Shown here piece by piece: positions 1 through 64,000 of a stretch of 64,000 nucleotides of DNA. The position numbers and the translations under genes were made by a program. The DNA lies in the IMG/VR virus record IMGVR_UViG_3300047510_001751, positions 1 to 64,000 of that record; one strand, given 5' to 3'. Every line of letters starts with the position of its first letter. Positions within the stretch are counted from its first letter, which is position 1. The notes under the pieces were generated by a model that worked only from the letters and a program-made list of their open reading frames with translations, had not been told where the DNA came from and searched no databases. This DNA comes from a virus.

Positions 1-407
1 CCACCAGAAACTAAAATTGCCGTTCCCGAATTATTTAAAACTCCAGTAGCACCACCACCACCACCGCCGCCGCCAGAATAACCTCTACCTCCACCAGCAT
101 TGCCTCCTCTTCCGCCAGAAGCAAGGCTACTAGATCCACCAGCACCGCCACCAGTTCCTGTAGCATTATTAGCTCCATTGTTACCAATAGCACCAATAAC
201 TACAGTTATGTTTCTATTTACAAAATTAGTAATGTACCTAAAAACGCCTCTTCTTCCTCCAGCACCAGGACCACCACTACTGCCGCCATCAACACCGCCG
301 TTACCTCCTCTAGCGCCAGCAATAGTAATGGTTACAGCATCAGCATTGCTTGGAATGCTAACAGCAGAATTGCCAGTATAAGTATTACTTACGTTAGTTC
401 TAGACAT
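1..407 (-). CDS. Glycine-rich tail fibre/adhesin-like protein, C-terminus outside window
   Basis: Reading frame on the minus strand from an ATG at 407 that runs off the left edge, so about 135 N-terminal residues are visible. After an N-terminus rich in Ser/Thr/Asn, the protein becomes very glycine-rich, with GG, GGG and a run of seven glycines near the edge. Such domains are typical of phage fibre-tip adhesins and of cyanophage virion proteins, but no specific family is recognisable. It starts 7 bases after the collar-domain gene upstream and is co-oriented with the fibre genes, so a late virion function is likely. The proline-rich frame on the opposite strand is a by-product of the GGN codons. 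Confidence 0.75.
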   Translation of the reverse strand, partial: MSRTNVSNTYTGNSAVSIPSNADAVTITIAGARGGNGGVDGGSSGGPGAGGRRGVFRYITNFVNRNITVVIGAIGNNGANNATGTGGGAGGSSSLASGGRGGNAGGGRGYSGGGGGGGGATGVLNNSGTAILVSG

Positions 408-413
408 CTGTTA

Positions 414-1295
414 TCAAATTTTGATAATAAATTCTACCATCATATAAGGAGAAATAGCAGTATCAAGTTTTTTAACGTTTTCTGTAGTAATAATAACTTC
501 ACTTTCTAATCCGTCAGCTGCTATCTGAGTGTTAAAAAATTCATATGCAAAAGTTGTATTATCTTTTAATTCTTTTGATGCTGGTAATTGTATTCCGTGA
601 GTGTGATCTACAGTAAAACCAGCGCCATCTGGAGGTTCAATTGTTATGAGAACGTTAGATCCTTCCGTTTGAGCATCGTTACCACCTTTTCCTCCACCAG
701 TAAATTGGATAAATGAAGAGTCTGTCCAATTTCCTAGGTAAGTAAATACACCAACATCAGCATCATGACCGTGAGCCTGAAAATTTTCTTCTGACAGTGG
801 AGCATTTAAAGTGGCACCAGTAGAAGTTTTATAAATCGGGTTTCCGCCAAAAGCATTTTCTTGTCCAATGACTTCAAAATTACCACCATATCTAATTGTT
901 ACAGAATCTCCTACCAAAGATTGAATGATTGTTTCAGCACCTACTTTTAATGTTGTTTGATCTTGATCTAAAGTAGTATTTAAATATTGCCCAGATGAAT
1001 TAGCACATCTAATATATTTTGAACCCAAATCTGGCAATTGAAATTGATTATCAGTTAGAATATCTTGTTCTTTGGCAAATTTACAATTATTACCAGTTCC
1101 CAATACAACGGCTAATTCTGGATACACACTAGCAGAAAGAATACTTCCATCACATCTTAAATATCCAGCAGGCAAAAATTCTCTCCATTCTGCCTGATCT
1201 GGGATATTTACATCTGGCAATTTAATCATAAAAGGCATGATTAAACCTGTAATTCCACCAAATTTTGCTTTTTCTCTAGTATAATACTTAGCCAT
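414..1295 (-). CDS. Phage tail collar domain protein
   Basis: 293 residues. The N-terminal half contains a tail-collar-type signature: 'AGYLRCDGSILS' near residue 45, followed by 'YPELAVVLG' and 'FQLPDLGSKYIRC'. This is the fold used by T4 gp12 short tail fibres and similar receptor-binding fibres. The C-terminal half has Gly/Asn-rich beta segments and 'HTHGIQLP', a His-rich turn often seen in collar proteins where metal is bound. It lies directly after another collar-domain gene (one base spacing), so the two probably form parts of the same fibre or baseplate-tip assembly. Exact partner and receptor cannot be seen. Confidence 0.8.
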   Translation of the reverse strand: MAKYYTREKAKFGGITGLIMPFMIKLPDVNIPDQAEWREFLPAGYLRCDGSILSASVYPELAVVLGTGNNCKFAKEQDILTDNQFQLPDLGSKYIRCANSSGQYLNTTLDQDQTTLKVGAETIIQSLVGDSVTIRYGGNFEVIGQENAFGGNPIYKTSTGATLNAPLSEENFQAHGHDADVGVFTYLGNWTDSSFIQFTGGGKGGNDAQTEGSNVLITIEPPDGAGFTVDHTHGIQLPASKELKDNTTFAYEFFNTQIAADGLESEVIITTENVKKLDTAISPYMMVEFIIKI

Positions 1296-1296
1296 A

Positions 1297-2907
1297 TTAA
1301 TATGCTCTAATTAAATTTGTTACTGATAAAGATGGCGAAGTTAAAGTAAAAGCTATCTGTAAAGCTTCGGGAACATTATCAGGAATAACATTTGGTTGGC
1401 AATCAACAGAAATAAAATCTTTGATGTTTAAATTTCCTGGGTCATATGTCACCAAAAATTCACCTTCGTGATCGTGTGGTTCAATAACATCATTTATAGT
1501 AGAATCATTTTTAGTTGTAACCGTAAAGCTAACAGCAGCATTATTATACAAAGTTTTTTTAAAATTATCTGCTAAATCGCTACCACCTCCACCAGAATCA
1601 TAATTAGGTTGTTTAATCGGAGAAACATCATCAGCAAAAGGAAGAATGCTATTAACGTTTAATCTTCCACTTGTTCTAATATTTATTAAGTCGGACGTTT
1701 CTGTTTCTCCTGATGCTCTTGATCTTAATTTTTTGGCAGATGTAAACCAAGGTTTTCCTACACCATGAGAAGCAGCACTTGTTTGAATAGGTGAGTGTGT
1801 TCTTGCTGGCTTTGATCCACCAATGACTGCCAAAGCATATCTACCATAACCTTGAGTAAATGGACTATTAGATGATCCAACCGTAGCTTGATTACTATTT
1901 TCCCCTGTTTGATCTCCCCAATAATTAGCAATACCAGTGCTTTCTAAAGGACCATCTGGATCACAATTATTATTAAAACAGAAGTCATTTGGACATCCAT
2001 TGTTTTGTCTGTATGTCTGAGATAAGAATATCTGTGGGTTATCCCAAACACCAACACCCGTTCCAGGCTGAGTGTCGGAATCATTTTTATTGATTGTTTC
2101 GTATGTTCCTGGGTGAACGTGCTGAGGCATATGATTTCTGCCTAGCTTACGAGGGACAACGTATACAGATCTCACATCAAAACCACCAATAAAAGTTTGT
2201 CCTTCTATTGTTCCTTGAAAATATGAATTTCCTATGGCATCAACTGTAATAGTAACATCTCCACCGCCGCCAATAAGAGAACCACTAATTGTTAAAGTAT
2301 CTCCTTGAGTATAACCTTCTCCTTTATCTTTAATAGCTACAGAATATGCTCCATCACTTGCAACAATAACATTAAATATTGCTCCTTCTCCAGTTCCACC
2401 AGTAGAAGAAATATTTTTAAATACTTGAGTAGACCCACCAGCAGTTCCAGATCCAGTTGTTGTGTACGAAGCAATAAAACCGTCTGGATCTGGAGTATAG
2501 GTAAAATTAATATCAGTTGTAGCAAAAAATGATGATGGTGGTCCTAAATCACCGTCATCCCCCATAAATTCAGTAACTATGTTGGCAGCAGCACTATCAT
2601 CAATAGAAGAAGGAGCTATGCTAGCACTGGCATTAAAATGCTCTGGACCAATATCGGCAAGAGTTTTTTGATTAACAATCGGCAATCTGAAAGTGCCTTC
2701 ATAATCTGGAAATGATCCATCAAATCCAGTACCACCGTAACTGTCTTTTAAAATTCTAGCTAATAGAGGATATTCATCAGCTCTTAATTCAGCTCCATTA
2801 CATAATAGCCACCCTTTAGGTATTCTTGTTAATTGGCCAGTCCAAGGCATTACCGAACCAATCGGTAATGCCTTTTGTGTTCTTACAGCGTTGTAATTTC
2901 TTGGCAT
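1297..2907 (-). CDS. Tail collar domain virion protein
   Basis: 536 residues. It opens with a classical collar motif: 'IGSVMPWTGQ', then 'PKGWLLCNGAEL', 'YPLLARIL' and 'GTFRLP', as in T4 gp12-like fibres. The middle holds Gly-rich insertions; the C-terminal part carries 'MPQHVHPG' and 'PHDHEGE', His-containing turns like those that bind metal in collar domains. It follows the giant virion gene with a one-base gap and precedes a second collar gene, forming a late fibre operon. It is longer than typical collar proteins because of the insertions. Function as short-fibre or receptor-binding component is inferred from family. Confidence 0.8.
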   Translation of the reverse strand: MPRNYNAVRTQKALPIGSVMPWTGQLTRIPKGWLLCNGAELRADEYPLLARILKDSYGGTGFDGSFPDYEGTFRLPIVNQKTLADIGPEHFNASASIAPSSIDDSAAANIVTEFMGDDGDLGPPSSFFATTDINFTYTPDPDGFIASYTTTGSGTAGGSTQVFKNISSTGGTGEGAIFNVIVASDGAYSVAIKDKGEGYTQGDTLTISGSLIGGGGDVTITVDAIGNSYFQGTIEGQTFIGGFDVRSVYVVPRKLGRNHMPQHVHPGTYETINKNDSDTQPGTGVGVWDNPQIFLSQTYRQNNGCPNDFCFNNNCDPDGPLESTGIANYWGDQTGENSNQATVGSSNSPFTQGYGRYALAVIGGSKPARTHSPIQTSAASHGVGKPWFTSAKKLRSRASGETETSDLINIRTSGRLNVNSILPFADDVSPIKQPNYDSGGGGSDLADNFKKTLYNNAAVSFTVTTKNDSTINDVIEPHDHEGEFLVTYDPGNLNIKDFISVDCQPNVIPDNVPEALQIAFTLTSPSLSVTNLIRAY

Positions 2908-2908
2908 T

Positions 2909-5900
2909 TTAGATTTCCATTAACCACCAACCTTGTTGTGAAGGAGGAGCACCAGTAGTAGTTCCATCATAATTTAATGCTCCAACGTATACTAACCCAA
3001 GACCAGCATTTGGAGATTGTACTACTAGTTCACCACCATTATATGTAGAACCGATAGAAGGTCCTTGTCCAGAATTTGTACTATCACCCTGTACACGAAC
3101 ACCAGTTGGTCCTCTAAATCTCAAGGAAATATTGTATGTTAGGTTTCCACCAACATCAACTACTCTAATAATATCACCTGTTGTTGGATTTTGTGGAAGC
3201 TTGACAATAGTATCGGCACTAGGAGCAACGAAGTAATTCACATTAGATACAGCCTCGATAACATCTTCTCCACCACTGACATATACCCACTTTCTGGCAC
3301 CAGATGGAGTAAAGAATCCAGTAACTCCAGCAAAATCCATTGATCCATCGTTGCCGATTTCAAATAGTTTTTGCTCTAGAGTTCCACCATCACCATCACT
3401 AACAATCTTGTTGACTGTTAGATCGCCACCGTTAATCTTAACATCGCCAGAGAATGTGCTGAGGCCAGTTCCTTCTACAGATAGGGTTCCAGAAATTGTT
3501 AGGTTTCCAGTGCTATTCTGTAAGAATAGTTTCTGACCAAATACAAGTCCGCCGTCGCCATCATCAACAGGATTATTGTCAGTAATTAGTAAATTACCGC
3601 CTCTCAATGTAGTGTTGGATGTAGAACCTTGTACAGTAAATCTATCACAGTTAGCACCACCAATACCAAGATCACCAAAGATACATGTATTGCCAGTAGC
3701 ACTATCAACAGCAAACCTTTGACTGGTTCCATTAGTAATAACTAAACGTTCTTGGTTTGTAGTTGTTGATCCAATTAATGTAAATGTCTTATTAACATTT
3801 AAAGTTCCAAGAATGTCAGTATTGCCTGTGGTTGAATCTACTACAAATACTTCAGTTGCTGGATTACCACCATCATTGATAACAAATTTCTGGTTTGTCG
3901 TTTGGTTGATAGCATTTACATTAGCTAGTTCTCCGTCACTAAATCTCAAAATATCGCCAGAAATTACAGATCCGCTGAATACACCAGTTTGAATTGTCTG
4001 TATAGTTCCAGAACCTGGATTATTCAATCCATTTTCTTCATTAATAAAACTTACATCATTTGCTAGAGTATATTTAACAAGAACAGCATTATCTGGGTGA
4101 TCAGTTCTTAGGTAACGATAAGTTCCAGTGGAAGATCCTACATTTGGTCCAGAAACCATTAGCTGATCGCCAGTAAGAGCATTTCTTGCTCTTCGGACTT
4201 TAATTCTTAGTGGCAGATCGGAAATATCATTTAAATTAGTTAATTCAATAACTTGTACAAGTTCGCTATATTGTTCGCCAACTGGAGAAGCTGTAGTATT
4301 TTGACCTGTTACTTGGAGAGAACGATCAATAAGGACATAATCACCAATACCAAATTGATTGAAGCTTTCCTCCCCAATAGGTAAGAAATATTCTTCTGGA
4401 TTAGCTGGGTTAACTTGATACTCACTTCCGCCCCATAGTGATAGACCTTGAGTATCAATGGTTCTTTCAATTTCAACTTTTTTGAAAATATCGACATTTA
4501 AATTATCAATATTTCCTCTGGAATGTAATGTAGTAGGAGTTCCAAAAGATCCTCTTCTTACAGTGAAAGCACCAGCGTTTAAACCACCAATTAATGTAAT
4601 ATCACCTTTAATTTCGGCGGCGTTTTCAGCAACAAGAGTATTGTTAATCGTCGTGAAACCACCAGCTCCACCAATCTTTAATCTTGTTACAGACGTAGCA
4701 AAATCAAGTGTAGAAACGTTTCTACTGAACATCTCAAGTTCTCTAGAATTAACTTGGAACTCAGAAAATCCAGTGCCAGGAGGATTATATGTACCAATTG
4801 TTAAATTACCATCAATTTCAGTGAATCTATTTTTAATATTAAATAAACTTTCTACGTTACTGAGTTTTCCATAAGCACCACCCATTCTGATAATGCTGGT
4901 GTTAGTATTTGTTTCAGATACTGTACCAATATCAATTAAGGAATTAGTAGATCCACTATGAATCCAAAGTTCTGTAATTGGAGCAAATCTACCAACGTTT
5001 ACTACTTGAGTATTAGAAACATTACCAACGTTAATTGTCTGATCTTCATTTGTAATATTACCTATGTTTAACTCTTCAGCAACACTAAAAGCATTTACAG
5101 AAGTAGCAACCGTATCAATTAAATTAAACGCTGTGCTAGTAGTAGTTAATGATCCACCATTTATCGCCAAATTAGATTCTAATTTAAGATCATTTGTAAT
5201 TCTAGCATTACCCTTGACTACAAAATTTCTATCTAATTCAGCTAGTGTAGTGTTAATACCAATTCTACCACCAACATTTGAAGCAGTTACTGCAGTTGTT
5301 GAAGCAACACGAAGAACAACTTCGTCGTCTGGAGTATTTACTCTCGGGTCAAAACCTACAATGAAAGCATGATCAACTTTATTAAATGTTCTATTTGCTA
5401 GAAGTGGGTTATCAATAAAATTATTTGGTGTTGTACTTAGAGTTCTACCACTAATGAAAGCATTGCCAACTACGTCTAAGTTTGCTCTAGGATCAACTGC
5501 TTCGGATACAAATCCTTCTAATTGATCCCCACCACTACCATGCTTTGCTCTAGAAAGAGTGTTAATTCCTAGCTTAAAGTCACCATAGTTATCAGTATTT
5601 GTTCTAATTGTTTCGGCACCTAGAACTCCAAATTCTTTCCAAGAATTTCTAGAAATTTCAATTTTCCAGTCAGCTGGAATAATTGTTGGATCATCAATAC
5701 TGGTAGAAATAATAAATGGAGATGTTACTTGGAATTTATTAGTTGTAACTGTGCCAACTGTTCTTAGTCCATTTAAATTAGCAAATCTTCCAGTAAATCC
5801 AGTAATTTTTAATTTAGAACCTTGGACAATTCCAATATCAGCATTAGTTACACCAACTTGTAGTGTAAATTCAACAACATTAGAACCAAGAGCAGTAACA

Positions 5901-8900
5901 GTAAATACACTCTCAGTTACTTCATCGTAGAAATTGCTGAAAATCCAACCAAGAGATCCAGTTTTGTCTACTTGATTTCCTTTTAGAAGGATATCGCCTG
6001 GAATTGGAGAAACAGAACCAAATTCAACATTTAATCCAAGAGTATTTAATTCTTGATTTGGAGTATAATTTGATGGAACATTACCGTTTGTTTGATCTAC
6101 ATGTGTTCTAATGCTGTAGTTTTGACCACTTAAAGCAGTATTTCCTCTTGGGTTTAAAGTAAAGATAGCAGAATAAATGTTATTCTTGCTAAGTACAATA
6201 TTGCCTTCAGAAGGAATGTCACTTAAAGCAAATGTAGCACTATCTAATGTTACATCTTCACCAGCAGCAGAATTCAAGTTAGAAACTACAGTTAGAGCGA
6301 ATGGCTCCTGTGGTTCTACATTGATTGTAACTGGATTATTAAAATTGGCATCACCATCTACAGTAATATCTCTCTCAAATACTACAGGTAGTTCAAATGT
6401 AGTTACTAGACCGCCGAGATCTCCCTCTTCATCATCAGAAGAAACTAGCTCAGCTTTTTCAAGGAATGTTTCTTCGCCAGTGATAGCGTTGATCTTTCTA
6501 TTACCAATATAAAGATCGCCGTTAGAGTTTAGACCAGTGTAGAATACAATACCACCATCTTCACGCTTAGACTGAGCATAGAAGTCTTGAATATCTGAAA
6601 GAACAACTTCCTGACGTAGTGGGAAGCCAGTTGAGTAGTTACCAGGACCAAATCCTAAGTATTCAAACGTATGGTTTCCAGAACGAGCAATAGATGGACG
6701 ACGAAGTTCTACATATAGTCTATTTTCTGTTGGATATGGAGAATCACCTGAAATAGGAATTAATCTGTCTTCAGATCCAGAAGTAGCATTACCAGACTGA
6801 GCAGTAATGGCATTTGTAACATAATCATATCTATCAAGTGCTGGATTATTAATAAAATCTAAAACAACTTCTTTAGTTTCACTATTCTTTGAATCGTTTG
6901 TTGTTACAAGACCATGTACAAAGTTATCAGCAGCACAAATTGTAGCAGGAACATCAGTAATTGACGTATCTCTCGTACCATCTGGTCTTACTTGGAACCA
7001 TAATGGATCATTCTTATAATCTAATGGATATAATTGAGAAATTGGTTGGCTGAATTTAAAGTTTCTGAAGTTTGTACCAACACCAGGACCAGTTGGATAT
7101 GGAGAAACATTTCCTTTAATACAAGTTAGATAGTAAATACCAGCTTGTTGATTAGGAATACGGCGTTGAATTTCATCAATGTCAAAAATATAGAATGAAT
7201 CTTCGATCTCCCCAGCATCTTCAACAGAAATAATTCTGTACTGGGTGCTATCATCGTCTTCGATAATATCACCAGGAGTCATTGTTAATACATTAGCATC
7301 CTTAATACTGTATAGATAATCTTTTCTATCAGACTTACTAAGTGTATTATTTGGGCTTCCTACACTATTTTCTTTAGCTTCTAAAGTAGCAAAAATTACA
7401 ACAGCATTGCCGTTGCCATCAAATACTGGTTCCCCGTCATTATCAAGAACAGGTTGTGTGAACACAGTATCTACCAATGAATTGTATTCAATTCTCTTAT
7501 TATCATCAATATTTTTGATAATTAAATAATGTTCATCGGTATCTTCAACATTAAAATAACCTTGTAGATAACCAGAACCAGCGGAGAATCCAGACCAAGT
7601 AATTCTGTTATTAGATACACTACTTAAAGTGTTGAATCTAAACGATCCACCCTGAGGGGCATTAATTTTAACAGTAGTGAATTTCTCGTTTCTTAACTGA
7701 TCGTTAGTAATACCATAATCAAATACAGTTAGCTCAAGATAATTTGAACCTTCTACTTCTACTTGACGAGCAGACTGAATGCTAAACGATACTTTACTCT
7801 GGGTTTTGTCACTATCAACTACTTTTACTTGATTAATATTATAGGGATCATAAGCAAAATTAATATCTAGTTCATTCTTAGGAAGACCTAATTGCTGAGC
7901 AATTGTTCCTCCAGTTGGTTGTTGTACTTGAATTTCAAAATAAGCTAGATCAGGTGATCCAGAAGCAACGGGAGAAAGAACAATTCTTTGTGGTAAAAGT
8001 TTTCTAGTTTCGTCAGTTCTTGCTTTGAGAACAAATCCATTAAGAGGATCACGAACACCTTGAGCATACTCAGGAATTACATAACGTAAACGATAAATTC
8101 TATCCTGAGCGTTTCTGCCGTCTTTAAGTCTCTTATAGAAAGTATTTTTACTTCTAGCATCTTTTAATGTATCACCAAGCTCTTGAATTCTTTTAATAAT
8201 GTTAAAATTATTGCTAATTTCATTTTTTGTATTAATATACCATTGACCAGTTGTTGTATCTGAATTAACTAAAGCAGCATCAAACTTAACTGGGCTTTCT
8301 CTTTTATCAGAAAATACGTAGAAATTTTTACCAAAACCTGGAGTAAAAATAATTCTAGGTGTTCCAGCGATAGCTTCAGCAGAACTATAAAATAGAGCAA
8401 ATGTTTTTGGAGTTACAAATCTAGCGTAGTAGTACGTAGTAGTATCAATTGGTTCAGTAATGCCAGCATTAGTAATTTGAGGTAGTTCTGATTCGCTAGG
8501 ATCACCAAAAGTTCTAAAGAATACTTTATGTACTGTATCCGAAGAAGAAGGTACATCAAAAATATGAGGAACGTCTGTTTGAATTACATCAGTTTGACCA
8601 GTAACAAAGTTACATAGGTATTGATGTAAGTCGTATGTATCATCTAATACATATTGCTGAAGTTCAATTTCTACATCAGGATCTATAGAATCAGTTTCTG
8701 ATGAATAGATGTAAATGCCAGCAGCTGCGTTTTCTTTAGTTCTGGCAAGCATAATCTTAGTAGATTCATCTGATCCAAAAGTATTTGGATATTTTACTTC
8801 ATCCGAATAATCTTCTGGAGAAGTTGCTCTGCCAGGAGCAATTACATAGTAAATTGTATTGGTTTCAAATCCTCTAGGAAGTCTAATTACTCTCTTGTCT

Positions 8901-11900
8901 GGATTAGTTCCTTCCCTCGCTTTGGGTACTAGACGAACTGCCGTACCAGTTTCAAATTTATGTGGATTAGAAGTGCCACCACCAGTATTTACTGTAAATA
9001 AAGTTGATCTAGAAGCAAGATTAGCTGTATCAAGAACTGGTTCAACTCGTGTTACATTATTAAATTCTGGTTCAGTTCTATTAATTCCTATCAAATCTCC
9101 AGGATCAGCATCAGTTCCAATAGCTTGAGTTAAAATACCAGCAAATGTTGTAATTGTGCTGGCAACATCAGCACAATCATTTGCTGGATCATATACCCCA
9201 GCTTCACCAGAAATATCACCAATAACAGTGTTATCTATTACTTGAGATAAATTGTGATCACCTTCAATAGTAATCACTTGATTTTTCATTGCTTGAATAG
9301 CAAGATCTCTTACTTCAACATAAACTTGAATAGCTTGAGGTCTTTCTCCAGATAAAATATTTGGCTGAAGTACATATTCTCTAGAAAAATCATATACATC
9401 ATTATTTCCACCAAATTTAACATTGTAAGCAATAGCGTCAACAAAAAGTCTTACATCACTAATAAATTCTGGGTAAAAACTGGATAAATTAAATCCAGAA
9501 TTATCTCCAAGCATTCTATCAATTGCTTCTTGTACAATTAATTCTTTGTTGGAAAGAATTAAATTAGAAGCATCGATTTCTCTGCCGCCCAATGGCGTTA
9601 ATCCTTGGTTAAGAATTAAGAAAATATTTACAAAATATTCTTGAATAGCATTAGCTACATTTGAACACTCTGGATATCCATTTCCTTCAGTAGGACCCCA
9701 AGTGCTTACATCTTGAATTAGAGTGTCATCTTTGATGGCTGGAGTAGCTGCCCAAGTTCCTTGTAAGTTTGAATCACTATCAATAATAGAAGCTGTTTTG
9801 GGGAATTGAAAATACAAATAAGCAGAAGAAGAATTTAAATTAGCAGGTACACTCAATCCTTCATCTAATTTACTTCCAATATTTCCTAATTCAATTCTAG
9901 TTGAATCGACAATTCTCTTAACATAAACATTATTAGGAATTACTGGATTTATTTGAACAGGGGTAGCAAGAGGATTTAATTTACCATTAGTAAAATTAGC
10001 TATAGTGTAATCATATTGAGTAACTTTCATACCAACAAGAATACCACTAGTATCACCAATATCTACAATAGCAGATCCTTGGGTAGTAATACAATTTCTG
10101 ATGAGATAATCATAATTTCTCATCGCTGCTATACAAAGATTCTTAACGTAATCTAACGCTTCAATAGTTTCGTTAAGTTCGTTAGGAATATAAGCTAGCT
10201 GACCACCAATATAATAACCTTCAGCAGCCTGAATGGTGTTAATATTACCACCAAGTCTCAAATCCTGAACAACAGCATCTACAAAATAACCGATATCTCT
10301 TTCACACTTAGAAATATTAATTGTTGTCTTGGTAGTAAGTTCAGGATACTTTTGAAGAATGTATCCATAAGCTTCTTGCTGAATAAATGTTTTGTTGGTT
10401 TCAATAATATTTGAAGCATCCTGTGCTCTGTTATCAATTGAAATACCATCGGGATTTAAAGTTTCTAAAGCTACAGTATATCTCTTAAAGCCATTAGGAG
10501 TAACAGTAGAGAAATAATTCTCTGTTGTTCCTGAAGGAGATTTTAGCTTTAAAAATATTTTTTCGTCTGTTTTAGCACCAAGTCTATAACCGCTAATTGA
10601 TGTTGATGGCCTATCAAAAGGACTATATGAATCATCGCTACCATAATATAGTTTAGTTTGATTAGTTACATCTTTTGATGGCTGCAAAGCAATAGAATAA
10701 TACTTTAATTCCGTTTCATTAAAGGCACTATCATCAACTTCTTTTACAGGAATAATATCAGTAATGTAACCACCTTTATCCTGGTTGAAAGAGAATCCTT
10801 TAAATCCTACAGCGTGGAGTGAAGTGTTACCAAAGTTAGAGTTGGAGTTGGTGATAGACATATCACCGCCAGATTCCATCAAGAAGTGATCAAAGAATCC
10901 TACAGCAAATACCGAAACACACTGAATGAAAGAATCATCAGAAGCACGGATGTGGAAATTTCTCCAATCATCTTTCCAGTAAGCATCACCTTTGGTATGG
11001 TAAGGAATCGTAGCAAAAGCGTCTGTTAATGATGCTTGATTCCAAGTATTAGAGAACTCGTCATAACGAATAAATGCTCTATCATCTCTTTGTAGAGAAA
11101 CACCAGTATACTGGGCAACAACCATCGACTTGAATCCAGTTGCTTTAGATCCATCTGCCCACATACCACACTGACCCCAGGTGGAACGAATAGAACAGTT
11201 AAAAACGTATGGTGAAGCGGATTCTACAGAGTCAATTTCTGCCTGTGATCTAGCACTCAAATTTAATGATGGTGTACTGGAATTACTGTATCCAGTTTCA
11301 TTAATATCAAGACCTAAAATTGCTGGGGTAGTAGCAACTTCATACTCAAATACTCGGGGATCTTCTTGATCAACAGCAGTTACTTTGAAAGTACCATTTA
11401 ATAAATCATTGAGACCATTATCTACAATAGCAACATACTGATTTACAAAATATCCATGAGCAATTTTAGTAGTAGCTACAATTATAGTCTTAGATGGATT
11501 TGTTGACTGCTTAAGTCTAAGGTTTACAATGCTTCTTGTATCAGAAAGAGGACCCACAATTCTATTTTCTTGTGGTAGAGCCTCTAAGTCACCATCATCA
11601 ATTGTTGGTTGGAATAAAGCAAAAGCAGTAGCAACTTTGTTGTAATACAGATCTAGATCATCTAGATCAGCATACGTCATGATGGTGATCTTGTGGTGTG
11701 AATACTCAGGTACTGCTAATTGAGTATTATTTCCTTTCTGGAAATACACTTTACCAACTCTATCATTACTATCATAAAGAGGAGAATTTTCTGATAAATC
11801 TCCGTCCTTGATGGTAAATTGCCAAATATAACAACCACCAGTTAGATTAAAGATCGAAGTTCTTTCCTGAGTGCCGTCAGCAGGATCGGGGACATAAAGA

Positions 11901-13423
11901 GGTCTAACAATAGTTCTACGTAGGTCATAGCCGATTAGAGAGCAACCTCTGGGAACAATAGCACCACCAGTAGAAGCATTAAATTTGTAAAGAACGTTAT
12001 CTGGATTGGAAAGATCAAGAATAGAATTATCTTCCCACTCTTCCAATGCTCTATTGTAATTAAATACTGGAATATCACCAGTAATTTGAATACTAGAAAG
12101 ACTTGTAATATCTCCTTCTGAAATTACAGTGGTAATGATGCTAACAAGAGTATCAATTGTTGATTGTACATCAACACAAGTAGCAGCATTTCCTGATGGA
12201 AGATTTGGAACAATTGCTCCACCAGAGCCATAAGTTGCTGGACCAGCAAGAATATTTAAGTCTTTTGAATAAAGCTGATTGGTTACAGCTTTTTTCATCA
12301 TATCACGAGCAGCATTAAAAGCAAACACAGATTGTGCTTCTTCGCCCAAAAGACCATTAGAAATTGGAAGACCTTCTTTTGTGAAATATGCTTTAGATGC
12401 GGCAACGACATTAGCATTTCCGCCATTAGCGAGGTCAGCAGCAACAGCATCAACAATGTAACCAATGTCACGTTTACACTTAGCTTCCCCAGTACCGATG
12501 GTAGCAACTGTTTCTACAGGAAGATTTTCAAGATTACCAGTATTAATAATACTAGTTACAATTGCTGTAAGAGTGTCAATTGTAGTTTGAATATCAGCAC
12601 AAGAATTTACATTGGTATTTGATCCTGTAAGAGGATCTGCATTGAGCGTTAAATCTTTATAAGTTAGCTGATTGGTTACAGCAGATTTCATCAAATCTCT
12701 TGCTTTATTAAAAGCAGTGATTGACTCTGCTTCTTCTCCCTGAAGACCATTATCAATCCAAGCAGTTCCAGAATTATTGAAGTAATTTTGAAGGAATTTA
12801 CGAGTATAGCGATTACCGCCACCTAGCAATACATCCAAAGATACAGCATCAATAAAAAATCCAATATCACGTTGACATTTAACTGAATCTGGATTTACAA
12901 ATGTAGGATGAGTAATAGCAATTTGAGCAAAAGCTCCACTGATAATTTCTTGACGATTTTTTTGAATTAAACGATATGAGTCAAATCCTCTATTTAAAGG
13001 ACTTTCAATTGGATCTCCAGGTACTACCCAATCAGTTCCCCAAGCAGCTTCGTCATATTGAATAGCAATTTCGCCAAAAGCTCGATCAATAATTTCTTGT
13101 CTATTAGAAATAATTAAAGTTTTAGCGTCAAAATATCTTTGCTTTTCTCCTCGGTCAATTTCAACAAGTCCTGGTCTGTTATCAATAAAGTGATCACCAG
13201 GCATCAACATGATGCTAAATTGGTCAAATCTATCGTTATCTTGTCCTGGCAGATAAGAATAACGGGCTACTTCAAGAAAGGCTCTTTGAATTGTCTTAAA
13301 TGGACGTAAAGGAGAGTTACCTCTATTGTCTAACTCATCTGTAGCATTGAAATCATCTGGAGAAACATAGAGATATTTACCAGTTTTGCTTGAATACAGA
13401 TTATCAAGTCTTGTAAGAGCCAT
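2909..13423 (-). CDS. Giant virion structural protein (3504 aa), probable baseplate/fibre component
   Basis: A single uninterrupted frame of 3504 residues. The N-terminus ('PFKTIQRAFLEVARYSY', 'FSIMLMPGDHF') looks like the start of a right-handed beta-helix/pectate-lyase-like virion domain. At least four copies of a roughly 100-residue module follow, marked by 'C.RDIGYxVDAV', a GG turn and, in most copies, a later Cys-Ala/Val-Asp segment; two adjacent copies lie at residues ~183-298 and ~315-440, others near 10.1-10.3 kb and 9.2-9.5 kb. The C-terminal third consists of short repeats with 'NGG', 'GDLxV' and 'TTN', typical of trimeric fibres. A TATAAATA late promoter and an upstream terminator precede it. 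Large proteins of this type are common in T4-like cyanophages; the exact T4 equivalent is not clear. Confidence 0.85.
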   Translation of the reverse strand: MALTRLDNLYSSKTGKYLYVSPDDFNATDELDNRGNSPLRPFKTIQRAFLEVARYSYLPGQDNDRFDQFSIMLMPGDHFIDNRPGLVEIDRGEKQRYFDAKTLIISNRQEIIDRAFGEIAIQYDEAAWGTDWVVPGDPIESPLNRGFDSYRLIQKNRQEIISGAFAQIAITHPTFVNPDSVKCQRDIGFFIDAVSLDVLLGGGNRYTRKFLQNYFNNSGTAWIDNGLQGEEAESITAFNKARDLMKSAVTNQLTYKDLTLNADPLTGSNTNVNSCADIQTTIDTLTAIVTSIINTGNLENLPVETVATIGTGEAKCKRDIGYIVDAVAADLANGGNANVVAASKAYFTKEGLPISNGLLGEEAQSVFAFNAARDMMKKAVTNQLYSKDLNILAGPATYGSGGAIVPNLPSGNAATCVDVQSTIDTLVSIITTVISEGDITSLSSIQITGDIPVFNYNRALEEWEDNSILDLSNPDNVLYKFNASTGGAIVPRGCSLIGYDLRRTIVRPLYVPDPADGTQERTSIFNLTGGCYIWQFTIKDGDLSENSPLYDSNDRVGKVYFQKGNNTQLAVPEYSHHKITIMTYADLDDLDLYYNKVATAFALFQPTIDDGDLEALPQENRIVGPLSDTRSIVNLRLKQSTNPSKTIIVATTKIAHGYFVNQYVAIVDNGLNDLLNGTFKVTAVDQEDPRVFEYEVATTPAILGLDINETGYSNSSTPSLNLSARSQAEIDSVESASPYVFNCSIRSTWGQCGMWADGSKATGFKSMVVAQYTGVSLQRDDRAFIRYDEFSNTWNQASLTDAFATIPYHTKGDAYWKDDWRNFHIRASDDSFIQCVSVFAVGFFDHFLMESGGDMSITNSNSNFGNTSLHAVGFKGFSFNQDKGGYITDIIPVKEVDDSAFNETELKYYSIALQPSKDVTNQTKLYYGSDDSYSPFDRPSTSISGYRLGAKTDEKIFLKLKSPSGTTENYFSTVTPNGFKRYTVALETLNPDGISIDNRAQDASNIIETNKTFIQQEAYGYILQKYPELTTKTTINISKCERDIGYFVDAVVQDLRLGGNINTIQAAEGYYIGGQLAYIPNELNETIEALDYVKNLCIAAMRNYDYLIRNCITTQGSAIVDIGDTSGILVGMKVTQYDYTIANFTNGKLNPLATPVQINPVIPNNVYVKRIVDSTRIELGNIGSKLDEGLSVPANLNSSSAYLYFQFPKTASIIDSDSNLQGTWAATPAIKDDTLIQDVSTWGPTEGNGYPECSNVANAIQEYFVNIFLILNQGLTPLGGREIDASNLILSNKELIVQEAIDRMLGDNSGFNLSSFYPEFISDVRLFVDAIAYNVKFGGNNDVYDFSREYVLQPNILSGERPQAIQVYVEVRDLAIQAMKNQVITIEGDHNLSQVIDNTVIGDISGEAGVYDPANDCADVASTITTFAGILTQAIGTDADPGDLIGINRTEPEFNNVTRVEPVLDTANLASRSTLFTVNTGGGTSNPHKFETGTAVRLVPKAREGTNPDKRVIRLPRGFETNTIYYVIAPGRATSPEDYSDEVKYPNTFGSDESTKIMLARTKENAAAGIYIYSSETDSIDPDVEIELQQYVLDDTYDLHQYLCNFVTGQTDVIQTDVPHIFDVPSSSDTVHKVFFRTFGDPSESELPQITNAGITEPIDTTTYYYARFVTPKTFALFYSSAEAIAGTPRIIFTPGFGKNFYVFSDKRESPVKFDAALVNSDTTTGQWYINTKNEISNNFNIIKRIQELGDTLKDARSKNTFYKRLKDGRNAQDRIYRLRYVIPEYAQGVRDPLNGFVLKARTDETRKLLPQRIVLSPVASGSPDLAYFEIQVQQPTGGTIAQQLGLPKNELDINFAYDPYNINQVKVVDSDKTQSKVSFSIQSARQVEVEGSNYLELTVFDYGITNDQLRNEKFTTVKINAPQGGSFRFNTLSSVSNNRITWSGFSAGSGYLQGYFNVEDTDEHYLIIKNIDDNKRIEYNSLVDTVFTQPVLDNDGEPVFDGNGNAVVIFATLEAKENSVGSPNNTLSKSDRKDYLYSIKDANVLTMTPGDIIEDDDSTQYRIISVEDAGEIEDSFYIFDIDEIQRRIPNQQAGIYYLTCIKGNVSPYPTGPGVGTNFRNFKFSQPISQLYPLDYKNDPLWFQVRPDGTRDTSITDVPATICAADNFVHGLVTTNDSKNSETKEVVLDFINNPALDRYDYVTNAITAQSGNATSGSEDRLIPISGDSPYPTENRLYVELRRPSIARSGNHTFEYLGFGPGNYSTGFPLRQEVVLSDIQDFYAQSKREDGGIVFYTGLNSNGDLYIGNRKINAITGEETFLEKAELVSSDDEEGDLGGLVTTFELPVVFERDITVDGDANFNNPVTINVEPQEPFALTVVSNLNSAAGEDVTLDSATFALSDIPSEGNIVLSKNNIYSAIFTLNPRGNTALSGQNYSIRTHVDQTNGNVPSNYTPNQELNTLGLNVEFGSVSPIPGDILLKGNQVDKTGSLGWIFSNFYDEVTESVFTVTALGSNVVEFTLQVGVTNADIGIVQGSKLKITGFTGRFANLNGLRTVGTVTTNKFQVTSPFIISTSIDDPTIIPADWKIEISRNSWKEFGVLGAETIRTNTDNYGDFKLGINTLSRAKHGSGGDQLEGFVSEAVDPRANLDVVGNAFISGRTLSTTPNNFIDNPLLANRTFNKVDHAFIVGFDPRVNTPDDEVVLRVASTTAVTASNVGGRIGINTTLAELDRNFVVKGNARITNDLKLESNLAINGGSLTTTSTAFNLIDTVATSVNAFSVAEELNIGNITNEDQTINVGNVSNTQVVNVGRFAPITELWIHSGSTNSLIDIGTVSETNTNTSIIRMGGAYGKLSNVESLFNIKNRFTEIDGNLTIGTYNPPGTGFSEFQVNSRELEMFSRNVSTLDFATSVTRLKIGGAGGFTTINNTLVAENAAEIKGDITLIGGLNAGAFTVRRGSFGTPTTLHSRGNIDNLNVDIFKKVEIERTIDTQGLSLWGGSEYQVNPANPEEYFLPIGEESFNQFGIGDYVLIDRSLQVTGQNTTASPVGEQYSELVQVIELTNLNDISDLPLRIKVRRARNALTGDQLMVSGPNVGSSTGTYRYLRTDHPDNAVLVKYTLANDVSFINEENGLNNPGSGTIQTIQTGVFSGSVISGDILRFSDGELANVNAINQTTNQKFVINDGGNPATEVFVVDSTTGNTDILGTLNVNKTFTLIGSTTTNQERLVITNGTSQRFAVDSATGNTCIFGDLGIGGANCDRFTVQGSTSNTTLRGGNLLITDNNPVDDGDGGLVFGQKLFLQNSTGNLTISGTLSVEGTGLSTFSGDVKINGGDLTVNKIVSDGDGGTLEQKLFEIGNDGSMDFAGVTGFFTPSGARKWVYVSGGEDVIEAVSNVNYFVAPSADTIVKLPQNPTTGDIIRVVDVGGNLTYNISLRFRGPTGVRVQGDSTNSGQGPSIGSTYNGGELVVQSPNAGLGLVYVGALNYDGTTTGAPPSQQGWWLMEI
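12104..12877 (-). repeat. Two adjacent copies of a ~100-residue protein module
   Basis: Within the giant virion gene, residues ~183-298 and ~315-440 share the same order of motifs: 'CQRDIGFFIDAV' / 'CKRDIGYIVDAV', then 'GLQGEEAES' / 'GLLGEEAQS', 'ARDLMKSAVTNQL' / 'ARDMMKKAVTNQL' and 'CADIQTTIDTL' / 'CVDVQSTIDTL'. More diverged copies lie at about 10.1-10.3 kb and 9.2-9.5 kb. The arrangement indicates internal duplication inside the protein. Confidence 0.75.
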
Positions 13424-13464
13424 AATTACTCAGACCTACTAGTTGTGTGCTTTCTTCTTCAAAG

Positions 13465-13472
13465 TATTTATA
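13465..13472 (-). promoter_or_regulatory. T4-type late promoter
   Basis: Exact TATAAATA on the minus strand, 42 bases before the ATG of the giant virion gene and just after the terminator hairpin at 13477-13502. This matches the gp55-dependent late promoter box of T4-like phages. Confidence 0.75.
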
Positions 13473-13476
13473 CAAT

Positions 13477-13502
13477 AAAACCCCTCCCGAAGGAGAGGTT
13501 TT
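13477..13502 (-). terminator. Intrinsic terminator after tRNA-Asn
   Basis: On the minus strand: A-run, CCTCTCC, loop TTC, GGGAGGGG, then TTTTA. It ends the accessory/tRNA transcript before the late promoter of the giant virion gene. The A-run on the other side means it could also work in the plus direction. Confidence 0.75.
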
Positions 13503-13544
13503 AAGGCACACGGAAGGGGTTTGGATCATGGCAGTATCGCCAAC

Positions 13545-13615
13545 TGGGGCGGCGGGATTCGAACCTGCAACCGATCGGTTAACAGCCGATAGCTCTGCCG
13601 TTGAGCTACACCCCA
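13545..13615 (-). tRNA. tRNA-Asn (GTT)
   Basis: 71-nt cloverleaf: acceptor TGGGGTG/CGCCCCA, D-arm GCTC..GAGC, anticodon stem ATCGG/CCGAT with loop CTGTTAA (anticodon GTT), T-loop TTCGAAT. One A-C mismatch in the T-stem. CCA is not encoded. The 5' end touches the stop codon of the endonuclease VII-like gene. Confidence 0.9.
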
Positions 13616-14041
13616 TTAAGTTAAATATGATCCTTGTAAATATTTGAGAGCTTTTTCAACACCTTCAACAGTATCACCAAGTCTCCCAATACCCACATTA
13701 CAGTTATCACAAATAAATCCACGAATAGTTTGGGTGTTATGAATATGGTCACAAACTAATTTTAGATCAGTTCTGCCACAGCAAGAACAAGGAGTTCCTA
13801 CTGGAGGAGTTTTAATTTTAAATATGCTCATTAATTTACGAGCAGCTTTATTATATTTTTTCCCAACAGAACTTCTACACACTTTACACACTGATCGAAG
13901 GTCTCCTTTAGACCCCCGATTTACATGATAATAATCTTTATTGAAGGGTTTTTCAATTCCACAACAAGCACATGCTTTTCTGATTTGTTGGGACAATTCA
14001 GATTTTTCATTAAAAAGAATTTCAATAACAGATGCAGACAT
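13616..14041 (-). CDS. Endonuclease VII-like (His-Me finger) nuclease
   Basis: 141 residues. Four Cys-x-x-Cys pairs are visible ('CACC', 'CKVC', 'CSCC', 'CDNC'), and the C-terminal core 'VCDHIHNTQTIRGFIC' followed by 'DNCNVGIGRLGD' is the recombination endonuclease VII family signature (DH..H...G.C..CN.G.G...D). Members resolve branched DNA (T4 gp49) or act as mobile HNH-like endonucleases; the location in a tRNA island, next to another HNH gene, favours the mobile type. It starts two bases after the stop of a 47-residue gene, and its TAA stop is immediately followed by the first base of tRNA-Asn. Confidence 0.8.
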   Translation of the reverse strand: MSASVIEILFNEKSELSQQIRKACACCGIEKPFNKDYYHVNRGSKGDLRSVCKVCRSSVGKKYNKAARKLMSIFKIKTPPVGTPCSCCGRTDLKLVCDHIHNTQTIRGFICDNCNVGIGRLGDTVEGVEKALKYLQGSYLT

Positions 14042-14043
14042 AA

Positions 14044-14187
14044 CTAAAATACTTCTTTAGATTTAATTTTTACCCAATTGAGTAAATTCAAATATTGAAA
14101 CTTATCGTCGGTTTCCTCCTTTGTTTGAATTAGGGTTTCAAGTGCTTCGATAACCATTTCGTGATCTTTTTTAGATAAAAGAGTCAT
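14044..14187 (-). CDS. Small acidic/charged protein (47 aa), unknown function
   Basis: Short frame from ATG at 14187, preceded by GAGGG at a suitable distance, ending TAG two bases before the endonuclease VII-like gene. The product is predicted helical and rich in Lys, Glu and Leu ('LSKKDHEMVIEALETLIQ'). No family recognised. Its tight coupling to the next gene and good ribosome-binding site support it. The 43-bp repeat copy lies 36 bases upstream of its start. Confidence 0.6.
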   Translation of the reverse strand: MTLLSKKDHEMVIEALETLIQTKEETDDKFQYLNLLNWVKIKSKEVF

Positions 14188-14222
14188 TTGTTTACCCTCG
14201 ACTTTTTTGACGATTTTTTGGC

Positions 14223-14265
14223 GGGGAATTTTTTCCCGATTTCATGGATTTAGTTTTTCAATTTC
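14223..14265 (-). repeat. 43-bp dispersed repeat, copy 1
   Basis: Matches the copy at 17419-17461 at 40 of 43 positions (differences at positions 3, 22 and 37 of the element). It contains GGGAA-TTTTT-TCCC, a small inverted repeat. Similarity continues weakly for ~30 more bases toward the downstream small gene (AAAAAAGT.GAG). Sits between tRNA-Leu(TAG) and the 47-residue gene in otherwise non-coding DNA. Confidence 0.85.
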
Positions 14266-14282
14266 GGATTATAGAATCCGAT

Positions 14283-14363
14283 GTCGATGAGAGGACTTGA
14301 ACCTCCACGTCCGAAGACACTGGAACCTAAACCCAGTGCGTCTACCAATTCCGCCACATCGAC
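14283..14363 (-). tRNA. tRNA-Leu (TAG)
   Basis: 81 nt, class II with long variable arm. Acceptor GTCGATG/CATCGAC is perfect, anticodon loop carries TAG, T-loop TTCAAGT. Followed on the minus strand by a 6-bp hairpin (CGGATT/AATCCG). Confidence 0.9.
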
Positions 14364-14410
14364 ATAACCACCACGGCATTCTGGTTTATCTTTCCAGCGC
14401 AAATGATGGT

Positions 14411-14483
14411 TCCTCTGTCTGGGAATTGAACCCAGTTTCCAACTCCCTTGTCGGGGTGTCCTTACCAATAGACTACCAGAGGA
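14411..14483 (-). tRNA. tRNA-like sequence with degenerate anticodon arm (probable tRNA pseudogene)
   Basis: Acceptor (CCTCTG/CAGAGG), D-arm (GTCT..GGAC with loop ATTGGTAA) and a perfect T-arm (CTGGG TTCAATT CCCAG) are all present on the minus strand. The anticodon arm, around CACCCCGACAAGGGAGT, does not fold into a standard 5-bp stem with a 7-base loop, and there is no U at position 33. The isotype cannot be assigned (a GAC reading is possible but weak). Either a decayed tRNA or a tRNA with an odd anticodon arm. Confidence 0.5.
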
Positions 14484-14548
14484 TTGGTGAGTCGGATATG
14501 ATGATCCCGACTCGTATGAAAGATCCGAACATTTCCAGACCTTTCAAA

Positions 14549-14621
14549 GCCCAAGGTCGGACTCGAACCGACGACCTACGCTTTACAAAAGCGTTGCTCT
14601 ATCCAACTGAGCTACTGAGGC
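14549..14621 (-). tRNA. tRNA-Thr (TGT)
   Basis: 73 nt: acceptor GCCTCAG/CTTGGGC (one mismatch, one wobble), D-arm GCTC..GAGC, anticodon stem ACGCT/AGCGT with loop TTTGTAA (TGT), T-loop TTCGAGT. Its first ten bases encode the last codons and TAG stop of the CpeT-like gene. Confidence 0.9.
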
Positions 14622-15136
14622 ATTCTAGCAAATTCAAACCTACCATATTTAGATCCCCAAAGCTGATGTTTATGTTCAGCACAGAATCCACGGTCCATAA
14701 CATAATAATGAGTTGGAGTCAACTCAATTTGATTTTGAAGATAAGTCTCTCGACCCATCCAGTCTACCATACAATCACAACCTTGTATACCCCCGACAAA
14801 TGACTGACCTTGTTGAGTGAGAACTACATCACAGCCAGACTTTAATTTTAGCACATCCTTGTCAATGTTGTCAAGGTGTTTAAATCCAAGATAAGTTTCT
14901 TTATTTTGGATTTCATAATTATAAATTCTAATTTGGTTATTTTCTTGAATTGGTTCAAGAACAAATTGCCTGTATGGTTTATTTAATTGATAATTGTATG
15001 CTTGTTCGCCATAAATTAATCCTTCACCCAAATTTACATGAGTAACTCTAATGTAGGCGTACTTACTTGGGTGAGAAAATGCTTGAATTTTATTTTCAAA
15101 TCTTCCTTCAATTAATCTAAAAAATTCATTAATCAT
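14612..15136 (-). CDS. cpeT: CpeT-like phycobilin lyase/bilin-binding protein
   Basis: 174 residues. Strong CpeT/CpcT family pattern: 'ENKIQAFSHPSKYAYIRV' near the N-terminus, 'YGEQAYNYQLNKPYRQ', 'LKSGCDVVL', 'CDCMVDWMGRETYL', and the C-terminal 'DRGFCAEHKHQLWGS..G.FEF'. In cyanobacteria CpeT helps attach phycoerythrobilin to phycoerythrin; cyanophage CpeT binds the bilin and may act as a carrier. Last codons and the TAG stop lie inside tRNA-Thr. Overlaps the upstream 88-residue gene by 8 bases, so the two are probably co-transcribed. Confidence 0.88.
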   Translation of the reverse strand: MINEFFRLIEGRFENKIQAFSHPSKYAYIRVTHVNLGEGLIYGEQAYNYQLNKPYRQFVLEPIQENNQIRIYNYEIQNKETYLGFKHLDNIDKDVLKLKSGCDVVLTQQGQSFVGGIQGCDCMVDWMGRETYLQNQIELTPTHYYVMDRGFCAEHKHQLWGSKYGRFEFARMPQ

Positions 15137-15395
15137 CTTTTGGCAGTAATTCAGGATTTTCTAATTCAAGTTCAAACATTAATGGATGTACTTCTTCTAG
15201 TATCAAATAGTTAGACCATACATAAAGATCTTCATCATCAAAATCTCTATTACTAAGAGCTTCTGTTTGAATGCCTGGGTGATCTTGAACTATTTGTGGA
15301 AGTTCATCAAAGGTATATGGCATACCTTGAATGAAATACATACGAACTACCTCGCCCATATAAAAGCAATATGATTGAGATAGTGTGTATTTCAT
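15129..15395 (-). CDS. Hypothetical acidic protein (88 aa)
   Basis: An 88-residue protein with an acidic C-terminus ('ELELENPELLPKDD') and no family I recognise. Preceded 20 bases upstream by CTAAATA, a late-promoter-like box. It overlaps the start of the CpeT-like gene, suggesting coupled translation. No signal peptide; one aromatic-rich N-terminal stretch. Could modulate or accompany the CpeT-like protein, but this rests on position only. Confidence 0.6.
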   Translation of the reverse strand: MKYTLSQSYCFYMGEVVRMYFIQGMPYTFDELPQIVQDHPGIQTEALSNRDFDDEDLYVWSNYLILEEVHPLMFELELENPELLPKDD

Positions 15396-15414
15396 TACTT
15401 TTTTCCACTCAATT

Positions 15415-15421
15415 TATTTAG
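15415..15421 (-). promoter_or_regulatory. Late-promoter-like box (CTAAATA)
   Basis: CTAAATA on the minus strand 20 bases before the 88-residue gene. One change from the ATAAATA core, so weaker evidence than other sites. Confidence 0.4.
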
Positions 15422-15426
15422 TGGAA

Positions 15427-15499
15427 TACCCGTGGTCAGATTCGAACTGACCCTGGAAGCATTTTAAGTGCTCTGTCTCTGCCGCTGGACTACACGGGC
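15427..15499 (-). tRNA. tRNA-Leu (TAA) with a short variable arm
   Basis: 73 nt. Acceptor GCCCGTG/CACGGGT, anticodon stem GAGCA/TGCTT with loop CTTAAAA (anticodon TAA), T-arm GTCAG TTCGAAT CTGAC. The variable loop is only 5 bases, whereas leucine tRNAs normally have a long class II arm. The anticodon stem-loop core AGCACTTAAAATGCT is identical to what I recall of T4 tRNA-Leu. Confidence 0.8.
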
Positions 15500-15513
15500 A
15501 TGTGTATGAGACA

Positions 15514-15542
15514 ATCATAGCAGGTTTTGCTGAGATTGTCAA
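15514..15542 (-). promoter_or_regulatory. Sigma70-type promoter between tRNA genes
   Basis: Minus strand TTGACA (15542-15537), 17-base spacer, TATGAT (15519-15514). Transcription would start about 8 bases before tRNA-Leu(TAA) and read into the 88-residue and CpeT-like genes. Confidence 0.75.
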
Positions 15543-15543
15543 G

Positions 15544-15616
15544 TGCTGGTTGTGGGGATCGAACCCACCTGTCTTGCCTTATGAGGGCAGTGCTTTCTCC
15601 AGAGAGCTAAACCAGC
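15544..15616 (-). tRNA. tRNA-Met (CAT)
   Basis: 73 nt: acceptor GCTGGTT/AACCAGC, D-arm GCTC.., anticodon loop CTCATAA (CAT), T-loop TTCGATC. A CAT anticodon could also belong to a lysidine-modified tRNA-Ile2; this cannot be settled by eye, though a separate tRNA-Ile(TAT) is encoded nearby. Its first ten bases carry the end and TAG stop of the HNH gene upstream. Confidence 0.88.
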
Positions 15617-16038
15617 GTTTGTAAAAACTCTCCCCAACTATCACCATAATGTAAGATATGGTGACAATTATGACAAAGAAGATCACATTTGTCAACTTCT
15701 TCTTTAATGGTTTCCCATTTTCTATTAGCAAAAGATCTTCCATCAAGTTTTAATTCTTTTTGAGATGGGTCTCTGTGGTGAAAACATAGAGTTGCTGGTC
15801 TATCTTCGCCACATTTTTCACATTTGCCACCTTTATATTGAAGGGCTTTCCATTTATTAGAATAACCTCTTGCTTTTTGTTCAGTATAAGTGTCTCGGTT
15901 TATTGTAACTGGGTCATTTTTATAACGCCATTTTTGCCTACAAGCATTACTACACCATTTTTTTAGTCGTCCTTTTGTCATTCTCTCATTAAGAATGTCA
16001 CATCCACAACCTTGACAAGTAGTAATATTAGTATCCAT
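15607..16038 (-). CDS. HNH endonuclease with N-terminal zinc finger
   Basis: 143 residues from the ATG at 16038 ('MDTNITTCQGCGC'). N-terminal 'CQGCGCDI...WCSNACRQKWR' is a zinc-binding module; the C-terminal core 'CEKCGEDRPATLCFHHRD', then 'CDLLCHNCHHILH', is an HNH nuclease. Such free-standing HNH proteins are usually homing endonucleases. The chosen start is the one downstream of the TATAAATA box at 16067-16074; a longer frame from 16065 would begin before the predicted transcript start. The TAG stop lies inside tRNA-Met. Confidence 0.82.
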   Translation of the reverse strand: MDTNITTCQGCGCDILNERMTKGRLKKWCSNACRQKWRYKNDPVTINRDTYTEQKARGYSNKWKALQYKGGKCEKCGEDRPATLCFHHRDPSQKELKLDGRSFANRKWETIKEEVDKCDLLCHNCHHILHYGDSWGEFLQTLV

Positions 16039-16066
16039 AATGGTGTTATGAAGATATACATACACC

Positions 16067-16074
16067 TATTTATA
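16067..16074 (-). promoter_or_regulatory. T4-type late promoter
   Basis: Exact TATAAATA on the minus strand, 29 bases before the HNH start codon at 16038 and downstream of tRNA-Ile. It decides the start of the HNH gene. Confidence 0.7.
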
Positions 16075-16090
16075 CAACAAGTGTATGTAA

Positions 16091-16162
16091 TGGGAATACT
16101 GGGAGTTGAACCCAGACTAAGCCCTTATAAGGAGCCCGCTCTAACCATTAAGCTATACTCCC
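16091..16162 (-). tRNA. tRNA-Ile (TAT)
   Basis: 72 nt: acceptor GGGAGTA/TATTCCC, anticodon stem GGCTC/GGGCT with loop CTTATAA (TAT), T-arm CTGGG TTCAACT CCCAG. Reads the rare AUA codon, common in this AT-rich genome. Confidence 0.88.
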
Positions 16163-16195
16163 ATGAAATGAAGTGATTATATCAATTTAATGGCT

Positions 16196-16774
16196 TCATA
16201 TTCGTCCTGTTGCTTTCGATAGCCAATTTAAATTAAGAACTAACCTATGAGAAGTGTTTGTCGAAGAAACTCCTGTGTGAAGCATGTTATTCGGAAACAC
16301 ACAAATTCTATTTTCTATAGATTTTACTATAGTACCGTCAGAAAATTCTGTAAACCCATTATTGGTATTAATGTAATAAATTGCCGTCATTCCTTTTCCC
16401 AAAAAAGAGTTAGATACATCTACATGAAACCCTGCTTTATTAAAGCGTCCTGTGTTGGGGGTTAAATTAATTTGTGCTCTCAATAAAGAAGATATTTGTA
16501 GTTTATCTACAATTGGCTCTATTATAGGATAGTATTCATTTCTTGTAACATCATGTGATACTTGAGTATCTTCAATATAGCGGTGATGAACACTAACTAG
16601 TTTATGTACAAAATGTAAATTACTATTTGGATTTCCTACATAAAGATTATTTGGTAAAATAGTTCCTCTATTCCAAGGAAATTTAGAGCTGTTTGTAGTA
16701 TTTAAAATATTTAAATGCTGAGAGGCTTCTAAAAAATTATCGATCGTTGTTATACTATCTACATATAACATCAA
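16196..16774 (-). CDS. 2OG-Fe(II) oxygenase
   Basis: 192 residues. The iron and 2-oxoglutarate ligands are visible: 'GFHVD' gives HxD, 'PNNMLHTGVSS' the distal His, and 'SHRLVLNLNWL' the Arg that would bind 2-oxoglutarate. 'TAIYYINTNNGFTEF' lies between them, as in prolyl-4-hydroxylase-like enzymes. T4-like cyanophages commonly carry several such genes; substrates are unknown. The start overlaps the end of a 42-residue gene by 20 bases; a second Met directly follows the first, so the exact start may be one codon later. Confidence 0.83.
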   Translation of the reverse strand: MMLYVDSITTIDNFLEASQHLNILNTTNSSKFPWNRGTILPNNLYVGNPNSNLHFVHKLVSVHHRYIEDTQVSHDVTRNEYYPIIEPIVDKLQISSLLRAQINLTPNTGRFNKAGFHVDVSNSFLGKGMTAIYYINTNNGFTEFSDGTIVKSIENRICVFPNNMLHTGVSSTNTSHRLVLNLNWLSKATGRI

Positions 16775-16883
16775 ATTTTTTCTTCATTTGTTTTACACGT
16801 TTTTTAGCAGCTCGTAAAGCCTGAGGTTTAAGAGTCCTCTTTTGTTCTTTGCTGCTGTGATGTTGCCAGTTTGGAACAGTCAT
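16755..16883 (-). CDS. Small basic protein (42 aa)
   Basis: Short frame from ATG at 16883, rich in Lys/Arg ('QALRAAKKRVKQMKKKF'). A TATAAATA box lies 22 bases before the start, as for other late genes here, and the end overlaps the 2OG oxygenase start, suggesting coupling. No family recognised; the charge suggests nucleic-acid or capsid association, which is inference only. Confidence 0.5.
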   Translation of the reverse strand: MTVPNWQHHSSKEQKRTLKPQALRAAKKRVKQMKKKFDVICR

Positions 16884-16904
16884 TGGATTTCTTTGACCTG
16901 TGTG

Positions 16905-16912
16905 TATTTATA
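16905..16912 (-). promoter_or_regulatory. T4-type late promoter
   Basis: Exact TATAAATA on the minus strand, 22 bases before the 42-residue gene and the 2OG oxygenase gene behind it. Confidence 0.65.
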
Positions 16913-16951
16913 GTACCACCTACAGGTGAGCTTGTCAAGCCGATTGTGCCA

Positions 16952-17272
16952 CTAGTCTCTTTGTCTCCAGTCATCAGGCTTATCCTTGGTCCACCAATCA
17001 ACCATATCATCAATACTATCGAAACCACTCTTACCAAACCGTTCGTGTCCAGTGCCACCTATATCAAGTTGGTTTAAAAAATCATCCATATCTCCCTCCA
17101 CCATATGTGGATTTTCTGCTGTTCGTCTCGCCTGTCTCAACATAGTACCAGCAGTTCGATTAGCTTTGGCTAATTTTTCTGCCCATATCATTTCTTCCAA
17201 GCTCACTTCTTCATGTTGAGCGATCTTGTTACAGATACCTTCTAAACGTAGACGATATTGTGTAGACAGCAT
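16952..17272 (-). CDS. Conserved cyanophage hypothetical protein (106 aa)
   Basis: 106 residues, mostly helical and charged ('LSTQYRLRLEGICNKIA', 'SLEEMIWAEKLAKANRTA') with an acidic C-terminal part ('GFDSIDDMVDWW'). I recall similar proteins in other T4-like cyanophages but no known function. It has both a strong sigma70-type promoter (17326-17354) and an ATAAATA late box (17293-17299), so it may be expressed throughout infection. Confidence 0.75.
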   Translation of the reverse strand: MLSTQYRLRLEGICNKIAQHEEVSLEEMIWAEKLAKANRTAGTMLRQARRTAENPHMVEGDMDDFLNQLDIGGTGHERFGKSGFDSIDDMVDWWTKDKPDDWRQRD

Positions 17273-17292
17273 GTATATTCTCCATATAGAAT

Positions 17293-17299
17293 TATTTAT
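17293..17299 (-). promoter_or_regulatory. Late promoter box (ATAAATA)
   Basis: AATAAATA context on the minus strand 20 bases before the 106-residue gene. Confidence 0.55.
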
Positions 17300-17325
17300 T
17301 AGGACCCTTAACCCCTGACAGAGCT

Positions 17326-17354
17326 ATCATACTGAGGTTTTGGGAAATTGTCAA
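17326..17354 (-). promoter_or_regulatory. Sigma70-type promoter
   Basis: TTGACA (17354-17349), 17-base spacer, TATGAT (17331-17326) on the minus strand; transcription start near 17319, giving a ~45-base leader for the 106-residue gene. The stretch 17355-17459 upstream holds only the repeat copy and AT-rich DNA. Confidence 0.8.
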
Positions 17355-17418
17355 GGGTATTGACTTTAAAAGCAAAATGGTTTAATATGGTACTCAACTT
17401 TTTTACTCATTTTTACCT

Positions 17419-17461
17419 GGAGAATTTTTTCCCGATTTCGTGGATTTAGTTTTTGAATTTC
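17419..17461 (-). repeat. 43-bp dispersed repeat, copy 2
   Basis: 40/43 identical to 14223-14265. It begins exactly at the stop codon of the 401-residue spike-like gene (TGA, 17460-17462) and extends into non-coding DNA. Confidence 0.85.
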
Positions 17462-18665
17462 AGTTTAGGTAAATCTGTGTAGCAACTACAGAAACTTTAG
17501 CTGGTTCTAAAGTTATTTTAGATGTCTCAGCAAAAGAAATTAATGCTTGGGTTTGAGTTAATTCAATGGCTCCTAATTTACTACCAACATTAACTTTAAA
17601 TTCTTTTTCATCTAAAGTCATTTTACTGACTTGACCAGCAGCTTCAAATTTATATCCACCTGTAGTAGTAGACATCTCAACTTTACCACCGCTAGAAACT
17701 TTATACGTAGCAATTTCTGGTGTTGGATTTGCTCCTATCTCAAGGACATAAGACTCTTGTTGAGTGCTTTCCCGAATTGAAGTTCCTGTGATAACAGTCT
17801 TTTGTTTTCCTATAGTTTTTTCCGATAGGTTTCCTTTTACTTCCCTAGCATAGTCAAGATCTACGTTCAAAGAGTAATTTTTGTTTACGATTTGTTTGTA
17901 ATCTCCTGTCACACCTAGTTCATAATTACCATTTACAGTATAATTAATACTACCTGGAGTAGAAACAGATGTGACAGCGTTAGGATTATACTGTTCAATT
18001 TGTACTTCACCTGCCCCTTTGGAATATTCTCCGCCGCTTAAATTTTTCTCAAAGAAACTAGTGTTTAGATTAAAAGTTCCCCCAAACATGTTAATTCTGC
18101 CTCCTTCTTTACCAGCAGAAATGTTTATGTCTTTTCCTGAAGTTAAATTTAATGTGCTCGAAGCATTTAATGTAATATTTTCTCCTTTTATTACAGCTTC
18201 TCCGCCAATACATTCAATGAGAACATCACCATATACTTTCAAAGAATATGCTGGTAGTTTTGTTTCGTCTATTCCACCTTTACTATTAGTTTCTTTTTTT
18301 AAAGATCCATCATCTGGTCTTCCCTCAACTTCAATGGCAACAGACTTTGTTTTTTGTAGTTGGGATTCAGATTTCATGATAAGTTTTCCACCACAGCCAC
18401 TTTGAGATGGAGAACCAGTGCCAAAAATTATATTTCCTTGGTTATCAATATGGAAAGCAGATTTTCCATCAGTAATAGCAAATCCAGAAGAGCCATCTTC
18501 TGGAAAAGTATAGGTAGTTAGAGTCCATTTGCCAAGAATATAAGAATAATCTGGAATAGGACCTTCACCATAGCTAACAGATAAATCCCCAGTTGAATTA
18601 GGAACTGTACCTTTAGTTACATCTGGATTTGAAGCTGGTTTGTTAGTTACAGACATTATGGACAA
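17460..18665 (-). CDS. Baseplate spike / beta-helix protein (gp5 C-terminal-like)
   Basis: 401 residues rich in short repeated beta strands ('DVLIECIGGEAVIKGENITL', 'SGKDINISAGKEGGRINMFG'), the pattern of VgrG/gp5-type triple-stranded beta-helix spikes. It lies directly downstream of, and overlaps by ten bases, the gene with the gp5-type OB domain. In T4 one protein (gp5) holds OB fold, lysozyme and spike; here the OB domain and a helix-like domain appear to be on two genes. Role at the membrane-piercing tail tip is inferred from fold and position. Confidence 0.65.
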   Translation of the reverse strand: MSIMSVTNKPASNPDVTKGTVPNSTGDLSVSYGEGPIPDYSYILGKWTLTTYTFPEDGSSGFAITDGKSAFHIDNQGNIIFGTGSPSQSGCGGKLIMKSESQLQKTKSVAIEVEGRPDDGSLKKETNSKGGIDETKLPAYSLKVYGDVLIECIGGEAVIKGENITLNASSTLNLTSGKDINISAGKEGGRINMFGGTFNLNTSFFEKNLSGGEYSKGAGEVQIEQYNPNAVTSVSTPGSINYTVNGNYELGVTGDYKQIVNKNYSLNVDLDYAREVKGNLSEKTIGKQKTVITGTSIRESTQQESYVLEIGANPTPEIATYKVSSGGKVEMSTTTGGYKFEAAGQVSKMTLDEKEFKVNVGSKLGAIELTQTQALISFAETSKITLEPAKVSVVATQIYLN

Positions 18666-21600
18666 TCAATATATTTACCTGTTCCGATCTTGGTGTATCC
18701 TCTGGTCTCAAGTTCAACTTTATCTAGACAATTTAGACTTGGTAATACTCTAGCACCAGCACCTCCACCACCTCTAATTATAATACTAGGAATGTTCTTA
18801 AATGTTTTTGTTCTATCTAAAACTTCGACACTAAAAACGTATCCCAATTCATTTATTCTAGCTCTAGCAATTCCTTGCTCTCCATTGATAAACACATCAG
18901 GCTCAGAAGTATATCCTCTTCCTGGATTTAATAGTGTATATGAATCAATTACACAAGTTAAATTTTGGTTATCTGGATTATTTTTAACGTATCCTCTTCC
19001 AGTTCTAGTAACTCTAATTTCACTAACGTAGCCATTTTCATCCAATAAAGCTATGGCAGAAGCTCCGTAACCTTTACCACGTACAATAACTCTAGGTGGT
19101 TTTTGATATGGGCAACCCCTTCTACTGATTGGTATGCTTATGATTGCTCCAGAGTCATTTGTTACAGGAACACCAGCAGTTGGCGGATTGATACATGGGA
19201 CCAATGGTGTTATAATGACTGGTTCATCTTCTATAATGTCACCAAGTACAATAATTTGAGCTGATGCTCCAGTTCCATTAATAATAAATGTAATTGTTTC
19301 ATTAGTTTCTATTTCCAAATCTTTATTAATGCCAACATAAATTTTTGCTGTGTTGTTGTAAATAACAAACGTTCCAAACAATTTACCGTTGATAATGTCG
19401 TTTGATTTCAATGAAGAACCGTATAGTACATATTGTAAATTAGTTCCATCAGGAACATTAGATGTAGTTACAGTAAATTCTGCCGTTTCTCCTTCCATAT
19501 ATTCTATTTTATCTGATTCGACAAAGAAAGATGGTGTAATGATAGTAACTTCTTCGTCTTCTGGTATAGGATCAGCAGAAATTATTACTGAAGTAGCATC
19601 ACCATTTTCAACGCCAACAATACTAAATGTCAATAACTCAGAATTTTCTATATCAGCATCTTTTGCTATTTGTACAAGAACTGTAGCAGCATTATTAACT
19701 ATAGTAAATGTTCCAGATAATTCATATTCAATAATATCAGTTTTTTCGATTTCTGGTCCAGATAATTCGTAATTAACTACTGTATTGTCTGGAACATTTA
19801 CTGATGTAATTGTATAAGTAATTGTTTCTCCTTCATCATAAACAATCTTATCAGACTCAACAAAATAATACGGATCTTCTGGAATATCATCCCCCAAAAT
19901 AGTGACAATAGCCGAAGCATTAGTGTTATCAATACTAAAGATAAGTCTTTCACTTGGGTCTGGAATGTCTTCATCAATTAAATTACCATCCTCATCTTCT
20001 ACTTGAGTAGAAAAATCATTATTAATTGTTGTTTTAATTTTAACCTCAGCAAAATTATTCACAACTGTAAACGATCCTGTTAATTGACCACCATCAACAT
20101 CATTTGAACTGATGTCTCCAGAAATTGTGTATGATAGCGTTACGTTATCAGACACATTTTGAGTTACTATATTAAAAGTTATTTCTTCTCCTTCAAAAAA
20201 AGAATTTCTATTTGGAATAACAGTATAAGTAGGAAGAGTGGGAAGAATTGTATTTAAAGTTGTCTTAGTTTTGACAGGAGATGTAATAAAATTAGCGGGT
20301 GGGTTTAAAATAGTAGTTGATTGCGTTGATGTAATCTCTCCAATGCCAGTAGGTAATTCACTAATTGGATCTTTAATAGCATTCAAATCATAATTTAAAA
20401 TTTCACATACAAAAATTTTCCCATCAGGGAACGAAACTACAGATCCTTCTGGAGTTGTACCTTCAGAAAGTTTTATTTGAAATGTTTCAACATTTTCATC
20501 TATATCATCAGCTAAAGTTTTAAACACCAAAGTTTTTTCTGATTCTCCTGGAGCAAAACCTAATGTTCCTCCATTAGTAGGTTTGATAAAATCAATTCCT
20601 TCTGTTGCAGATCCATTAATTACTTGATATTTGACGCTAGAAGACACTAAAGTGTTTCCTTCTCGAAAAATTGTGAACGTAGCGTTCTTTCCTTCTACTA
20701 CCTGAACATCACTTGATCGATAAACAAAAATATTTTCGAGACTTGCTACATCAGAATCAACTGGAACATCTTCTGCTGGTTCAAAAATACCACCAACAAA
20801 TACGATACTAGTTTCTTCATCTTCTGTAGATTCTTTTGATTCATCACAAATGGAAGATCCAGCTAAAGGACCATCTTCTAATTGCTCGATTAATTTATCT
20901 AACCAATCTTCTGTATCTTCTGTACCACAATCAGTACATTCTTTCGTTACCTTTTCACACTGTGTGGAAGGACCATCACAACTAATACCAAGTAAACTAA
21001 AAACTTCATTGATAGCTGATCCGATTACATTAAGTGGGTCTGCTAAAGTATCTAAGAAATCTTGTAAAGGTCCCAATACTGTACTTAAAATTTCTTCTAG
21101 TCCATTTAAAATTTCGTTAATAATAGACTCTACTACAGCATCAATTAAACATGTAACAGCATTAAATGCTTCCATGAAAATATCTAATAATAAATCAGTA
21201 AGCCACTGTGCTAGAGTGTCTGTAAAATCAGCCATCTCACAGCCAAGGTCATCAAGAATTTCATTGATTACATCTAGTACTGGCTTTAATCTGCTTTCTT
21301 TTTTAGTAATTGGTTGGAAAGGTTCCACACCAAGATCAGGAGCTACTGGTCCAGTGTTAACATTCCCAAGCTCATCTGTAGTTGGAACATCAGCAATCAA
21401 TGTGACTTCCACTAAACCATCAATACCTTCTCTAACTACATTGACAACTTCTCCTTTTGCTCGGGAAACAAAACTGGATACAAGTCTTGTTGCTTTGTTA
21501 ACGTAAGTTCTGGCGATTGATTCGTAATTACTTAACTCTCCGTTAATCTGACTGACATAATAATCTCCAAGCTGACCACCAGATTGTTGATTGGCTGCCA

Positions 21601-22294
21601 GCATTTCAGATAAAATATTTGTTAACCCTCCAGACAAATCAGATTCTGATCCACATTTTGGATTAGCGATTTCCACACATACTTTTGCTCCAGTTGGGTT
21701 TGTAGCAGTGTTTTCAGCAAATAAAGCATAGAAACTTGCTGGGGCTTTTCCAGGTACAGCGGCAGCAATTAATCCAGTTTGCCCAGGTTTAGTATATTTT
21801 GAATCGTCAGCTTCAGCTTCACCACCATCTTTCTTTTTTTCTGGTAGAGGTTCGTGCTTGTAAGGATTTCTTTCTGGATCAAAATATGTCGTAAAAGATT
21901 TACATGTTCCAGATGGATTAGGATCTTTCTCATAATTTTCTATTAGCGTGGACCCAGCTGTATGTCCAATTGATCCCATGATAATTGGTTTTTGTTTATC
22001 AGCATCTAAGTAAAAACCAATTACCCAATTACCTTGTCTTAAGTCTACAGAAGCTCCAGTTGTACCACCATCGGTAAATGGTGTAGTGACTGGCATCATT
22101 ACGTTTGCCCATGGCAATTCATTAGTAGGTGTAGCATCACAGTCCTTCAGATGCTGACCTACAATTCTTACACGATACCTACCAGAATTTTTTGGATCAT
22201 CGTTTTTGTTTGATTCAACTTGTCCAACCCACCAGTTAAATCCATCAGAACCTATTTGATTTATTGGAAACAAAGATGATAATACTGGATCCAT
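18656..22294 (-). CDS. Baseplate hub gp5-like OB-fold protein with Calx-beta repeats
   Basis: 1212 residues. The first ~130 residues match the gp5/VgrG OB-fold region ('NWWVGQVESNKNDDPKNSGR', 'PWANVMMPVT', 'GNWVIGFYLDADKQKPIIMG'). No lysozyme catalytic domain is visible. At residues ~525-640 is a Calx-beta-like domain ('GNTLVSSSVKYQVINGSATE', 'IDENVETFQIKLSEGT'), followed by three related repeats of ~80-90 residues each containing 'FxEGE', 'GxFTVVNN' and 'ET..F.I'. The C-terminus holds 'GYVSEIRVTRTGRGY'-type turns. Position between gp27-like hub and spike-like gene supports a hub role; the repeats may bind Ca2+ or cell-surface glycans. Confidence 0.78.
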   Translation of the reverse strand: MDPVLSSLFPINQIGSDGFNWWVGQVESNKNDDPKNSGRYRVRIVGQHLKDCDATPTNELPWANVMMPVTTPFTDGGTTGASVDLRQGNWVIGFYLDADKQKPIIMGSIGHTAGSTLIENYEKDPNPSGTCKSFTTYFDPERNPYKHEPLPEKKKDGGEAEADDSKYTKPGQTGLIAAAVPGKAPASFYALFAENTATNPTGAKVCVEIANPKCGSESDLSGGLTNILSEMLAANQQSGGQLGDYYVSQINGELSNYESIARTYVNKATRLVSSFVSRAKGEVVNVVREGIDGLVEVTLIADVPTTDELGNVNTGPVAPDLGVEPFQPITKKESRLKPVLDVINEILDDLGCEMADFTDTLAQWLTDLLLDIFMEAFNAVTCLIDAVVESIINEILNGLEEILSTVLGPLQDFLDTLADPLNVIGSAINEVFSLLGISCDGPSTQCEKVTKECTDCGTEDTEDWLDKLIEQLEDGPLAGSSICDESKESTEDEETSIVFVGGIFEPAEDVPVDSDVASLENIFVYRSSDVQVVEGKNATFTIFREGNTLVSSSVKYQVINGSATEGIDFIKPTNGGTLGFAPGESEKTLVFKTLADDIDENVETFQIKLSEGTTPEGSVVSFPDGKIFVCEILNYDLNAIKDPISELPTGIGEITSTQSTTILNPPANFITSPVKTKTTLNTILPTLPTYTVIPNRNSFFEGEEITFNIVTQNVSDNVTLSYTISGDISSNDVDGGQLTGSFTVVNNFAEVKIKTTINNDFSTQVEDEDGNLIDEDIPDPSERLIFSIDNTNASAIVTILGDDIPEDPYYFVESDKIVYDEGETITYTITSVNVPDNTVVNYELSGPEIEKTDIIEYELSGTFTIVNNAATVLVQIAKDADIENSELLTFSIVGVENGDATSVIISADPIPEDEEVTIITPSFFVESDKIEYMEGETAEFTVTTSNVPDGTNLQYVLYGSSLKSNDIINGKLFGTFVIYNNTAKIYVGINKDLEIETNETITFIINGTGASAQIIVLGDIIEDEPVIITPLVPCINPPTAGVPVTNDSGAIISIPISRRGCPYQKPPRVIVRGKGYGASAIALLDENGYVSEIRVTRTGRGYVKNNPDNQNLTCVIDSYTLLNPGRGYTSEPDVFINGEQGIARARINELGYVFSVEVLDRTKTFKNIPSIIIRGGGGAGARVLPSLNCLDKVELETRGYTKIGTGKYIDCP

Positions 22295-22315
22295 ATCACA
22301 CAGGATTTTATATAT

Positions 22316-22322
22316 TATTTAT
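22316..22322 (-). promoter_or_regulatory. Late promoter box (ATAAATA)
   Basis: AATAAATA on the minus strand, 22 bases before the gp5-like gene and overlapping the stop codon of the upstream hub gene. Confidence 0.55.
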
Positions 22323-23728
22323 TGTGTTTTAGAAGCATAATCTTTCATCCCATAAGAATCTCTAATTAGAGTGAGAAAAGTATAACATCTTCTTTTCTTT
22401 GGATCAAAAACATGATTGACTTCGGAAATTAAATATGTTCCGCTATGCTCGGGGTCATATTTTTCTGTAATTTTTTGTTCTTGGGTGACTTGGTTTGGAA
22501 TCATGATGTCAATAACATCCCCAACTTTAATAGCTGGTGATCCATTTAATTTAATTTTTACTTTCTGGTTTGTTAACGAATTTAATCTAGAAATAGATTG
22601 AGCCATGTAAAACTTTTGGTAATCTGGAAACTGAGTTGCTCCATTTTCTCCGTCTCTTTTTTCTGGAGAAGCAGAATCCTCCCCGTCATACCAAGTTTCG
22701 TGGTCTAACACCATACTCATAACACGAGTAGGATACTTAGATAATTCTTTCTGACCATAAGGCAATCCTTTTTGAGAGCCCAGATGCTTCATGCTTTCAT
22801 ATGATTTGTCGAGAGAATACACATATTCTTCATAGGCACCTGTACTATAATTGTAATAACAAATTACAGAAGAGAATGCTCCTGTTCTAAGCTTGTTAAG
22901 AATATCAATCTCGTTTAAGAAATCAATTGATAATATTTTTCTATCGGGTGAAGAATTTACATCAGCAGGTTCTTGAAAATATGTTCCAACTGATTTTTCT
23001 CCAGCACATAAAGTATCAATTGATTTAAAAACATATCCATCTTTATTTTCAAAGAAGAAATATCCAGCACTACCGTCCACACTACCGTAGTCAGAACTAT
23101 CTACTGGTTTTAAAGAAGAAACACTTTGATTACTTGATGTGGTGGTTTTTGATTCTTTATTTTCTGTAACTTTAGATGTGCTAGAATTTGCTACTGCTTT
23201 AGATTGAATACTATTGATGATAGAAAATGGAGATTTTTTTCCTGGGTTGAAAATAATATTAAATTTTGTTGATTCTTCTTCTAATTCTTTATCTGTCTTT
23301 AAGTAATCTTTTAAAAGAGTTTGAACAATTGTGTTTGGTTTGCCACTTAATGTTTTTGTAACACGGATACCTTCATTAAGCAATCCTTCATTAGATATTA
23401 ACCCAAGCGTATATGTTTGAAATCTTTCGGCACCAAATCTACTATAAATTTTATACACATTCATATCATAATCATATTGTTGATTGTCTGGTCCAATTAA
23501 ACTCACCTGTATTCGTTCGGTTCCTTGTATTGGCAACGATGATATAAGGTTAGCACCAGAATCAACCATCACTAAAGTTCCCGACACTACAGGAGATGTG
23601 ACACTTTCGAAGTAATCAAATCTTTGAACAAGATCTGTAATATCATAAGATTCGTTAGACTTAACACGATATATGACTACAGATTTAATTTGAAAACTTG
23701 AAGCATATGGTTTTATATTATCTGACAT
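22319..23728 (-). CDS. Baseplate hub protein, gp27-like
   Basis: 469 residues. N-terminus 'YRVKSNESYDITDLVQRFDY' followed by 'SGTLVMVDSGANLISSLPI' and 'GTERIQVSL' resembles the gp27/late-control-D barrel that caps the tail tube. C-terminal segments ('VKIKLNGSPAIKVGDVIDI', 'GTYLISEVNHVFDPKKRRC') fit hub proteins of contractile tails. It precedes the gp5-like gene, as gp27 pairs with gp5 in the T4 hub. The start overlaps the stop of the upstream gene by one base (TAATG). Confidence 0.75.
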   Translation of the reverse strand: MSDNIKPYASSFQIKSVVIYRVKSNESYDITDLVQRFDYFESVTSPVVSGTLVMVDSGANLISSLPIQGTERIQVSLIGPDNQQYDYDMNVYKIYSRFGAERFQTYTLGLISNEGLLNEGIRVTKTLSGKPNTIVQTLLKDYLKTDKELEEESTKFNIIFNPGKKSPFSIINSIQSKAVANSSTSKVTENKESKTTTSSNQSVSSLKPVDSSDYGSVDGSAGYFFFENKDGYVFKSIDTLCAGEKSVGTYFQEPADVNSSPDRKILSIDFLNEIDILNKLRTGAFSSVICYYNYSTGAYEEYVYSLDKSYESMKHLGSQKGLPYGQKELSKYPTRVMSMVLDHETWYDGEDSASPEKRDGENGATQFPDYQKFYMAQSISRLNSLTNQKVKIKLNGSPAIKVGDVIDIMIPNQVTQEQKITEKYDPEHSGTYLISEVNHVFDPKKRRCYTFLTLIRDSYGMKDYASKTQ

Positions 23729-26400
23729 TAACCAATACCTAACGAGAATGGACTATTATAAAAATCTTGAGTAGGATTTCTGCCAGATTCTATGCCCATT
23801 TCTCCGCTTGGAGGAGGAGCAGAACCAGCAGAAGCAATTTGTTGCCCACCACCTGTATTTAATACAGTTATTCCTCCGCCAACAGATTTATTTGAAGAAG
23901 AAGAAGGAGTAATTGAACTTATTCGATTTGCTCTTTCTGTTGCTCTATCTAAAGCCTGATCAAATTGATTTCTATTACTTTGTCTAATTATATCAGGATC
24001 TCCCCCATTTGTAGATGTAAAATATTCTACAATTGATTTGCCCTGTGGTTTAGACATGTCAAGTTTTGTTGCCCCATCATAAAAATCAAATCCAACTGTT
24101 GTCTTATGTGCTTTAATTTCTCCATATTCGGGATGATTAAAAATTCTTTCTTGGCCTACTTTAAGACCATAATTACTTGTTATTGCTTGTCCAAGTTGTG
24201 CTGCTGGCGATGATGGGGGTGGAGTATTAGCTACAGTTTCATACTTTTTCAAATGTTCTGTATATCTTTTTGCCGCCTCTGGAGTATGAACATTTGGTTG
24301 ACTACCTCCAGGTAATGAAGGCCATCCTAGATCTTTAGATAATTTAGGGAACACTTGAGTTTCTAACTGCCCCGATTTCAATGCGTTAACCAAGCCCGCT
24401 TCTCCTCCTTCACCTCCACCAGCATTCCAAACAGAAGTCATAAAAGTTCTCATAATTTTAGTTTGATTTTCCATGCTAAATTTATCTTTTGTTGGATCTA
24501 AACCAGCATTAACTGCTCTTTCTCTTAGGTAAGAAGAATGAAATTGAAATGCTCCTAAAGCACCAGTCGATGAACCATTACCAATATATGATTTAGCTTT
24601 AGATATAGCATCATCAATAGTCATGTCAGAAAGTCCCTGTACTTCACCAATTCCTTGAACGGAATTAGGACCACCTTCTCCACCAGATATAGTTTGCATT
24701 AACGCTTTAATTTCTGCTGGAGCATCTCCTGGAAGCAAGCTCCCATCTCCACTTCCTGGTCCTGGTCCTGGTCCTGGTGTTTTGTTTATACTATCACCAA
24801 GTTTTTCAAGTAATTTCCCAAACCCATCAGTTAATTTGGCAAATAAATTTTTCTTAGACTCACCAGTTTCTTCTTCTGCTCCTTGTTCTTTTTTTGTTGA
24901 CACTGATTTTTTAGTTGCGCTTACTATGGATGGAGGCAATCCAAACACTCCAGCAATTGGTCTCGCCACTCTTTCTATTTCTGGATTGATGTTAGCTCCT
25001 TCCCCACCAAGACGCTGCATGTAATATGTGGTGGCGGCAAGAATACTGCCACCAGCAGCCATCATTGGTAGTGACATTACATCAACCATTGATTGAGATA
25101 GTTTTGATGCTTCGGTAGTGCCACCTCCAGCAGTACCAATGATATTTTTTGTGGTATTAAATCCAAATTTAGATGTTATGGGGGCGGCATTTACTGTAGT
25201 ATTTGTTCCTGTTTCATAAGTAGGAAAGTTGTTGAATGTATTAGATGATACAGGCGAAATATTATTGAATGTATTAGATGTTTTAGTTGTGCCCATTTCA
25301 TACTTGGGCGTAGAATTTATAGTCTTTTGATTAACAATAGACTCTGTTGGTTTTGGTCTTACTTTGCCATCAATAGCACTAGGTTCCCCTTGAGTATAGT
25401 TGTTATCTAAGGGAACTACAGCTTCATTACCATGTAATTCTACCATGTATCCACTATCAGGACCAGAAAATACAGCGCCTGTTTCTGCTTTAGGGATATC
25501 ATCTCTGTCATAAGCAGACATCTGCTGAAACTCTATGTCCTGAGCAGATGTTGCTGGTATTTTACTTTCGTCTTCTTTAGTAAGAAGGTTATCAAAATTA
25601 ACTATACTAGCAGCATCTTTTTGTTTTTCTAATTTAGTTTCTGTTTCTTTAGTTTCGGCTTTATCTACAGCTTGCTTTTGAAACTCCGTTTGATTTGAAA
25701 GAGCATTGATAATTTTTTGTAATTTATCATCTAAAGAATTAGCATTAGCTTTCAATTGCTGGTGCATCATTCCCTGTAGTACAGAAGAATGAATCATCTG
25801 GTCAGCAACTACTTTATTTTTTTCAGCAATAGATTCAGCAACTTTTTGTATTGATTCAGTGATTGCTCCAAGAGAATCTAAGATGTCTTCTTTACTTACT
25901 CGCTGTTTTTTATTGACGGCTTTCTGTGTTTTCTTTGCTGTAGTTGGATCCACCCACTTGCTCTTTGGTCTGAGCATTGGATCATCTACAAAGCCCTCAT
26001 AAAGTGGTTTAAATTTATCTCTAAATGTTTTTGCTTTATCTCCTGTATTAAACATGTCAAAAAGAACTTGAGTTCTTTCAAACTTATCAAGTTTATTCCT
26101 TCCTGACTTACCAGTGATGGCTGACTTCAGCATACCACCACGATTTTTCCATGTTTTTAATTGAGAAAGTTTCTTTTGTTTATATTCTCCCCCAAATTTC
26201 CAACGTAAAGCCTTCTTGAAGAAGTATCCTCTTTGAATTCCAGATTCTTCGAGAGAAGTTTGATATTTTTCAGCCTGAGCTTCAGCATACTTTCTTTCAT
26301 CTTCGGCAAGCTTTCTTGCTTCGAGTATCCTACTGATAACCATACCAATATGATTGGTATCCTCTCTTGTATCAGTAAAGCCTACTGTTCCTGCTGACAT
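23728..26400 (-). CDS. Large tail protein with embedded lysozyme/transglycosylase-like domain
   Basis: 890 residues. N-terminal third is basic and coiled ('AEDERKYAEAQAEKYQTSLE'), followed by Ala/Gln-rich helices and a hydrophobic segment 'MMAAGGSILAATTYYMQRL'. At residues ~545-720 is a muramidase/transglycosylase-like region: 'ISGGEGGPNSVQG' ... 'STGALGAFQFHSSYL', with a Glu before the G..G.FQF motif as in phage lysozyme-like virion enzymes. It sits between the putative tape-measure gene and the hub gene, so it is a candidate hub lysozyme that replaces the missing gp5 lysozyme domain. ATAAATA lies 22 bases upstream. Confidence 0.65.
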   Translation of the reverse strand: MSAGTVGFTDTREDTNHIGMVISRILEARKLAEDERKYAEAQAEKYQTSLEESGIQRGYFFKKALRWKFGGEYKQKKLSQLKTWKNRGGMLKSAITGKSGRNKLDKFERTQVLFDMFNTGDKAKTFRDKFKPLYEGFVDDPMLRPKSKWVDPTTAKKTQKAVNKKQRVSKEDILDSLGAITESIQKVAESIAEKNKVVADQMIHSSVLQGMMHQQLKANANSLDDKLQKIINALSNQTEFQKQAVDKAETKETETKLEKQKDAASIVNFDNLLTKEDESKIPATSAQDIEFQQMSAYDRDDIPKAETGAVFSGPDSGYMVELHGNEAVVPLDNNYTQGEPSAIDGKVRPKPTESIVNQKTINSTPKYEMGTTKTSNTFNNISPVSSNTFNNFPTYETGTNTTVNAAPITSKFGFNTTKNIIGTAGGGTTEASKLSQSMVDVMSLPMMAAGGSILAATTYYMQRLGGEGANINPEIERVARPIAGVFGLPPSIVSATKKSVSTKKEQGAEEETGESKKNLFAKLTDGFGKLLEKLGDSINKTPGPGPGPGSGDGSLLPGDAPAEIKALMQTISGGEGGPNSVQGIGEVQGLSDMTIDDAISKAKSYIGNGSSTGALGAFQFHSSYLRERAVNAGLDPTKDKFSMENQTKIMRTFMTSVWNAGGGEGGEAGLVNALKSGQLETQVFPKLSKDLGWPSLPGGSQPNVHTPEAAKRYTEHLKKYETVANTPPPSSPAAQLGQAITSNYGLKVGQERIFNHPEYGEIKAHKTTVGFDFYDGATKLDMSKPQGKSIVEYFTSTNGGDPDIIRQSNRNQFDQALDRATERANRISSITPSSSSNKSVGGGITVLNTGGGQQIASAGSAPPPSGEMGIESGRNPTQDFYNSPFSLGIG

Positions 26401-26421
26401 TATACTTACCTGCTATCCTGC

Positions 26422-26428
26422 TATTTAT
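26422..26428 (-). promoter_or_regulatory. Late promoter box (ATAAATA)
   Basis: ATAAATA on the minus strand 22 bases before the 890-residue gene, in the short gap after the 1224-residue gene. Confidence 0.55.
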
Positions 26429-26432
26429 TTTG

Positions 26433-29400
26433 CTATGCTGTTAATCTTTGAAGTAGCAAATCCTTCATCAATTCTGAAGAGGTTTTACCTGGAGAATTAA
26501 ACATCATTGGCGGTTGGCTAGCTGGCATAGTTGGCATTTGTGGTTGTTGATTATTAATAATCATCATGTCATTTGTTGACTGTTCTTCTTGTGAAGATAA
26601 TTGTTCTATTTGAGCAATTGTATTTTGTTGAGATTGGGAAGCTGGAGAAATAAAATTATTATAAGTTGGCGAATTTAAATTTGTTACTGACGCCATTAAA
26701 TTGTTAGGTGCTGCCGAGAACTGAGAAGTAGATGACACCGCCTGAGCTGGTGGGGTAGCAGTGGCAGAGGGAGTGGGCTGTGGTTGCTGAGGTTTAGCTA
26801 TTGTTGATGGTATTTTTCCTCCTTTAGGTAATGCTATATCAGTTCTACCATGAATCAATTTTAATATCTCCACACCATCTTTGACCATGGACATACCAGC
26901 ACCTGCCCCACCACCAGAAAAATATCTAGTTTCTGCTCCTTCAATGACGGGAGCAAGCATAGAAGTATTTTCTACAGAACTTCCAAATCTATCTCCCGAC
27001 TTTACTGGAGTATAAAAATCAATAGCATTTCTTCCAGTGCCTCCATTTCTAGCACGATGGGCAGCTTCAGCATCTGTAATCCACTTATTTTGTTCGTCCT
27101 TGGTTCCGTTCACAGGGAAAATTCTGCCACCAACGCCAGCATTGCTAAGTTCCATTTTCCTACCAACTCTATCATAAGCTACAGCCATTTGTAATATTAA
27201 TTTTCTCTTGTCTTCCATGCTAACGTTAGGTCCAAAAGAAAGGTCTTGGTGGAAGTCAGCACTTCCTCCAATAACTCCGCTTGGTCCTGTTTTTAAACCA
27301 GTGTCAAAGGCACCATCGCCAATAAGATTGAGGTCCATTCCGCCTCCTCCTCCGCCTCCTCCACCTCCACCAGGACCACCAGTGTTGAGATTTTTCAATA
27401 AATTTTCTAACTTTCCTTCTGGGTCGATCATACTCAGAAGTCTTTCGGCAAATAAATCCTCATTTTGGGTGTCAAGTAATTCTTTTTCTTTTCCAGTAAA
27501 TTCTTCTTCAGCAGATCCTGTTCTTTTTTCTTTAACTTTCTTCAATTCTTTATCAAGTTGTGGCAAAGACCCCCCAACATTAGTTTGAGTAACAGTTGAT
27601 GGAATATCATACTCTTTAGCCATCTGCCCAGCAATACCTTTAAATGTTGGAGCAATTGGTGCCGCTACAGCGCCAGCAGAATTAATGTATTGTGATGTGG
27701 CAGCTAACATAACACCACCAAGAGTGCTCATTGGAGACATATCCAACGGAGCATCTTTTTTAACAACAGCTTCAGTGCCGTGTAGTATTGCCGTGCCTGG
27801 TTTAGTTAATCCTGTGCCAGTTTCATGTGCTCCAGTAACTTTATCAGCTACAGCACCACCAGCCATTCCGCCACCAATTGATCCCACAAGGCCGCCTAGG
27901 ACGGCTCCAATAGCGGCACCAGGGGCAGCGCCAACACCGCCAAACCATACCCCTATAGCCGCTCCTAGAGCAGCTCCAGCCTTTGCTCCGACAGCACCAC
28001 CAGCAGCAGCACCAGCTAATCCTCCGCCAACTCCAGATAATGCTTGAACTTCGCTTTGCCCAGATTGTTTTCTATCAGCATATTCCAATCCAGCAAAAAC
28101 ATATCTAGCAGGACCAGCCATCCTGCCAACATTACCCATGCCACGAACTTTACTTAGAGCACCAACAGCTCGTTTTCCTTGGGTAGGAAGAATAGAAGTT
28201 ATTTTATTTGCTACCTTTGCTTGTGCTTTACCAGGAAGACGCTGTAATTTTCTTACTTTTTGCCTAGCATTTCTTACAGACTTAGGCAGTTTACGGTATA
28301 ATTTTCTAGTTAATCTAGACTTTAAATATTTTACAAGTTTATTTTCTCTTTTCTTTTTTTGTGGTCCTTTAGTTAAATCTTGATAATCAGAAATTCCAGC
28401 AGCATCTCGCTGTGCTTCGAGTTTATTTTCAGACGATTTAGATTCTAGTACTTCGCTTTGTTGTTGTGATATATTTGCCTGTGCTTCAAACTGTTGTAAT
28501 ATTAAACCAAATTTATCTTCAAGTATATTTGTTTGAGATGAAATTAATTCTCCTATTGCTAATTGAGTTTCGATAGAAGCTTTAATTAATTCATTTTGAT
28601 TTTCTAAGTTTTTATTTACAGTATCTAATGTTGCTTGAATTCTACCGAAGTTAACAACAATAGCATCAAATATTTTTTTGTTGCTTGTGTATGTGGATTC
28701 TTTTTTTGGCTTGTTTATTTTATCAAGTAGTTGCTCAAGTAGTTCTGGATCTACTTCATCCTGTAATAGTTCATCGGGTATATCATCTTCAGATCCAAAA
28801 TCCTCATCGTCTTCGTCTTCTCCAGCAGCATCTACAATCTCTTCTTCAATATTTTCTATTACCTGTTCATCATCTTGATCTTCTTTCTCGTCTTCTCTAA
28901 CTTCATTAAGTAAATCATCTAAATTACTACCATAAAGATCATCATAATCTTCGTCATCCATCTCCTCTTCATCTTCTTCTTCATCCTCATCTGGATCTTG
29001 ATAGTATCCATCATAGACTGGAGGAACAATTACTTCAGTTTCATCTGGTTTTAATTTTACTAACTGAAGAATAAGTTCAAGAATTTTAGCACGATATTCC
29101 TTAACCTCTTCATAATCATCACGAACATTTAAACCAGTAGCTAAGAATAACCACTGCCTAACAGCTACTTTATCTTGACTATCTTTATTATCGCCACCTA
29201 ACTTACCAGCAAAATAAATTGCTCTATCAATATCTGATTTAAATTCTAAATCATAAAGTCCATTCTGTCCCCACATGTAGCGGGTCTTGATGTGTTGTAG
29301 TTCTGAAAATAGTTCTGGATGGTTTACCTTTCTAGTAACCTTAGCTTTGAACTCTTCAATCCTTCTTTTATCTTCTGCTATGATGGCATCAATAGCATCC

Positions 29401-30107
29401 ATAATCTCATCTGACTTTTTCTCAAGAGCAGTATCAAGATTATCTACTATTTCATCAGCAAATTCTTTGCCATCATCTACAAATTTATCTCCTGGATTGT
29501 ATACCTGTGTCTGTCCATATTCAGGTAAATATGTATCTACTAACCAATTAATATAGTTCTCTAAGTTATCACCAGATTCATTTTCTAATCCAGGATAATA
29601 TCCAGATTGTTTAATATTTTGTATCAGCTTATCGGCATCACGTTCAGGTAAATTTACAAAAGAAGAAAGCTTTCCAAACAACTCATCCTTTATACCAGTA
29701 AGCCTTGCCTTTAATTTACGCCAGATTTTTTCGCTAACTTGATTGATAGGATACCAACGTATTGGTAAACCAGAAGGAACTTTTGGTTTGGTATCTTCTA
29801 CTCTCGTATCAACAAAGTCTGCTGTTCCAGCAGAAGATATACCATAAAATTCTTTTAACTGACTAGTAATAGCACGAATAGCATCGTTCTCCTTACCAGT
29901 CATTAAATCGCTATCAATACCATCATAGTATTCTGGAAGCAATGATGGCACTAACCATTCATCACTACTAGCAATTAATTTCTTTGCCTGTTCTATTCCT
30001 TCTGAAGTATGTGGAAATACACGATAAGCAATAAGAGTTCCGACAGCAATTTCAGTATTGTCCCTGCCGTTTTTTCTAATAGGTTTTATTGCTTTTGATG
30101 GTATCAT
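26433..30107 (-). CDS. Putative tape-measure / large internal tail protein
   Basis: 1224 residues. It has a charged helical N-terminal third, a very acidic stretch (residues ~370-460, long Glu/Asp runs), a coiled coil ('VLESKSSENKLEAQRDAAG'), a basic patch, then a glycine-zipper hydrophobic segment ('GAAAGGAVGAKAGAALGAA...') able to span membrane, a ten-glycine linker and a C-terminal domain with 'GGRIFPVNG', 'NAIDFYTPV', 'IHGRTDI' that distantly recalls M23 peptidases. Length, composition and position after the frameshifting chaperone-like gene are those of tape-measure proteins (T4 gp29 role). The start overlaps the frameshifted frame's TGA (ATGA). Confidence 0.6.
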   Translation of the reverse strand: MIPSKAIKPIRKNGRDNTEIAVGTLIAYRVFPHTSEGIEQAKKLIASSDEWLVPSLLPEYYDGIDSDLMTGKENDAIRAITSQLKEFYGISSAGTADFVDTRVEDTKPKVPSGLPIRWYPINQVSEKIWRKLKARLTGIKDELFGKLSSFVNLPERDADKLIQNIKQSGYYPGLENESGDNLENYINWLVDTYLPEYGQTQVYNPGDKFVDDGKEFADEIVDNLDTALEKKSDEIMDAIDAIIAEDKRRIEEFKAKVTRKVNHPELFSELQHIKTRYMWGQNGLYDLEFKSDIDRAIYFAGKLGGDNKDSQDKVAVRQWLFLATGLNVRDDYEEVKEYRAKILELILQLVKLKPDETEVIVPPVYDGYYQDPDEDEEEDEEEMDDEDYDDLYGSNLDDLLNEVREDEKEDQDDEQVIENIEEEIVDAAGEDEDDEDFGSEDDIPDELLQDEVDPELLEQLLDKINKPKKESTYTSNKKIFDAIVVNFGRIQATLDTVNKNLENQNELIKASIETQLAIGELISSQTNILEDKFGLILQQFEAQANISQQQSEVLESKSSENKLEAQRDAAGISDYQDLTKGPQKKKRENKLVKYLKSRLTRKLYRKLPKSVRNARQKVRKLQRLPGKAQAKVANKITSILPTQGKRAVGALSKVRGMGNVGRMAGPARYVFAGLEYADRKQSGQSEVQALSGVGGGLAGAAAGGAVGAKAGAALGAAIGVWFGGVGAAPGAAIGAVLGGLVGSIGGGMAGGAVADKVTGAHETGTGLTKPGTAILHGTEAVVKKDAPLDMSPMSTLGGVMLAATSQYINSAGAVAAPIAPTFKGIAGQMAKEYDIPSTVTQTNVGGSLPQLDKELKKVKEKRTGSAEEEFTGKEKELLDTQNEDLFAERLLSMIDPEGKLENLLKNLNTGGPGGGGGGGGGGGMDLNLIGDGAFDTGLKTGPSGVIGGSADFHQDLSFGPNVSMEDKRKLILQMAVAYDRVGRKMELSNAGVGGRIFPVNGTKDEQNKWITDAEAAHRARNGGTGRNAIDFYTPVKSGDRFGSSVENTSMLAPVIEGAETRYFSGGGAGAGMSMVKDGVEILKLIHGRTDIALPKGGKIPSTIAKPQQPQPTPSATATPPAQAVSSTSQFSAAPNNLMASVTNLNSPTYNNFISPASQSQQNTIAQIEQLSSQEEQSTNDMMIINNQQPQMPTMPASQPPMMFNSPGKTSSELMKDLLLQRLTA

Positions 30108-30295
30108 TGATTAGCTGCTGCTCTCTTTGCTTCTTCTTCCTTAAGGTGTTGAATTAACAAGGATACATACACTTCTCTTTCCCAAGGAATTAAATTTTCT
30201 ACTTCCGTCAAAGAATATTTATGATACTGTAACAAAGCAAAATTAGTTCTGAAGTACCCTTCCAAACTATTTTGGAAGAGTGCTATACGAAAAAA
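30104..30295 (-). CDS. -1 frameshift extension of the gp26-type gene (GT-like)
   Basis: Open frame with no ATG at all, reached by a -1 slip at T TTT TTC (30289-30295). It adds about 60 residues after the slip site, including 'LEGYFRTNFALLQYHKYSL' and 'NLIPWEREVYVSLLIQHL', then an acidic/basic tail ending with TGA at 30104. The segment 'YSL..VENLIPWERE.Y..LL..HL' resembles C-terminal parts of frameshifted tail assembly chaperones. Full fusion is about 297 residues. A stem-loop (CTTCCAAA/TTTGGAAG) lies ten bases after the slip site. The TGA overlaps the ATG of the putative tape-measure gene. Confidence 0.75.
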   Translation of the reverse strand, partial: FFRIALFQNSLEGYFRTNFALLQYHKYSLTEVENLIPWEREVYVSLLIQHLKEEEAKRAAANQ

Positions 30296-30996
30296 TTCTG
30301 TAACCCTTCTATAGTATATTCAGATTCTACTCCAGTATTAGGATTGATTACTTTAAACTTATGAATAAGACGAGGCATTGATTCATAGAAAGTTTGAATT
30401 GCTTCAAATTGTTTTGCTGTAAGACTTTCCACAAATTCTTTCATTTCTTTTTTAGAAGTTGTAGAAGAGTCCCATACTTCTTCCGTGTTAAAAATTTGAT
30501 CAATTGAATCAGCAATAAAATCAAATATTTCTTCTGTTTTAATATTTTTATTAAGAAATTCTGATTCAATAAATCTATCCATACCAGGATATTTCATGAC
30601 AATACCAGTAGTATCATCAAGCATAATTTTACTTGTATGACCTTCTGGTTTAAAAACATTTACATCATTGATATTAATAGACACTTCCATCTGTGTTGTG
30701 TTGTCATCTTGACAAGTAACATTCATAATAATCTCTTCACTTACCGAGGCAGCTCTAATTTTTAAAAAGATATACTCAAGATCAAAGCTTGGGAGATCAT
30801 CTACCTTAATTCTTGATTGAACACAATTTTTAATCAGATCTTTGACAGCATTTTTGATGTCCTTTTCTTCTTCCGATTCCAAAGCTAACAGTAAAACCTT
30901 TTCTTCTTTCACTACAAAAGGTCTATACTTAATTGTCTTACCAGTAGAAGGTAGTTCTAGTTCGTATGTAGGAATTCCAATCTTTGGTAATGCCAT
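30283..30996 (-). CDS. 26: Baseplate hub / tail assembly chaperone gp26-like protein
   Basis: 237 residues as the unshifted product. 'LPKIGIPTYELELPSTGKTI' and 'KYRPFVVKEEKVLLLALESE' at the N-terminus are typical of T4 gp26-type baseplate hub proteins in cyanophages; 'LTAKQFEAIQTFYESMPRL' is near the end. The frame stops at TAG just after a slippery T TTT TTC, and an open -1 frame continues. This is the same logic as G/GT chaperones next to tape-measure genes. Late box ATAAATA lies 27 bases upstream of the start. Confidence 0.8.
   Translation of the reverse strand: MALPKIGIPTYELELPSTGKTIKYRPFVVKEEKVLLLALESEEEKDIKNAVKDLIKNCVQSRIKVDDLPSFDLEYIFLKIRAASVSEEIIMNVTCQDDNTTQMEVSININDVNVFKPEGHTSKIMLDDTTGIVMKYPGMDRFIESEFLNKNIKTEEIFDFIADSIDQIFNTEEVWDSSTTSKKEMKEFVESLTAKQFEAIQTFYESMPRLIHKFKVINPNTGVESEYTIEGLQNFFV
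30289..30295 (-). promoter_or_regulatory. -1 ribosomal frameshift site (T TTT TTC)
   Basis: Heptamer in the correct register (codons AAT TTT TTC GTA TAG). Ten bases later an 8-bp perfect stem CTTCCAAA/TTTGGAAG with 4-base loop can act as stimulator. Confidence 0.75.
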
Positions 30997-31022
30997 AAAA
31001 CTTTATTTCAATTCGGTATCAT

Positions 31023-31029
31023 TATTTAT
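31023..31029 (-). promoter_or_regulatory. Late promoter box (ATAAATA)
   Basis: ATAAATA on the minus strand 27 bases before the gp26-type gene, overlapping the end of the tail-tube-fold gene. Confidence 0.55.
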
Positions 31030-31733
31030 CCGTTGTATTTACGGATATCTACATTCCAATATGTGTGACGAGTATAATAAAAATTAGCACTCACCTTTGT
31101 AATTTGAGATGATCCATATGATAATGGAACAGCATCAATAGAATAAGGATATACATTTTCTAATACACATACTAAAGATACTCTTCCGTTGGGAGCGTTC
31201 TGACCTCTTTCTGCTTTAGATATTCTCAATGTAGCTTGATATTCTTCTGGGTATTGTAATCTATTAATTCGATTGTCTGCTCTTTTTATAGCAAAACTTT
31301 TAACATCCTTCAATAAAGATGATGTTGCTTTTTCTTCAAACATAGTATCACCAAATATAAATCCATGCCAAGCATTTAGAAATTTAAATGGAATCATATT
31401 GGCATCACACATCCACGATAAAGAAAAGTCACTAACCATTCTTGTGTGAGCATAATTGATAGTTCCTTCACCTAAATATCTGCCATTGATTTGACCAGTA
31501 GCAGCAGAAATATTTGGAAGTTGTGCCTCATCACAAAACATATTAATTAAGGCACCTGGCTGTCCAGTAGTGGTATTTTCTGGAAGTTTTATTCCTAGTC
31601 TACCAATAGTATTAACTAGGCTGCTCAGCTTACCATTGGTAAAATCAAATTCAACATCATAACCATTGGACATCGCCATACCGCCATTGGCGGCAATAGC
31701 AGCTACGAAGTTGTCTATTGATTTGGTTGCCAC
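31026..31733 (-). CDS. Tail-tube-fold protein, probable gp54 baseplate tube initiator
   Basis: 235 residues with the gp19/gp54 family look: 'LINMFCDEAQLPNISAATG', 'GEGTINYAHTRMVSDFSLSW', 'FKFLNAWHGFIFG', 'VSLVCVLENVYPYSIDAVPL', 'SANFYYTRHTYW'. Tube proteins and tube initiators share this fold. Its place next to hub and gp48/gp53 genes, rather than beside a sheath gene, favours the gp54 role (first ring of the tube on the baseplate). An exact TATAAATA lies 21 bases before the start. Confidence 0.72.
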   Translation of the reverse strand: MATKSIDNFVAAIAANGGMAMSNGYDVEFDFTNGKLSSLVNTIGRLGIKLPENTTTGQPGALINMFCDEAQLPNISAATGQINGRYLGEGTINYAHTRMVSDFSLSWMCDANMIPFKFLNAWHGFIFGDTMFEEKATSSLLKDVKSFAIKRADNRINRLQYPEEYQATLRISKAERGQNAPNGRVSLVCVLENVYPYSIDAVPLSYGSSQITKVSANFYYTRHTYWNVDIRKYNG

Positions 31734-31753
31734 TCTAAATACAGTCGGAGGTT

Positions 31754-31761
31754 TATTTATA
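31754..31761 (-). promoter_or_regulatory. T4-type late promoter
   Basis: Exact TATAAATA on the minus strand for the tube-fold gene. The divergent gp4 gene begins only 4 bases beyond it, so the site also lies in the gp4 leader. Confidence 0.7.
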
Positions 31762-31764
31762 TTT

Positions 31765-32202
31765 ATGGCGTACTCTGGTATCTACAAACCTATCAACCCA
31801 AAAAAGTACAGGGGCAATCCCACTAGAATTATCTATCGTTCTATGTGGGAGAGAAAGTTTATGGTATTTTGTGATAACAACGATAGCATTGTAGAGTGGG
31901 GTAGTGAAGAAGTTATCATCCCATACCGTTGTCCTACCGATGGCAGAGTACATAGATACTATCCTGATTTTTATGTAAAGATTAAAACTAAACAAGGAGT
32001 TATCAACAAGTATCTGATTGAAGTTAAGCCAAAGAAGCAAGTCTTAGGTCCACCAGAAAAACCAAAAAAGAAAACAGCTGCTTGGAAAAGAGAGGTTCTT
32101 ACATACATGAAGAACCGTGCCAAGTGGTCTGCTGCTGAAGACTTTTGTGAAGATAGGCAGATGAAATTTTTAATCCTCACCGAAGATCATCTAGGAGTAT
32201 AA
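31765..32202 (+). CDS. 4: Head completion protein gp4
   Basis: 145 residues from the ATG at 31765 ('MAYSGIYKPINPKKYRGNP'), which matches the usual gp4 start; the frame is open further upstream but that part lies over the divergent gene and its promoter. Conserved gp4 segments: 'IIYRSMWERKFMVFCD', 'WGSEEVIIPY', 'GRVHRYYPDFYVK', 'YLIEVKPKKQ'. The spaced E, D and E-x-K pattern is that of PD-(D/E)XK-like nuclease folds. gp4 finishes packaged heads before tail joining. First of four plus-strand late genes. Confidence 0.88.
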   Translation: MAYSGIYKPINPKKYRGNPTRIIYRSMWERKFMVFCDNNDSIVEWGSEEVIIPYRCPTDGRVHRYYPDFYVKIKTKQGVINKYLIEVKPKKQVLGPPEKPKKKTAAWKREVLTYMKNRAKWSAAEDFCEDRQMKFLILTEDHLGV

Positions 32203-32203
32203 C

Positions 32204-33067
32204 ATGGCAGCCAAGAATAATTTAAAACCAAAACCATACGCCAAAAATAATATTGATCGATGGATATATCTTACTGGTCATGAATTAAATTCATTAGATG
32301 ATTATACTAGAGATCAAATTCGTGCCCTCGCTTCTAAGTATGGAGTAAAACGTTACTCTTCATACAAAGATATGACAGAGTTAGCAAAGATTGTAAGTGA
32401 AACTGAAGGATTTAAACAAGCAGGAAAGAAAGAAGGTTATAAAACTATCTACGAAAAGATCAAAGAAAAATCACAGGGAGAATCACAAAGTTTAATATGG
32501 TATAGATCTAATCTTAAAACATTAAGTGCTAATATTCAAGCAGAACCTTCTCGAATGAATGAGCAAGAAAAGTTTGATTCAATTAGTGCTTTAGTCAATC
32601 AAGATCAAAATGTAAATCGTCGTAGAGTATTTCCTGGACACTTGTGCTTTTTTGAATACAAAGCTGAGACAGAATCCCTTCCGTATTACGACAAATATCC
32701 TCTTGTATACATTCTTAAAGTTGAAGGTTCGGCATTTTATGGTGCTAGCTTACATTACTTAATACCAAAGAAAAGATTAATTGTTGTCAATAAATTACAA
32801 GATGGTAAAATAGATATCCCCCGTGTAATTATTCATAAATATCTTTATAAAAGGTGTAAAAGTTTATTCTTGGATTTAGCCAAACAAGAATGGGTTACTG
32901 CTTCTGCTCTTCCTGTAGAAGATTTTGTGTTAATGAAAGGTGGTGGCAAGATTGAATATCCTAAAGAATATGTTTGGGAAGAAATTGATCAGCACTGGAA
33001 TGATAGAATCAAAGGCACAAGGATCATTAAAGGTACTAACAGGAACGACATAGAGAGGGTCAAATAA
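32204..33067 (+). CDS. Conserved virion-assembly protein (possibly DNA end protector gp2-like)
   Basis: 287 residues, starting one base after gp4 stops. It contains a Lys-rich N-terminal half and a conserved-looking core 'RRVFPGHLCFFEYK', 'LPYYDKYPLVYILKVEG', 'FYGASLHYLIPKKR'. I associate this 'PYYD.YPLV' motif with virion proteins of T4-like phages, but cannot name the T4 gene firmly; gp2 (DNA end protector) is a candidate because gp2 and gp4 are neighbours in T4. Located between gp4 and gp48. Confidence 0.65.
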   Translation: MAAKNNLKPKPYAKNNIDRWIYLTGHELNSLDDYTRDQIRALASKYGVKRYSSYKDMTELAKIVSETEGFKQAGKKEGYKTIYEKIKEKSQGESQSLIWYRSNLKTLSANIQAEPSRMNEQEKFDSISALVNQDQNVNRRRVFPGHLCFFEYKAETESLPYYDKYPLVYILKVEGSAFYGASLHYLIPKKRLIVVNKLQDGKIDIPRVIIHKYLYKRCKSLFLDLAKQEWVTASALPVEDFVLMKGGGKIEYPKEYVWEEIDQHWNDRIKGTRIIKGTNRNDIERVK

Positions 33068-34177
33068 ATGAGCACAGCGTCTAGACAAAAAGCTAACATA
33101 GAAAATGCTAAAAAAAAGCAAGCAGCTGCTCCAGCAACTAACAGTGATGTAAAGCCAGGATCTACTACTACTGGGCGAGCTGGTGCGGCAGAAAAAACTC
33201 AAGAAGAAGATGCCCCGATCAATTTAGTTATATACACCCCCAAAGCCACAGCAGGAAGCACGACAACAGGAGTTCTTAGATACCCAGCAGATCCAGAAAT
33301 TACCGAAGACAGCGACTATGTAGTATTCAGCTTTTTTAAATATGCTCCTCCATTTGGTGGTGGCGAAAATACACCAAACTCGGCAGCAGCAAATTCGACA
33401 ACCAATACCCAACAAGCGAAATGGGGATACACAAATTACCAAAATTCAAACGATAGATCATATAACAACGAATCATACGCTCCAATAATTCTTTACATGC
33501 CAGAAGATATTCAATCTCAATTTGGAGCTGGTTGGAATGGAGCTGGATTTGGAGCTACAGCTGCTGGCATGATGGGGCTAGCTGGTATGGTAAACAATCA
33601 AAGAGATTTCACAGCAATGCTTCAAGGTCTTGGTGGAGCATTTCCTGGGGCAGTAAAAGCAGCTACATTTAATGCCTTGACTCAGGGAATAAATGCTGTA
33701 GCTGGAGCAAATATTTCATTGAATCAAGCACTAGGAACAATATCTGGTACAATTCTAAACCCTAATGTAGAGTTAGCATACGAAGCCCCAAAGCTAAGAA
33801 CATTTAATTTAAGATTTAAATTAGTTCCTCGAAGTAAAAAAGAGGCAGAACAAATAAAAAAAATATGTAATAGATTTAAAAAAGCTATGCTGCCCAGTTT
33901 TGGTGGACAAGCTATTTTTGGACAAGCAGAAGCATCTAACATGCTAACAATACCAGATCTATGCCAAGTTTCTTTTATGAAAGGTGGTAGCTTACATGAG
34001 TATCTACCCAAATATAAATTATGTGGTATTACTGATGTAAATATTAACTATACTGCTGCTGGAGCTTATGCTACGTTACCAGATGGATCTCCTGTAGCAA
34101 CTGAACTTTCATTATCATTCCTAGAATCTAAACTTGTATTCTCGGACGAAGTAAACGAAGACGGATCAGGTATCTAA
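33068..34177 (+). CDS. 48: Baseplate tail tube cap gp48
   Basis: 369 residues. N-terminal Ala/Thr-rich segment, then 'SYAPIILYMPEDIQSQFGAG', a glycine-rich helical middle, and the tube-like C-terminal half: 'FNLRFKLVPRSKKEAEQIKK', 'KAMLPSF', 'IPDLCQVSFMKGG', 'LPKYKLCGITDVNINYTAAG', 'TELSLSFLESKLVF'. This matches T4-like gp48, which caps the baseplate centre and starts tube growth. Followed by gp53 after one base. Confidence 0.85.
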   Translation: MSTASRQKANIENAKKKQAAAPATNSDVKPGSTTTGRAGAAEKTQEEDAPINLVIYTPKATAGSTTTGVLRYPADPEITEDSDYVVFSFFKYAPPFGGGENTPNSAAANSTTNTQQAKWGYTNYQNSNDRSYNNESYAPIILYMPEDIQSQFGAGWNGAGFGATAAGMMGLAGMVNNQRDFTAMLQGLGGAFPGAVKAATFNALTQGINAVAGANISLNQALGTISGTILNPNVELAYEAPKLRTFNLRFKLVPRSKKEAEQIKKICNRFKKAMLPSFGGQAIFGQAEASNMLTIPDLCQVSFMKGGSLHEYLPKYKLCGITDVNINYTAAGAYATLPDGSPVATELSLSFLESKLVFSDEVNEDGSGI

Positions 34178-34178
34178 A

Positions 34179-35513
34179 ATGTATTTTTCATTCATACCAA
34201 ACATAGAGTACGACAAAAAACCAATTCAGTATCCATTTTCTGAATCAGATTTTGTTGTAGCTAAAAATTTCTTTAGAAGATATCAAGTAAATCCAGATGT
34301 CTTTTCATACTCAGTTTACTTTAAAAAATATGCTATCCAAGATGGTGATAGATTAGATACTATTGCCGAAGCAGCATACGGTAATTCTTTTTATGATTGG
34401 GTAATTGCTTTAACTAACAATATGATAAATCCTTTGTTTGATTTACCATTATCAAGTGATGATCTAAGAAAATACTTAGAATCAAAATACGACGATCCAT
34501 ATTCAACAATCAAACATTATGAAGTAATTAGTAACCAAGAGCAAATTGAAGCTTTTGGAAAAGTTATTATTCAAGGTGGCACTATAGTTGACGAAACTTT
34601 TTATAATAGTTCTGAGAGATATATTGTTGGCACGTTACCACAGGTAGATCCAACCGTAGAAACTATTCCCATTAATAAAGTAATTGATACTAGAATAACT
34701 ACAAACATTCAAGAATTTAATGGCACTTATATCGCCCCAAACGGAACTGGAGTAGGAAGTAATGGTGGATTTGCTGTAGGTCCACATTTAAAATTTGGAA
34801 ATATTAAAGGTGGAGTAAGATGGGCTACATTAAAAGCTATTGATGCTACAAATTTCGAAAGTGTAGAAGGATTAGTTATACGAGGGAATGATACCAACGG
34901 AGGAGAAGTTCCTGATATCGCTGGGGAAGAAGAATTGAGGTTACAGTATCAGGTTGGTGGAACAGATCCCGACGAATGGATTACTATTGGAGTTATTGTT
35001 CCGACAACATCCGAAGGCAGCAATGCTGGAGACGAATTTAATTTGTACTCAATTAACTTACCAGAGGGAGCTAAACAAAACAATACATTTTTCAGATTAT
35101 ATCAAATTAGTAGTAGTGGTCCTAGCAATGATCATTACGGTATTCGTAGTATAGAATTTAAAGGATCATATGAAAAAATAACACCTCTTGATTACGAGGT
35201 AATTCCGTTAGATCAAAACTCTTATATAATTGATGGAGTATATTGGAAATACGATGGTCAAAATTGGACCAGAAAAATTTCAACAGGTGTCAAATATAAT
35301 ATCAATAATATTATAACAGAAATTCCTGGGCAACAATTATGCCAACCTGTATATATTTTTGAATACGAAGAACAACAAAATGAAAAGAAAAGAGAAATTT
35401 ATTTATTGAAACCATCTTACTTAGATGCTTTCTTAACTGACTTTAGAAAGACAAATTTATATGGTAAGTCAAGTGACTTTATTAACAATAGATTAAAACG
35501 AACTGGCATATAA
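34179..35513 (+). CDS. 53: Baseplate wedge protein gp53
   Basis: 444 residues. The N-terminus 'DFVVAKNFFRRYQV', 'YAIQDGDRLDTIAEAAYGNS' and 'YDWVIALTNNMINPLFDLPL' is the gp53 signature (a LysM-like region). C-terminal 'REIYLLKPSYLDAFLTDFRK' is also typical. Residues ~175-335 form an extra beta-rich insertion ('GGVRWATLKAIDATNFESVE', 'FRLYQISSSGPS') not found in T4 gp53, probably a surface domain. Ends at a shared bidirectional terminator. Confidence 0.87.
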   Translation: MYFSFIPNIEYDKKPIQYPFSESDFVVAKNFFRRYQVNPDVFSYSVYFKKYAIQDGDRLDTIAEAAYGNSFYDWVIALTNNMINPLFDLPLSSDDLRKYLESKYDDPYSTIKHYEVISNQEQIEAFGKVIIQGGTIVDETFYNSSERYIVGTLPQVDPTVETIPINKVIDTRITTNIQEFNGTYIAPNGTGVGSNGGFAVGPHLKFGNIKGGVRWATLKAIDATNFESVEGLVIRGNDTNGGEVPDIAGEEELRLQYQVGGTDPDEWITIGVIVPTTSEGSNAGDEFNLYSINLPEGAKQNNTFFRLYQISSSGPSNDHYGIRSIEFKGSYEKITPLDYEVIPLDQNSYIIDGVYWKYDGQNWTRKISTGVKYNINNIITEIPGQQLCQPVYIFEYEEQQNEKKREIYLLKPSYLDAFLTDFRKTNLYGKSSDFINNRLKRTGI

Positions 35514-35537
35514 AAAAGGGGGCTTACGCCCCCTTAA
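35512..35537. terminator. Bidirectional intrinsic terminator between gp53 and gp32
   Basis: A-run, GGGGGC, loop TTAC, GCCCCC, T-rich tail. Convergent genes end on both sides (gp53 stop at 35513, gp32 stop at 35543). Confidence 0.85.
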
Positions 35538-35542
35538 TTGTA

Positions 35543-36427
35543 TCAATCTTCTTCAGCCAAACGAGCGAAGTAACTCAGAGCATCATCATCTTCATCAGAT
35601 TTAAACGACGGAGTAGAAACAGGTTCACGCTCACGAGTCACGGTAGCGACAGGAGCAGGATCTTCATCTTCCTCATACTGAGCCTGACGAACTTCGGGAG
35701 CAGTATTCAGAACAGCACTCATACGAGTTTCGAGTTCTTCATAAGTCTTAAATTCACCAGCATTAGTGAAAGCTTCGAGAGAATACTCTTGCTTCCAAAT
35801 AGCTTCTAGCTCGTCATCATCGTTGCTAAGAACAGCAGGAGCAGCAAACTCAGAAGCATCATAGTTCCAGTAACCACCAATGGTACGGATCTTGATTTTG
35901 AAGTTAGCTCCTTCCCAAAGATCAAAGACATTTACAGGAGTCTCATCTTGAAACTCAGGTTGCATGGCAGCAAGAATCTTATCATGAATCTTCTTACCAT
36001 ACTTGAACAAGAACACCTTACCATTATTGTCTGGGTTCTTAGGATCGTTTACAACATAGATGTTGCTGTAGTAAGAAAGCTTACGCTTACGCTGACGAGC
36101 TACATCTTTATCAGATTCATGACCACTGTTCCACAGCTTAGTGTTGGTGGCACAGATGGGGCACTTATCACCATTGGTGGTGGGGCAGTTATCAATCAGC
36201 CAACCACCAGGACCTTTGAAGGCATGGTTGTAAACTTTAGCCCAAGGCACGCTCTCTCCTTCGGGAGCGGGCAGGAAACGGACAACGGCATAGCCGTTAC
36301 CCGAAGCGTCAAGTTCGGGCTTCCAGAGCCTATCGTCGGCACCATTGTTGGTGCTGGACTTTTCAAGCTCCTTCTGGAGAAACTCGAAACTGCTCTGGGA
36401 CTTACGCTTAAGATCAGCAAAAGACAT
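35543..36427 (-). CDS. 32: Single-stranded DNA-binding protein gp32
   Basis: 294 residues. 'YAVVRFLPAPEGESVPWAKV', 'YNHAF' and 'CPTTNGDKCPIC' give the His-Cys-Cys-Cys zinc site of T4 gp32; the N-terminus 'SFADLKRKSQSSFEFLQKEL' is the cooperative LAST-type region and the C-terminus is acidic ('EEDEDPAPV', 'SDEDDDALSYFARLAEED'), as expected for partner-protein binding. It coats DNA in replication and recombination. A sigma70-like promoter with its -35 in a hairpin loop lies upstream, giving a ~50-base leader that might allow translational autocontrol as in T4. Confidence 0.93.
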   Translation of the reverse strand: MSFADLKRKSQSSFEFLQKELEKSSTNNGADDRLWKPELDASGNGYAVVRFLPAPEGESVPWAKVYNHAFKGPGGWLIDNCPTTNGDKCPICATNTKLWNSGHESDKDVARQRKRKLSYYSNIYVVNDPKNPDNNGKVFLFKYGKKIHDKILAAMQPEFQDETPVNVFDLWEGANFKIKIRTIGGYWNYDASEFAAPAVLSNDDDELEAIWKQEYSLEAFTNAGEFKTYEELETRMSAVLNTAPEVRQAQYEEDEDPAPVATVTREREPVSTPSFKSDEDDDALSYFARLAEED

Positions 36428-36482
36428 ACGGATTTCCTTGGATAATTTGGATTTGGCTTGTGTGACGCTGAATCACCTAGAC

Positions 36483-36523
36483 ATCATAGCACAGGCTCAA
36501 GGGAGCGTCAATCCCCTTGAGCC
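36483..36523 (-). promoter_or_regulatory. gp32 promoter with -35 inside an 11-bp hairpin
   Basis: TTGACG (36511-36506), 17-base spacer, TATGAT (36488-36483) on the minus strand. Arms AGGCTCAAGGG (36492-36502 plus-sense) and CCCTTGAGCCT flank a ten-base loop holding the -35 box. No U-tract follows, so termination is uncertain. The hairpin overlaps the 3' end of the upstream gene. Confidence 0.75.
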
Positions 36524-36849
36524 TCTAGTTGGTCTTTCATGACACGGACTTTCTCAAGTAAGTCATCAAACATAGCCCCCATGGTCTTGCCAGGAGTAGC
36601 TCCAAGCATAACAGCAGCTTGCTTCATGCTTTCAGCCATCTCCATGGCTTCGGGATCATCGCTTAAACAAATTCTAGCATGAAAGATTTTTTGTTTTTCG
36701 ATCAGTTGTTCCATCACTTCAAAATATTGAAGTTTCTTTTCCTTGTTTAAAACAGCAAAAGCAACCATAGATCTCATACAGAACTGTTGAAGTTCTGCCA
36801 TTTCTTGAAGATCACCCCGAACCATTTCGGATTTAAAAAAGTTTCCCAT
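36508..36849 (-). CDS. DUF1825-like protein
   Basis: 113 residues, all-helical. 'MGNFFKSEMVRGDLQEMAEL' then 'KLQYFEVMEQLIEKQKIFHA', 'RICLSDDPEAMEM' follow the pattern of the cyanobacterial DUF1825 family (start 'FF.SE.V', 'F.E.ME.L.....IF..R..LSDD'). Function unknown in hosts; its presence between gp32 and gp33 is usual in T4-like cyanophages. Host origin is likely. Two bases separate it from gp33. Confidence 0.75.
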   Translation of the reverse strand: MGNFFKSEMVRGDLQEMAELQQFCMRSMVAFAVLNKEKKLQYFEVMEQLIEKQKIFHARICLSDDPEAMEMAESMKQAAVMLGATPGKTMGAMFDDLLEKVRVMKDQLEAQGD

Positions 36850-36851
36850 AG

Positions 36852-37070
36852 TTATACAAGCATGAGTTTTGCTCGTGAAGTTTTCTTCATGAAGTTAAGC
36901 TTCTGAGCATCGTATTTAAGTTTTTCTTTTAGTGGCTTTGACATCAGTTTAGAAACTGATTCAATTTCAATCTCATTATGTTCACAGTAGTGAATGATAG
37001 CATCAATATAATTCATTGAATTGTCGTGAGCTATTTTTTCAACCTCCTGAGCAAACTTAGTAGGCGTCAT
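36852..37070 (-). CDS. 33: Late transcription co-activator gp33
   Basis: 72 residues from ATG at 37070 ('MTPTKFAQEVEKIAHDNSM'), which follows the upstream stop by four bases; an upstream ATG at 37097 in the same frame would overlap the exonuclease gene by 23 bases. 'MNYIDAIIHYCEHNEIEIES', 'LKEKLKYDAQKLNFMKK' match cyanophage gp33, which bridges RNA polymerase, sigma gp55 and sliding clamp at late promoters. Its presence fits the many TATAAATA boxes in this window. Confidence 0.82.
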   Translation of the reverse strand: MTPTKFAQEVEKIAHDNSMNYIDAIIHYCEHNEIEIESVSKLMSKPLKEKLKYDAQKLNFMKKTSRAKLMLV

Positions 37071-37074
37071 AAAA

Positions 37075-37767
37075 TTATTCTCTAATATTTCTTTCATACC
37101 TCTGTTCGTATTCTTGAATGTATTGTTGTAATTTAATAAAATATTCTTTTTTGGGAGGCTGAATACTCACTTGTGTTTCGCCGTTTTCACAAGCAACAAT
37201 AGTAACTAACTGCTCTACCTTCAGATTATAAAGTTCCTGTAGCATACAAGCATATGCCACTTCTTGAACGTAATAATCGTAGAGATACTCTTCTTTCTTT
37301 TCTTCGGCTGAAGTTTTAAAGTCGATGATAGAAAGTTTACCGTTGTACTCAGCAATACAATCTACACGACCAGCAATTCCAAGAGTGTCAGAATAAAGGC
37401 CAGCCTCTTGTAAGTATATGTTATTTATATTATCAAGAATTTTACGTGAGGAATTGAACATAATCCAAACCAAAGGATATTCCTTATAAAGATCTACATT
37501 ATGTTCGTTGTTCAGGTAATTCTCTACCAGTTTATGATAACGATTACCACGAGTAGTGGAGCGAGAAGAGATTCGGTTTGCTTTATCCTCACCAACTCTC
37601 GCCCGCCACTTAGCAATGATTTCCTTTTTCTTTGGGTTGTTGCTAATCACAGTGGTAACTGATTTGTGCTTTTGTCCAGTGGGAGTATTGTAATACCTCC
37701 GACCTTCAATCATAACGGTGTTCATTTCAATAGGCTCAATCAGCCCAACATGATTAAAAACTTTCAT
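37075..37767 (-). CDS. PD-(D/E)XK exonuclease
   Basis: 230 residues. 'VTTVISNNPKKKEIIAKWRA', 'RGNRYHKLVENYL', 'GIAGRVDCIAEYNGKLSIID' followed by FKTS give the RecB/Cas4-like PD-(D/E)XK motifs (His, G..D, IDFKT); 'YYVQEVAYACMLQELY' is the Q-x-x-x-Y motif. Found next to phoH and gp33 in other cyanophages. Probable role in host DNA breakdown or recombination. One-base junction to phoH. Confidence 0.85.
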   Translation of the reverse strand: MKVFNHVGLIEPIEMNTVMIEGRRYYNTPTGQKHKSVTTVISNNPKKKEIIAKWRARVGEDKANRISSRSTTRGNRYHKLVENYLNNEHNVDLYKEYPLVWIMFNSSRKILDNINNIYLQEAGLYSDTLGIAGRVDCIAEYNGKLSIIDFKTSAEEKKEEYLYDYYVQEVAYACMLQELYNLKVEQLVTIVACENGETQVSIQPPKKEYFIKLQQYIQEYEQRYERNIRE

Positions 37768-38520
37768 TTACATTCCCAAATTAATTTTAGCGATAAGATA
37801 AGACTTCACAAGACCAGAGCGAACGATGTCTTCAATACCAAATTCGATAAGTGAAAACTCATCCATGTTCTGAAGAATTCGTTGGAAATCAATGATACCA
37901 GTTCGTTCGTTAGTACGTTGTAGGTCCGACTGACTAGCATCACCACAGAACATAATCTTACTATCTTGACCGATACGAGTCATAATAGAATCAAGTTCGT
38001 GGAAGTTAAGGTTCTGACATTCATCAACAATTACAATTGAATTGTCGAGGGTAGAACCACGAAGGAAAGATGTACTCCAGAAACTGATTGTTTCTTGTTG
38101 TTTGAGGTTGTCGTACAACATGTCAAACGAAGGATCGTCTGGCAGCTCAAACATATACTTTACCATATTCTTGTATGGGATTTGGTAAAGCGATGACTTG
38201 TCTTCGTGTGTGCCAGGAAGGAAACCAATTTCTCTAGTAGCAACTAGAGAGCGAACGATGTAAATCTTTTCGTAAGGTGTTTTTTCATCTAGAACATCAC
38301 GAAGAGCAAGGTAGAGGGCAACGAATGTCTTACCCGTTCCAGCGGCACCATAGGCAAAGATGTTTTGACCAGTTCCATATTGTTCAAACATTTTAGTTTG
38401 ATTTTCTGTAAGAGGTTCAATGTCAAGAAGATAATCTGAATTGATTGGCTTCTTTCTTCTCATTTGCTTAGCACTCATACCATTAAGGTCTGGAGTATTT
38501 CTTTTTCTTGCTCTTGGCAT
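37768..38520 (-). CDS. phoH: PhoH-like ATPase
   Basis: 250 residues. Walker A 'GAAGTGKT', 'FLPGTHEDK', Walker B 'SIVIVDECQNL', and 'IMFCGDASQSD' are all clear; the PhoH fold is a P-loop NTPase of the superfamily I helicase type. Widespread in marine phages, including phosphate-starvation contexts, but its role is unclear. No Pho box could be recognised. Preceded by a 20-base gap. Confidence 0.92.
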   Translation of the reverse strand: MPRARKRNTPDLNGMSAKQMRRKKPINSDYLLDIEPLTENQTKMFEQYGTGQNIFAYGAAGTGKTFVALYLALRDVLDEKTPYEKIYIVRSLVATREIGFLPGTHEDKSSLYQIPYKNMVKYMFELPDDPSFDMLYDNLKQQETISFWSTSFLRGSTLDNSIVIVDECQNLNFHELDSIMTRIGQDSKIMFCGDASQSDLQRTNERTGIIDFQRILQNMDEFSLIEFGIEDIVRSGLVKSYLIAKINLGM

Positions 38521-38540
38521 AGTTGTTTATAGTGATTAAT

Positions 38541-38783
38541 TTACCATTGAACACGAGAACCAGGGGCTTTTGCCACTTTGTTCTTCATAATATCAGCCCA
38601 ACCTGGATGAGTTTTATTCATCTTGTCTTTCCAATCTCCGACTTCACCAACGCCAGCTACACCAGCGGACCAATCCTTATCCCATTGGGGATTATCTTTT
38701 CTCCACTGATCATACTCCACCATTGACATGTAGAGTTCTTGTTTCTCTCCAGTTTCTTTATGAATTACAGGGTATGTTGGCAT
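38541..38783 (-). CDS. Conserved cyanophage hypothetical protein (80 aa)
   Basis: Start chosen at 38783 (MPTYPVIHKETG) because its ATG overlaps the thyX TGA (TGATG); an in-frame ATG 9 bases upstream is possible. 'MPTYPV' resembles the first residues of FmdB-type zinc-ribbon proteins, but the Cys pairs are missing, so it may be a derivative. Trp-rich middle ('WRKDNPQWDKDWSAG') and 'HPGWADIMKNKVAKAPGS'. Function unknown. Confidence 0.7.
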   Translation of the reverse strand: MPTYPVIHKETGEKQELYMSMVEYDQWRKDNPQWDKDWSAGVAGVGEVGDWKDKMNKTHPGWADIMKNKVAKAPGSRVQW

Positions 38784-39475
38784 CAGTTCCACTCCAAAGC
38801 TTGGGCAACAGTCGGGAATTGTGTAGAGAAAATTTCTTTACACATCTCAGCAATTTCCATGTGCTCTTTTTGAGTACCATTTGCTGAGCGTAATTCTATA
38901 TAGTGTACCCATGACCGTACAGATCCAGTCATATAAATTCTGGTTGGTACTGCCAAAGGCAATACAAACCTCGAACATTCCTTAGCAACTCCAGCGCCAA
39001 GCATATCATCATACAATTCTTGTGCTTCAGCAAACAGCATTTTCATTCGTCGCTGGAAAGCAATCACAAGTTCAGGATCAAGATCATCAATAGAATTCTG
39101 ACGATTCTTAGTATCCTGACGACGAAGTTCGGGCAAAGGAATTTCTTCGGTCAGAAGATTAGTGTCAGCGTAACGTTGTGAAAATTCTTGATATGTAAAT
39201 GAACGGTGCCGCAAAATTTGAGCCGCCAGTCCACGAGTAGTATTGATTTCTAGGGTCATGTGTGCCTGTTCAAAGACACTCCAATGTCCATGCTGAATAC
39301 AATATTTAAGCAGCCCCGAGATCTTCGGGTTGTCCTGGTTGTTCGGGTTGCTCACTCTCGCTACATACGCCATCATCTCCTCTGCTTTCGGTGTCACTGT
39401 CACCAGCTTCACTGATTGGTTGTTCAAAGATCGTTGGATCGACGGTGTATCCAAATCCACGGGTTGCTCGCTCAT
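38783..39475 (-). CDS. thyX: Flavin-dependent thymidylate synthase ThyX
   Basis: 230 residues from ATG at 39475. The ThyX signature is present as 'RHRSFTYQEFSQRY'; 'GHWSVFEQAHMTLEINTTRG', 'ILRHR' and 'RSWVHYIELR' are further FAD/dUMP-binding segments. Makes dTMP from dUMP, supporting phage DNA synthesis along with NrdAB. The first ~55 codons overlap the end of the upstream gene in another frame. An extended frame to 39535 exists but lacks the usual start. Confidence 0.92.
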   Translation of the reverse strand: MSEQPVDLDTPSIQRSLNNQSVKLVTVTPKAEEMMAYVARVSNPNNQDNPKISGLLKYCIQHGHWSVFEQAHMTLEINTTRGLAAQILRHRSFTYQEFSQRYADTNLLTEEIPLPELRRQDTKNRQNSIDDLDPELVIAFQRRMKMLFAEAQELYDDMLGAGVAKECSRFVLPLAVPTRIYMTGSVRSWVHYIELRSANGTQKEHMEIAEMCKEIFSTQFPTVAQALEWN

Positions 39476-39608
39476 AGTCTGTAAGATTTTTCCGAAGTTT
39501 TTTAATTTGATGCCGACGCTTAAGAATCTCGACATATTGATCTGTACTATATTTTGGGTCTCCTAATGCCTGGGTAAGCATTTTGGTAGCCCGCTTTAAT
39601 GAAGTCAT
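39306..39608 (-). CDS. Small protein overlapping thyX (100 aa)
   Basis: Starts at 39608 directly behind the composite promoter. N-terminal two thirds are basic/helical ('TSLKRATKMLTQAL', 'YVEILKRRHQIKKLRKNLTD', 'YERATRGFGYTVD'), a pattern I recall from small genes preceding thyX in other cyanophages. The last ~55 residues, acidic and Gln/Pro/Glu-rich, are read over the thyX 5' end in a different frame, a 170-base overlap. Function unknown. Confidence 0.65.
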   Translation of the reverse strand: MTSLKRATKMLTQALGDPKYSTDQYVEILKRRHQIKKLRKNLTDYERATRGFGYTVDPTIFEQPISEAGDSDTESRGDDGVCSESEQPEQPGQPEDLGAA

Positions 39609-39631
39609 AAAATCAAAGCAGATTTGTTCGT

Positions 39632-39666
39632 ATCATAACACAAAAAAAGGGGGCTGTCAAGCCCCC
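39632..39666 (-). promoter_or_regulatory. Composite terminator-promoter before the thyX operon
   Basis: Minus strand: GGGGGC-TTGACA-GCCCCC, T7 tract, then TATGAT 17 bases after TTGACA. The hairpin loop is exactly the -35 hexamer (39660-39655) and the U-tract forms part of the spacer. It should end the DUF4278 transcript and start the thyX-phoH-gp33 transcript (start ~39625). Confidence 0.85.
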
Positions 39667-39673
39667 GTCTGAT

Positions 39674-39757
39674 TTATTTCATCGCCATTACCATCTGAGC
39701 TTGGTGTAGACGATTTTGTTTTTGAATTTGTTTACGAATAACATTCAACCAATTCAT
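39674..39757 (-). CDS. Micro-protein (27 aa)
   Basis: ATG at 39757 with a perfect AGGAGGT Shine-Dalgarno 5-11 bases upstream; the ATG overlaps the TGA of the DUF4278 gene (ATGA). Short basic/Gln-rich peptide (begins 'MNWLNVIRKQIQKQ'). Ends just before the composite terminator. Very short, but translation signals are strong. Confidence 0.55.
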   Translation of the reverse strand: MNWLNVIRKQIQKQNRLHQAQMVMAMK

Positions 39758-39912
39758 TTTGCTACCTCCTGATTGTGGCAAGGACGATAGGCAACACCAC
39801 GATAAGTGTTTGCTGGATGTGCTGGGGCATGTGTTTCGGAATACCACTTTTGATATTCTTGCTTTGGGGTTTCAGTGTTGTACTTACATCCACGATAAGT
39901 TGCTTGTGACAT
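39754..39912 (-). CDS. DUF4278 (PirA-like) small protein
   Basis: 52 residues with AAGGAGA in front. Two 'TYRG' motifs ('QATYRGCKYN' and 'NTYRGVAYRP') identify the DUF4278 family of small cyanobacterial proteins. One member, PirA, binds PII and adjusts arginine/nitrogen flux. The mRNA leader carries two tandem glutamine-riboswitch-like units, and glutamine-II ('downstream peptide') riboswitches in marine cyanobacteria and phages control similarly small peptides. A role in redirecting host nitrogen control is therefore plausible, as inference from family and leader. Confidence 0.72.
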   Translation of the reverse strand: MSQATYRGCKYNTETPKQEYQKWYSETHAPAHPANTYRGVAYRPCHNQEVAK

Positions 39913-39945
39913 TAGGTTTTCTCCTTAGGGTTTTAAGTTAAAGAG

Positions 39946-40041
39946 CGTTCCTTCAGTCGGCTTTTGCGTTCGCTATTTCCAAATAGCGAATGAACGATCC
40001 GTTCCGAGTCGGCTTACTTCCGTCGCCAATGGCGATGAACG
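39946..40041 (-). ncRNA. Tandem glutamine-riboswitch-like elements
   Basis: Unit 1 (40041-40000, minus): CGTTCATC, hairpin GCC-ATT-GGC, ACGGAAGTAAG, then CGGAACG. Unit 2 (39996-39946): CGTTCATTCGC, hairpin GCTATTT/AAATAGC, then CCGACTGAAGGAACG. The order CGUUCAUC-hairpin-GACGGAAGUA..-CGAAGGAACG is the glnA RNA consensus as I recall it. Unit 1 keeps the GGAAGUA core, unit 2 the GAAGGAACG end; each departs somewhere. A promoter lies immediately upstream and the DUF4278 gene 34 bases downstream. Confidence 0.65.
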
Positions 40042-40049
40042 ATAGGAGT

Positions 40050-40078
40050 ATTTTAGCACTCCTATCGTATCTAGTCAA
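40050..40078 (-). promoter_or_regulatory. Sigma70-type promoter with -10 in a hairpin loop
   Basis: TTGACT (40078-40073), 17-base spacer, TAAAAT (40055-40050). CGATAGGAGT and ACTCCTATCG flank the -10 as an inverted repeat, so the region can cruciform or serve as an operator. Transcription would begin right at the first riboswitch unit. Confidence 0.7.
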
Positions 40079-40080
40079 CT

Positions 40081-40106
40081 AATATTGTATTTTTTTATAC
40101 AATATT
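40081..40106. terminator. AT-rich hairpin after speD
   Basis: AATATTGTAT-T6-ATACAATATT: perfect 10-bp arms directly after the speD stop. In the minus direction the loop is A-rich and no U-tract follows, so terminator function is uncertain. Confidence 0.4.
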
Positions 40107-40107
40107 T

Positions 40108-40434
40108 TTATCGTATAATATATTCTAATGTGTAATCTTTCGCTTTTAATTGTTCGATGATAATGTCACAAGCAATCTTGGGTTCAGAATCTCCACAAGT
40201 AAATACATCTACAGCAGCTTCTCCTTTCTCTGGCCAAGTATGAATACTAATATGACTTTCAGAAAGTAAACAAATTGCTGTCACACCTTGTGGTTTAAAT
40301 TGGTGTGACATAGTTTGTAGAACATGTGCTCCACATGCTTCTGCCGAATTCTCAAGCAAATCACATAGAAAAAACTCATTATCTAATAAAGATAATGAGC
40401 ATCCATACAGGTTGAGTAAGTAATGCTTTCCCAT
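40108..40434 (-). CDS. speD: S-adenosylmethionine decarboxylase SpeD
   Basis: 108 residues, the size of the bacterial class 1B proenzyme. 'LLSESHISIHTWPE' contains the Glu-Ser self-cleavage site (the Ser becomes the pyruvoyl group) and 'GEAAVDVFTCG' the catalytic Cys. Produces decarboxylated SAM for polyamine synthesis, a common accessory function of cyanophages, perhaps supporting DNA condensation or photosystem protection. Last gene of the cluster starting at ~43.5 kb; its start follows the previous TAA directly. Confidence 0.92.
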   Translation of the reverse strand: MGKHYLLNLYGCSLSLLDNEFFLCDLLENSAEACGAHVLQTMSHQFKPQGVTAICLLSESHISIHTWPEKGEAAVDVFTCGDSEPKIACDIIIEQLKAKDYTLEYIIR

Positions 40435-40683
40435 TTAAATTAACCAAAGTGTATCGTTGTTTCCTTCACAACATTTTCTAATTTTAATATCATATCCTTT
40501 TTCCATAAGCAATCTAGCATCTGGCATAGCCTCTTGTAAATTTGTATAGAAAAAAACTTCAGAATATTTTTTTGTTAGAACTGCTGTCCCATTTTTATTA
40601 ATTCTTTTTAATACTTTTGTATCTTTTAAATTATTATTTTTCCAAACTTGAATACAATAAGTATTTTTCCAGCTTCCTGCCAT
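40435..40683 (-). CDS. Hypothetical protein (82 aa)
   Basis: 82 residues, basic N-terminal half ('YCIQVWKNNNLKDTKVLKRI') and 'LLMEKGYDIKIRKCCEG' near the end. No family recognised. ATG overlaps the previous gene's TAA (TAATG), and its own stop adjoins speD, so it is translated as part of the run of coupled genes. Confidence 0.65.
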   Translation of the reverse strand: MAGSWKNTYCIQVWKNNNLKDTKVLKRINKNGTAVLTKKYSEVFFYTNLQEAMPDARLLMEKGYDIKIRKCCEGNNDTLWLI

Positions 40684-40940
40684 TATCGTTTCCTTTTTTC
40701 TTCTTTGGGTGGTTTATTTCCCCAAAGTTTGGGGTTTACTCTACCTTCGGATTGCTTAAATGATTTTAATCCTTCACGATATCTATCCCAATAATAATCA
40801 AATAATTCAATTTTGTTTCTAGGGATTGCTATATCGTAGGTAATTGCTCCATCAATTTCATAAGTTACGATGTATGCTGTGTATGGCAAATTTCGATCAT
40901 TTGCTAGTTCAGGATCACAGTTTTGATGAAGAATCACCAT
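40683..40940 (-). CDS. Hypothetical protein (85 aa)
   Basis: Start taken at 40940 (MVILHQNCDPELAN), whose ATG overlaps the stop of the upstream gene (TGATG); the longer frame to 40958 would overlap more. Beta-rich centre ('YTAYIVTYEIDGAITYDIAI') and a Lys/Glu/Arg-rich tail. No function recognised. Coupled to both neighbours by overlapping stop/start codons. Confidence 0.65.
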   Translation of the reverse strand: MVILHQNCDPELANDRNLPYTAYIVTYEIDGAITYDIAIPRNKIELFDYYWDRYREGLKSFKQSEGRVNPKLWGNKPPKEEKRKR

Positions 40941-41374
40941 CAACCACGTCCCCCCCACTTAATATTGGGGAACGCTTCTTCTACACAAGCACGAGTAATT
41001 TTATACTTTCTACCAAGAGATTTATCTTTCACAAGAACAAGAAGATCCGCTTCTTCTTCTTGAAGACCTTCGAGAAGTTGAATAAAAAGATTTTCTCTGG
41101 TAGTCTGGTTGATTGAAGAATTGCCGCCCTTGAAGAAAAGGTACAGCTTACGATACTCATGCTCTAGGACAGTATGCTCTGTACCCTTGGGAGCGTCGTT
41201 GGGCGTAAATGGAACTTTTCCCTCAGGTAACATAGAAATCACGCTTTCATCAAAGTTAGCGATGAGTAGGGAGCGAAGAGCAGGAGTATTGTATTCGTTG
41301 AGAAGTTTGATCTTTTCAGCTTTAGTTTTGGCGTTGCTCACTTTTTGGAGCACTTCGGAAATTAGCAATTTCAT
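40940..41374 (-). CDS. Conserved cyanophage protein (DUF6433-like, 144 aa)
   Basis: 144 residues, helical. 'ISEVLQKVSNAKTKAEKIKL', 'LLIANFDESVISMLPEG', and the C-terminal 'YKITRACVEEAFPNIKWGG' are a recurrent combination in T4-like cyanophages that I believe is DUF6433; function unknown. The C-terminal half has a long acidic helix. Starts with ATGA overlap on RNase H. Position between RNase H and small genes suggests a replication or transcription support role, which is unproven. Confidence 0.7.
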   Translation of the reverse strand: MKLLISEVLQKVSNAKTKAEKIKLLNEYNTPALRSLLIANFDESVISMLPEGKVPFTPNDAPKGTEHTVLEHEYRKLYLFFKGGNSSINQTTRENLFIQLLEGLQEEEADLLVLVKDKSLGRKYKITRACVEEAFPNIKWGGRG

Positions 41375-42234
41375 TTCTTAAATGGCGAGGAACTACGAAA
41401 ATAAAACACTTCCATCAAATCAGTTAATTGATTTTGCTGAAAGTATTCTAATGAGATTTGTTTGTCGTTAATATTTATAGTGTTAAATTGATCTAGGATC
41501 TTTTGTTCAAGATCTTCTGGCACATAATCTAGATCAATAAGAGTTCTGTTCCTATAGTAATTATCAATTTCTGATTTAGTTTTACAAAACACTGATGGAT
41601 CTTGATCTACCCAAAGATTTAATTTCTTTTGGCTGATGGGTTTTTGTCTTTTTTCAGCTACAAAAGTATCATCATCAGACAAAAAGTTAGGAATGCCATC
41701 TGACTTATCACCTTTAATAATATGCTCTTTAATAAAAGCATATGGGTCGTCAGATGAAATATAACTTTTCATGATAGGGTTGTATTGATACACCCCAGGA
41801 TACTTGTGAAGTTGAATAAAATCTTTATCTCCAGAAAGAATTAAAACTTTTTCTTTCGGTTTCTTGTGTCGGCACAATACGGAGATTACATCATCAGCTT
41901 CAGCACCATATACTTCCATCACTTTGTATGGAAAGTATTCTTTAATTTCATCACGAATTTTATTCAAGACATCAAAGATTGAATGCCAATCTAGTCCAGA
42001 ACTTTTACGATCTTTCTTTCTATTATATTTGTAGTAGGGAAAGAAATCTTTTCTCCAATAGTGTTTGCTATCGTAAGCTAAAACTACTTCCCCATATTCT
42101 TGTTTATATTGTTTCTCATAAGCAATTAAACTTCTGAGAACCATATGACGAACCAATTTTTCATTAAGGTCGTCTTTCTTAAGTTGTGCCATCAAGTTAC
42201 TAATCATAACTTGATTCATGTCAATAATAATCAT
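41371..42234 (-). CDS. rnh: RNase H (5'-3' exonuclease of FEN type)
   Basis: 287 residues from ATG at 42234 ('MIIIDMNQVMISNLMAQ'). Metal-binding acidic residues of FEN/T4 RNase H family are visible: 'IIIDMNQ', 'VVLAYDSK', 'EVYGAEADDVISVL', 'ILSGDKDFIQL', 'KGDKSDGIPNF'. Removes RNA primers from lagging-strand fragments. An earlier ATG at 42261 is in frame but reads a Lys/Arg string over the neighbour; the internal start has AAGAGG in front. Confidence 0.88.
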   Translation of the reverse strand: MIIIDMNQVMISNLMAQLKKDDLNEKLVRHMVLRSLIAYEKQYKQEYGEVVLAYDSKHYWRKDFFPYYKYNRKKDRKSSGLDWHSIFDVLNKIRDEIKEYFPYKVMEVYGAEADDVISVLCRHKKPKEKVLILSGDKDFIQLHKYPGVYQYNPIMKSYISSDDPYAFIKEHIIKGDKSDGIPNFLSDDDTFVAEKRQKPISQKKLNLWVDQDPSVFCKTKSEIDNYYRNRTLIDLDYVPEDLEQKILDQFNTININDKQISLEYFQQNQLTDLMEVFYFRSSSPFKK

Positions 42235-42457
42235 CCTCTTCTTCTTCCTCTTCTTCGTCAATAAAGGTTACAGCAAGTAGCTCTTCGTTAATAACAATTC
42301 CTTGGTCATCATACATTTCTGGATGAAGTTGAGGAGAATTATTTTTATTGTAAAAATTATAAACAATGTCGTTGATAAACCAACCAGCTATAATTCCAAC
42401 TATAAGAAATAGAACTACAAAGCAGCCCATGAAAAAGAGGATTGTAGGCGATTCCAT
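42221..42457 (-). CDS. Small membrane protein with acidic tail (78 aa)
   Basis: 78 residues: one transmembrane helix ('ILFFMGCFVVLFLIVGIIAG') and a C-terminus ending with a string of Glu/Asp. Overlaps the RNase H start by 14 bases. Topology prediction by eye: N-out/C-in single pass. No family recognised; a host membrane target is possible. Confidence 0.65.
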   Translation of the reverse strand: MESPTILFFMGCFVVLFLIVGIIAGWFINDIVYNFYNKNNSPQLHPEMYDDQGIVINEELLAVTFIDEEEEEEEDDYY

Positions 42458-42479
42458 TTTAATTCTCCGAGTGACTTGG

Positions 42480-42599
42480 TTAGTTTAAGTCCCTCCAACT
42501 GAATTCAAATTTAAAAAAGAATTGTTTTTGTAGGAGGGAAAATTGTTTAATTAATTTTAGACCATGTGTTTCTGGCTCTTTTGTAGCCCTCCTGAGCAT
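42480..42599 (-). CDS. Small basic protein (39 aa)
   Basis: ATG at 42599 with GGAG just upstream and an ATAAATA box 15 bases before it. Product begins MLRRATKEPETHGLKL and is rich in Lys and Phe. No family recognised. The spacer would otherwise be unexplained (42458-42633). Confidence 0.42.
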   Translation of the reverse strand: MLRRATKEPETHGLKLIKQFSLLQKQFFFKFEFSWRDLN

Positions 42600-42613
42600 T
42601 AGCTCCACACCTT

Positions 42614-42620
42614 TATTTAT
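42614..42620 (-). promoter_or_regulatory. Late promoter box (ATAAATA)
   Basis: CATAAATA on the minus strand in the gap after the glutaredoxin gene; serves the 39-residue frame and perhaps the membrane protein/RNase H genes. Confidence 0.5.
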
Positions 42621-42633
42621 GGGAGTTTTGGGG

Positions 42634-42894
42634 TCATTCATGATCTTTTTTGGAAGAAACTAATTTCTTCTCAACAAAATACTTCACAGTTTCTATTAGA
42701 CCACCAATTACTTGATCATCAATAATTACAAAAGGAAATCCTTTTGCTAAGGGATATTCATTTTTAAATTCTTCTAGAGTTAAATCTTTACCCACAACAT
42801 AATCAGTATATTCAACACCAGCTCTGTTCATCAATTCAATAATTTTTACACAATACCCACAACCAGTTGTTTTGTAAATTTTAATGTTCATCAT
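42634..42894 (-). CDS. Glutaredoxin
   Basis: 86 residues from ATG at 42894 (ATGA overlap with the upstream stop; the next codon is also ATG). Redox motif 'TGCGYCVK', cis-Pro region 'GFPFVIID' and 'IGGLIETVKYF' are those of glutaredoxins. Likely electron donor for the phage ribonucleotide reductase NrdAB found at 58-62 kb. Confidence 0.88.
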   Translation of the reverse strand: MMNIKIYKTTGCGYCVKIIELMNRAGVEYTDYVVGKDLTLEEFKNEYPLAKGFPFVIIDDQVIGGLIETVKYFVEKKLVSSKKDHE

Positions 42895-43559
42895 TTGAAA
42901 CTCTCCAATTCTCCTTTGTAATAAACATACCAATCAATTCCTTTGCCCATAGTATCGCCATCACAATAGATGTCTTCTCCATCATACTCCATACCAGTAA
43001 CAATGGTCCAGGAATCAGCAACTTCAGTAATATTAACTACAAGTTTTTTTGGATCAAACTCCACCCCATCAGGAATTTCAAACTCTCCAATGTAACTACC
43101 ACGTTCGTAAGAATTGTAAAGCATCCAAACGCCTTCTGATTCATTCATCTCATAAAAAATTCTACCAATGGCATTTTCTTCTCCGTTTTCTTTTGGAGCG
43201 TCATCGTCAATTTCTTCTTTAGAATACCACGTAAGTTGATTGATCGGTGATGTCCAGATTTGATTTTCCTCATCATCTGCTAAGCAAACACCAATGTTTT
43301 GATCATCAGTATCTGGACCCCAGCACATACATCCATCAGTAATCTCATCCCACGTAGGAAGATTTTTTTCTGGATCATTCCAATCACGATCAGTTTCCTC
43401 GGAAAGTAAATCAGCATCAAAATGAATTTGATCGTCTTCATCAAAAGTAAAATACTTGTCTACTTGTTCTTGAGTTAGTTGTACTGCTCCAAGCTCATTG
43501 AAATACGTTCGATGCCACGAACTTTCTCCACAACTAATCCAAACGTTATACTTAGCCAT
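42891..43559 (-). CDS. Hypothetical acidic protein (222 aa)
   Basis: Start at 43559 ('MAKYNVWISCGESSWHRTYF'), since longer reading would cross the promoter and hairpin at 43573-43612. Strongly acidic (many Asp/Glu, 'TFDEDDQIHFDADLLSEETD'), with 'IGRIFYEMNESEGVWMLYNS' and 'GEFEIPDGVEFDPKKLVVNI'. No recognised family. Acidity resembles DNA-mimic or protein-sequestering phage factors, but this is only a hint. Confidence 0.65.
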   Translation of the reverse strand: MAKYNVWISCGESSWHRTYFNELGAVQLTQEQVDKYFTFDEDDQIHFDADLLSEETDRDWNDPEKNLPTWDEITDGCMCWGPDTDDQNIGVCLADDEENQIWTSPINQLTWYSKEEIDDDAPKENGEENAIGRIFYEMNESEGVWMLYNSYERGSYIGEFEIPDGVEFDPKKLVVNITEVADSWTIVTGMEYDGEDIYCDGDTMGKGIDWYVYYKGELESFK

Positions 43560-43572
43560 AGCCAATAAAAAA

Positions 43573-43612
43573 ACCACCTGCTTATTGTAGGTGGTTCGGG
43601 GGGTTTTGTCAA
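43573..43612 (-). promoter_or_regulatory. Overlapping terminator and sigma70-type promoter
   Basis: TTGACA (43612-43607), 17-base spacer, TACAAT (43589-43584) on the minus strand. The -10 lies inside a hairpin ACCACCT/AGGTGGT followed by T7, which should terminate the HNH transcript. The promoter serves the 222-residue gene and glutaredoxin. Confidence 0.7.
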
Positions 43613-43639
43613 GTGTCCTAGGGGTAGTCAATGATTATT

Positions 43640-44008
43640 TTAATTAATTCTTCTTCTTGGTGGATATCGATACACATTAGATGGTGCTTCTGGTTTCATC
43701 CAGTTATTAATCTTCTCATAGTTCTCGTGAGAAAAGAAATACTGACTGTTATACCATTCTTCCCAAGGAGTATGACCTTTAGATTGATTACATGAATGAC
43801 AACATGCCACCACATTTGTTTTAATATCTAGACCACCCTTACATTGGGGTAGAATATGGTCTAGTGTAATATTTTCTTCTGATTTACAATAAGCACATTC
43901 GTTGTTCCAAGCATCTTTTATATTCTGTTTCCATAATCGTTTTGCTTCACTCTTAGATGTTGTATGAAGATTAAACAGGTAGTCCTTAGGCGAATGTAAG
44001 GGAACCAT
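43640..44008 (-). CDS. HNH homing-type endonuclease next to psbA
   Basis: 122 residues from ATG at 44008 (MVPLHSPKDYLFNLHTT). HNH core: 'CAYCKSEENITLDHILPQ', 'NVVACCHSCNQSKG'. Located directly downstream of psbA, as is the free-standing homing endonuclease F-CphI in cyanophage S-PM2, which cuts intronless psbA. The psbA here has no intron, so this gene may be an F-CphI relative. ATAAATA lies 21 bases before the start, downstream of the psbA terminator. Confidence 0.8.
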   Translation of the reverse strand: MVPLHSPKDYLFNLHTTSKSEAKRLWKQNIKDAWNNECAYCKSEENITLDHILPQCKGGLDIKTNVVACCHSCNQSKGHTPWEEWYNSQYFFSHENYEKINNWMKPEAPSNVYRYPPRRRIN

Positions 44009-44028
44009 AAGTGCTTGCAACTTATTGA

Positions 44029-44035
44029 TATTTAT
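44029..44035 (-). promoter_or_regulatory. Late promoter box (ATAAATA)
   Basis: AATAAATA on the minus strand between psbA's terminator and the HNH gene. Confidence 0.55.
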
Positions 44036-44045
44036 TATTTGACAT

Positions 44046-44069
44046 AAAAAAAATCCCCCGAAGGGGATT
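44046..44069 (-). terminator. psbA intrinsic terminator
   Basis: Minus strand AATCCCC-TTC-GGGGGATT followed by eight T; 26 bases after the psbA stop. Confidence 0.88.
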
Positions 44070-44094
44070 GATTTATTTTATACCCGATAAAGTA

Positions 44095-45174
44095 TCAACC
44101 AATAGCAGGTGCTGTGAGAGCAACAGGAGTGCTATCAGCAGCAGCAAGGTCGAGCGGGAAGTTGTGAGCGTTACGCTCGTGCATCACTTCCATGCCAAGA
44201 CCACCACGGTTTAGGATGTCTGCCCAAGTGTTAATCACATGTCCCTGTGAATCCTGGATGGACTGGTTGAAGTTGAATCCATTGAGGTTGAACGCCATTG
44301 TGCTAACGCCCAAGGCAGTAAACCAGATACCGACAACAGGCCAAGCAGCAAGGAAGAAGTGTAGCGAACGAGAGTTGTTGAACGAGGCATATTGGAAAAT
44401 CAGACGACCGAAGTAACCATGAGCAGCTACAATGTTGTAGGTCTCTTCTTCTTGTCCAAACTTGTATCCATAGTTCTGTGACTCAGTTTCTGTCGTCTCA
44501 CGGACGAGAGAAGAGGTGACAAGAGATCCGTGCATAGCAGAGAAAAGAGAACCACCGAAGACACCAGCAACTCCCAGCATGTGGAAAGGGTGCATAAGAA
44601 TGTTGTGTTCTGCCTGGAAAACAAGCATGTAGTTGAAAGTTCCCGAAATCCCAAGAGGCATTGCGTCACTGAAGGATCCTTGACCAAAGGGATAGACCAG
44701 GAACACTGCAGAAGCAGCAGCAACGGGTGCTGAGTAGGCAACACAAATCCAAGGACGCATGCCCAATCGGTAAGACAGTTCCCATTCACGACCCATGTAG
44801 GCATAGATACCAATCAGAAAGTGGAAGACGACCAGTTGAAATGGTCCACCATTATATAGCCATTCATCAAGTGAATTGGCTTCCCAGATAGGATAGAAGT
44901 GAAGTCCGATAGCATTGGAACTAGGAACAACAGCACCAGAGATGATGTTGTTGCCATACATGAGTGAACCAGCAACTGGTTCACGGATACCGTCGATGTC
45001 AACGGGGGGAGCAGCGATAAAAGCAACGATGAAACAAATAGTAGCGGCGAGAAGGGTAGGGATCATCAGGGTTCCAAACCAACCTACGTAGAGGCGGTTA
45101 TCGGTAGATGTTACCCACTCACAGAATTGTTCCCAAGTATTGCTTTGTCGCTGTTGGGCGATAGTAGCAGTCAT
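44095..45174 (-). CDS. psbA: Photosystem II D1 protein
   Basis: 359 residues from ATG at 45174 ([17 protein letters not shown]). All five D1 helices and key residues are present: Tyr161, Asp170, His198 region, and '[14 protein letters not shown]' giving His332, Glu333, His337, Asp342 and Ala344 with a 15-residue C-terminal extension. Residue 130 is Glu ('[10 protein letters not shown]'), as in the high-light D1:2 form of Synechococcus. Phage D1 keeps photosynthesis running during infection. No intron. Upstream a sigma70-type promoter and a TATAAATA late box overlap. Confidence 0.97.
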
Positions 45175-45236
45175 AATTTTATTAGTCCGTAAGGTTTGTG
45201 AAAGTATGTGAAGAAATGTTTCCATTCCTTAACACT

Positions 45237-45270
45237 TATTTATAATACAACCTTTTATTTAGGATGTCAA
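45237..45270 (-). promoter_or_regulatory. Dual psbA promoter: sigma70 and late boxes overlapping
   Basis: TTGACA (45270-45265), 17-base spacer, TATTAT (45247-45242); TATAAATA occupies 45244-45237, sharing bases with the -10. The leader to the psbA ATG is ~60 bases. Confidence 0.75.
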
Positions 45271-45340
45271 TAGGTGTTAGTACCTACTTATGTCATGAGG
45301 TGCTAACATTAAAATCCTTTATGGGTCGAGTCTTCACAGG

Positions 45341-45364
45341 CATAAATAACTTTAAGAATAAATA
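45341..45364 (+). promoter_or_regulatory. Two late promoter boxes before the plus-strand fibre gene
   Basis: CATAAATA at 45341-45348 and AATAAATA at 45357-45364, 21-38 bases before the ATG at 45386. Confidence 0.55.
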
Positions 45365-45385
45365 TGCCCTTCTGTAGTTAGTGTA

Positions 45386-48300
45386 ATGGCAAATCGCTTT
45401 CCTTTAATTGTAAACCCAGATACAAAAAAAATCGAAGAATTAGCTTCGGGTGATAATATTGATTTAACAAGCAATAGTATATACGCTGGGGGTAGTATTG
45501 GAACGTTTGGGCAATACTTAAAGTCAACTGGCACTGGATTGGTATGGGATACTCCAGGAGATGTATTTTTATCTGCTTCTCAGACACTGATAAACAAAAC
45601 ATTTGCTAATGCTGTCATTTCTGGATTGAATAATAACATTTATGATATTCCAAATTCTTCTTTAGTAAATTCTTCCATTACACTTAACGGTCAAGAAGTA
45701 GAATTAGGTGGTTCATTTACATTTCCAATTGACACTAACACAACTTACAGCATTTCATTAACTGATGGCGCTGATGCCACCAGAAAAATTTTAAGATTAA
45801 CTGGAACTAATCCATCTTCTACAGATGATATTACATTTAAAGCAGGGCAAAATGTAACCATTTCAAGAACTAACGACGAAATTACTTTCAATAGTTCATA
45901 CGTAGATACTATTACTAGAGTACAAGGTGAAGCGGGAGGCACACCTGTTTCTGGTGATGTAGTTATTGTTGGTACTGGGTCAACTGATGTATCACAAGCT
46001 GGACAAACAATTACAATCAATTCGTTTTACATCGATACAATTACAAGATTAAAAGGAGAAGCAGCAGGAACATTTAGAAGTGGTGACGTTACTATACTTC
46101 AAGGTGGAGCAACTACAGTTACACAGGCTGATAATAATATCACAATTTCTTCTCAAGATACTATCACCAGATTAAAAGGTGGTGCTGGTGGTGTATTCCT
46201 TTTTGGTGATATTACTTTTACTGGATCTAACGCCACTAGTGTTACCCAAACAGGAGATGTAATTACAATCGATTCTACCAATACTGTTACCAGAGTATCA
46301 GGTGGGTTGTCTGGTACTCCAGTAACTGGAGATGTTAGAATTTTAACGGGTGGAGCTTCTAGCGTTACTCAATCTGGAAACGACGTTACTATTTCTTCTG
46401 TAGATACTATTACTAGATTAAGAGGTGGTACAGGAGAACAGCTTGCTTCTGGTGACTTTACAATCATCGGAGCTGGTGCCGCTGCTGTAACTCAATCTGG
46501 CAATACGATTACTGTTACTGGAACAGATACAAATACAGTTACTAGAGTACAAGGATCTCCTGCTAATGGAGGCAATTTACTTTCAGGTGACATCACAATT
46601 ACTGGTGCTGGAGCCGCTACCGTATCACAATCTGGTTCAACAATCACAGTAACAGCAACTGATACAGACACAACATATTCTGCTGGCATTGGATTAGCAT
46701 TAAACGGCACTATTTTTAGTTTAAAGAACCAAGATTCATTAACTAATAATAGATTAGTAAAATGGAATGCTTCTAATGGTCAATTAGTTAACTCCAACAT
46801 TGCCGACGATGGTTCTACAGTAACTATTACTGGAAACCTAAACGTTGCTGGTACTACAACTACTGTTAACACGGCAACTCTTGTTGTTAATGATGCCGAA
46901 ATTGAATTAAGAACAGGAGCTAACATAACTCCTTCCAATGGCGGCATTCAAATCAACAGAACTACAGATGGTACTGGAGCAGTAACAGCATATCAATCAC
47001 TTCAATGGTTTGAATCTGGTGGATTCTGGAGATCATTTAACGGTACAGTATCAAACAGATTTGTAACCGAAAACGAAACTCAAACCTTAACTAACAAAAC
47101 TTTAACTTCACCAATTCTAACTTCACCTCAGTTAGGTATTGCCACTGTAACTACCATCAATAAAGTTTCAGTTACTCAACCAGCAACAGGTGCTACGTTA
47201 ACAATCAACGAAGGCAAAGCATTAACTGTAAGCAATAGTGTATCATTCTCTGGCACAGATAACTCCACAGTAAACTTTGGTGGTGGTGGTTCTGTTGCCT
47301 ACGTATCAAACAAATTAAGTTTATTTGCTGCCACAACTTCAGATGAATTTAGAGGTGTTATTTCTGATGAAACTGGAACTGGTAGACTTGTATTTGCTAC
47401 CAGTCCAGAATTTGTCACCTCTATAACAACAGCAAGCACTACATTTAGCGTATTTAATACTAACGTTTCAGCAATTAATGCTTTTGGTTCTGCTACTTCT
47501 ATCACAATCGGTGCTACAAGTGGCGAAACAACAATTAGAAATAGCTTAACAGTCAATGGTAATATTACATTAGGAAATGATATTGCTGACACAGCAACCA
47601 TCAATGCTACAACCACATTTAACAACGAAGATGTAACAGTTCGTGGTATTCGTGTTGGTAGAGGTGCTTCTGGTGTTGATACAAACACTGCTTTTGGTAA
47701 AGAAGCACTAAGACTTGTTGTTGGTATTGGAGCAGGTAATCAAAACACTGCTCTTGGTTACGAAACTCTATTCTCAAACAACACTGGTAGCAGAAACGTT
47801 GTTGTTGGATTTAGAGCAGGTAGAACAATTACCAATGGTGCCGATAACGTGGCAATGGGTAATGATGCCCTTTACACAACTACAGTTGGTACTAAAAATA
47901 TTGCTATTGGTACAGAAACTTTATTCAGTAACGTAGCAGGCGAGCATAACGTTGTTATTGGTTATAAAGCGGGATGGGGCATTAGTGGTAGCGGTAACGT
48001 TGTCATTGGTCCTGCTCAAAATGGTAACACAAGCGATGTCACATATCAACTACCTAACCCAACAGGAAGCAATCAATTAGTTATTGGTTCTGGTGCTGGT
48101 GCTTGGATTAGAGGAGATAATAATTTTGATATTACAGTTCCAAATAACTTAGGTGTCTCTGGAAATCTTACCATTGCTGGTTCTACAACTAATTTAAACA
48201 GCAGAATTCTAACAGTAAGAGCATCTAATGTAACCTTTGTTGATAAAGAATTAACTCTTGGTAATGTAACTACAACTACATTCAGTGCTATCGTTCAGCA

Positions 48301-50014
48301 AGGGCAAACATCAATTACTTTAACTTCATTTGGTACTGGTATTATTCCAGGAATGATTGTTGTATCTCAGACTGATGGTATCACAGTTCCTGCCAACACA
48401 ACTATTGTTTCGATTGATGAAGTTAATTCCCTTGCTGTTCTTTCGGCAGCACCAAACCTTGGAACTGGTAGTGTAACATTCCAGGCAACAGGTCCATCAA
48501 ATACTTCTGCTGACGGTGGTGGTATCCGTGTTAAAGGAACCACAGATAAGACTTTCGTTTGGGATAACACAAACACTTCATGGACAAGCAACCAAAACCT
48601 AAACCTTGTTGCTGGTCTAAGTTATAGAATTAATGGTACTTCAGTTCTAAACGCTACCACACTAGGAGCAAACGTAGTTAATTCTTCGCTGACTTCAGTT
48701 GGAACTTTAAATGCTCTCTCCATTGCTAATAGTGGCACTGCTGTTGGATTAACAATTACCAACACTGGTACTGGAGATTGCTTAGTTGTTAACGATGAAG
48801 CAAGTGATACCACACCCTTTAAGATTGGTAATGACGGCACAGTTTATATCACTGGAAACATTTCTGATTTCACTGCTAGCACTGGAACAACTAACCAAGT
48901 TCTTGCTAGAAAAGCAGGTGGTGGTATTGAATGGAAAGGTCTCAATACACTTGCCGATCCTAACACAGTAACCAACGCTGGCACTTCTACCGATAATGCT
49001 ATTGCTAGATTTGATTTAGCAACTGGTAAAATTGTTCAAAACTCTGGTGTTACTATTGATGATAATGGTGTTGTTGATATTGGAACTGCTGGCAATCTTA
49101 CAGGAAATGGATCTCCAGCAAAACTTAAAATCAATTCTTCTGCTCAATACGATGGTATTGCTTTAGGAAACGGTGCTTCTTATAGCACAATATCCCGTGG
49201 AGCAACAAATCCTGGTCTAGTGTTTACGGCCAACGCTGCTCCAGCAAACTTAGGGGGATCAGAAACTACTGTATTTGAATGGCATTCTGGCAGTGCTGGT
49301 GGAGGAGGACCAAGTAGATTAGCAGATCTTTCTACATCACAGAATTTTAGATTAGGAAATGTTGATTCAAATCCAAATATAATTTTACATTCAGTAAATA
49401 ATGGAACGGCAAGAATTAGATTTAGAGAAGGTGGATCACTAACTACTGGATTTAATGAATACTCTTTAGGAATGGCGGGTAATGCCAATAGAATGACATT
49501 TGAAATGCAGGGTCAGGGTGAAGTAGCTTATGTAACTGAAACTGGTATTGCCTTCCCATCTGGCAAAGGTATTGACTTCTCTGCTGCTGACAACGCCGCT
49601 GGAATGACTAGTGAGTTATTGAATGATTATGAAGAGGGAACATGGACACCAGCAGTAGCAGGAAGCACTTTAGCGGGAACAGCATCATACGTAGTACAAC
49701 AAGGAAGATACACAAAAGTAGGAAGACAAGTGTTTGTGGAAATGTATATAAGCTGGTCATCTGGAACTGGAACAGGAAATCTATTAGTTAGTGGATTGCC
49801 ATTTACATCAGCAAATGTAGCAATATATCCTTCTCTAGCGATTGGTTTTGTAAATGAAGTGTCAATGGGTTCAAATGCTTATCTGACAGCATATGTAGGT
49901 ATTAATTCCACAACTATAAATATTGATTCTGCTCAAGTTGGTGGTACAACAAGAGCTGCTACGGCATATAGTGCTAGTGGGGGAATACAAATTTCTGGTT
50001 GCTACACCGTTTGA
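45386..50014 (+). CDS. Repeat-rich tail fibre protein (1542 aa)
   Basis: 1542 residues. N-terminal virion-binding part ('MANRFPLIVNPDTKKIEELA'), then six tandem ~42-residue repeats (residues ~173-428), each with 'TITRL.G..G....GD..I.G...V.Q.G..ITI'. Further on come 'TNRFVTENETQTLTNKTLTS'-like fibre segments, YadA-head-like 'NTALGYETLFSN', 'NIAIGTETLFSN' repeats (about 47.68-48.0 kb), and a C-terminal tip with 'LLNDYEEGTWTPAV'. Such architecture fits a trimeric long fibre with a receptor-binding tip. Transcribed opposite to psbA. Confidence 0.83.
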   Translation: MANRFPLIVNPDTKKIEELASGDNIDLTSNSIYAGGSIGTFGQYLKSTGTGLVWDTPGDVFLSASQTLINKTFANAVISGLNNNIYDIPNSSLVNSSITLNGQEVELGGSFTFPIDTNTTYSISLTDGADATRKILRLTGTNPSSTDDITFKAGQNVTISRTNDEITFNSSYVDTITRVQGEAGGTPVSGDVVIVGTGSTDVSQAGQTITINSFYIDTITRLKGEAAGTFRSGDVTILQGGATTVTQADNNITISSQDTITRLKGGAGGVFLFGDITFTGSNATSVTQTGDVITIDSTNTVTRVSGGLSGTPVTGDVRILTGGASSVTQSGNDVTISSVDTITRLRGGTGEQLASGDFTIIGAGAAAVTQSGNTITVTGTDTNTVTRVQGSPANGGNLLSGDITITGAGAATVSQSGSTITVTATDTDTTYSAGIGLALNGTIFSLKNQDSLTNNRLVKWNASNGQLVNSNIADDGSTVTITGNLNVAGTTTTVNTATLVVNDAEIELRTGANITPSNGGIQINRTTDGTGAVTAYQSLQWFESGGFWRSFNGTVSNRFVTENETQTLTNKTLTSPILTSPQLGIATVTTINKVSVTQPATGATLTINEGKALTVSNSVSFSGTDNSTVNFGGGGSVAYVSNKLSLFAATTSDEFRGVISDETGTGRLVFATSPEFVTSITTASTTFSVFNTNVSAINAFGSATSITIGATSGETTIRNSLTVNGNITLGNDIADTATINATTTFNNEDVTVRGIRVGRGASGVDTNTAFGKEALRLVVGIGAGNQNTALGYETLFSNNTGSRNVVVGFRAGRTITNGADNVAMGNDALYTTTVGTKNIAIGTETLFSNVAGEHNVVIGYKAGWGISGSGNVVIGPAQNGNTSDVTYQLPNPTGSNQLVIGSGAGAWIRGDNNFDITVPNNLGVSGNLTIAGSTTNLNSRILTVRASNVTFVDKELTLGNVTTTTFSAIVQQGQTSITLTSFGTGIIPGMIVVSQTDGITVPANTTIVSIDEVNSLAVLSAAPNLGTGSVTFQATGPSNTSADGGGIRVKGTTDKTFVWDNTNTSWTSNQNLNLVAGLSYRINGTSVLNATTLGANVVNSSLTSVGTLNALSIANSGTAVGLTITNTGTGDCLVVNDEASDTTPFKIGNDGTVYITGNISDFTASTGTTNQVLARKAGGGIEWKGLNTLADPNTVTNAGTSTDNAIARFDLATGKIVQNSGVTIDDNGVVDIGTAGNLTGNGSPAKLKINSSAQYDGIALGNGASYSTISRGATNPGLVFTANAAPANLGGSETTVFEWHSGSAGGGGPSRLADLSTSQNFRLGNVDSNPNIILHSVNNGTARIRFREGGSLTTGFNEYSLGMAGNANRMTFEMQGQGEVAYVTETGIAFPSGKGIDFSAADNAAGMTSELLNDYEEGTWTPAVAGSTLAGTASYVVQQGRYTKVGRQVFVEMYISWSSGTGTGNLLVSGLPFTSANVAIYPSLAIGFVNEVSMGSNAYLTAYVGINSTTINIDSAQVGGTTRAATAYSASGGIQISGCYTV
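45902..46669 (+). repeat. Six tandem ~42-residue fibre repeats
   Basis: Units begin with D/T-(T)-I/V-T-R-L/V-x-G and contain SGD and V(T/S)Q-(A/S/T)G; DNA similarity is lower than protein similarity, so the repeats are old or under diversifying drift. Confidence 0.8.
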
Positions 50015-50020
50015 TAAATA
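50013..50020 (+). promoter_or_regulatory. Late promoter box (GATAAATA)
   Basis: Overlaps the fibre gene's TGA stop, 39 bases before the 84-residue gene. Confidence 0.5.
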
Positions 50021-50058
50021 ACTCTGCCTAACCCTGTTTTATTCGGAGAATAACCCTA

Positions 50059-50313
50059 ATGGCATTAGAAGAAGTATCAGTAGTAGATAAGATTGAAGTT
50101 CTACTCAACGGATCTATTCAAGTAAGAAGAAGAGATCAAATCCTCAAAGATGGTGTAGAAGTTGCTGCTACCTATCATCGTCACGTTATCAATCCTGGTG
50201 ACGACCCAGCAAACGAAGATCCTAGAGTTGCTGCTATCGCTGCTGCTACGTGGACTGAAGAAGTAATTGCTGCTTACCAAGCATCTCTACCACAACCAGA
50301 AGTAACTGAATAA
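50059..50313 (+). CDS. Fibre-associated small protein (84 aa)
   Basis: 84 residues, acidic, with 'KIEVLLNGSIQVRRRDQILK' and 'YHRHVINPGDDP'. 'GGAG' lies upstream of the ATG. I recall similar small proteins behind fibre genes in cyanophages; likely virion or fibre assembly, but no direct evidence. Ends at a strong terminator shared with the opposite cassette. Confidence 0.72.
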   Translation: MALEEVSVVDKIEVLLNGSIQVRRRDQILKDGVEVAATYHRHVINPGDDPANEDPRVAAIAAATWTEEVIAAYQASLPQPEVTE

Positions 50314-50321
50314 TAAAAAAA

Positions 50322-50342
50322 GGGGGTCGAAAGACCCCCTTT
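50322..50342. terminator. Bidirectional intrinsic terminator
   Basis: AGGGGGTC-GAAA-GACCCCCT with A-run before and T-run after; between convergent genes. Confidence 0.85.
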
Positions 50343-50346
50343 AATT

Positions 50347-50637
50347 TTATTCGTTTGCTTTTATAATTTCATTAAGATTAATTTCTTCACATGTTAAATG
50401 CTCAGCAAATCCAGGCATATTATTGTATTTGGGATTGCCATGAGAAGTGAAAACATCTCGTTCGACGTAATTGTTTGTTAAAGGATCTTTATCAAACATT
50501 TCAATCTGAATGACATTTGTTCCTCCCATTCTATAAACAATAATTTTCATATCTGTGTCATCTATTTCACAGATATTACACCATCCACCACTGTTTCTAT
50601 ATTTAATTTTACAAAAAAGATTTTGAAAAAATTTCAT
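50347..50637 (-). CDS. Hypothetical protein (96 aa)
   Basis: 96 residues, AAAGGAT before the ATG. 'GGWCNICEIDDTDMKIIVYR' and 'FAEHLTCEEINLNEIIKANE'. No family recognised. Last gene of the hli/ferredoxin transcript, so it may be linked to photosynthetic electron flow, by position only. Confidence 0.62.
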   Translation of the reverse strand: MKFFQNLFCKIKYRNSGGWCNICEIDDTDMKIIVYRMGGTNVIQIEMFDKDPLTNNYVERDVFTSHGNPKYNNMPGFAEHLTCEEINLNEIIKANE

Positions 50638-50646
50638 AATCCTTTA

Positions 50647-50766
50647 TCACCACACGCCAGGGATGATCTGCCCAGTGGTCATATAAGTGCCAACAGCAAT
50701 GACGAAACCGAGCATAGCTAGACGAGCGTTGAGGATCTCTGCCTCAGGTGTAAATCCGAATTTCAT
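50647..50766 (-). CDS. hli: High-light-inducible protein, minimal form (39 aa)
   Basis: Short frame from ATG at 50766. 'FTPEAEILNARLAMLGFVIA' carries the chlorophyll-binding ExxNxR motif of one transmembrane helix. Hlips bind chlorophyll/carotenoid and protect photosystems. ATG overlaps the TGA of the 65-residue gene (ATGA). At 39 residues it is among the shortest Hlips, essentially only the helix. Confidence 0.87.
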   Translation of the reverse strand: MKFGFTPEAEILNARLAMLGFVIAVGTYMTTGQIIPGVW

Positions 50767-50960
50767 TTTGTTTCTCCTTTATAAATGTGTTGTTGTTTGA
50801 GATCAGGGTTTGGTTCAGAACAAACCACTTGTTTGACAGGTTTAATAACAATAAATTTGTCATTTTTTAGAGTGCCTGCCACTTTCACTTCAAGTTCTAG
50901 ATTATTCCAATCTAGACTTTGGAGAGCAACTCCAAGTTGCCCAAGCATTCCAGCACTCAC
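50763..50960 (-). CDS. Hypothetical protein between ferredoxin and hli (65 aa)
   Basis: 65 residues. '[20 protein letters not shown]' and '[15 protein letters not shown]'. Start overlaps the ferredoxin stop and its stop overlaps the hli start, so it is an integral member of the cassette. No family recognised. Confidence 0.68.
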
Positions 50961-51250
50961 AGGTTCTCTTCCTGCTCAGTGAGAATCACACAATCGCTGG
51001 TAGGGTATGCTACACAAGTCAACACCCAACCATCTTCAAGTTGATCATCATCAAGGAATGATTGCTCTTCATTATCTACGGTGCCGCTAATCAGTTTGCC
51101 AGCACAAGCAGAACAAGCACCAGCACGGCAAGAGGAAGGAAGATCTACGCCTGCCTCTTCAGCAGCTTCAAGAATGTATTGATCATCAGGACACTGAATA
51201 GTTTGCTCGGTTCCATCAGGGGATTGGAGAGTAACAGAATAGGTAGCCAT
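50957..51250 (-). CDS. petF: Plant-type [2Fe-2S] ferredoxin
   Basis: 97 residues. Cluster ligands in '[19 protein letters not shown]' and '[11 protein letters not shown]' (CX4CX2C...C). The acidic surface and '[14 protein letters not shown]' are standard for photosynthetic ferredoxin PetF. Carries electrons from photosystem I; in phage it may feed bilin or nucleotide reduction. Start codon overlaps the stop of a 28-residue gene (TAATG). Confidence 0.93.
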
Positions 51251-51336
51251 TAGTAAGTTTCAGATAGTTGATTAATGGAATGTGCCAACAAAACGAGGAA
51301 GGCAACTGAGGTCATTGTAAACAAAAGTTCAGTCAT
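51250..51336 (-). CDS. Single-helix membrane micro-protein (28 aa)
   Basis: From ATG at 51336: a short polar start and one transmembrane helix ('[17 protein letters not shown]'). Stop overlaps the ferredoxin ATG (TAATG) and start lies 13 bases after the hli stop. Size and topology are those of small photosystem or cytochrome b6f subunits (PsaM/PetN/PsbT type), but sequence identity with one of these is not evident. Confidence 0.6.
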
Positions 51337-51349
51337 TGTCAATCAATTG

Positions 51350-51559
51350 TCAGAGAATGCCAAAAAAGAGTTTGCCAGTGGCAACGTAAGACACGATGCC
51401 TGCTACGAATCCTAGCATAGCCCAACGTCCGTTGGCAAGCTCAGCACGTTCGTTATGGGTCATCATGCCATACTTAATGGCATCCTCATCCGAGATATAC
51501 ATCACGGGTTCTTTGGCAAACATGTTTTGCTGCCCACGGTCATTAGTCGTTACGGTCAT
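51350..51559 (-). CDS. hli: High-light-inducible protein (69 aa)
   Basis: 69 residues; C-terminal 'HNERAELANGRWAMLGFVAG' contains the Hlip ExxNGRxAMLGF motif with one transmembrane helix. First gene of the photosynthesis cassette, right behind the composite terminator-promoter. Second Hlip of the window, longer than the one at 50.65 kb. Confidence 0.92.
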   Translation of the reverse strand: MTVTTNDRGQQNMFAKEPVMYISDEDAIKYGMMTHNERAELANGRWAMLGFVAGIVSYVATGKLFFGIL

Positions 51560-51585
51560 TTCAATTTGTTACGATTTGTTACGAT

Positions 51586-51622
51586 ATTATATAGGAAAAA
51601 AGGAGGGGTGTCAACCCCTCCT
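51586..51622 (-). promoter_or_regulatory. Composite terminator-promoter between porin and hli
   Basis: Minus strand AGGAGGGG-TTGACA-CCCCTCCT, T-run, TATAAT exactly 17 bases after TTGACA. The terminator loop is precisely the -35 box. It ends the porin transcript and starts the hli-petF-hli cassette. Confidence 0.88.
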
Positions 51623-51631
51623 GTCAGAAAA

Positions 51632-53113
51632 TCAGAACGTAAACTTGGTTTGGATTACGCCACCCCAGTTAGAGGAAGCACCTTGGAATGCTTGATTGTT
51701 AGCAACATAGATTACAGCAGGAGTAATGCTGATGTTGTCACTCACACGATACTTGTAGAAGATCTCAAGCAAACCAGCCTTATCACTAAGACCAGAAGCA
51801 TTGCCAGGTTGTCCATAAGCAATACCAGCACCATTGCCCCTACCAAATACATCGCTCCACTGAAGACCAGCAAACCATGTAGAAGTGTTGGTAGCACCGT
51901 TAGGAGTAGAAGGACCACTTACAGTGTTCCAACCATAACCACCACTCACAGAAGGAACGATACCAGAAGTCTTGGGTTGCCAGTAAGCGTTGATGGCATA
52001 ACCATTAGATGCTTGATTGGCAGCAAGAGCACCAGAAGCACCCAGAACACCGTTGTAAGTACGAACACGAGTGCCTTGAGTACCATAACGATAACCAAAG
52101 GCAGCACCCCACTGAGGAGCACGATAACCGATCTGAGCAAGAGTGTTCAGAGCACCTGCTGAGTTGAATACGCCAGTATCACTATTGTCACCTTGTTGAG
52201 CAACATAGTTCAGACCAGCAACAAATCCACCTTTCTTGCCAGGTTGAACATACTGAACACCAAAACCAGAACCAGTTGCCTTGTTATATACACCAGGAAC
52301 GCCAGCAGTGGTAAAGAAGTCAAGGATTTCAGAACGATATGCCGTAGGAACCCATGCCATCTCAGTGTTACGAACCAGAGCACCAGCGGTAAGAGTCATA
52401 CCTTTGGTGAGAGCAGGGAAACTATAATAGAGACGATCAATCTGAACCGAGTTCTCATAAGTTTCCGCTTTATCCAGCTTCAGAACAGACGAGGAAGAAC
52501 CAAAAGGTTGTGCTGAGAAGTTGCCCGAACGAAGACGGGTACGAAGCAGATCCTTACCAGTGAACGATGTATCAAAGTTCAGACGAAGATCGTAGTTGAA
52601 AGTAGTGTTTCCAACATTAGCACCAGCAGTAGTTTTGGCACCAGGAACACCACCAAGAATGAAGTTTACTTCACCCTTCAGTTTGGTTGTGGTTGAGAAC
52701 TGAGTTGCTTCAAGTTCACCAACCTTTGCTTCAAGACCATCTACACGACCACGAAGAACAGCAAGTTCCTGAGCAAATTCTGCTTGGAGTTTACGAAGTT
52801 CATCGGTAACTTCAGTTACACGATCCAGGCAAGCATTCAACAATGCTGCTGCTTCATAACGGGTCATTGCCTTGCCGCCACCATAGGTGCCGTTAGGATA
52901 ACCAGCAACACAACCATAACGCTCAACTAGATTGTTGAGTGCCTGATATGCCCAGTCAGTAGGTTGAACATCAGAAAATTGAGTGATAGAAGTGACCTGT
53001 TCTGCCGAAGCATACTTATTAACCTCACTCATATTTACTTCAAAAGCTGATACAGGAGAAACCACCGAAGTAGTAACTACAGCACCAGCAGCAATAAATG
53101 AACGAATCATCAT
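51632..53113 (-). CDS. OprB/SLH-type cyanobacterial outer membrane porin
   Basis: 493 residues. Signal peptide ('SFIAAGAVVTTSVVSPVSAF'), SLH domain ('FSDVQPTDWAYQALNNLVER', 'CVAGYPNGTY', 'MTRYEAAALLNACLDRV'), coiled-coil ('ELRKLQAEFAQELAVLRGRV'), then a beta-barrel ending in Phe ('IQTKFTF'). This is the architecture of cyanobacterial SomA/SomB-type porins. The gene looks complete, so it was probably acquired from a host and kept for function (nutrient uptake or surface change). ATAAATA lies 28 bases before the start, so expression is probably late. Confidence 0.9.
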   Translation of the reverse strand: MMIRSFIAAGAVVTTSVVSPVSAFEVNMSEVNKYASAEQVTSITQFSDVQPTDWAYQALNNLVERYGCVAGYPNGTYGGGKAMTRYEAAALLNACLDRVTEVTDELRKLQAEFAQELAVLRGRVDGLEAKVGELEATQFSTTTKLKGEVNFILGGVPGAKTTAGANVGNTTFNYDLRLNFDTSFTGKDLLRTRLRSGNFSAQPFGSSSSVLKLDKAETYENSVQIDRLYYSFPALTKGMTLTAGALVRNTEMAWVPTAYRSEILDFFTTAGVPGVYNKATGSGFGVQYVQPGKKGGFVAGLNYVAQQGDNSDTGVFNSAGALNTLAQIGYRAPQWGAAFGYRYGTQGTRVRTYNGVLGASGALAANQASNGYAINAYWQPKTSGIVPSVSGGYGWNTVSGPSTPNGATNTSTWFAGLQWSDVFGRGNGAGIAYGQPGNASGLSDKAGLLEIFYKYRVSDNISITPAVIYVANNQAFQGASSNWGGVIQTKFTF

Positions 53114-53140
53114 AGTATTATTTAAATTAACTACAAGGTT

Positions 53141-53147
53141 TATTTAT
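53141..53147 (-). promoter_or_regulatory. Late promoter box (ATAAATA)
   Basis: GAATAAATA on the minus strand 28 bases before the porin start. Confidence 0.55.
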
Positions 53148-53182
53148 TCCCTATTTGTAAAGTTTTACAACTTTAAAGGGAA

Positions 53183-53254
53183 AGCGGGGTATCGGAATCG
53201 AACCGACGACATCTAACTTGGAAGGATAGCGTTCTACCGCTGAACTAACCCCGC
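53183..53254 (-). tRNA. tRNA-Gly (TCC)
   Basis: 72 nt: acceptor GCGGGGT/ACCCCGC, anticodon stem CTATC/GTTAG with loop CTTCCAA (TCC), T-loop TTCGATT. Confidence 0.92.
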
Positions 53255-53268
53255 AAAAAAGTGGGTAA

Positions 53269-53712
53269 TTAAATTACCCGATCAAATTCAAATAATCCAG
53301 AATCTTTTCCCCAAACAAGTTTGCCACTTTCATCATAGCCAGCGTCTCTAGAAAAACATTTTTCTCGGTTGAATTTAAATTCACTTTCGATTCTAATATC
53401 TTTTACGATACACTCACCACAGGTTTTAGCAACCCAGAAAGCACCATTCCAATAAATGTTATGGTCACAAGTTGGGTTCCAGTCCATATCGAAACTCCGA
53501 AGAAGAACTTCTTCATCTGTAATCATTTCATAAGTATGATATGATTGTCGATATGGATCTGTTTTAGGATAATCGTATTCATAAAAGCTTTGAGATTGTA
53601 ATTTGTTTTCACCCAAATCTTTCCAAACTAAACGTATCATAGCATAATTGCATGGATACATAAAAGCTTGGTTTTTATTAGAATACTCGCCTACAATTTC
53701 TTTAAACTCCAT
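53269..53712 (-). CDS. Second CpeT-like protein (147 aa)
   Basis: 147 residues from ATG at 53712, with GGAGG 12 bases upstream; the frame is open further up, but that region folds as a structured leader. 'EYSNKNQAFMYPCNYAMIRL', 'SFYEYDYPKTDPYRQSYHTY', 'RDAGYDESGKLVWGKDSGLF' match CpeT motifs weakly (NQAF, PYRQ, D.G......WG...G.F.F). It is clearly diverged from the copy at 14.6 kb. May bind another bilin or have lost lyase activity. Confidence 0.75.
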   Translation of the reverse strand: MEFKEIVGEYSNKNQAFMYPCNYAMIRLVWKDLGENKLQSQSFYEYDYPKTDPYRQSYHTYEMITDEEVLLRSFDMDWNPTCDHNIYWNGAFWVAKTCGECIVKDIRIESEFKFNREKCFSRDAGYDESGKLVWGKDSGLFEFDRVI

Positions 53713-53845
53713 AAACACATTACCTCCAGGCTCGCCACCTGCCCTTTGACCAGAGGCAGGAAACTGGGCGGGAGAGAGTCCCATCCGCACCACCAATTTT
53801 TTAGAGAAATTGGAAACTCATCGAGGGGGTTCCCGACCAGTGCTG
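53713..53845 (-). ncRNA. Structured mRNA leader before the second CpeT-like gene
   Basis: 133-base non-coding spacer with several stems on the minus strand: CCAATTT/AAATTGG (7 bp) and CCTGCC/GGCAGG (6 bp). Conserved-looking patches in order GGGAA, TCCCGCCCAGTT, GAGCCTGGAG vaguely recall a cobalamin riboswitch core, but the match is partial. Class not assigned. Confidence 0.4.
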
Positions 53846-54070
53846 TTATAGTCCATCCGTGACTGTTTGAAGAATTAGATCTTCATACGCTGCTTCCACA
53901 GCATCGTCAAAGTCCTCGTAAGGACCGTGATTGACATCATTATACACGTAGTAGAATTTTTTGTCAATCATTTTTACGCTGTAATACGTGATCACTTTGT
54001 CATCATTGTCGAGTTCTTCGACAAATCTCATGTTAGTTTCAAGCATAGCATTTAGGGTAATTGGCTCCAC
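53846..54070 (-). CDS. Hypothetical acidic protein (74 aa)
   Basis: 74 residues with 'DKKFYYVYNDVNHGPYEDFD' and 'AVEAAYEDLILQTVTDG'; acidic throughout. Start at 54070; a later ATG (MLETNMRF) is possible. No family recognised. Part of a minus-strand run of small genes between tRNA-Pro and tRNA-Gly. Confidence 0.6.
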   Translation of the reverse strand: MEPITLNAMLETNMRFVEELDNDDKVITYYSVKMIDKKFYYVYNDVNHGPYEDFDDAVEAAYEDLILQTVTDGL

Positions 54071-54086
54071 CAGAGTAAGTTAAGGT

Positions 54087-54326
54087 CTAACCCAGACCAT
54101 TAAACGAAATAACATCATCACTCATAGAACCACCATAATAACTAGTGGGGATATTATTCCCGATACAAAATACATTTTTATTTGTTTCAGTAATTTGTAT
54201 ACTTACAAGTTTATTATAAGAATCAAACAAATCACTGATAGCAGTTTCATTTTTATCTTGAAGTGCTGTAATAAGTGCTTTGCTTACAGCATCTTTTGCT
54301 GTTTCAATCTGTGATTTCAGGGACAT
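54087..54326 (-). CDS. Hypothetical protein (79 aa)
   Basis: Start chosen at 54326 (MSLKSQIETAKDAVSKAL) because GAGGAAAATT directly precedes it; the longer frame to 54374 has no such site. Helical N-terminus, then 'KLVSIQITETNKNVFCIGNN' and 'YYGGSMSDDVISFNGLG'. Overlaps the end of the Phd/YefM-like gene by 23 bases. No family recognised and no toxin motif seen. Confidence 0.62.
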   Translation of the reverse strand: MSLKSQIETAKDAVSKALITALQDKNETAISDLFDSYNKLVSIQITETNKNVFCIGNNIPTSYYGGSMSDDVISFNGLG

Positions 54327-54498
54327 AATTTTCCTCAATAACATTATCGAAAAGATCTTTAAGATCATCACCAACTGGTGTCATTACAACACCTTTACCA
54401 TCAGGTAGTCGGATCAAAAATAATTCTTGGTTTTTTTCAACCCGATCCATATAAGCATCGAAGTTGTCTTCAAACTCTTGTTGGGTGATTTCAATCAT
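54304..54498 (-). CDS. Phd/YefM-like small protein (64 aa)
   Basis: 64 residues. 'IEITQQEFEDNFDAYMDRVE', 'NQELFLIRLPDGKGVVMTPV' follow the antitoxin Phd/YefM N-terminal pattern (I...E...N....L..V..G..-.I.....-..V.....), with an acidic C-terminus. In phages these can be orphan antitoxins neutralising host toxins or transcription regulators. The overlapping downstream gene is not an evident toxin. Confidence 0.55.
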   Translation of the reverse strand: MIEITQQEFEDNFDAYMDRVEKNQELFLIRLPDGKGVVMTPVGDDLKDLFDNVIEENYVPEITD

Positions 54499-54516
54499 AG
54501 TTTGTCATGTAGACAA

Positions 54517-54591
54517 TCGGGGTGATAGGACTCGAACCTACGACTTCCGCTTCCCAAAAGCGGCGCTCTAGCCAAACTGAGCTACACCCCG
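54517..54591 (-). tRNA. tRNA-Pro (TGG)
   Basis: 75 nt: acceptor CGGGGTG/CACCCCG (phage type), anticodon stem CCGCT/AGCGG with TTTGGGA loop (TGG), T-loop TTCGAGT. Its first ten bases hold the last codons and TAG stop of a 40-residue gene. Confidence 0.92.
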
Positions 54592-54704
54592 TTGGTTTTC
54601 CGATGTATGATCATGATACCACAGATCGGAGGAATAATCAAGAGAGAACCCATTAGAGAAACTAATAATGGATTCTCCATAATCGAAACAATTAAATGTC
54701 TCAT
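54582..54704 (-). CDS. Small membrane protein ending in tRNA-Pro (40 aa)
   Basis: ATG at 54704 overlaps the TGA of the zinc-ribbon gene (ATGA). One hydrophobic helix ('LLVSLMGSLLIIPPICGIMI'), then a short basic tail. The last codons GGG GTG and stop TAG are bases 2-10 of tRNA-Pro. No family recognised. Confidence 0.55.
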   Translation of the reverse strand: MRHLIVSIMENPLLVSLMGSLLIIPPICGIMIIHRKTNGV

Positions 54705-54955
54705 CTTACTTCATAATCTAATTTACGAACTTTACGCTGCTTCCTTTGCTCCTGAAACTCCAGATCCTGTCTCGTCAAGATCGATTGATCCTGACGCTTG
54801 GACTTGGCCCCCGAGATTATTTCTACAAGGGTAAGATCCAAGGCGCTGATATTCCCACCACGGATGCTGGTAAGGTTGGGACACTGACAGCATCTGAGTT
54901 GTGACGGGTGCTCCTCTAATACTTTCCCGCAATTTTTGCATCTGATTATTAACAT
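54701..54955 (-). CDS. Zinc-ribbon protein (84 aa)
   Basis: 84 residues. Two Cys pairs ('CKNCGKVLEEHPSQLRCCQC') form a zinc ribbon; the C-terminus 'DLEFQEQRKQRKVRKLDYEV' is a phrase I recall from other T4-like cyanophages. Function unknown. 224 bases overlap the 107-residue frame in a different register. Confidence 0.72.
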   Translation of the reverse strand: MLIIRCKNCGKVLEEHPSQLRCCQCPNLTSIRGGNISALDLTLVEIISGAKSKRQDQSILTRQDLEFQEQRKQRKVRKLDYEVR

Positions 54956-55055
54956 CTCTAAGCATTCCTTTTATCGCTTCAAGTTCTTCATGAATATCTT
55001 GATGATGAAACCTAAGTGGTTTCTGAATCAACTCATTAAACTTTTTCTTTTTCAT
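54732..55055 (-). CDS. Hypothetical protein overlapping the zinc-ribbon gene (107 aa)
   Basis: 107 residues starting at 55055, just after ATAAATA. N-terminal third is charged/helical ('KKKKFNELIQKPLRFHHQDI', 'HEELEAIKGMLRDVNNQMQK'), the rest ('YQHPWWEYQRLGSYPC', 'SGSIDLDETGSG') is read in another frame over the zinc-ribbon gene. Either a true overlap or a gene whose 3' part is fortuitous. The promoter supports at least the N-terminal part. Confidence 0.5.
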   Translation of the reverse strand: MKKKKFNELIQKPLRFHHQDIHEELEAIKGMLRDVNNQMQKLRESIRGAPVTTQMLSVSQPYQHPWWEYQRLGSYPCRNNLGGQVQASGSIDLDETGSGVSGAKEAA

Positions 55056-55058
55056 GAT

Positions 55059-55065
55059 TATTTAT
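55059..55065 (-). promoter_or_regulatory. Late promoter box (ATAAATA)
   Basis: ATAAATA on the minus strand directly before the 107-residue frame and after tRNA-Val; very short leader. Confidence 0.5.
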
Positions 55066-55073
55066 GAGTGTAA

Positions 55074-55145
55074 TGGGCGATACTGGATTCGAACCAGTGA
55101 CCATCTCCGTGTAAAGGAGGCACTCTACCGCTGAGTTAATCGCCC
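55074..55145 (-). tRNA. tRNA-Val (TAC)
   Basis: 72 nt: acceptor GGGCGAT/ATCGCCC, anticodon stem CCTCC/GGAGA with TTTACAC loop (TAC), T-arm CACTGGTTCGAATCCAGT. Confidence 0.92.
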
Positions 55146-55149
55146 TAGG

Positions 55150-55223
55150 CGCTTCAGGTTGGATTCGAACCAACGACTCACGCTTTAGAAGAGCGTTACT
55201 CTATTCCACTGAGTTACTGAAGC
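55150..55223 (-). tRNA. tRNA-Arg (TCT)
   Basis: 74 nt: acceptor GCTTCAG/CTGAAGC, anticodon stem ACGCT/AGCGT with CTTCTAA loop (TCT), T-loop TTCGAAT. Separated from tRNA-Val by four bases. Reads AGA codons, frequent in this phage. Confidence 0.92.
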
Positions 55224-55229
55224 ATGTTT

Positions 55230-55631
55230 TTATTTTACCACACTTGATGGGCAGTTGTCAACCCATGGGGAACACAACCTCATTTCTCCACCCAGTGCTT
55301 GACACTCATCAGTATAGCACACAGAGGTGTCAACTGGTTTTTCTGAGTATCTTGGTGACGGCATCCTAACAGTTCCGTCGTCTCCTGTCAAGCGTTCATA
55401 CTCGGCAATTGCTTTATCAACATCACGCTTAACTCTATTATCTAAAAGTTTAGGATCTTTGATAATGTATTCATTCAATTCTGTATTCGGAAAATACTTT
55501 CTTTGAATTTCATCAATCAGGTCATAAAGATGTTTCTCATCAATACCTGTACATTCTGAAAAAGATGCTACGATTGTTGTTAACGTAATGCCTATAATGG
55601 CAAACCTAATTGTTTTTTGTTTGAGGTTCAT
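55230..55631 (-). CDS. Hypothetical secreted/lipoprotein-like protein (133 aa)
   Basis: 133 residues with a basic start and hydrophobic helix ('FAIIGITLTTIVASFSECTG') that could be a signal peptide, a lipobox-like Cys following. Mature part has several Cys ('CYTDECQALGGEMRLC') likely forming disulphides. No family recognised; possibly a cell-envelope or lysis accessory, since it is next to cell-wall genes. The sigma70 promoter of tRNA-Arg lies inside its 3' end. Confidence 0.6.
   Translation of the reverse strand: MNLKQKTIRFAIIGITLTTIVASFSECTGIDEKHLYDLIDEIQRKYFPNTELNEYIIKDPKLLDNRVKRDVDKAIAEYERLTGDDGTVRMPSPRYSEKPVDTSVCYTDECQALGGEMRLCSPWVDNCPSSVVK
55232..55261 (-). promoter_or_regulatory. Sigma70-type promoter for tRNA-Arg/tRNA-Val
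   Basis: TTGACA (55261-55256), 18-base spacer, TAAAAT (55237-55232) within the end of the 133-residue gene. Start would fall near 55225, immediately before tRNA-Arg. ATGGG/CCCAT flank the -35 box. Confidence 0.65.
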
Positions 55632-55656
55632 AAAAAAGGGGAGTGTGGCACTCCCC
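55632..55656 (-). terminator. Intrinsic terminator after RlpA-like gene
   Basis: Minus strand GGGGAGTG-CCA-CACTCCCC-TTTTTT. The T-run runs directly into the ATG of the 133-residue gene. Confidence 0.85.
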
Positions 55657-55658
55657 AG

Positions 55659-55665
55659 TATTTAT
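55659..55665 (-). promoter_or_regulatory. Late promoter box abutting a terminator
   Basis: ATAAATA immediately before the hairpin; late transcripts of the 133-residue gene would start within or at the hairpin. Confidence 0.5.
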
Positions 55666-55668
55666 CTA

Positions 55669-56031
55669 TTACATACGAGAGTAACAGACACGAACAACCC
55701 CTGATCCTGGAGAAGCGATTTTAGTAAACGCTCCATAAGATAGATCAAGAGATCGTCCACCCACAAATGGTCCACGATCATTCACACGAACAATGACAGA
55801 TTTGCCATTCGATTGGTTAGTCACCCGCAACCTAGTTCCGAAAGGAAGGCTTCTGTGTGCTGTTGAATGACCGTAAGCATTATATCTTTCTCCGTTAGCG
55901 GTGGTTAAACCGTGATATCCATCACCGACTCCATAATGTGAGGCGAGGGAACATCCGCTCGCTGCCTTTGCTTGAAGGGGTGCCAGTCCTACAGTGGCAA
56001 TGGCTAGAATTGAAAGTGTTTTAAAAAGCAT
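55669..56031 (-). CDS. RlpA-like double-psi beta-barrel protein
   Basis: 120 residues: signal peptide ('LSILAIATVGLAPLQAKAAS') and a DPBB domain with 'ASHYGVGDGYHGLTTANGE', 'AHRSLPFGTRLRVTNQ', 'GKSVIVRVNDRGPF', 'GRSLDLSYGAF'. This is the RlpA (septal ring lytic transglycosylase) core without the SPOR domain. Probably acts on peptidoglycan in host lysis or envelope remodelling. Long ~130-base leader with a possible three-way junction and a sigma70-type promoter. Confidence 0.88.
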   Translation of the reverse strand: MLFKTLSILAIATVGLAPLQAKAASGCSLASHYGVGDGYHGLTTANGERYNAYGHSTAHRSLPFGTRLRVTNQSNGKSVIVRVNDRGPFVGGRSLDLSYGAFTKIASPGSGVVRVCYSRM

Positions 56032-56053
56032 TTAGTTAAATAGAATTCTACAT

Positions 56054-56102
56054 CCGTATAGAAAGGGGGTACACCCAACCTCTCGGAGGGCACTTTCCAC
56101 GG
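56054..56102 (-). ncRNA. Possible three-way-junction leader RNA of the RlpA-like gene
   Basis: On the minus strand CCGTGGAAAG pairs with CTTTCTATACGG and encloses hairpins CCTC-CGA-GAGG and GGGT-GT-ACCC. Lies between the promoter at 56169-56198 and the gene start. No known class recognised. Confidence 0.4.
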
Positions 56103-56168
56103 CTCTAATTGTCACTCACGTTGTCATGATATGAGCTTTACAATTATTACAAACTGTAAAGCACTCAT

Positions 56169-56198
56169 ACTATAGCACCTATTTAGTTGTCTTGTCAA
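56169..56198 (-). promoter_or_regulatory. Sigma70-type promoter of the RlpA-like gene
   Basis: TTGACA (56198-56193), 18-base spacer, TATAGT (56174-56169) on the minus strand; leader of about 130 bases to the ATG at 56031. Confidence 0.65.
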
Positions 56199-56207
56199 CC
56201 CCCCGTG

Positions 56208-56215
56208 GATAAATA
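56208..56215 (+). promoter_or_regulatory. Late promoter box (GATAAATA)
   Basis: Plus-strand box 24 bases before the 63-residue gene; divergent from the RlpA-like promoter. Confidence 0.55.
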
Positions 56216-56238
56216 TATTTGGTGGGGAACCCGAACGT

Positions 56239-56430
56239 ATGCCGAGAGAGTGGAACACTCCGATTAGAGAGCCATGGAATGCTCCTATTCATAACACATT
56301 AAAAGCAATAGATAACCACACTCAAGAATACTTTAAGAGTGGCGATAAATGGCATCTACAAAAAGCAGATCAACTTAGGCAATATTTACACGAGTTAAAA
56401 ACCTGGATACATCATCAAGAAGGAAGATGA
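56239..56430 (+). CDS. Hypothetical protein (63 aa)
   Basis: 63 residues: 'PREWNTPIREPWNAPIHNTL' then a helical part 'WHLQKADQLRQYLHELKTWI'. Plus-strand island of two genes among minus genes, under its own late box. ATGA overlap with the next gene. No family recognised; I recall similar 'W..P.REPWN' starts in cyanophages. Confidence 0.7.
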   Translation: MPREWNTPIREPWNAPIHNTLKAIDNHTQEYFKSGDKWHLQKADQLRQYLHELKTWIHHQEGR

Positions 56431-56666
56431 AATTTAATTTAACCAAACTTATTTTTATAGTTTGTTTTTCTACTGTTGGATTTGTTGGGTTAAATTTCAT
56501 TGCCTGTAATTTCATGTTACCAGGATCAATCATTAGTGCTAATGTTCTTGGGGGATTAAAAAACCCCCCTCCTTTAGATTGTAAGGAATCTGAAAGAAGA
56601 GGGTATGAAACTTTATTAACTATTCTCACTACAGTAATTGCTCTACGAGCTAAGGTAGAAGATTAA
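56427..56666 (+). CDS. Small membrane protein (79 aa), possible lysis accessory
   Basis: 79 residues with a hydrophobic N-terminal helix ('LIFIVCFSTVGFVGLNFIAC'), a Cys after it that could be a lipid site, Pro-rich linker 'GLKNPPPLDCKESERRGYET' and a second helix. Located opposite the lysozyme genes, which suggests a spanin- or holin-like function, but no clear motif. Its stop codon overlaps the lysozyme stop on the other strand (TTAA). Confidence 0.6.
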   Translation: MKFNLTKLIFIVCFSTVGFVGLNFIACNFMLPGSIISANVLGGLKNPPPLDCKESERRGYETLLTILTTVIALRAKVED

Positions 56667-57139
56667 GAAACCCAGAGTTTACCCTCTGCCTTTCTTCTTC
56701 TAAGTAGTCCTGCCTCTACATTACTACCAGGATTACGATACATCTCTAGAACTTTAGGAACGTCGTTCCATTTTTGATCTTTTAAGATACGAGTGATAGT
56801 ATTAAAATTCCCAGAACCATAGAAATTAGCGCCGAGATTATAAGCAAAAGATAATAATGCTCCACGTTGATTGTCATTCATCTCACTCCAATAAGGAATT
56901 TTTTGTAGGGCAGGTAAGAATCTATGCTCAACATCATACATCAGATATTCATCTGCTTGCTGTTGAGTAATAAACTGACCTAACATAAAGGTAGATCCAT
57001 CTGGTCTACGAGTGCTTCCCCATCCTATTGTAATAGGAGCAGCACCTGTTTTGGGATCTGGGTATGCTTTTAAATGACAACCTTCAAACTCTTTGATTAG
57101 TTCTAGCCCTCGATGAGGAATAGAACTTACTACTTTTTT
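56663..57139 (-). CDS. Lysozyme (muramidase) domain reached by -1 frameshift
   Basis: The complete T4/P22-type lysozyme pattern is present only if reading starts upstream of 56986: 'GLELIKEFEGCHLKAYPDP' (catalytic Glu, Asp), 'PITIGWGS', then 'LGQFITQQQADEYL', 'MNDNQRGALLSFAYNLGANF' and 'EAGLLRRRKAEGKLW'. No ATG, GTG or TTG lies between the preceding in-frame stop and the catalytic segment. The frame joins the C39-like gene at A AAA AAG. The ATG at 56986 alone would give a protein without active site. Fusion product would be ~390 residues. Confidence 0.8.
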   Translation of the reverse strand, partial: KKVVSSIPHRGLELIKEFEGCHLKAYPDPKTGAAPITIGWGSTRRPDGSTFMLGQFITQQQADEYLMYDVEHRFLPALQKIPYWSEMNDNQRGALLSFAYNLGANFYGSGNFNTITRILKDQKWNDVPKVLEMYRNPGSNVEAGLLRRRKAEGKLWVS

Positions 57140-57834
57140 ACGGCGTCAAAAACTCTACCCCAACCATCATTGCCTTTTGGGCACCATCTACGTGCCAACT
57201 CAGATCGTTTGTATACCGCTCCTCTACCATTGGTAACAGGACCCGTATAGCCATCGTTAAGGCTTCCATACGGGTCATGAACGATGTAGTCTCCAGCGGG
57301 GGTCTTCCCAATCACAACACACATGTGGCCTCCTGTAGGAGCACTGAGAGGTCCCCTGTGAAGGATGCCAATTACCATTGGACGATTTGCTGCTAATTCT
57401 TTATCGAGATCAGCAAATGACAAATCATATTTGAATGCAGATTTAATACCATACCCCATCAAGACACGAGTTTGTACAGTATGATCGGTTGTATCCCCAG
57501 CAGCAAATACTTTCTGAACATAAGCATCGTCACCTTTAGGACCTTTCAGTGTGCCTGGTTTAAAATATTCAAGACACATAGCACAAGCAGAACTATTACA
57601 AGTTCGTTGAGCATCACGATAATTATCTGTTTGAGGGAACCAAGGGAAGTTTTCAAGAATATTAGTTGCTTGTTTTTGAACTGATGTTCTGTATGTTTTA
57701 ACCCAACCAGAAGTATCTTCTAATTCTTCTGGGGCTGATTTTTCCAAAGCATGAAAAAACATTTCAACTGCTTTTACGTGATTGGGATTCTTCTCATCAA
57801 AATGTTTAAAGAAGTTATGTAAATTAATTTTCAT
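57130..57834 (-). CDS. C39-like cysteine peptidase (unshifted product)
   Basis: 234 residues. 'CNSSACAMCLEYF' supplies the candidate nucleophile Cys, 'GGHMCVVIGKTPAGDYIVHD' the catalytic His and following Asp ('DPYG') of the peptidase C39-like fold. N-terminal ~60 residues are helical. Probably cleaves peptidoglycan cross-links or processes a protein. It ends with GTA AAA AAG TAG at a slippery heptamer, letting a fraction of ribosomes continue into lysozyme. Start overlaps the upstream nuclease stop (ATGA). Confidence 0.75.
   Translation of the reverse strand: MKINLHNFFKHFDEKNPNHVKAVEMFFHALEKSAPEELEDTSGWVKTYRTSVQKQATNILENFPWFPQTDNYRDAQRTCNSSACAMCLEYFKPGTLKGPKGDDAYVQKVFAAGDTTDHTVQTRVLMGYGIKSAFKYDLSFADLDKELAANRPMVIGILHRGPLSAPTGGHMCVVIGKTPAGDYIVHDPYGSLNDGYTGPVTNGRGAVYKRSELARRWCPKGNDGWGRVFDAVKK
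57133..57139 (-). promoter_or_regulatory. -1 ribosomal frameshift site (A AAA AAG)
   Basis: Slippery heptamer in register (GTA AAA AAG TAG). Five bases later AGTTCTA pairs with TAGAACT, enclosing a CCTC/GAGG inner stem: a stimulator-type hairpin. The -1 frame is exactly the lysozyme frame. Confidence 0.82.
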
Positions 57835-58169
57835 TGTTTTTCTCTGTGAAGTTGAATGTAATACTCGGCATCTACTACGACTAATGGTTTCTTGCCATTC
57901 TTTTTCATGACAAGGACTGGTTCATAATCACCTGAGTTTGCTTGAGCTTGTTCGTAAGCATCCCAAACATTTAACTTTTCTACATTCTTACATTCAATGC
58001 TGTGGGGAAACTTTTGTCTGGCAGCTCGTGCCATGATTAAATCTTCTCCACCAGCGCCCATCGATCTAGATTCAATATCTTCAGGATGAACGTCAAGCAT
58101 TTCAATAAGTTTGTCACGTACCCATTGCTGAAGACGACGACCTTTCGCTTTCGCTGACTGAACTTTCAT
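57831..58169 (-). CDS. PD-(D/E)XK endonuclease-like (putative Holliday junction resolvase)
   Basis: 112 residues. 'SRSMGAGGEDLIMA' and 'FPHSIECKNVEKLN' give the acidic residue and E-x-K of a small PD-(D/E)XK nuclease; 'YEPVLVMKKNGKKPLVVVDA' forms the later strands. The basic N-terminus would bind DNA. Similar short proteins in cyanophages are annotated as resolvases; a recombination/branch-cutting role is likely. Late box ATAAATA lies 25 bases before the start. Confidence 0.75.
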   Translation of the reverse strand: MKVQSAKAKGRRLQQWVRDKLIEMLDVHPEDIESRSMGAGGEDLIMARAARQKFPHSIECKNVEKLNVWDAYEQAQANSGDYEPVLVMKKNGKKPLVVVDAEYYIQLHREKQ

Positions 58170-58171
58170 AA

Positions 58172-58196
58172 TAAAAAACCCCCATATAGGAGGTAT
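58172..58196 (-). terminator. Terminator after nrdB
   Basis: Minus strand ACCTCC-TATAT-GGGGGT followed by T6; ends the primase-nrdA-nrdB transcript. Overlaps the late promoter box 58194-58200. Confidence 0.75.
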
Positions 58197-58200
58197 TTAT
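58194..58200 (-). promoter_or_regulatory. Late promoter box abutting a terminator
   Basis: ATAAATA on the minus strand before the nuclease gene; the terminator hairpin directly follows it, the same design as at 55.66 kb. Confidence 0.5.
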
Positions 58201-58208
58201 CTATTCAA

Positions 58209-59357
58209 TTAAAGTTGGAACCCAACAAATGTATCTTTAGTTACGTCTTGTTTGAGACCACCAATAACATAACTTTCAACTTCTGTTTCTTGTGGTGCTA
58301 CTTGCATAGACTTAGAATTTAACCAGTGCTCAGTCCAAGGAAGTGGATTGTTATTAAGAGGAGCATCAAAGATTGGATTAAATCCAATTGCTTTTAGACG
58401 ACGATTAGCAGTCCACTCAACATACTTCTGAAGTAGTTTAGCATTCAAACCAATCATAGAACCATCTTTAAACAGATAGTCAGCCCAAAGTTTTTCTTCT
58501 TCTACACATTGTTTGAACATGTTATAAACAGTCTGCTCTTCTTCTTTAGCAATTTTAATCATATCAGAATCATCACCCTGATTCCATTTATTAATAATGT
58601 TTTGGGTAATAACAAGATGCTGTGACTCATCACGGGCGATTAAACCAATGATCTTAGCATTACCTTCCATGAGTTTGAGTTCACCGAAAGCAAACGAGCA
58701 AGCAAAAGAAACGTAGAAACGAATACCCTCAAGAATATTTACGTTCATGACAGCAAGATACAATTTACGTTTCAGATCATAAAGAGTTTCTTTGGCAGCA
58801 GGAACACCTTCAAGTTGATGCTGCCATTGATTACCAGAAGAATAATCTTGAGCAGCCTGAATAAAATCATCGTATGCTTTAGTTACACTTTGAGCACGTT
58901 GTAAAATTTGCTCATCGTGAATGATTGTATTAAACACCTCAGTTGGATCTGGATAGACATTCTTAATAATGTAAGTATAAGAACGACTATGTACCATTTC
59001 CATAAACTCCCACACTTTCATACATGCTTCCAGTTCAGGAAGAGAACAGTGGGGAGCGAACGCCATACTAGGACCACGACCCTGAACAGAATCTAGAAGA
59101 ATCTGATACTTAAGATTAGCAGTGAAGATATGCTTTTGCTCTGGACGAAGTGATTGAAAATCAGCACGATCCTTTTGAAGGGAGACCTCCTCAGGTCTCC
59201 AAAAGTATCCAAGTTGAGTTTGAGTAAGTTTATCAAACACAGGATATTTAAACTGATCGTATCTTTGGACCCCCAAGGGGGCACCAAAGAACATCGGTTG
59301 TTTTAAAGTATTGACATCTGCTGTGTTGAATACAGTCATGCCGTCGATCTTGCTCAT
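58209..59357 (-). CDS. nrdB: Ribonucleotide reductase class Ia, beta subunit
   Basis: 382 residues from the ATG at 59357; an in-frame GTG at 59393 lies inside nrdA and is less likely. Di-iron ligands: 'ACMKVWEFMEMVHSRSYTYI' (Glu, His, and the radical Tyr), 'NILEGIRFYVSFACSF' (Glu) and 'LIARDESQHLVITQ' (Glu, His). Makes the tyrosyl radical for NrdA. Length is normal for phage NrdB. C-terminus 'DTFVGFQL' is the NrdA-binding tail. Confidence 0.95.
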   Translation of the reverse strand: MSKIDGMTVFNTADVNTLKQPMFFGAPLGVQRYDQFKYPVFDKLTQTQLGYFWRPEEVSLQKDRADFQSLRPEQKHIFTANLKYQILLDSVQGRGPSMAFAPHCSLPELEACMKVWEFMEMVHSRSYTYIIKNVYPDPTEVFNTIIHDEQILQRAQSVTKAYDDFIQAAQDYSSGNQWQHQLEGVPAAKETLYDLKRKLYLAVMNVNILEGIRFYVSFACSFAFGELKLMEGNAKIIGLIARDESQHLVITQNIINKWNQGDDSDMIKIAKEEEQTVYNMFKQCVEEEKLWADYLFKDGSMIGLNAKLLQKYVEWTANRRLKAIGFNPIFDAPLNNNPLPWTEHWLNSKSMQVAPQETEVESYVIGGLKQDVTKDTFVGFQL

Positions 59358-59373
59358 GGGTTCTTCGGTAAGT

Positions 59374-61683
59374 TTAAATTTTACAACTGTCACAATCTTC
59401 TTCCTCCAAAGTCAATAGGTCATGAATGAAATTATCTGTTTCTTGAGGCTTTTCAATAATTACCTCATCTTTCTTAGCATCGTATGTGTTTTGATAGTAA
59501 GAAGTTTTCCAACCGTATTTGTAAGTGTTCAAGAAATCTTGAGCCATTACACTTACTGGTACTTCATTGTCGGAATAGTTTTCTGGATTGTATGACCAGT
59601 TCCCCGAAATCGCTTGGTCAAAGAACTTTTGCATAACAGCAACAATATTGATATACCCAGTATTGTTAGGCATATCCCAGAGAAGCGTATAATTGTTCTT
59701 AAGAGATTGATAACTGGGGACAATCTGCTTGAGAGGTCCCTTCTTCGATTTCTTAACGGACAAGTAATCTCTAGGTGGCTCGATTCCATTTGTGGCATTT
59801 GACACAACGGAACTGCTCTCCGAAGGCATCTGTGCGGACAGTGTTGAGTGCCTGAGACCGTGAGCCAAGATGGATGCTCTAAGTTCTTCCCAATCATAAT
59901 TGAGGTTGTTTGGTACGATTTCGTCTACGTCTTTTTTGTAAGTGTCGATTGGGAGAATACCGTCAGAGTATTTTGTTCTATTAAAATATCCACAGGCTCC
60001 TTTTTCCTTGGCGATTTCGTTGGAAGATTTGAGCAGATAGAACTGGAAAGCTTCAGTAAGGTCGTGGACGAGTTGCCATGATCTTGAATCGTCATAATGT
60101 TCTCCATGTTTAGCTAGATAGTGAGCAAGACCAATATAACCAATACCAAGAGAACGACGGTTGATCGTAGAAACCTCAGCAGCCTTGACTGGATAATTCT
60201 GGTAATCAATTAACTCTTCAAGACCACGAACAGAAAGATCACAAAGTTCTTCCAGTTCATCTAGATTTTTTAATTTCCCTACGTTAATAGCAGAGAGAAT
60301 ACAAAGGGCAATTTCTCCTTCTCCATCAATGTGCTCAATGGGATCAGTTGGAAGTGTAATCTCCTGACAGAGATTAGACATATAAACTTTATCTTTAAAG
60401 GAAGAATGAGTATTACAATGATCGATATTCATAATGTAAATACGACCAGTTTCTGCTCTTTCTTTTAGAAGATCAAGAATCAATTCTTGAGCGCCAACTG
60501 TTTTCTTTTTGATGTTTGGATCCTTTTCGTACTTTACGTAGAGTTCATCAAACTCAGGATAACCAAATGCTTTATAAAGACCAGGAACGTCATGTGGCGA
60601 GAACAATGTAATGTCTTCGTTCTTGATAAACCTTTCATAGAAAAGTTTACTAGTTTGAATTGAGTAATCAAGTTTACGAACTCGATTATCTTCAGTTCCT
60701 TTATTGTTTTTGAGAACTAGAATATCTTCTATTTCTTGGTGCCAGATTGGAAAGTGGACAGTAGCACTTCCACCACGAATCCCGTTTTGTGTACAGCATC
60801 TGACAGTCGATTCAAACTTTTTGAGGAATGGGATAACCCCTGTATGAGCAACTTCTCCGCCTCGGATCTTACTGTTGACTCCACGGATTCTGCCAGCGTT
60901 GATGCCAATACCCGCCCTTTGAGCAACATACTTCCCGATAGCCATATCAGAACTAAAGATGCTATTGAGGGTGTCATCAGAATCAATAAGAACACAACTA
61001 GCAAATTGTCTAAGTGGTGTTCTGACTCCCGCCATGATTGGTGTTGGGATGTTGATCTTGTGCTTGGAGATGGCATTGTAGTAACGGCGAACGTAATCCA
61101 ATCGTACTGAAAGTGGATACTCAGCAAACAATGTCAGAGCAATCATCATATACATGTATTGGGGAGTTTCATATACCTCACCACTACTTCTATCCTGGAC
61201 AAGATACTTGTCAACTACTTGACGTAGACCAGCATAAGAAAATAGATAGTCACGTTGATGATCAACCCAACCATTAATTTTTGCCCAATCCTCATCAGAA
61301 TACTTGTCTAGGATTTCTTCATCATATACTTTCAGAACTGTTGAATTATATAGGGCAACATCATAGATGCTAGGCATACCCTCTTTCCAAATATTCTTGT
61401 GGAACACTTGTTTACGAAGAGCAAACAAAAGGAGGCGAGCTGCTACAAATTGATAGTTAGGATTCTCTAAAGAAATTAAATCACTGGCAGAACGAATAAG
61501 AATTTCTTGAATATTTTCAGTCGTAATACCGTCATAGAATTGAAGACCAGAATTCATTTCTACTTGAGAGGCTGAAACCCCAGCAAGACCATCACAAGCT
61601 TCATCGACCATACGATGAATCTTATCCAAATTTAAAGCTTCAATGGTGCCATCACGTTTTTGAACTTTAATGCCGTTGCTCAT
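59374..61683 (-). CDS. nrdA: Ribonucleotide reductase class Ia, alpha subunit
   Basis: 769 residues from ATG at 61683, overlapping the primase stop (ATGA); an upstream ATG at 61695 is possible. ATP-cone at the N-terminus ('KVQKRDGTIEALNLDKIHRM'), catalytic barrel with 'CTQNGIRGGSATVHFPIWH', 'NLCQEI', 'MPSESSSVVSNATNGIEPPR', and the C-terminal redox Cys pair in 'EEEDCDSCKI'. Reduces NDPs to dNDPs; works with NrdB, glutaredoxin and ThyX to supply DNA precursors. Confidence 0.96.
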   Translation of the reverse strand: MSNGIKVQKRDGTIEALNLDKIHRMVDEACDGLAGVSASQVEMNSGLQFYDGITTENIQEILIRSASDLISLENPNYQFVAARLLLFALRKQVFHKNIWKEGMPSIYDVALYNSTVLKVYDEEILDKYSDEDWAKINGWVDHQRDYLFSYAGLRQVVDKYLVQDRSSGEVYETPQYMYMMIALTLFAEYPLSVRLDYVRRYYNAISKHKINIPTPIMAGVRTPLRQFASCVLIDSDDTLNSIFSSDMAIGKYVAQRAGIGINAGRIRGVNSKIRGGEVAHTGVIPFLKKFESTVRCCTQNGIRGGSATVHFPIWHQEIEDILVLKNNKGTEDNRVRKLDYSIQTSKLFYERFIKNEDITLFSPHDVPGLYKAFGYPEFDELYVKYEKDPNIKKKTVGAQELILDLLKERAETGRIYIMNIDHCNTHSSFKDKVYMSNLCQEITLPTDPIEHIDGEGEIALCILSAINVGKLKNLDELEELCDLSVRGLEELIDYQNYPVKAAEVSTINRRSLGIGYIGLAHYLAKHGEHYDDSRSWQLVHDLTEAFQFYLLKSSNEIAKEKGACGYFNRTKYSDGILPIDTYKKDVDEIVPNNLNYDWEELRASILAHGLRHSTLSAQMPSESSSVVSNATNGIEPPRDYLSVKKSKKGPLKQIVPSYQSLKNNYTLLWDMPNNTGYINIVAVMQKFFDQAISGNWSYNPENYSDNEVPVSVMAQDFLNTYKYGWKTSYYQNTYDAKKDEVIIEKPQETDNFIHDLLTLEEEDCDSCKI

Positions 61684-62672
61684 ACTTTCTTCCATTCGGT
61701 TAACTTAAGTTTTGCTTCTAAACCTTGATAGGTGTTTGATTCTACCACACTTTGAACGTTGTGTCCAGTCATCACCATATCATTGATATCTTTTTCAATA
61801 ATAGTGGATGGCCAAATAACTACACGTTCTCCATTATCAATTGCTTTTGTGTATTTGGAAACGATTTCTTTATTTCTAGGTTCGTTATCAAAAACATAAA
61901 CTAGTTTGTATTCGCTACCATTGAGATTAACATCGCTGCCACACATGGCAATACTATTGGAAAGGAACATGCTGTCAAACGGTCCTTCGGTAACGTAGAT
62001 TGTTTCATTTTCATCTACTCTATCCATCCCAAATATCTTGGTCTTTGAATCATCTAACATGATTGTAATGTATCTGATCTTGGCTTTAGGAGCCATTGAA
62101 CGACCCTGATATCCAAACATGTTACCTTCTTTATCCCTGAGTGGTATGATAATTCTGGGACCATCTTGCTTCAAGTTTGGGAAAACTTTTTGCTGAGAGT
62201 TCGTCCATTCTTTAAATTTGGGACAGTAGTAAAAGTAATCTAAATCTTTAATTTTTCTTTCTTCTAGGTACACCCGAGCTGGGTGTGTAATATTTAGTTC
62301 TGAAATCTTCTCAAGATCAATTCCTGTTTTCCTTTTCTGAAACTCAGGTTTTGTAAAATTGAAGTCTGGATTTTTGGTCTGTGTATTTTTTCCTGTAAGA
62401 CCCTCTCGATAACGCTCCATCACATACTGATTGTGTAGATGAGCACAGTTATCTTTTAGGAAATTCGTGAACGTTCTTCCCACGCCACAGTTGTGGCACT
62501 TAAACACAAAGTCATTTTTTATCTTAAAAAGATACCCTCTAGTCTTGTTCTGATGTTTCTTACTATCACCACAGTAAGGGCATCGGAAGTTGTAGAGGGA
62601 ATCTTTTTTCTTGGCGAATTTTTGAAGCTGAGGGGAAACTAGACCAATGTACTTGACATCAATGTAACTCAT
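61680..62672 (-). CDS. 61: DNA primase gp61
   Basis: 330 residues. N-terminal zinc ribbon 'FRCPYCGDSKKHQNKT...FKCHNCGVG', the RNA-polymerase core and a TOPRIM segment 'ETIYVTEGPFDSMFLSNSIA' plus 'LVYVFDNEPRN'. This is T4-type primase gp61, which lays RNA primers with helicase gp41 (not in the window). A sigma70-type promoter lies 27 bases upstream, inside the end of the preceding gene, and likely drives the 61-nrdA-nrdB unit. Confidence 0.9.
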   Translation of the reverse strand: MSYIDVKYIGLVSPQLQKFAKKKDSLYNFRCPYCGDSKKHQNKTRGYLFKIKNDFVFKCHNCGVGRTFTNFLKDNCAHLHNQYVMERYREGLTGKNTQTKNPDFNFTKPEFQKRKTGIDLEKISELNITHPARVYLEERKIKDLDYFYYCPKFKEWTNSQQKVFPNLKQDGPRIIIPLRDKEGNMFGYQGRSMAPKAKIRYITIMLDDSKTKIFGMDRVDENETIYVTEGPFDSMFLSNSIAMCGSDVNLNGSEYKLVYVFDNEPRNKEIVSKYTKAIDNGERVVIWPSTIIEKDINDMVMTGHNVQSVVESNTYQGLEAKLKLTEWKKV

Positions 62673-63100
62673 CGTGTAGTGGTTTGTTCAGTCCTCCCAT
62701 CATAGCGCAACGGAAGCATGTTGTCAACAAATGGGACTACGAATCCGACCAGCAAAATGGCGGCACCCACGAGAGCCGCCGCCTGCCATTTGAATTTTGA
62801 TAATTCGTTTACGTTTGCTTCTACTGTTTCTAATCTTTTGATGACAGCTTTATGCTCTTCAGAATTTGAATGCTTGACATCTTCAATCATTCTAATCATA
62901 AGCTCATCTGTTTTGAGACTTTGCTCAATTCGTTCATCATGCTTAGCTAAAATTGTAGCAATACGTGAATTGCCTTCTGAAATTTTATCTACAGCATTCT
63001 CCAACTTGTCTAGCATCTCTCTTGATAGGGACTCATAGATGTTTAATTTAGATTCCAATACATCCAATTTAGCGAGGTCTTTTGAAAAATTGTTAAACAT
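62669..63100 (-). CDS. Coiled-coil membrane protein (143 aa)
   Basis: 143 residues: long coiled coil ('KLENAVDKISEGNSRIATIL', 'HKAVIKRLETVEANVNELSK') then one transmembrane helix ('AAALVGAAILLVGFVVPFVD'). Similar designs occur in phage proteins of the XhlA/haemolysin type and in membrane anchors. ATGA overlap with primase suggests coupled translation. Specific role unknown. Confidence 0.7.
   Translation of the reverse strand: MFNNFSKDLAKLDVLESKLNIYESLSREMLDKLENAVDKISEGNSRIATILAKHDERIEQSLKTDELMIRMIEDVKHSNSEEHKAVIKRLETVEANVNELSKFKWQAAALVGAAILLVGFVVPFVDNMLPLRYDGRTEQTTTR
62699..62727 (-). promoter_or_regulatory. Sigma70-type promoter for the primase-nrd unit
   Basis: TTGACA (62727-62722), 17-base spacer, TATGAT (62704-62699) on the minus strand, inside the 3' part of the membrane-protein gene; start near 62692, ~20 bases before the primase ATG. 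Confidence 0.78.
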
Positions 63101-63111
63101 CTACTTATCCC

Positions 63112-63837
63112 TCAGATATTTCTTACGGCGAAATCAAGGGCACTTTGGTATGTCGAAGCATCTTTATTAAGCATGTATCTAAATTGCTGTTGATTCTCTG
63201 GGGAGAGGGAAGCATAAGTAGCAGCAATTTTCTTAGCAGAAAAATTATCTAAGTTTTGAACACTACCATCATCAAATTGAATTTTGGCGAATTGTGTTTC
63301 ACCGTGAGTTAGTTCTGAAGTAGCTACTTCTAAAGCTACTTCCACAGCATCAAGTTGTCTTGTAGATTCCATAATTAAACCTCCATCATGTTCATAAGAA
63401 TTTTTTAACGAAACTTTTTTTTGTTGTTCAGAAGCTCTTTTTTTAAAGTCTGAAAGACGAGCTTTCATTAATGTATCCATTTCTTTAGTTTTAGTCATCA
63501 TTTTAGCTTTCGCTTCATCACGTTTCTTTTGTAAATCTTTTTGACGATTTAATTTTTTTTGCTGACCAATCTGTTTCTGGGCTCTCTCGGTTTCGGAGGG
63601 CACCGCTTCAGAAATTAATTGTTGTAATTCTTCTTTCATTTGCTTTCTTCTTGAAATACGAGAGAGTAGATTTTTAGCACCCTTTGTTCTGCCATCAATT
63701 TTATCGGCATTATTTTTTTTATATTTTCTATGCTGTTTTGGATTGACTAAAACAAACGCTGGTGGTAGTTGAAGACCACTACCATCTCCAGCAGAATTAA
63801 TCATTTCGTTTATATTAGGTTCAATTGTTTTAGACAT
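63112..63837 (-). CDS. Conserved basic/coiled-coil protein (241 aa)
   Basis: 241 residues: a basic N-terminal half ('HRKYKKNNADKIDGRTKGAK'), a Lys/Gln-rich coiled coil, and a C-terminal folded part ('FDDGSVQNLDNFSAKKIAAT', 'MLNKDASTYQSALDFAVRN') that I recall from other cyanophages. No named family. Could be a virion-core or DNA-binding protein. Separated from the membrane-protein gene by a short spacer. Confidence 0.72.
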   Translation of the reverse strand: MSKTIEPNINEMINSAGDGSGLQLPPAFVLVNPKQHRKYKKNNADKIDGRTKGAKNLLSRISRRKQMKEELQQLISEAVPSETERAQKQIGQQKKLNRQKDLQKKRDEAKAKMMTKTKEMDTLMKARLSDFKKRASEQQKKVSLKNSYEHDGGLIMESTRQLDAVEVALEVATSELTHGETQFAKIQFDDGSVQNLDNFSAKKIAATYASLSPENQQQFRYMLNKDASTYQSALDFAVRNI

Positions 63838-63974
63838 TCTTCGTCAACGTCTTTATTAAGGGTCTCTGGTAATCTATTTAGGAATAACAAAAATGCCTTA
63901 AGTATTGGCCAATATATTGTTTCAATTTTAAAAAATAATAAAGGGGTAGCAGCATCATCAAATACATTATACAT
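63810..63974 (-). CDS. Small hydrophobic protein (54 aa), possibly longer beyond the window
   Basis: Minus-strand frame from ATG at 63974 to TAA at 63810, overlapping the next gene by 28 bases; the frame is also open to the right edge. Hydrophobic helix 'IYWPILKAFLLFLNRL' and an acidic tail 'KDVDEECLKQLNLI'. No ribosome-binding site seen, so the true start may be outside the window. No family recognised. Confidence 0.5.
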   Translation of the reverse strand: MYNVFDDAATPLLFFKIETIYWPILKAFLLFLNRLPETLNKDVDEECLKQLNLI

Positions 63975-64000
63975 TAATATAATATGGTTTAGAATAAGGT

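Follow-up and report, generated by a model that had tools for sequence, protein, structure and literature searches.

A conserved -1 frameshift site at the end of gene 26 and the tail assembly chaperone pair that it very probably encodes in a T4-like cyanophage

What is encoded at the end of gene 26 in a T4-like cyanophage, where a slippery heptamer, a reading frame without ATG, and a very long next gene lie side by side? The window, i.e., the whole stretch of 64,000 nucleotides that was analysed, belongs to a virus record of 190,248 bases from a T4-like cyanophage. It contains a photosystem reaction-centre gene (PF00124), and gp32 (PF08804) and gp53 (PF11246) as T4-like genes. The best match of its gp26 in the phage collection is Synechococcus phage Sf-FR1, at 75%, and a megablast search of the gp26/gp51 locus against phage records did not find a close relative. 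Gene 26 is very probably a tail assembly chaperone gene that yields two protein forms through -1 ribosomal frameshifting. The locus comprises the following features:

31026..31733, minus strand: upstream neighbour, tail-tube-fold protein (gp54-like tube initiator); PF23849 Phage_TTP_2, E 2.4e-52, and phrog_45 tail tube, E 9e-41.
30283..30996, minus strand: gene 26 homologue, putative short chaperone form (G / TAC-N), 237 aa; PF12322 T4_baseplate, E 6.7e-70, and phrog_150 baseplate hub, E 3.6e-76.
30296..30319, minus strand: Shine-Dalgarno-like stretch upstream of the heptamer, possible upstream stimulator; weak, mean z -1.0 against synonymous shuffles.
30289..30295, minus strand: slippery heptamer T TTT TTC; in the gp26 frame, the end of codon 234 and codons 235-236.
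30259..30278, minus strand: hairpin CTTCCAAA-ATAG-TTTGGAAG, starting 10 nt past the heptamer; from sequence, fold energy, and covariation.
30104..30295, minus strand: -1 frame extension (T / TAC-NC C-terminal part; cyanophage 'gp51'), 63 aa, predicted fusion product 297 aa; phrog_634, E 3.2e-27.
26433..30107, minus strand: downstream neighbour, 1224 aa, candidate tape-measure protein, in ATGA overlap with the extension; assigned by position and length only.

Other parts of the window hold further coding and tRNA sequences. An ORF of 493 aa (51632..53113, minus strand) has S-layer homology and OprB-type porin domains, and represents a cyanobacterial-type outer-membrane porin in a phage genome. 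An ORF of 1212 aa (18656..22294, minus strand) matches baseplate hub/tail lysozyme at residues 4-803, while its C-terminus matches head closure Hc2 and a baseplate wedge family, an unusual combination of domains. The gp53-like baseplate wedge protein (34179..35513, plus strand; residues 1-123) has an added reelin sub-repeat-like stretch (E 4e-4, below the Pfam cut-off). A cluster of seven tRNA genes includes a tRNA-like gene with an ambiguous two-base anticodon (ca) at 14407..14483 on the minus strand.

The 3' end of gene 26 reads ...CAG AAT TTT TTC GTA TAG on the minus strand, and the in-register T TTT TTC that the sequence-only reading had placed at 30289-30295 is read there directly. The 24 large ORFs of the window contain one in-register T TTT TTC in 15,131 codons, and this copy is located at the end of gene 26. 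Counted in any frame, TTTTTTC is not over-represented in the window (33 found vs 37 expected). The 8-bp stem claimed ten bases past the heptamer is present with that spacing; its arms are CTTCCAAA (30278..30271) and TTTGGAAG (30266..30259), and its loop is ATAG. The same reading described a -1 frame of about 60 codons without ATG that ends in an ATGA overlap. This frame has 63 codons by count, its translation is FFRIALFQNSLEGYF...AAANQ* (63 aa) with Met at no position, and its stop at 30106..30104 overlaps the ATG of the next gene at 30107.

The site and the frame are shared by relatives. In the window and 83 relatives, the end of gp26 carries T TTT TTC, and each extension is in the -1 frame. 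A wider set that includes more distant loci has the extension in -1 at 106/106 loci and the heptamer at 105/106, the exception being CBA120; 104 of these heptamers are TTTTTTC and one is TTTTTTT (phiM7). Nine further phage records, from Aeromonas, Nitratidesulfovibrio, Rhizobium, Serratia, Vibrio, and cyanobacterial phages, contain seven TTTTTTC, one TTTTTTG (RHph_I1_9), and one non-canonical site (Serratia 2050H1). Combined, the -1 frame is found in 115/115 loci with a detectable extension and T TTT TT(C/T/G) in 113/115; the two loci that lack it are both Ackermannviridae. The alignment of relatives proposed by the sequence-only reading thus speaks for conservation of the heptamer, and close relatives that have lost it were not found. 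The codon before the heptamer is AAT, AGT, TCT, GAT, or GGT, so that the amino acid varies while the third base is always T. In this cyanophage, a one-base backward slip of the ribosome at the 3' end of gene 26 is almost certain.

Ackermannviridae and related Vibrio phages (loci L088, L124, L091, L227, and L210-L226) have the extension in -1, with the heptamer replaced by NTT TTC or NTT TTT before the stop. Examples are GAG ATT TTC ATT TAA and CTT TTT CAA TAA. Kutter-type phages have a stop in the -1 frame shortly upstream, and residues ahead of the first ATG of this frame are conserved, which makes a non-canonical slip site likely.

The proposed mechanism gives gene 26 two products. Most ribosomes would stop at TAG and release the 237-aa short form (G / TAC-N). 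A minority would slip by -1 on T TTT TTC, aided by the downstream hairpin, and produce the 297-aa gp26-gp51 fusion (GT / TAC-NC). If lambda is taken as the model, the domain shared by both forms would hold the tape measure protein, the extra C-terminal helical segment would recruit the tail-tube or hub protein and start assembly, and neither the short form nor the fusion would stay in the virion. In lambda itself, both G and GT attach to the tape measure, and contact with the tube protein is made by the T part (PMC5009743). We infer that slippage takes place and at what rate, which partners are bound, and that both forms are missing from the virion. The G/GT logic put forward by the sequence-only reading is supported by the conserved site, the -1 extension, and a gene order like that of tail chaperones.

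In a different explanation, gp26 belongs to the baseplate hub as a structural subunit, and the fusion is a minor structural variant rather than an assembly chaperone. Database names indeed say baseplate hub, and earlier genetic work on T4 assigned gp26 to the hub (PMC3004832). The same source, however, lists T4 gp26 and gp51 as hub assembly chaperones, with gp51 absent from the final particle, and the two-form design and the gene order are those of tail assembly chaperones. The structural explanation keeps a small chance of being right. Tail assembly chaperones of T4-like phages are reported to have been identified by Vladimirov, Gautam and Davidson 2022 (doi 10.1016/j.virol.2021.11.003), and the TAC-N / TAC-NC genes of that paper appear to be the same identification as the chaperone pair described here. 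PMC10885494 cites it for T4-like phages in which frameshifting is replaced by two genes, a short one and a longer fusion, and PMC12846349 cites it for poly-T -1 signals that occur in their TAC-N genes. The 'baseplate hub' protein can be re-read as a chaperone, as the sequence-only reading had proposed, but this interpretation is not new, because of the listing in PMC3004832 and the 2022 identification. By these sources, the chaperone pair was recognised in T4-like phages by 2022, and the present locus is a well-supported addition. The quantified conservation, the hairpin, and the copy-number contrast with T4 described below support the earlier identification.

The extension has a match in phrog_634 ('baseplate hub assembly catalyst', gp51) and a second one in the tail of phrog_150. 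Substitutions among relatives fall on codon positions 1, 2, and 3 of the -1 frame at 28, 15, and 57%. Since it has both the phrog_634 match and this codon-position bias, the extension is, on sequence grounds, a real coding sequence. The sequence-only reading treated it as an anonymous T part; this is corrected here, as the extension is the annotated cyanophage 'gp51'.

The extension could also be a separate small gene 51, translated by reinitiation past the gp26 stop or from an internal start. A separate gp51 CDS is annotated in several records, namely S-PM2, Sf-FR1, S-CRM01, and ValKK3. Start codons in the extension frame near the junction were counted at 59 distinct junctions: 17 have ATG, in some relatives at or just past the gp26 stop, 22 have GTG or TTG only, and 20 have none. 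The ATG-bearing junctions agree with a separate gene, whereas 42/59, that of the window included, lack ATG, and 20/59 lack ATG, GTG, and TTG before the conserved part. In the window, a TTG at 30265 is the sole alternative start early in the frame. A conserved start codon with a ribosome-binding site for the extension, which the sequence-only reading had named as evidence against frameshifting, was not found in close relatives. Independent initiation cannot be the shared mechanism; where a relative has an ATG close to the gp26 stop, some product could come from initiation at that codon in addition. Also against a separate gene 51, the heptamer, which lies within gp26, shows no synonymous variation in its codons. 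A naive calculation over 44 dereplicated loci, with codon usage elsewhere in gp26 as the baseline, gives this choice among synonymous codons a probability of ~10^-38; it ignores shared ancestry, which makes the true figure less extreme, while the direction is clear. In T4, moreover, the same segment is made as the C-terminus of a gp26-like protein. A separate gene 51 is highly improbable as the explanation of the locus.

The frameshift reading is further informed by T4, which has a gene 26 and a separate, divergent gene 51. In T4 gp51 (249 aa), PF12322 covers residues 1-201, and the C-terminus matches the extension family. Profiles of the frameshift fusion and of the extension were built with the T4 proteins left out. 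The fusion profile aligns with T4 gp51 residues 16-244 (E 6e-13; the database was very small), while in T4 gp26 the alignment stops at the gp26 end. The extension profile matches T4 gp51 and not T4 gp26. When the profiles of gp26 and T4-type gp51 are compared, the FF junction at the gp26 end is aligned to gp51 residue 201 (P 5e-6). PF12322 is present in two copies in 5/5 T4-type genomes and in one copy in 16/16 others tested. The window's 190-kb record has one copy, and the second paralogue of T4 style is absent from it. By these alignments and copy numbers, T4 gp51 corresponds to the frameshift fusion. Because T4 gp51 consists of a gp26-like domain and the extension in one frame, cyanophage 'gp51' is read as the frameshifted tail of gp26. 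In 2010, cyanophage gp51 was described as lacking the first ~200 residues (PMC3037559), and the fusion as T4 gp51 counterpart explains this remark. The annotation is thereby corrected: cyanophage gp51 is a frameshifted tail and not a truncated gene, and many records omit it or assign it a false start. In one record (IMG/VR 2974754850, ~2982-3750), the T4-type gp51 gene is in two frames, by sequencing error or by a real frameshift, unlike the T4-type gp51 elsewhere, which is a single ORF.

The sequences that flank the heptamer bear on how the frame is changed. The 45 bases after it are more stable than synonymous-codon shuffles (mean z -2.1, with 82% below -1; 67 distinct loci). Covariation in the hairpin is modest, with 10 cells changed on both sides vs 4.6 in shuffles and a score of 0.158 vs 0.124. 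The sequence and the register of the hairpin vary among relatives, and it is weak, shifted, or missing in some lineages. By these comparisons of sequence, the downstream hairpin is under selection beyond coding, and it is a probable frameshift stimulator. Anti-Shine-Dalgarno complementarity upstream of the heptamer is slightly raised (mean z -1.0, SE 0.14; 61 related loci).

RNA polymerase might instead slip on the T6 run, so that some mRNAs are one base longer or shorter. Single-base runs can cause such slipping, and the same fusion protein would result. Selection for polymerase slippage should favour longer runs, whereas exactly six T followed by C are present in 104/105 sites, and the downstream RNA hairpin and the weak upstream Shine-Dalgarno-like complementarity fit ribosomal slippage. 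Polymerase slippage thus has an extremely low probability. A lone homopolymer frameshift resembles an assembly error in isolation, yet sequencing error, gene decay, or chance is ruled out, with a probability of practically nil for the first two, because the same frame and heptamer are conserved in more than 100 contigs and cultured phage genomes.

The upstream neighbour shares its phrog_45 match with T4 gp54. A TnsA-like endonuclease-fold ORF (31666..32202, plus strand; PF08722, E 5e-21) has a TTG-start form that overlaps this divergent tail-tube gene (31026..31733, minus strand), and it probably occupies the slot of the head completion protein gp4 in other records. Downstream, a Pfam search of the 1224-aa protein gave no family. 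Genes at the same position in phiM7 and ValKK3 have weak matches to tape-measure PHROGs (1.8e-5 and 1.6e-6), and the T4 tape measure family was absent in 12/12 non-T4-type genomes tested. These two results make a tape measure role for the 1224-aa gene plausible. In cyanophages, the long gene after the frameshift is often labelled hypothetical or endolysin. There is about an even chance that this long gene is the missing tape measure of T4-like cyanophages, loaded by the gp26/gp26-gp51 pair, and that the T4 lineage swapped the frameshift for gene duplication and uses gp29, which is not recognisably related. S-CREM2, with a tail of ~418 nm, has genes of 1565 and 1456 aa after gp26/gp51, but a 2668-aa structural ORF is located elsewhere in its genome. 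Both of these unusually long S-CREM2 genes (12913..21984) are annotated as endolysin, and they may be a tape measure and its partner. The conserved site points to a tape measure candidate, and it is directly testable in cultured cyanophages.

The locus can be compared with other tail assembly chaperone loci at the level of protein and of layout. The HK97 pair gp13/gp14 (PDB 2ob9; PF06222), which precedes the tape measure gene, is annotated as related by a -1 frameshift. When an AlphaFold2 model of gp26 (mean pLDDT 87.5) was compared with the PDB, the HK97 tail assembly chaperone 2ob9 was matched with a probability of 0.63 and an E-value of 0.77, which is not significant; among the matches listed, it was the only one with a probability >0.15. 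Alignment of gp26 with the HK97 gp13 family (PF06222) by hhalign gave no signal, the HK97 alignment being very shallow. A PDB sequence search with the gp26 profile gave no match, and Foldseek with a T4-type gp51 model gave no useful match in the PDB. A fold kinship between the gp26 model and the HK97 chaperone is only suggested, because of the E-value of 0.77 and the missing profile-profile signal. Homology between the gp26 family (PF12322) and the lambda group (PF06894) was not found, the HK97 member being the only one compared directly.

The lambda order V-G-T-H is matched here by the tube-fold protein, gp26, the extension, and the long gene. The lambda slippery site is GGGAAAG, in contrast to T TTT TTC here. 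The C-terminal part comprises ~60 aa here, whereas lambda T is annotated with 144 codons. Lambda G and GT likewise consist of a short protein and its -1 frameshift fusion near the gene end (PMC5009743). Phage Adele (Vandenendeviridae / Andersonviridae, PMC12846349) likewise has a conserved poly-T -1 frameshift before its tape measure gene; its motif is GTTTTT, and the likeness is one of locus layout. T4 gp26 is the homologue of the short form, and T4 gp51 comprises the short-form domain and the same C-terminal extension in frame. T4 thus has two divergent paralogous genes without a frameshift, whereas the cyanophage has one gene with a frameshift site. According to PMC5009743, G-T frameshifting is conserved with T4 as the exception, and this exception has a simple form: most T4 relatives tested have the frameshift site, and the T4 type has two paralogues.
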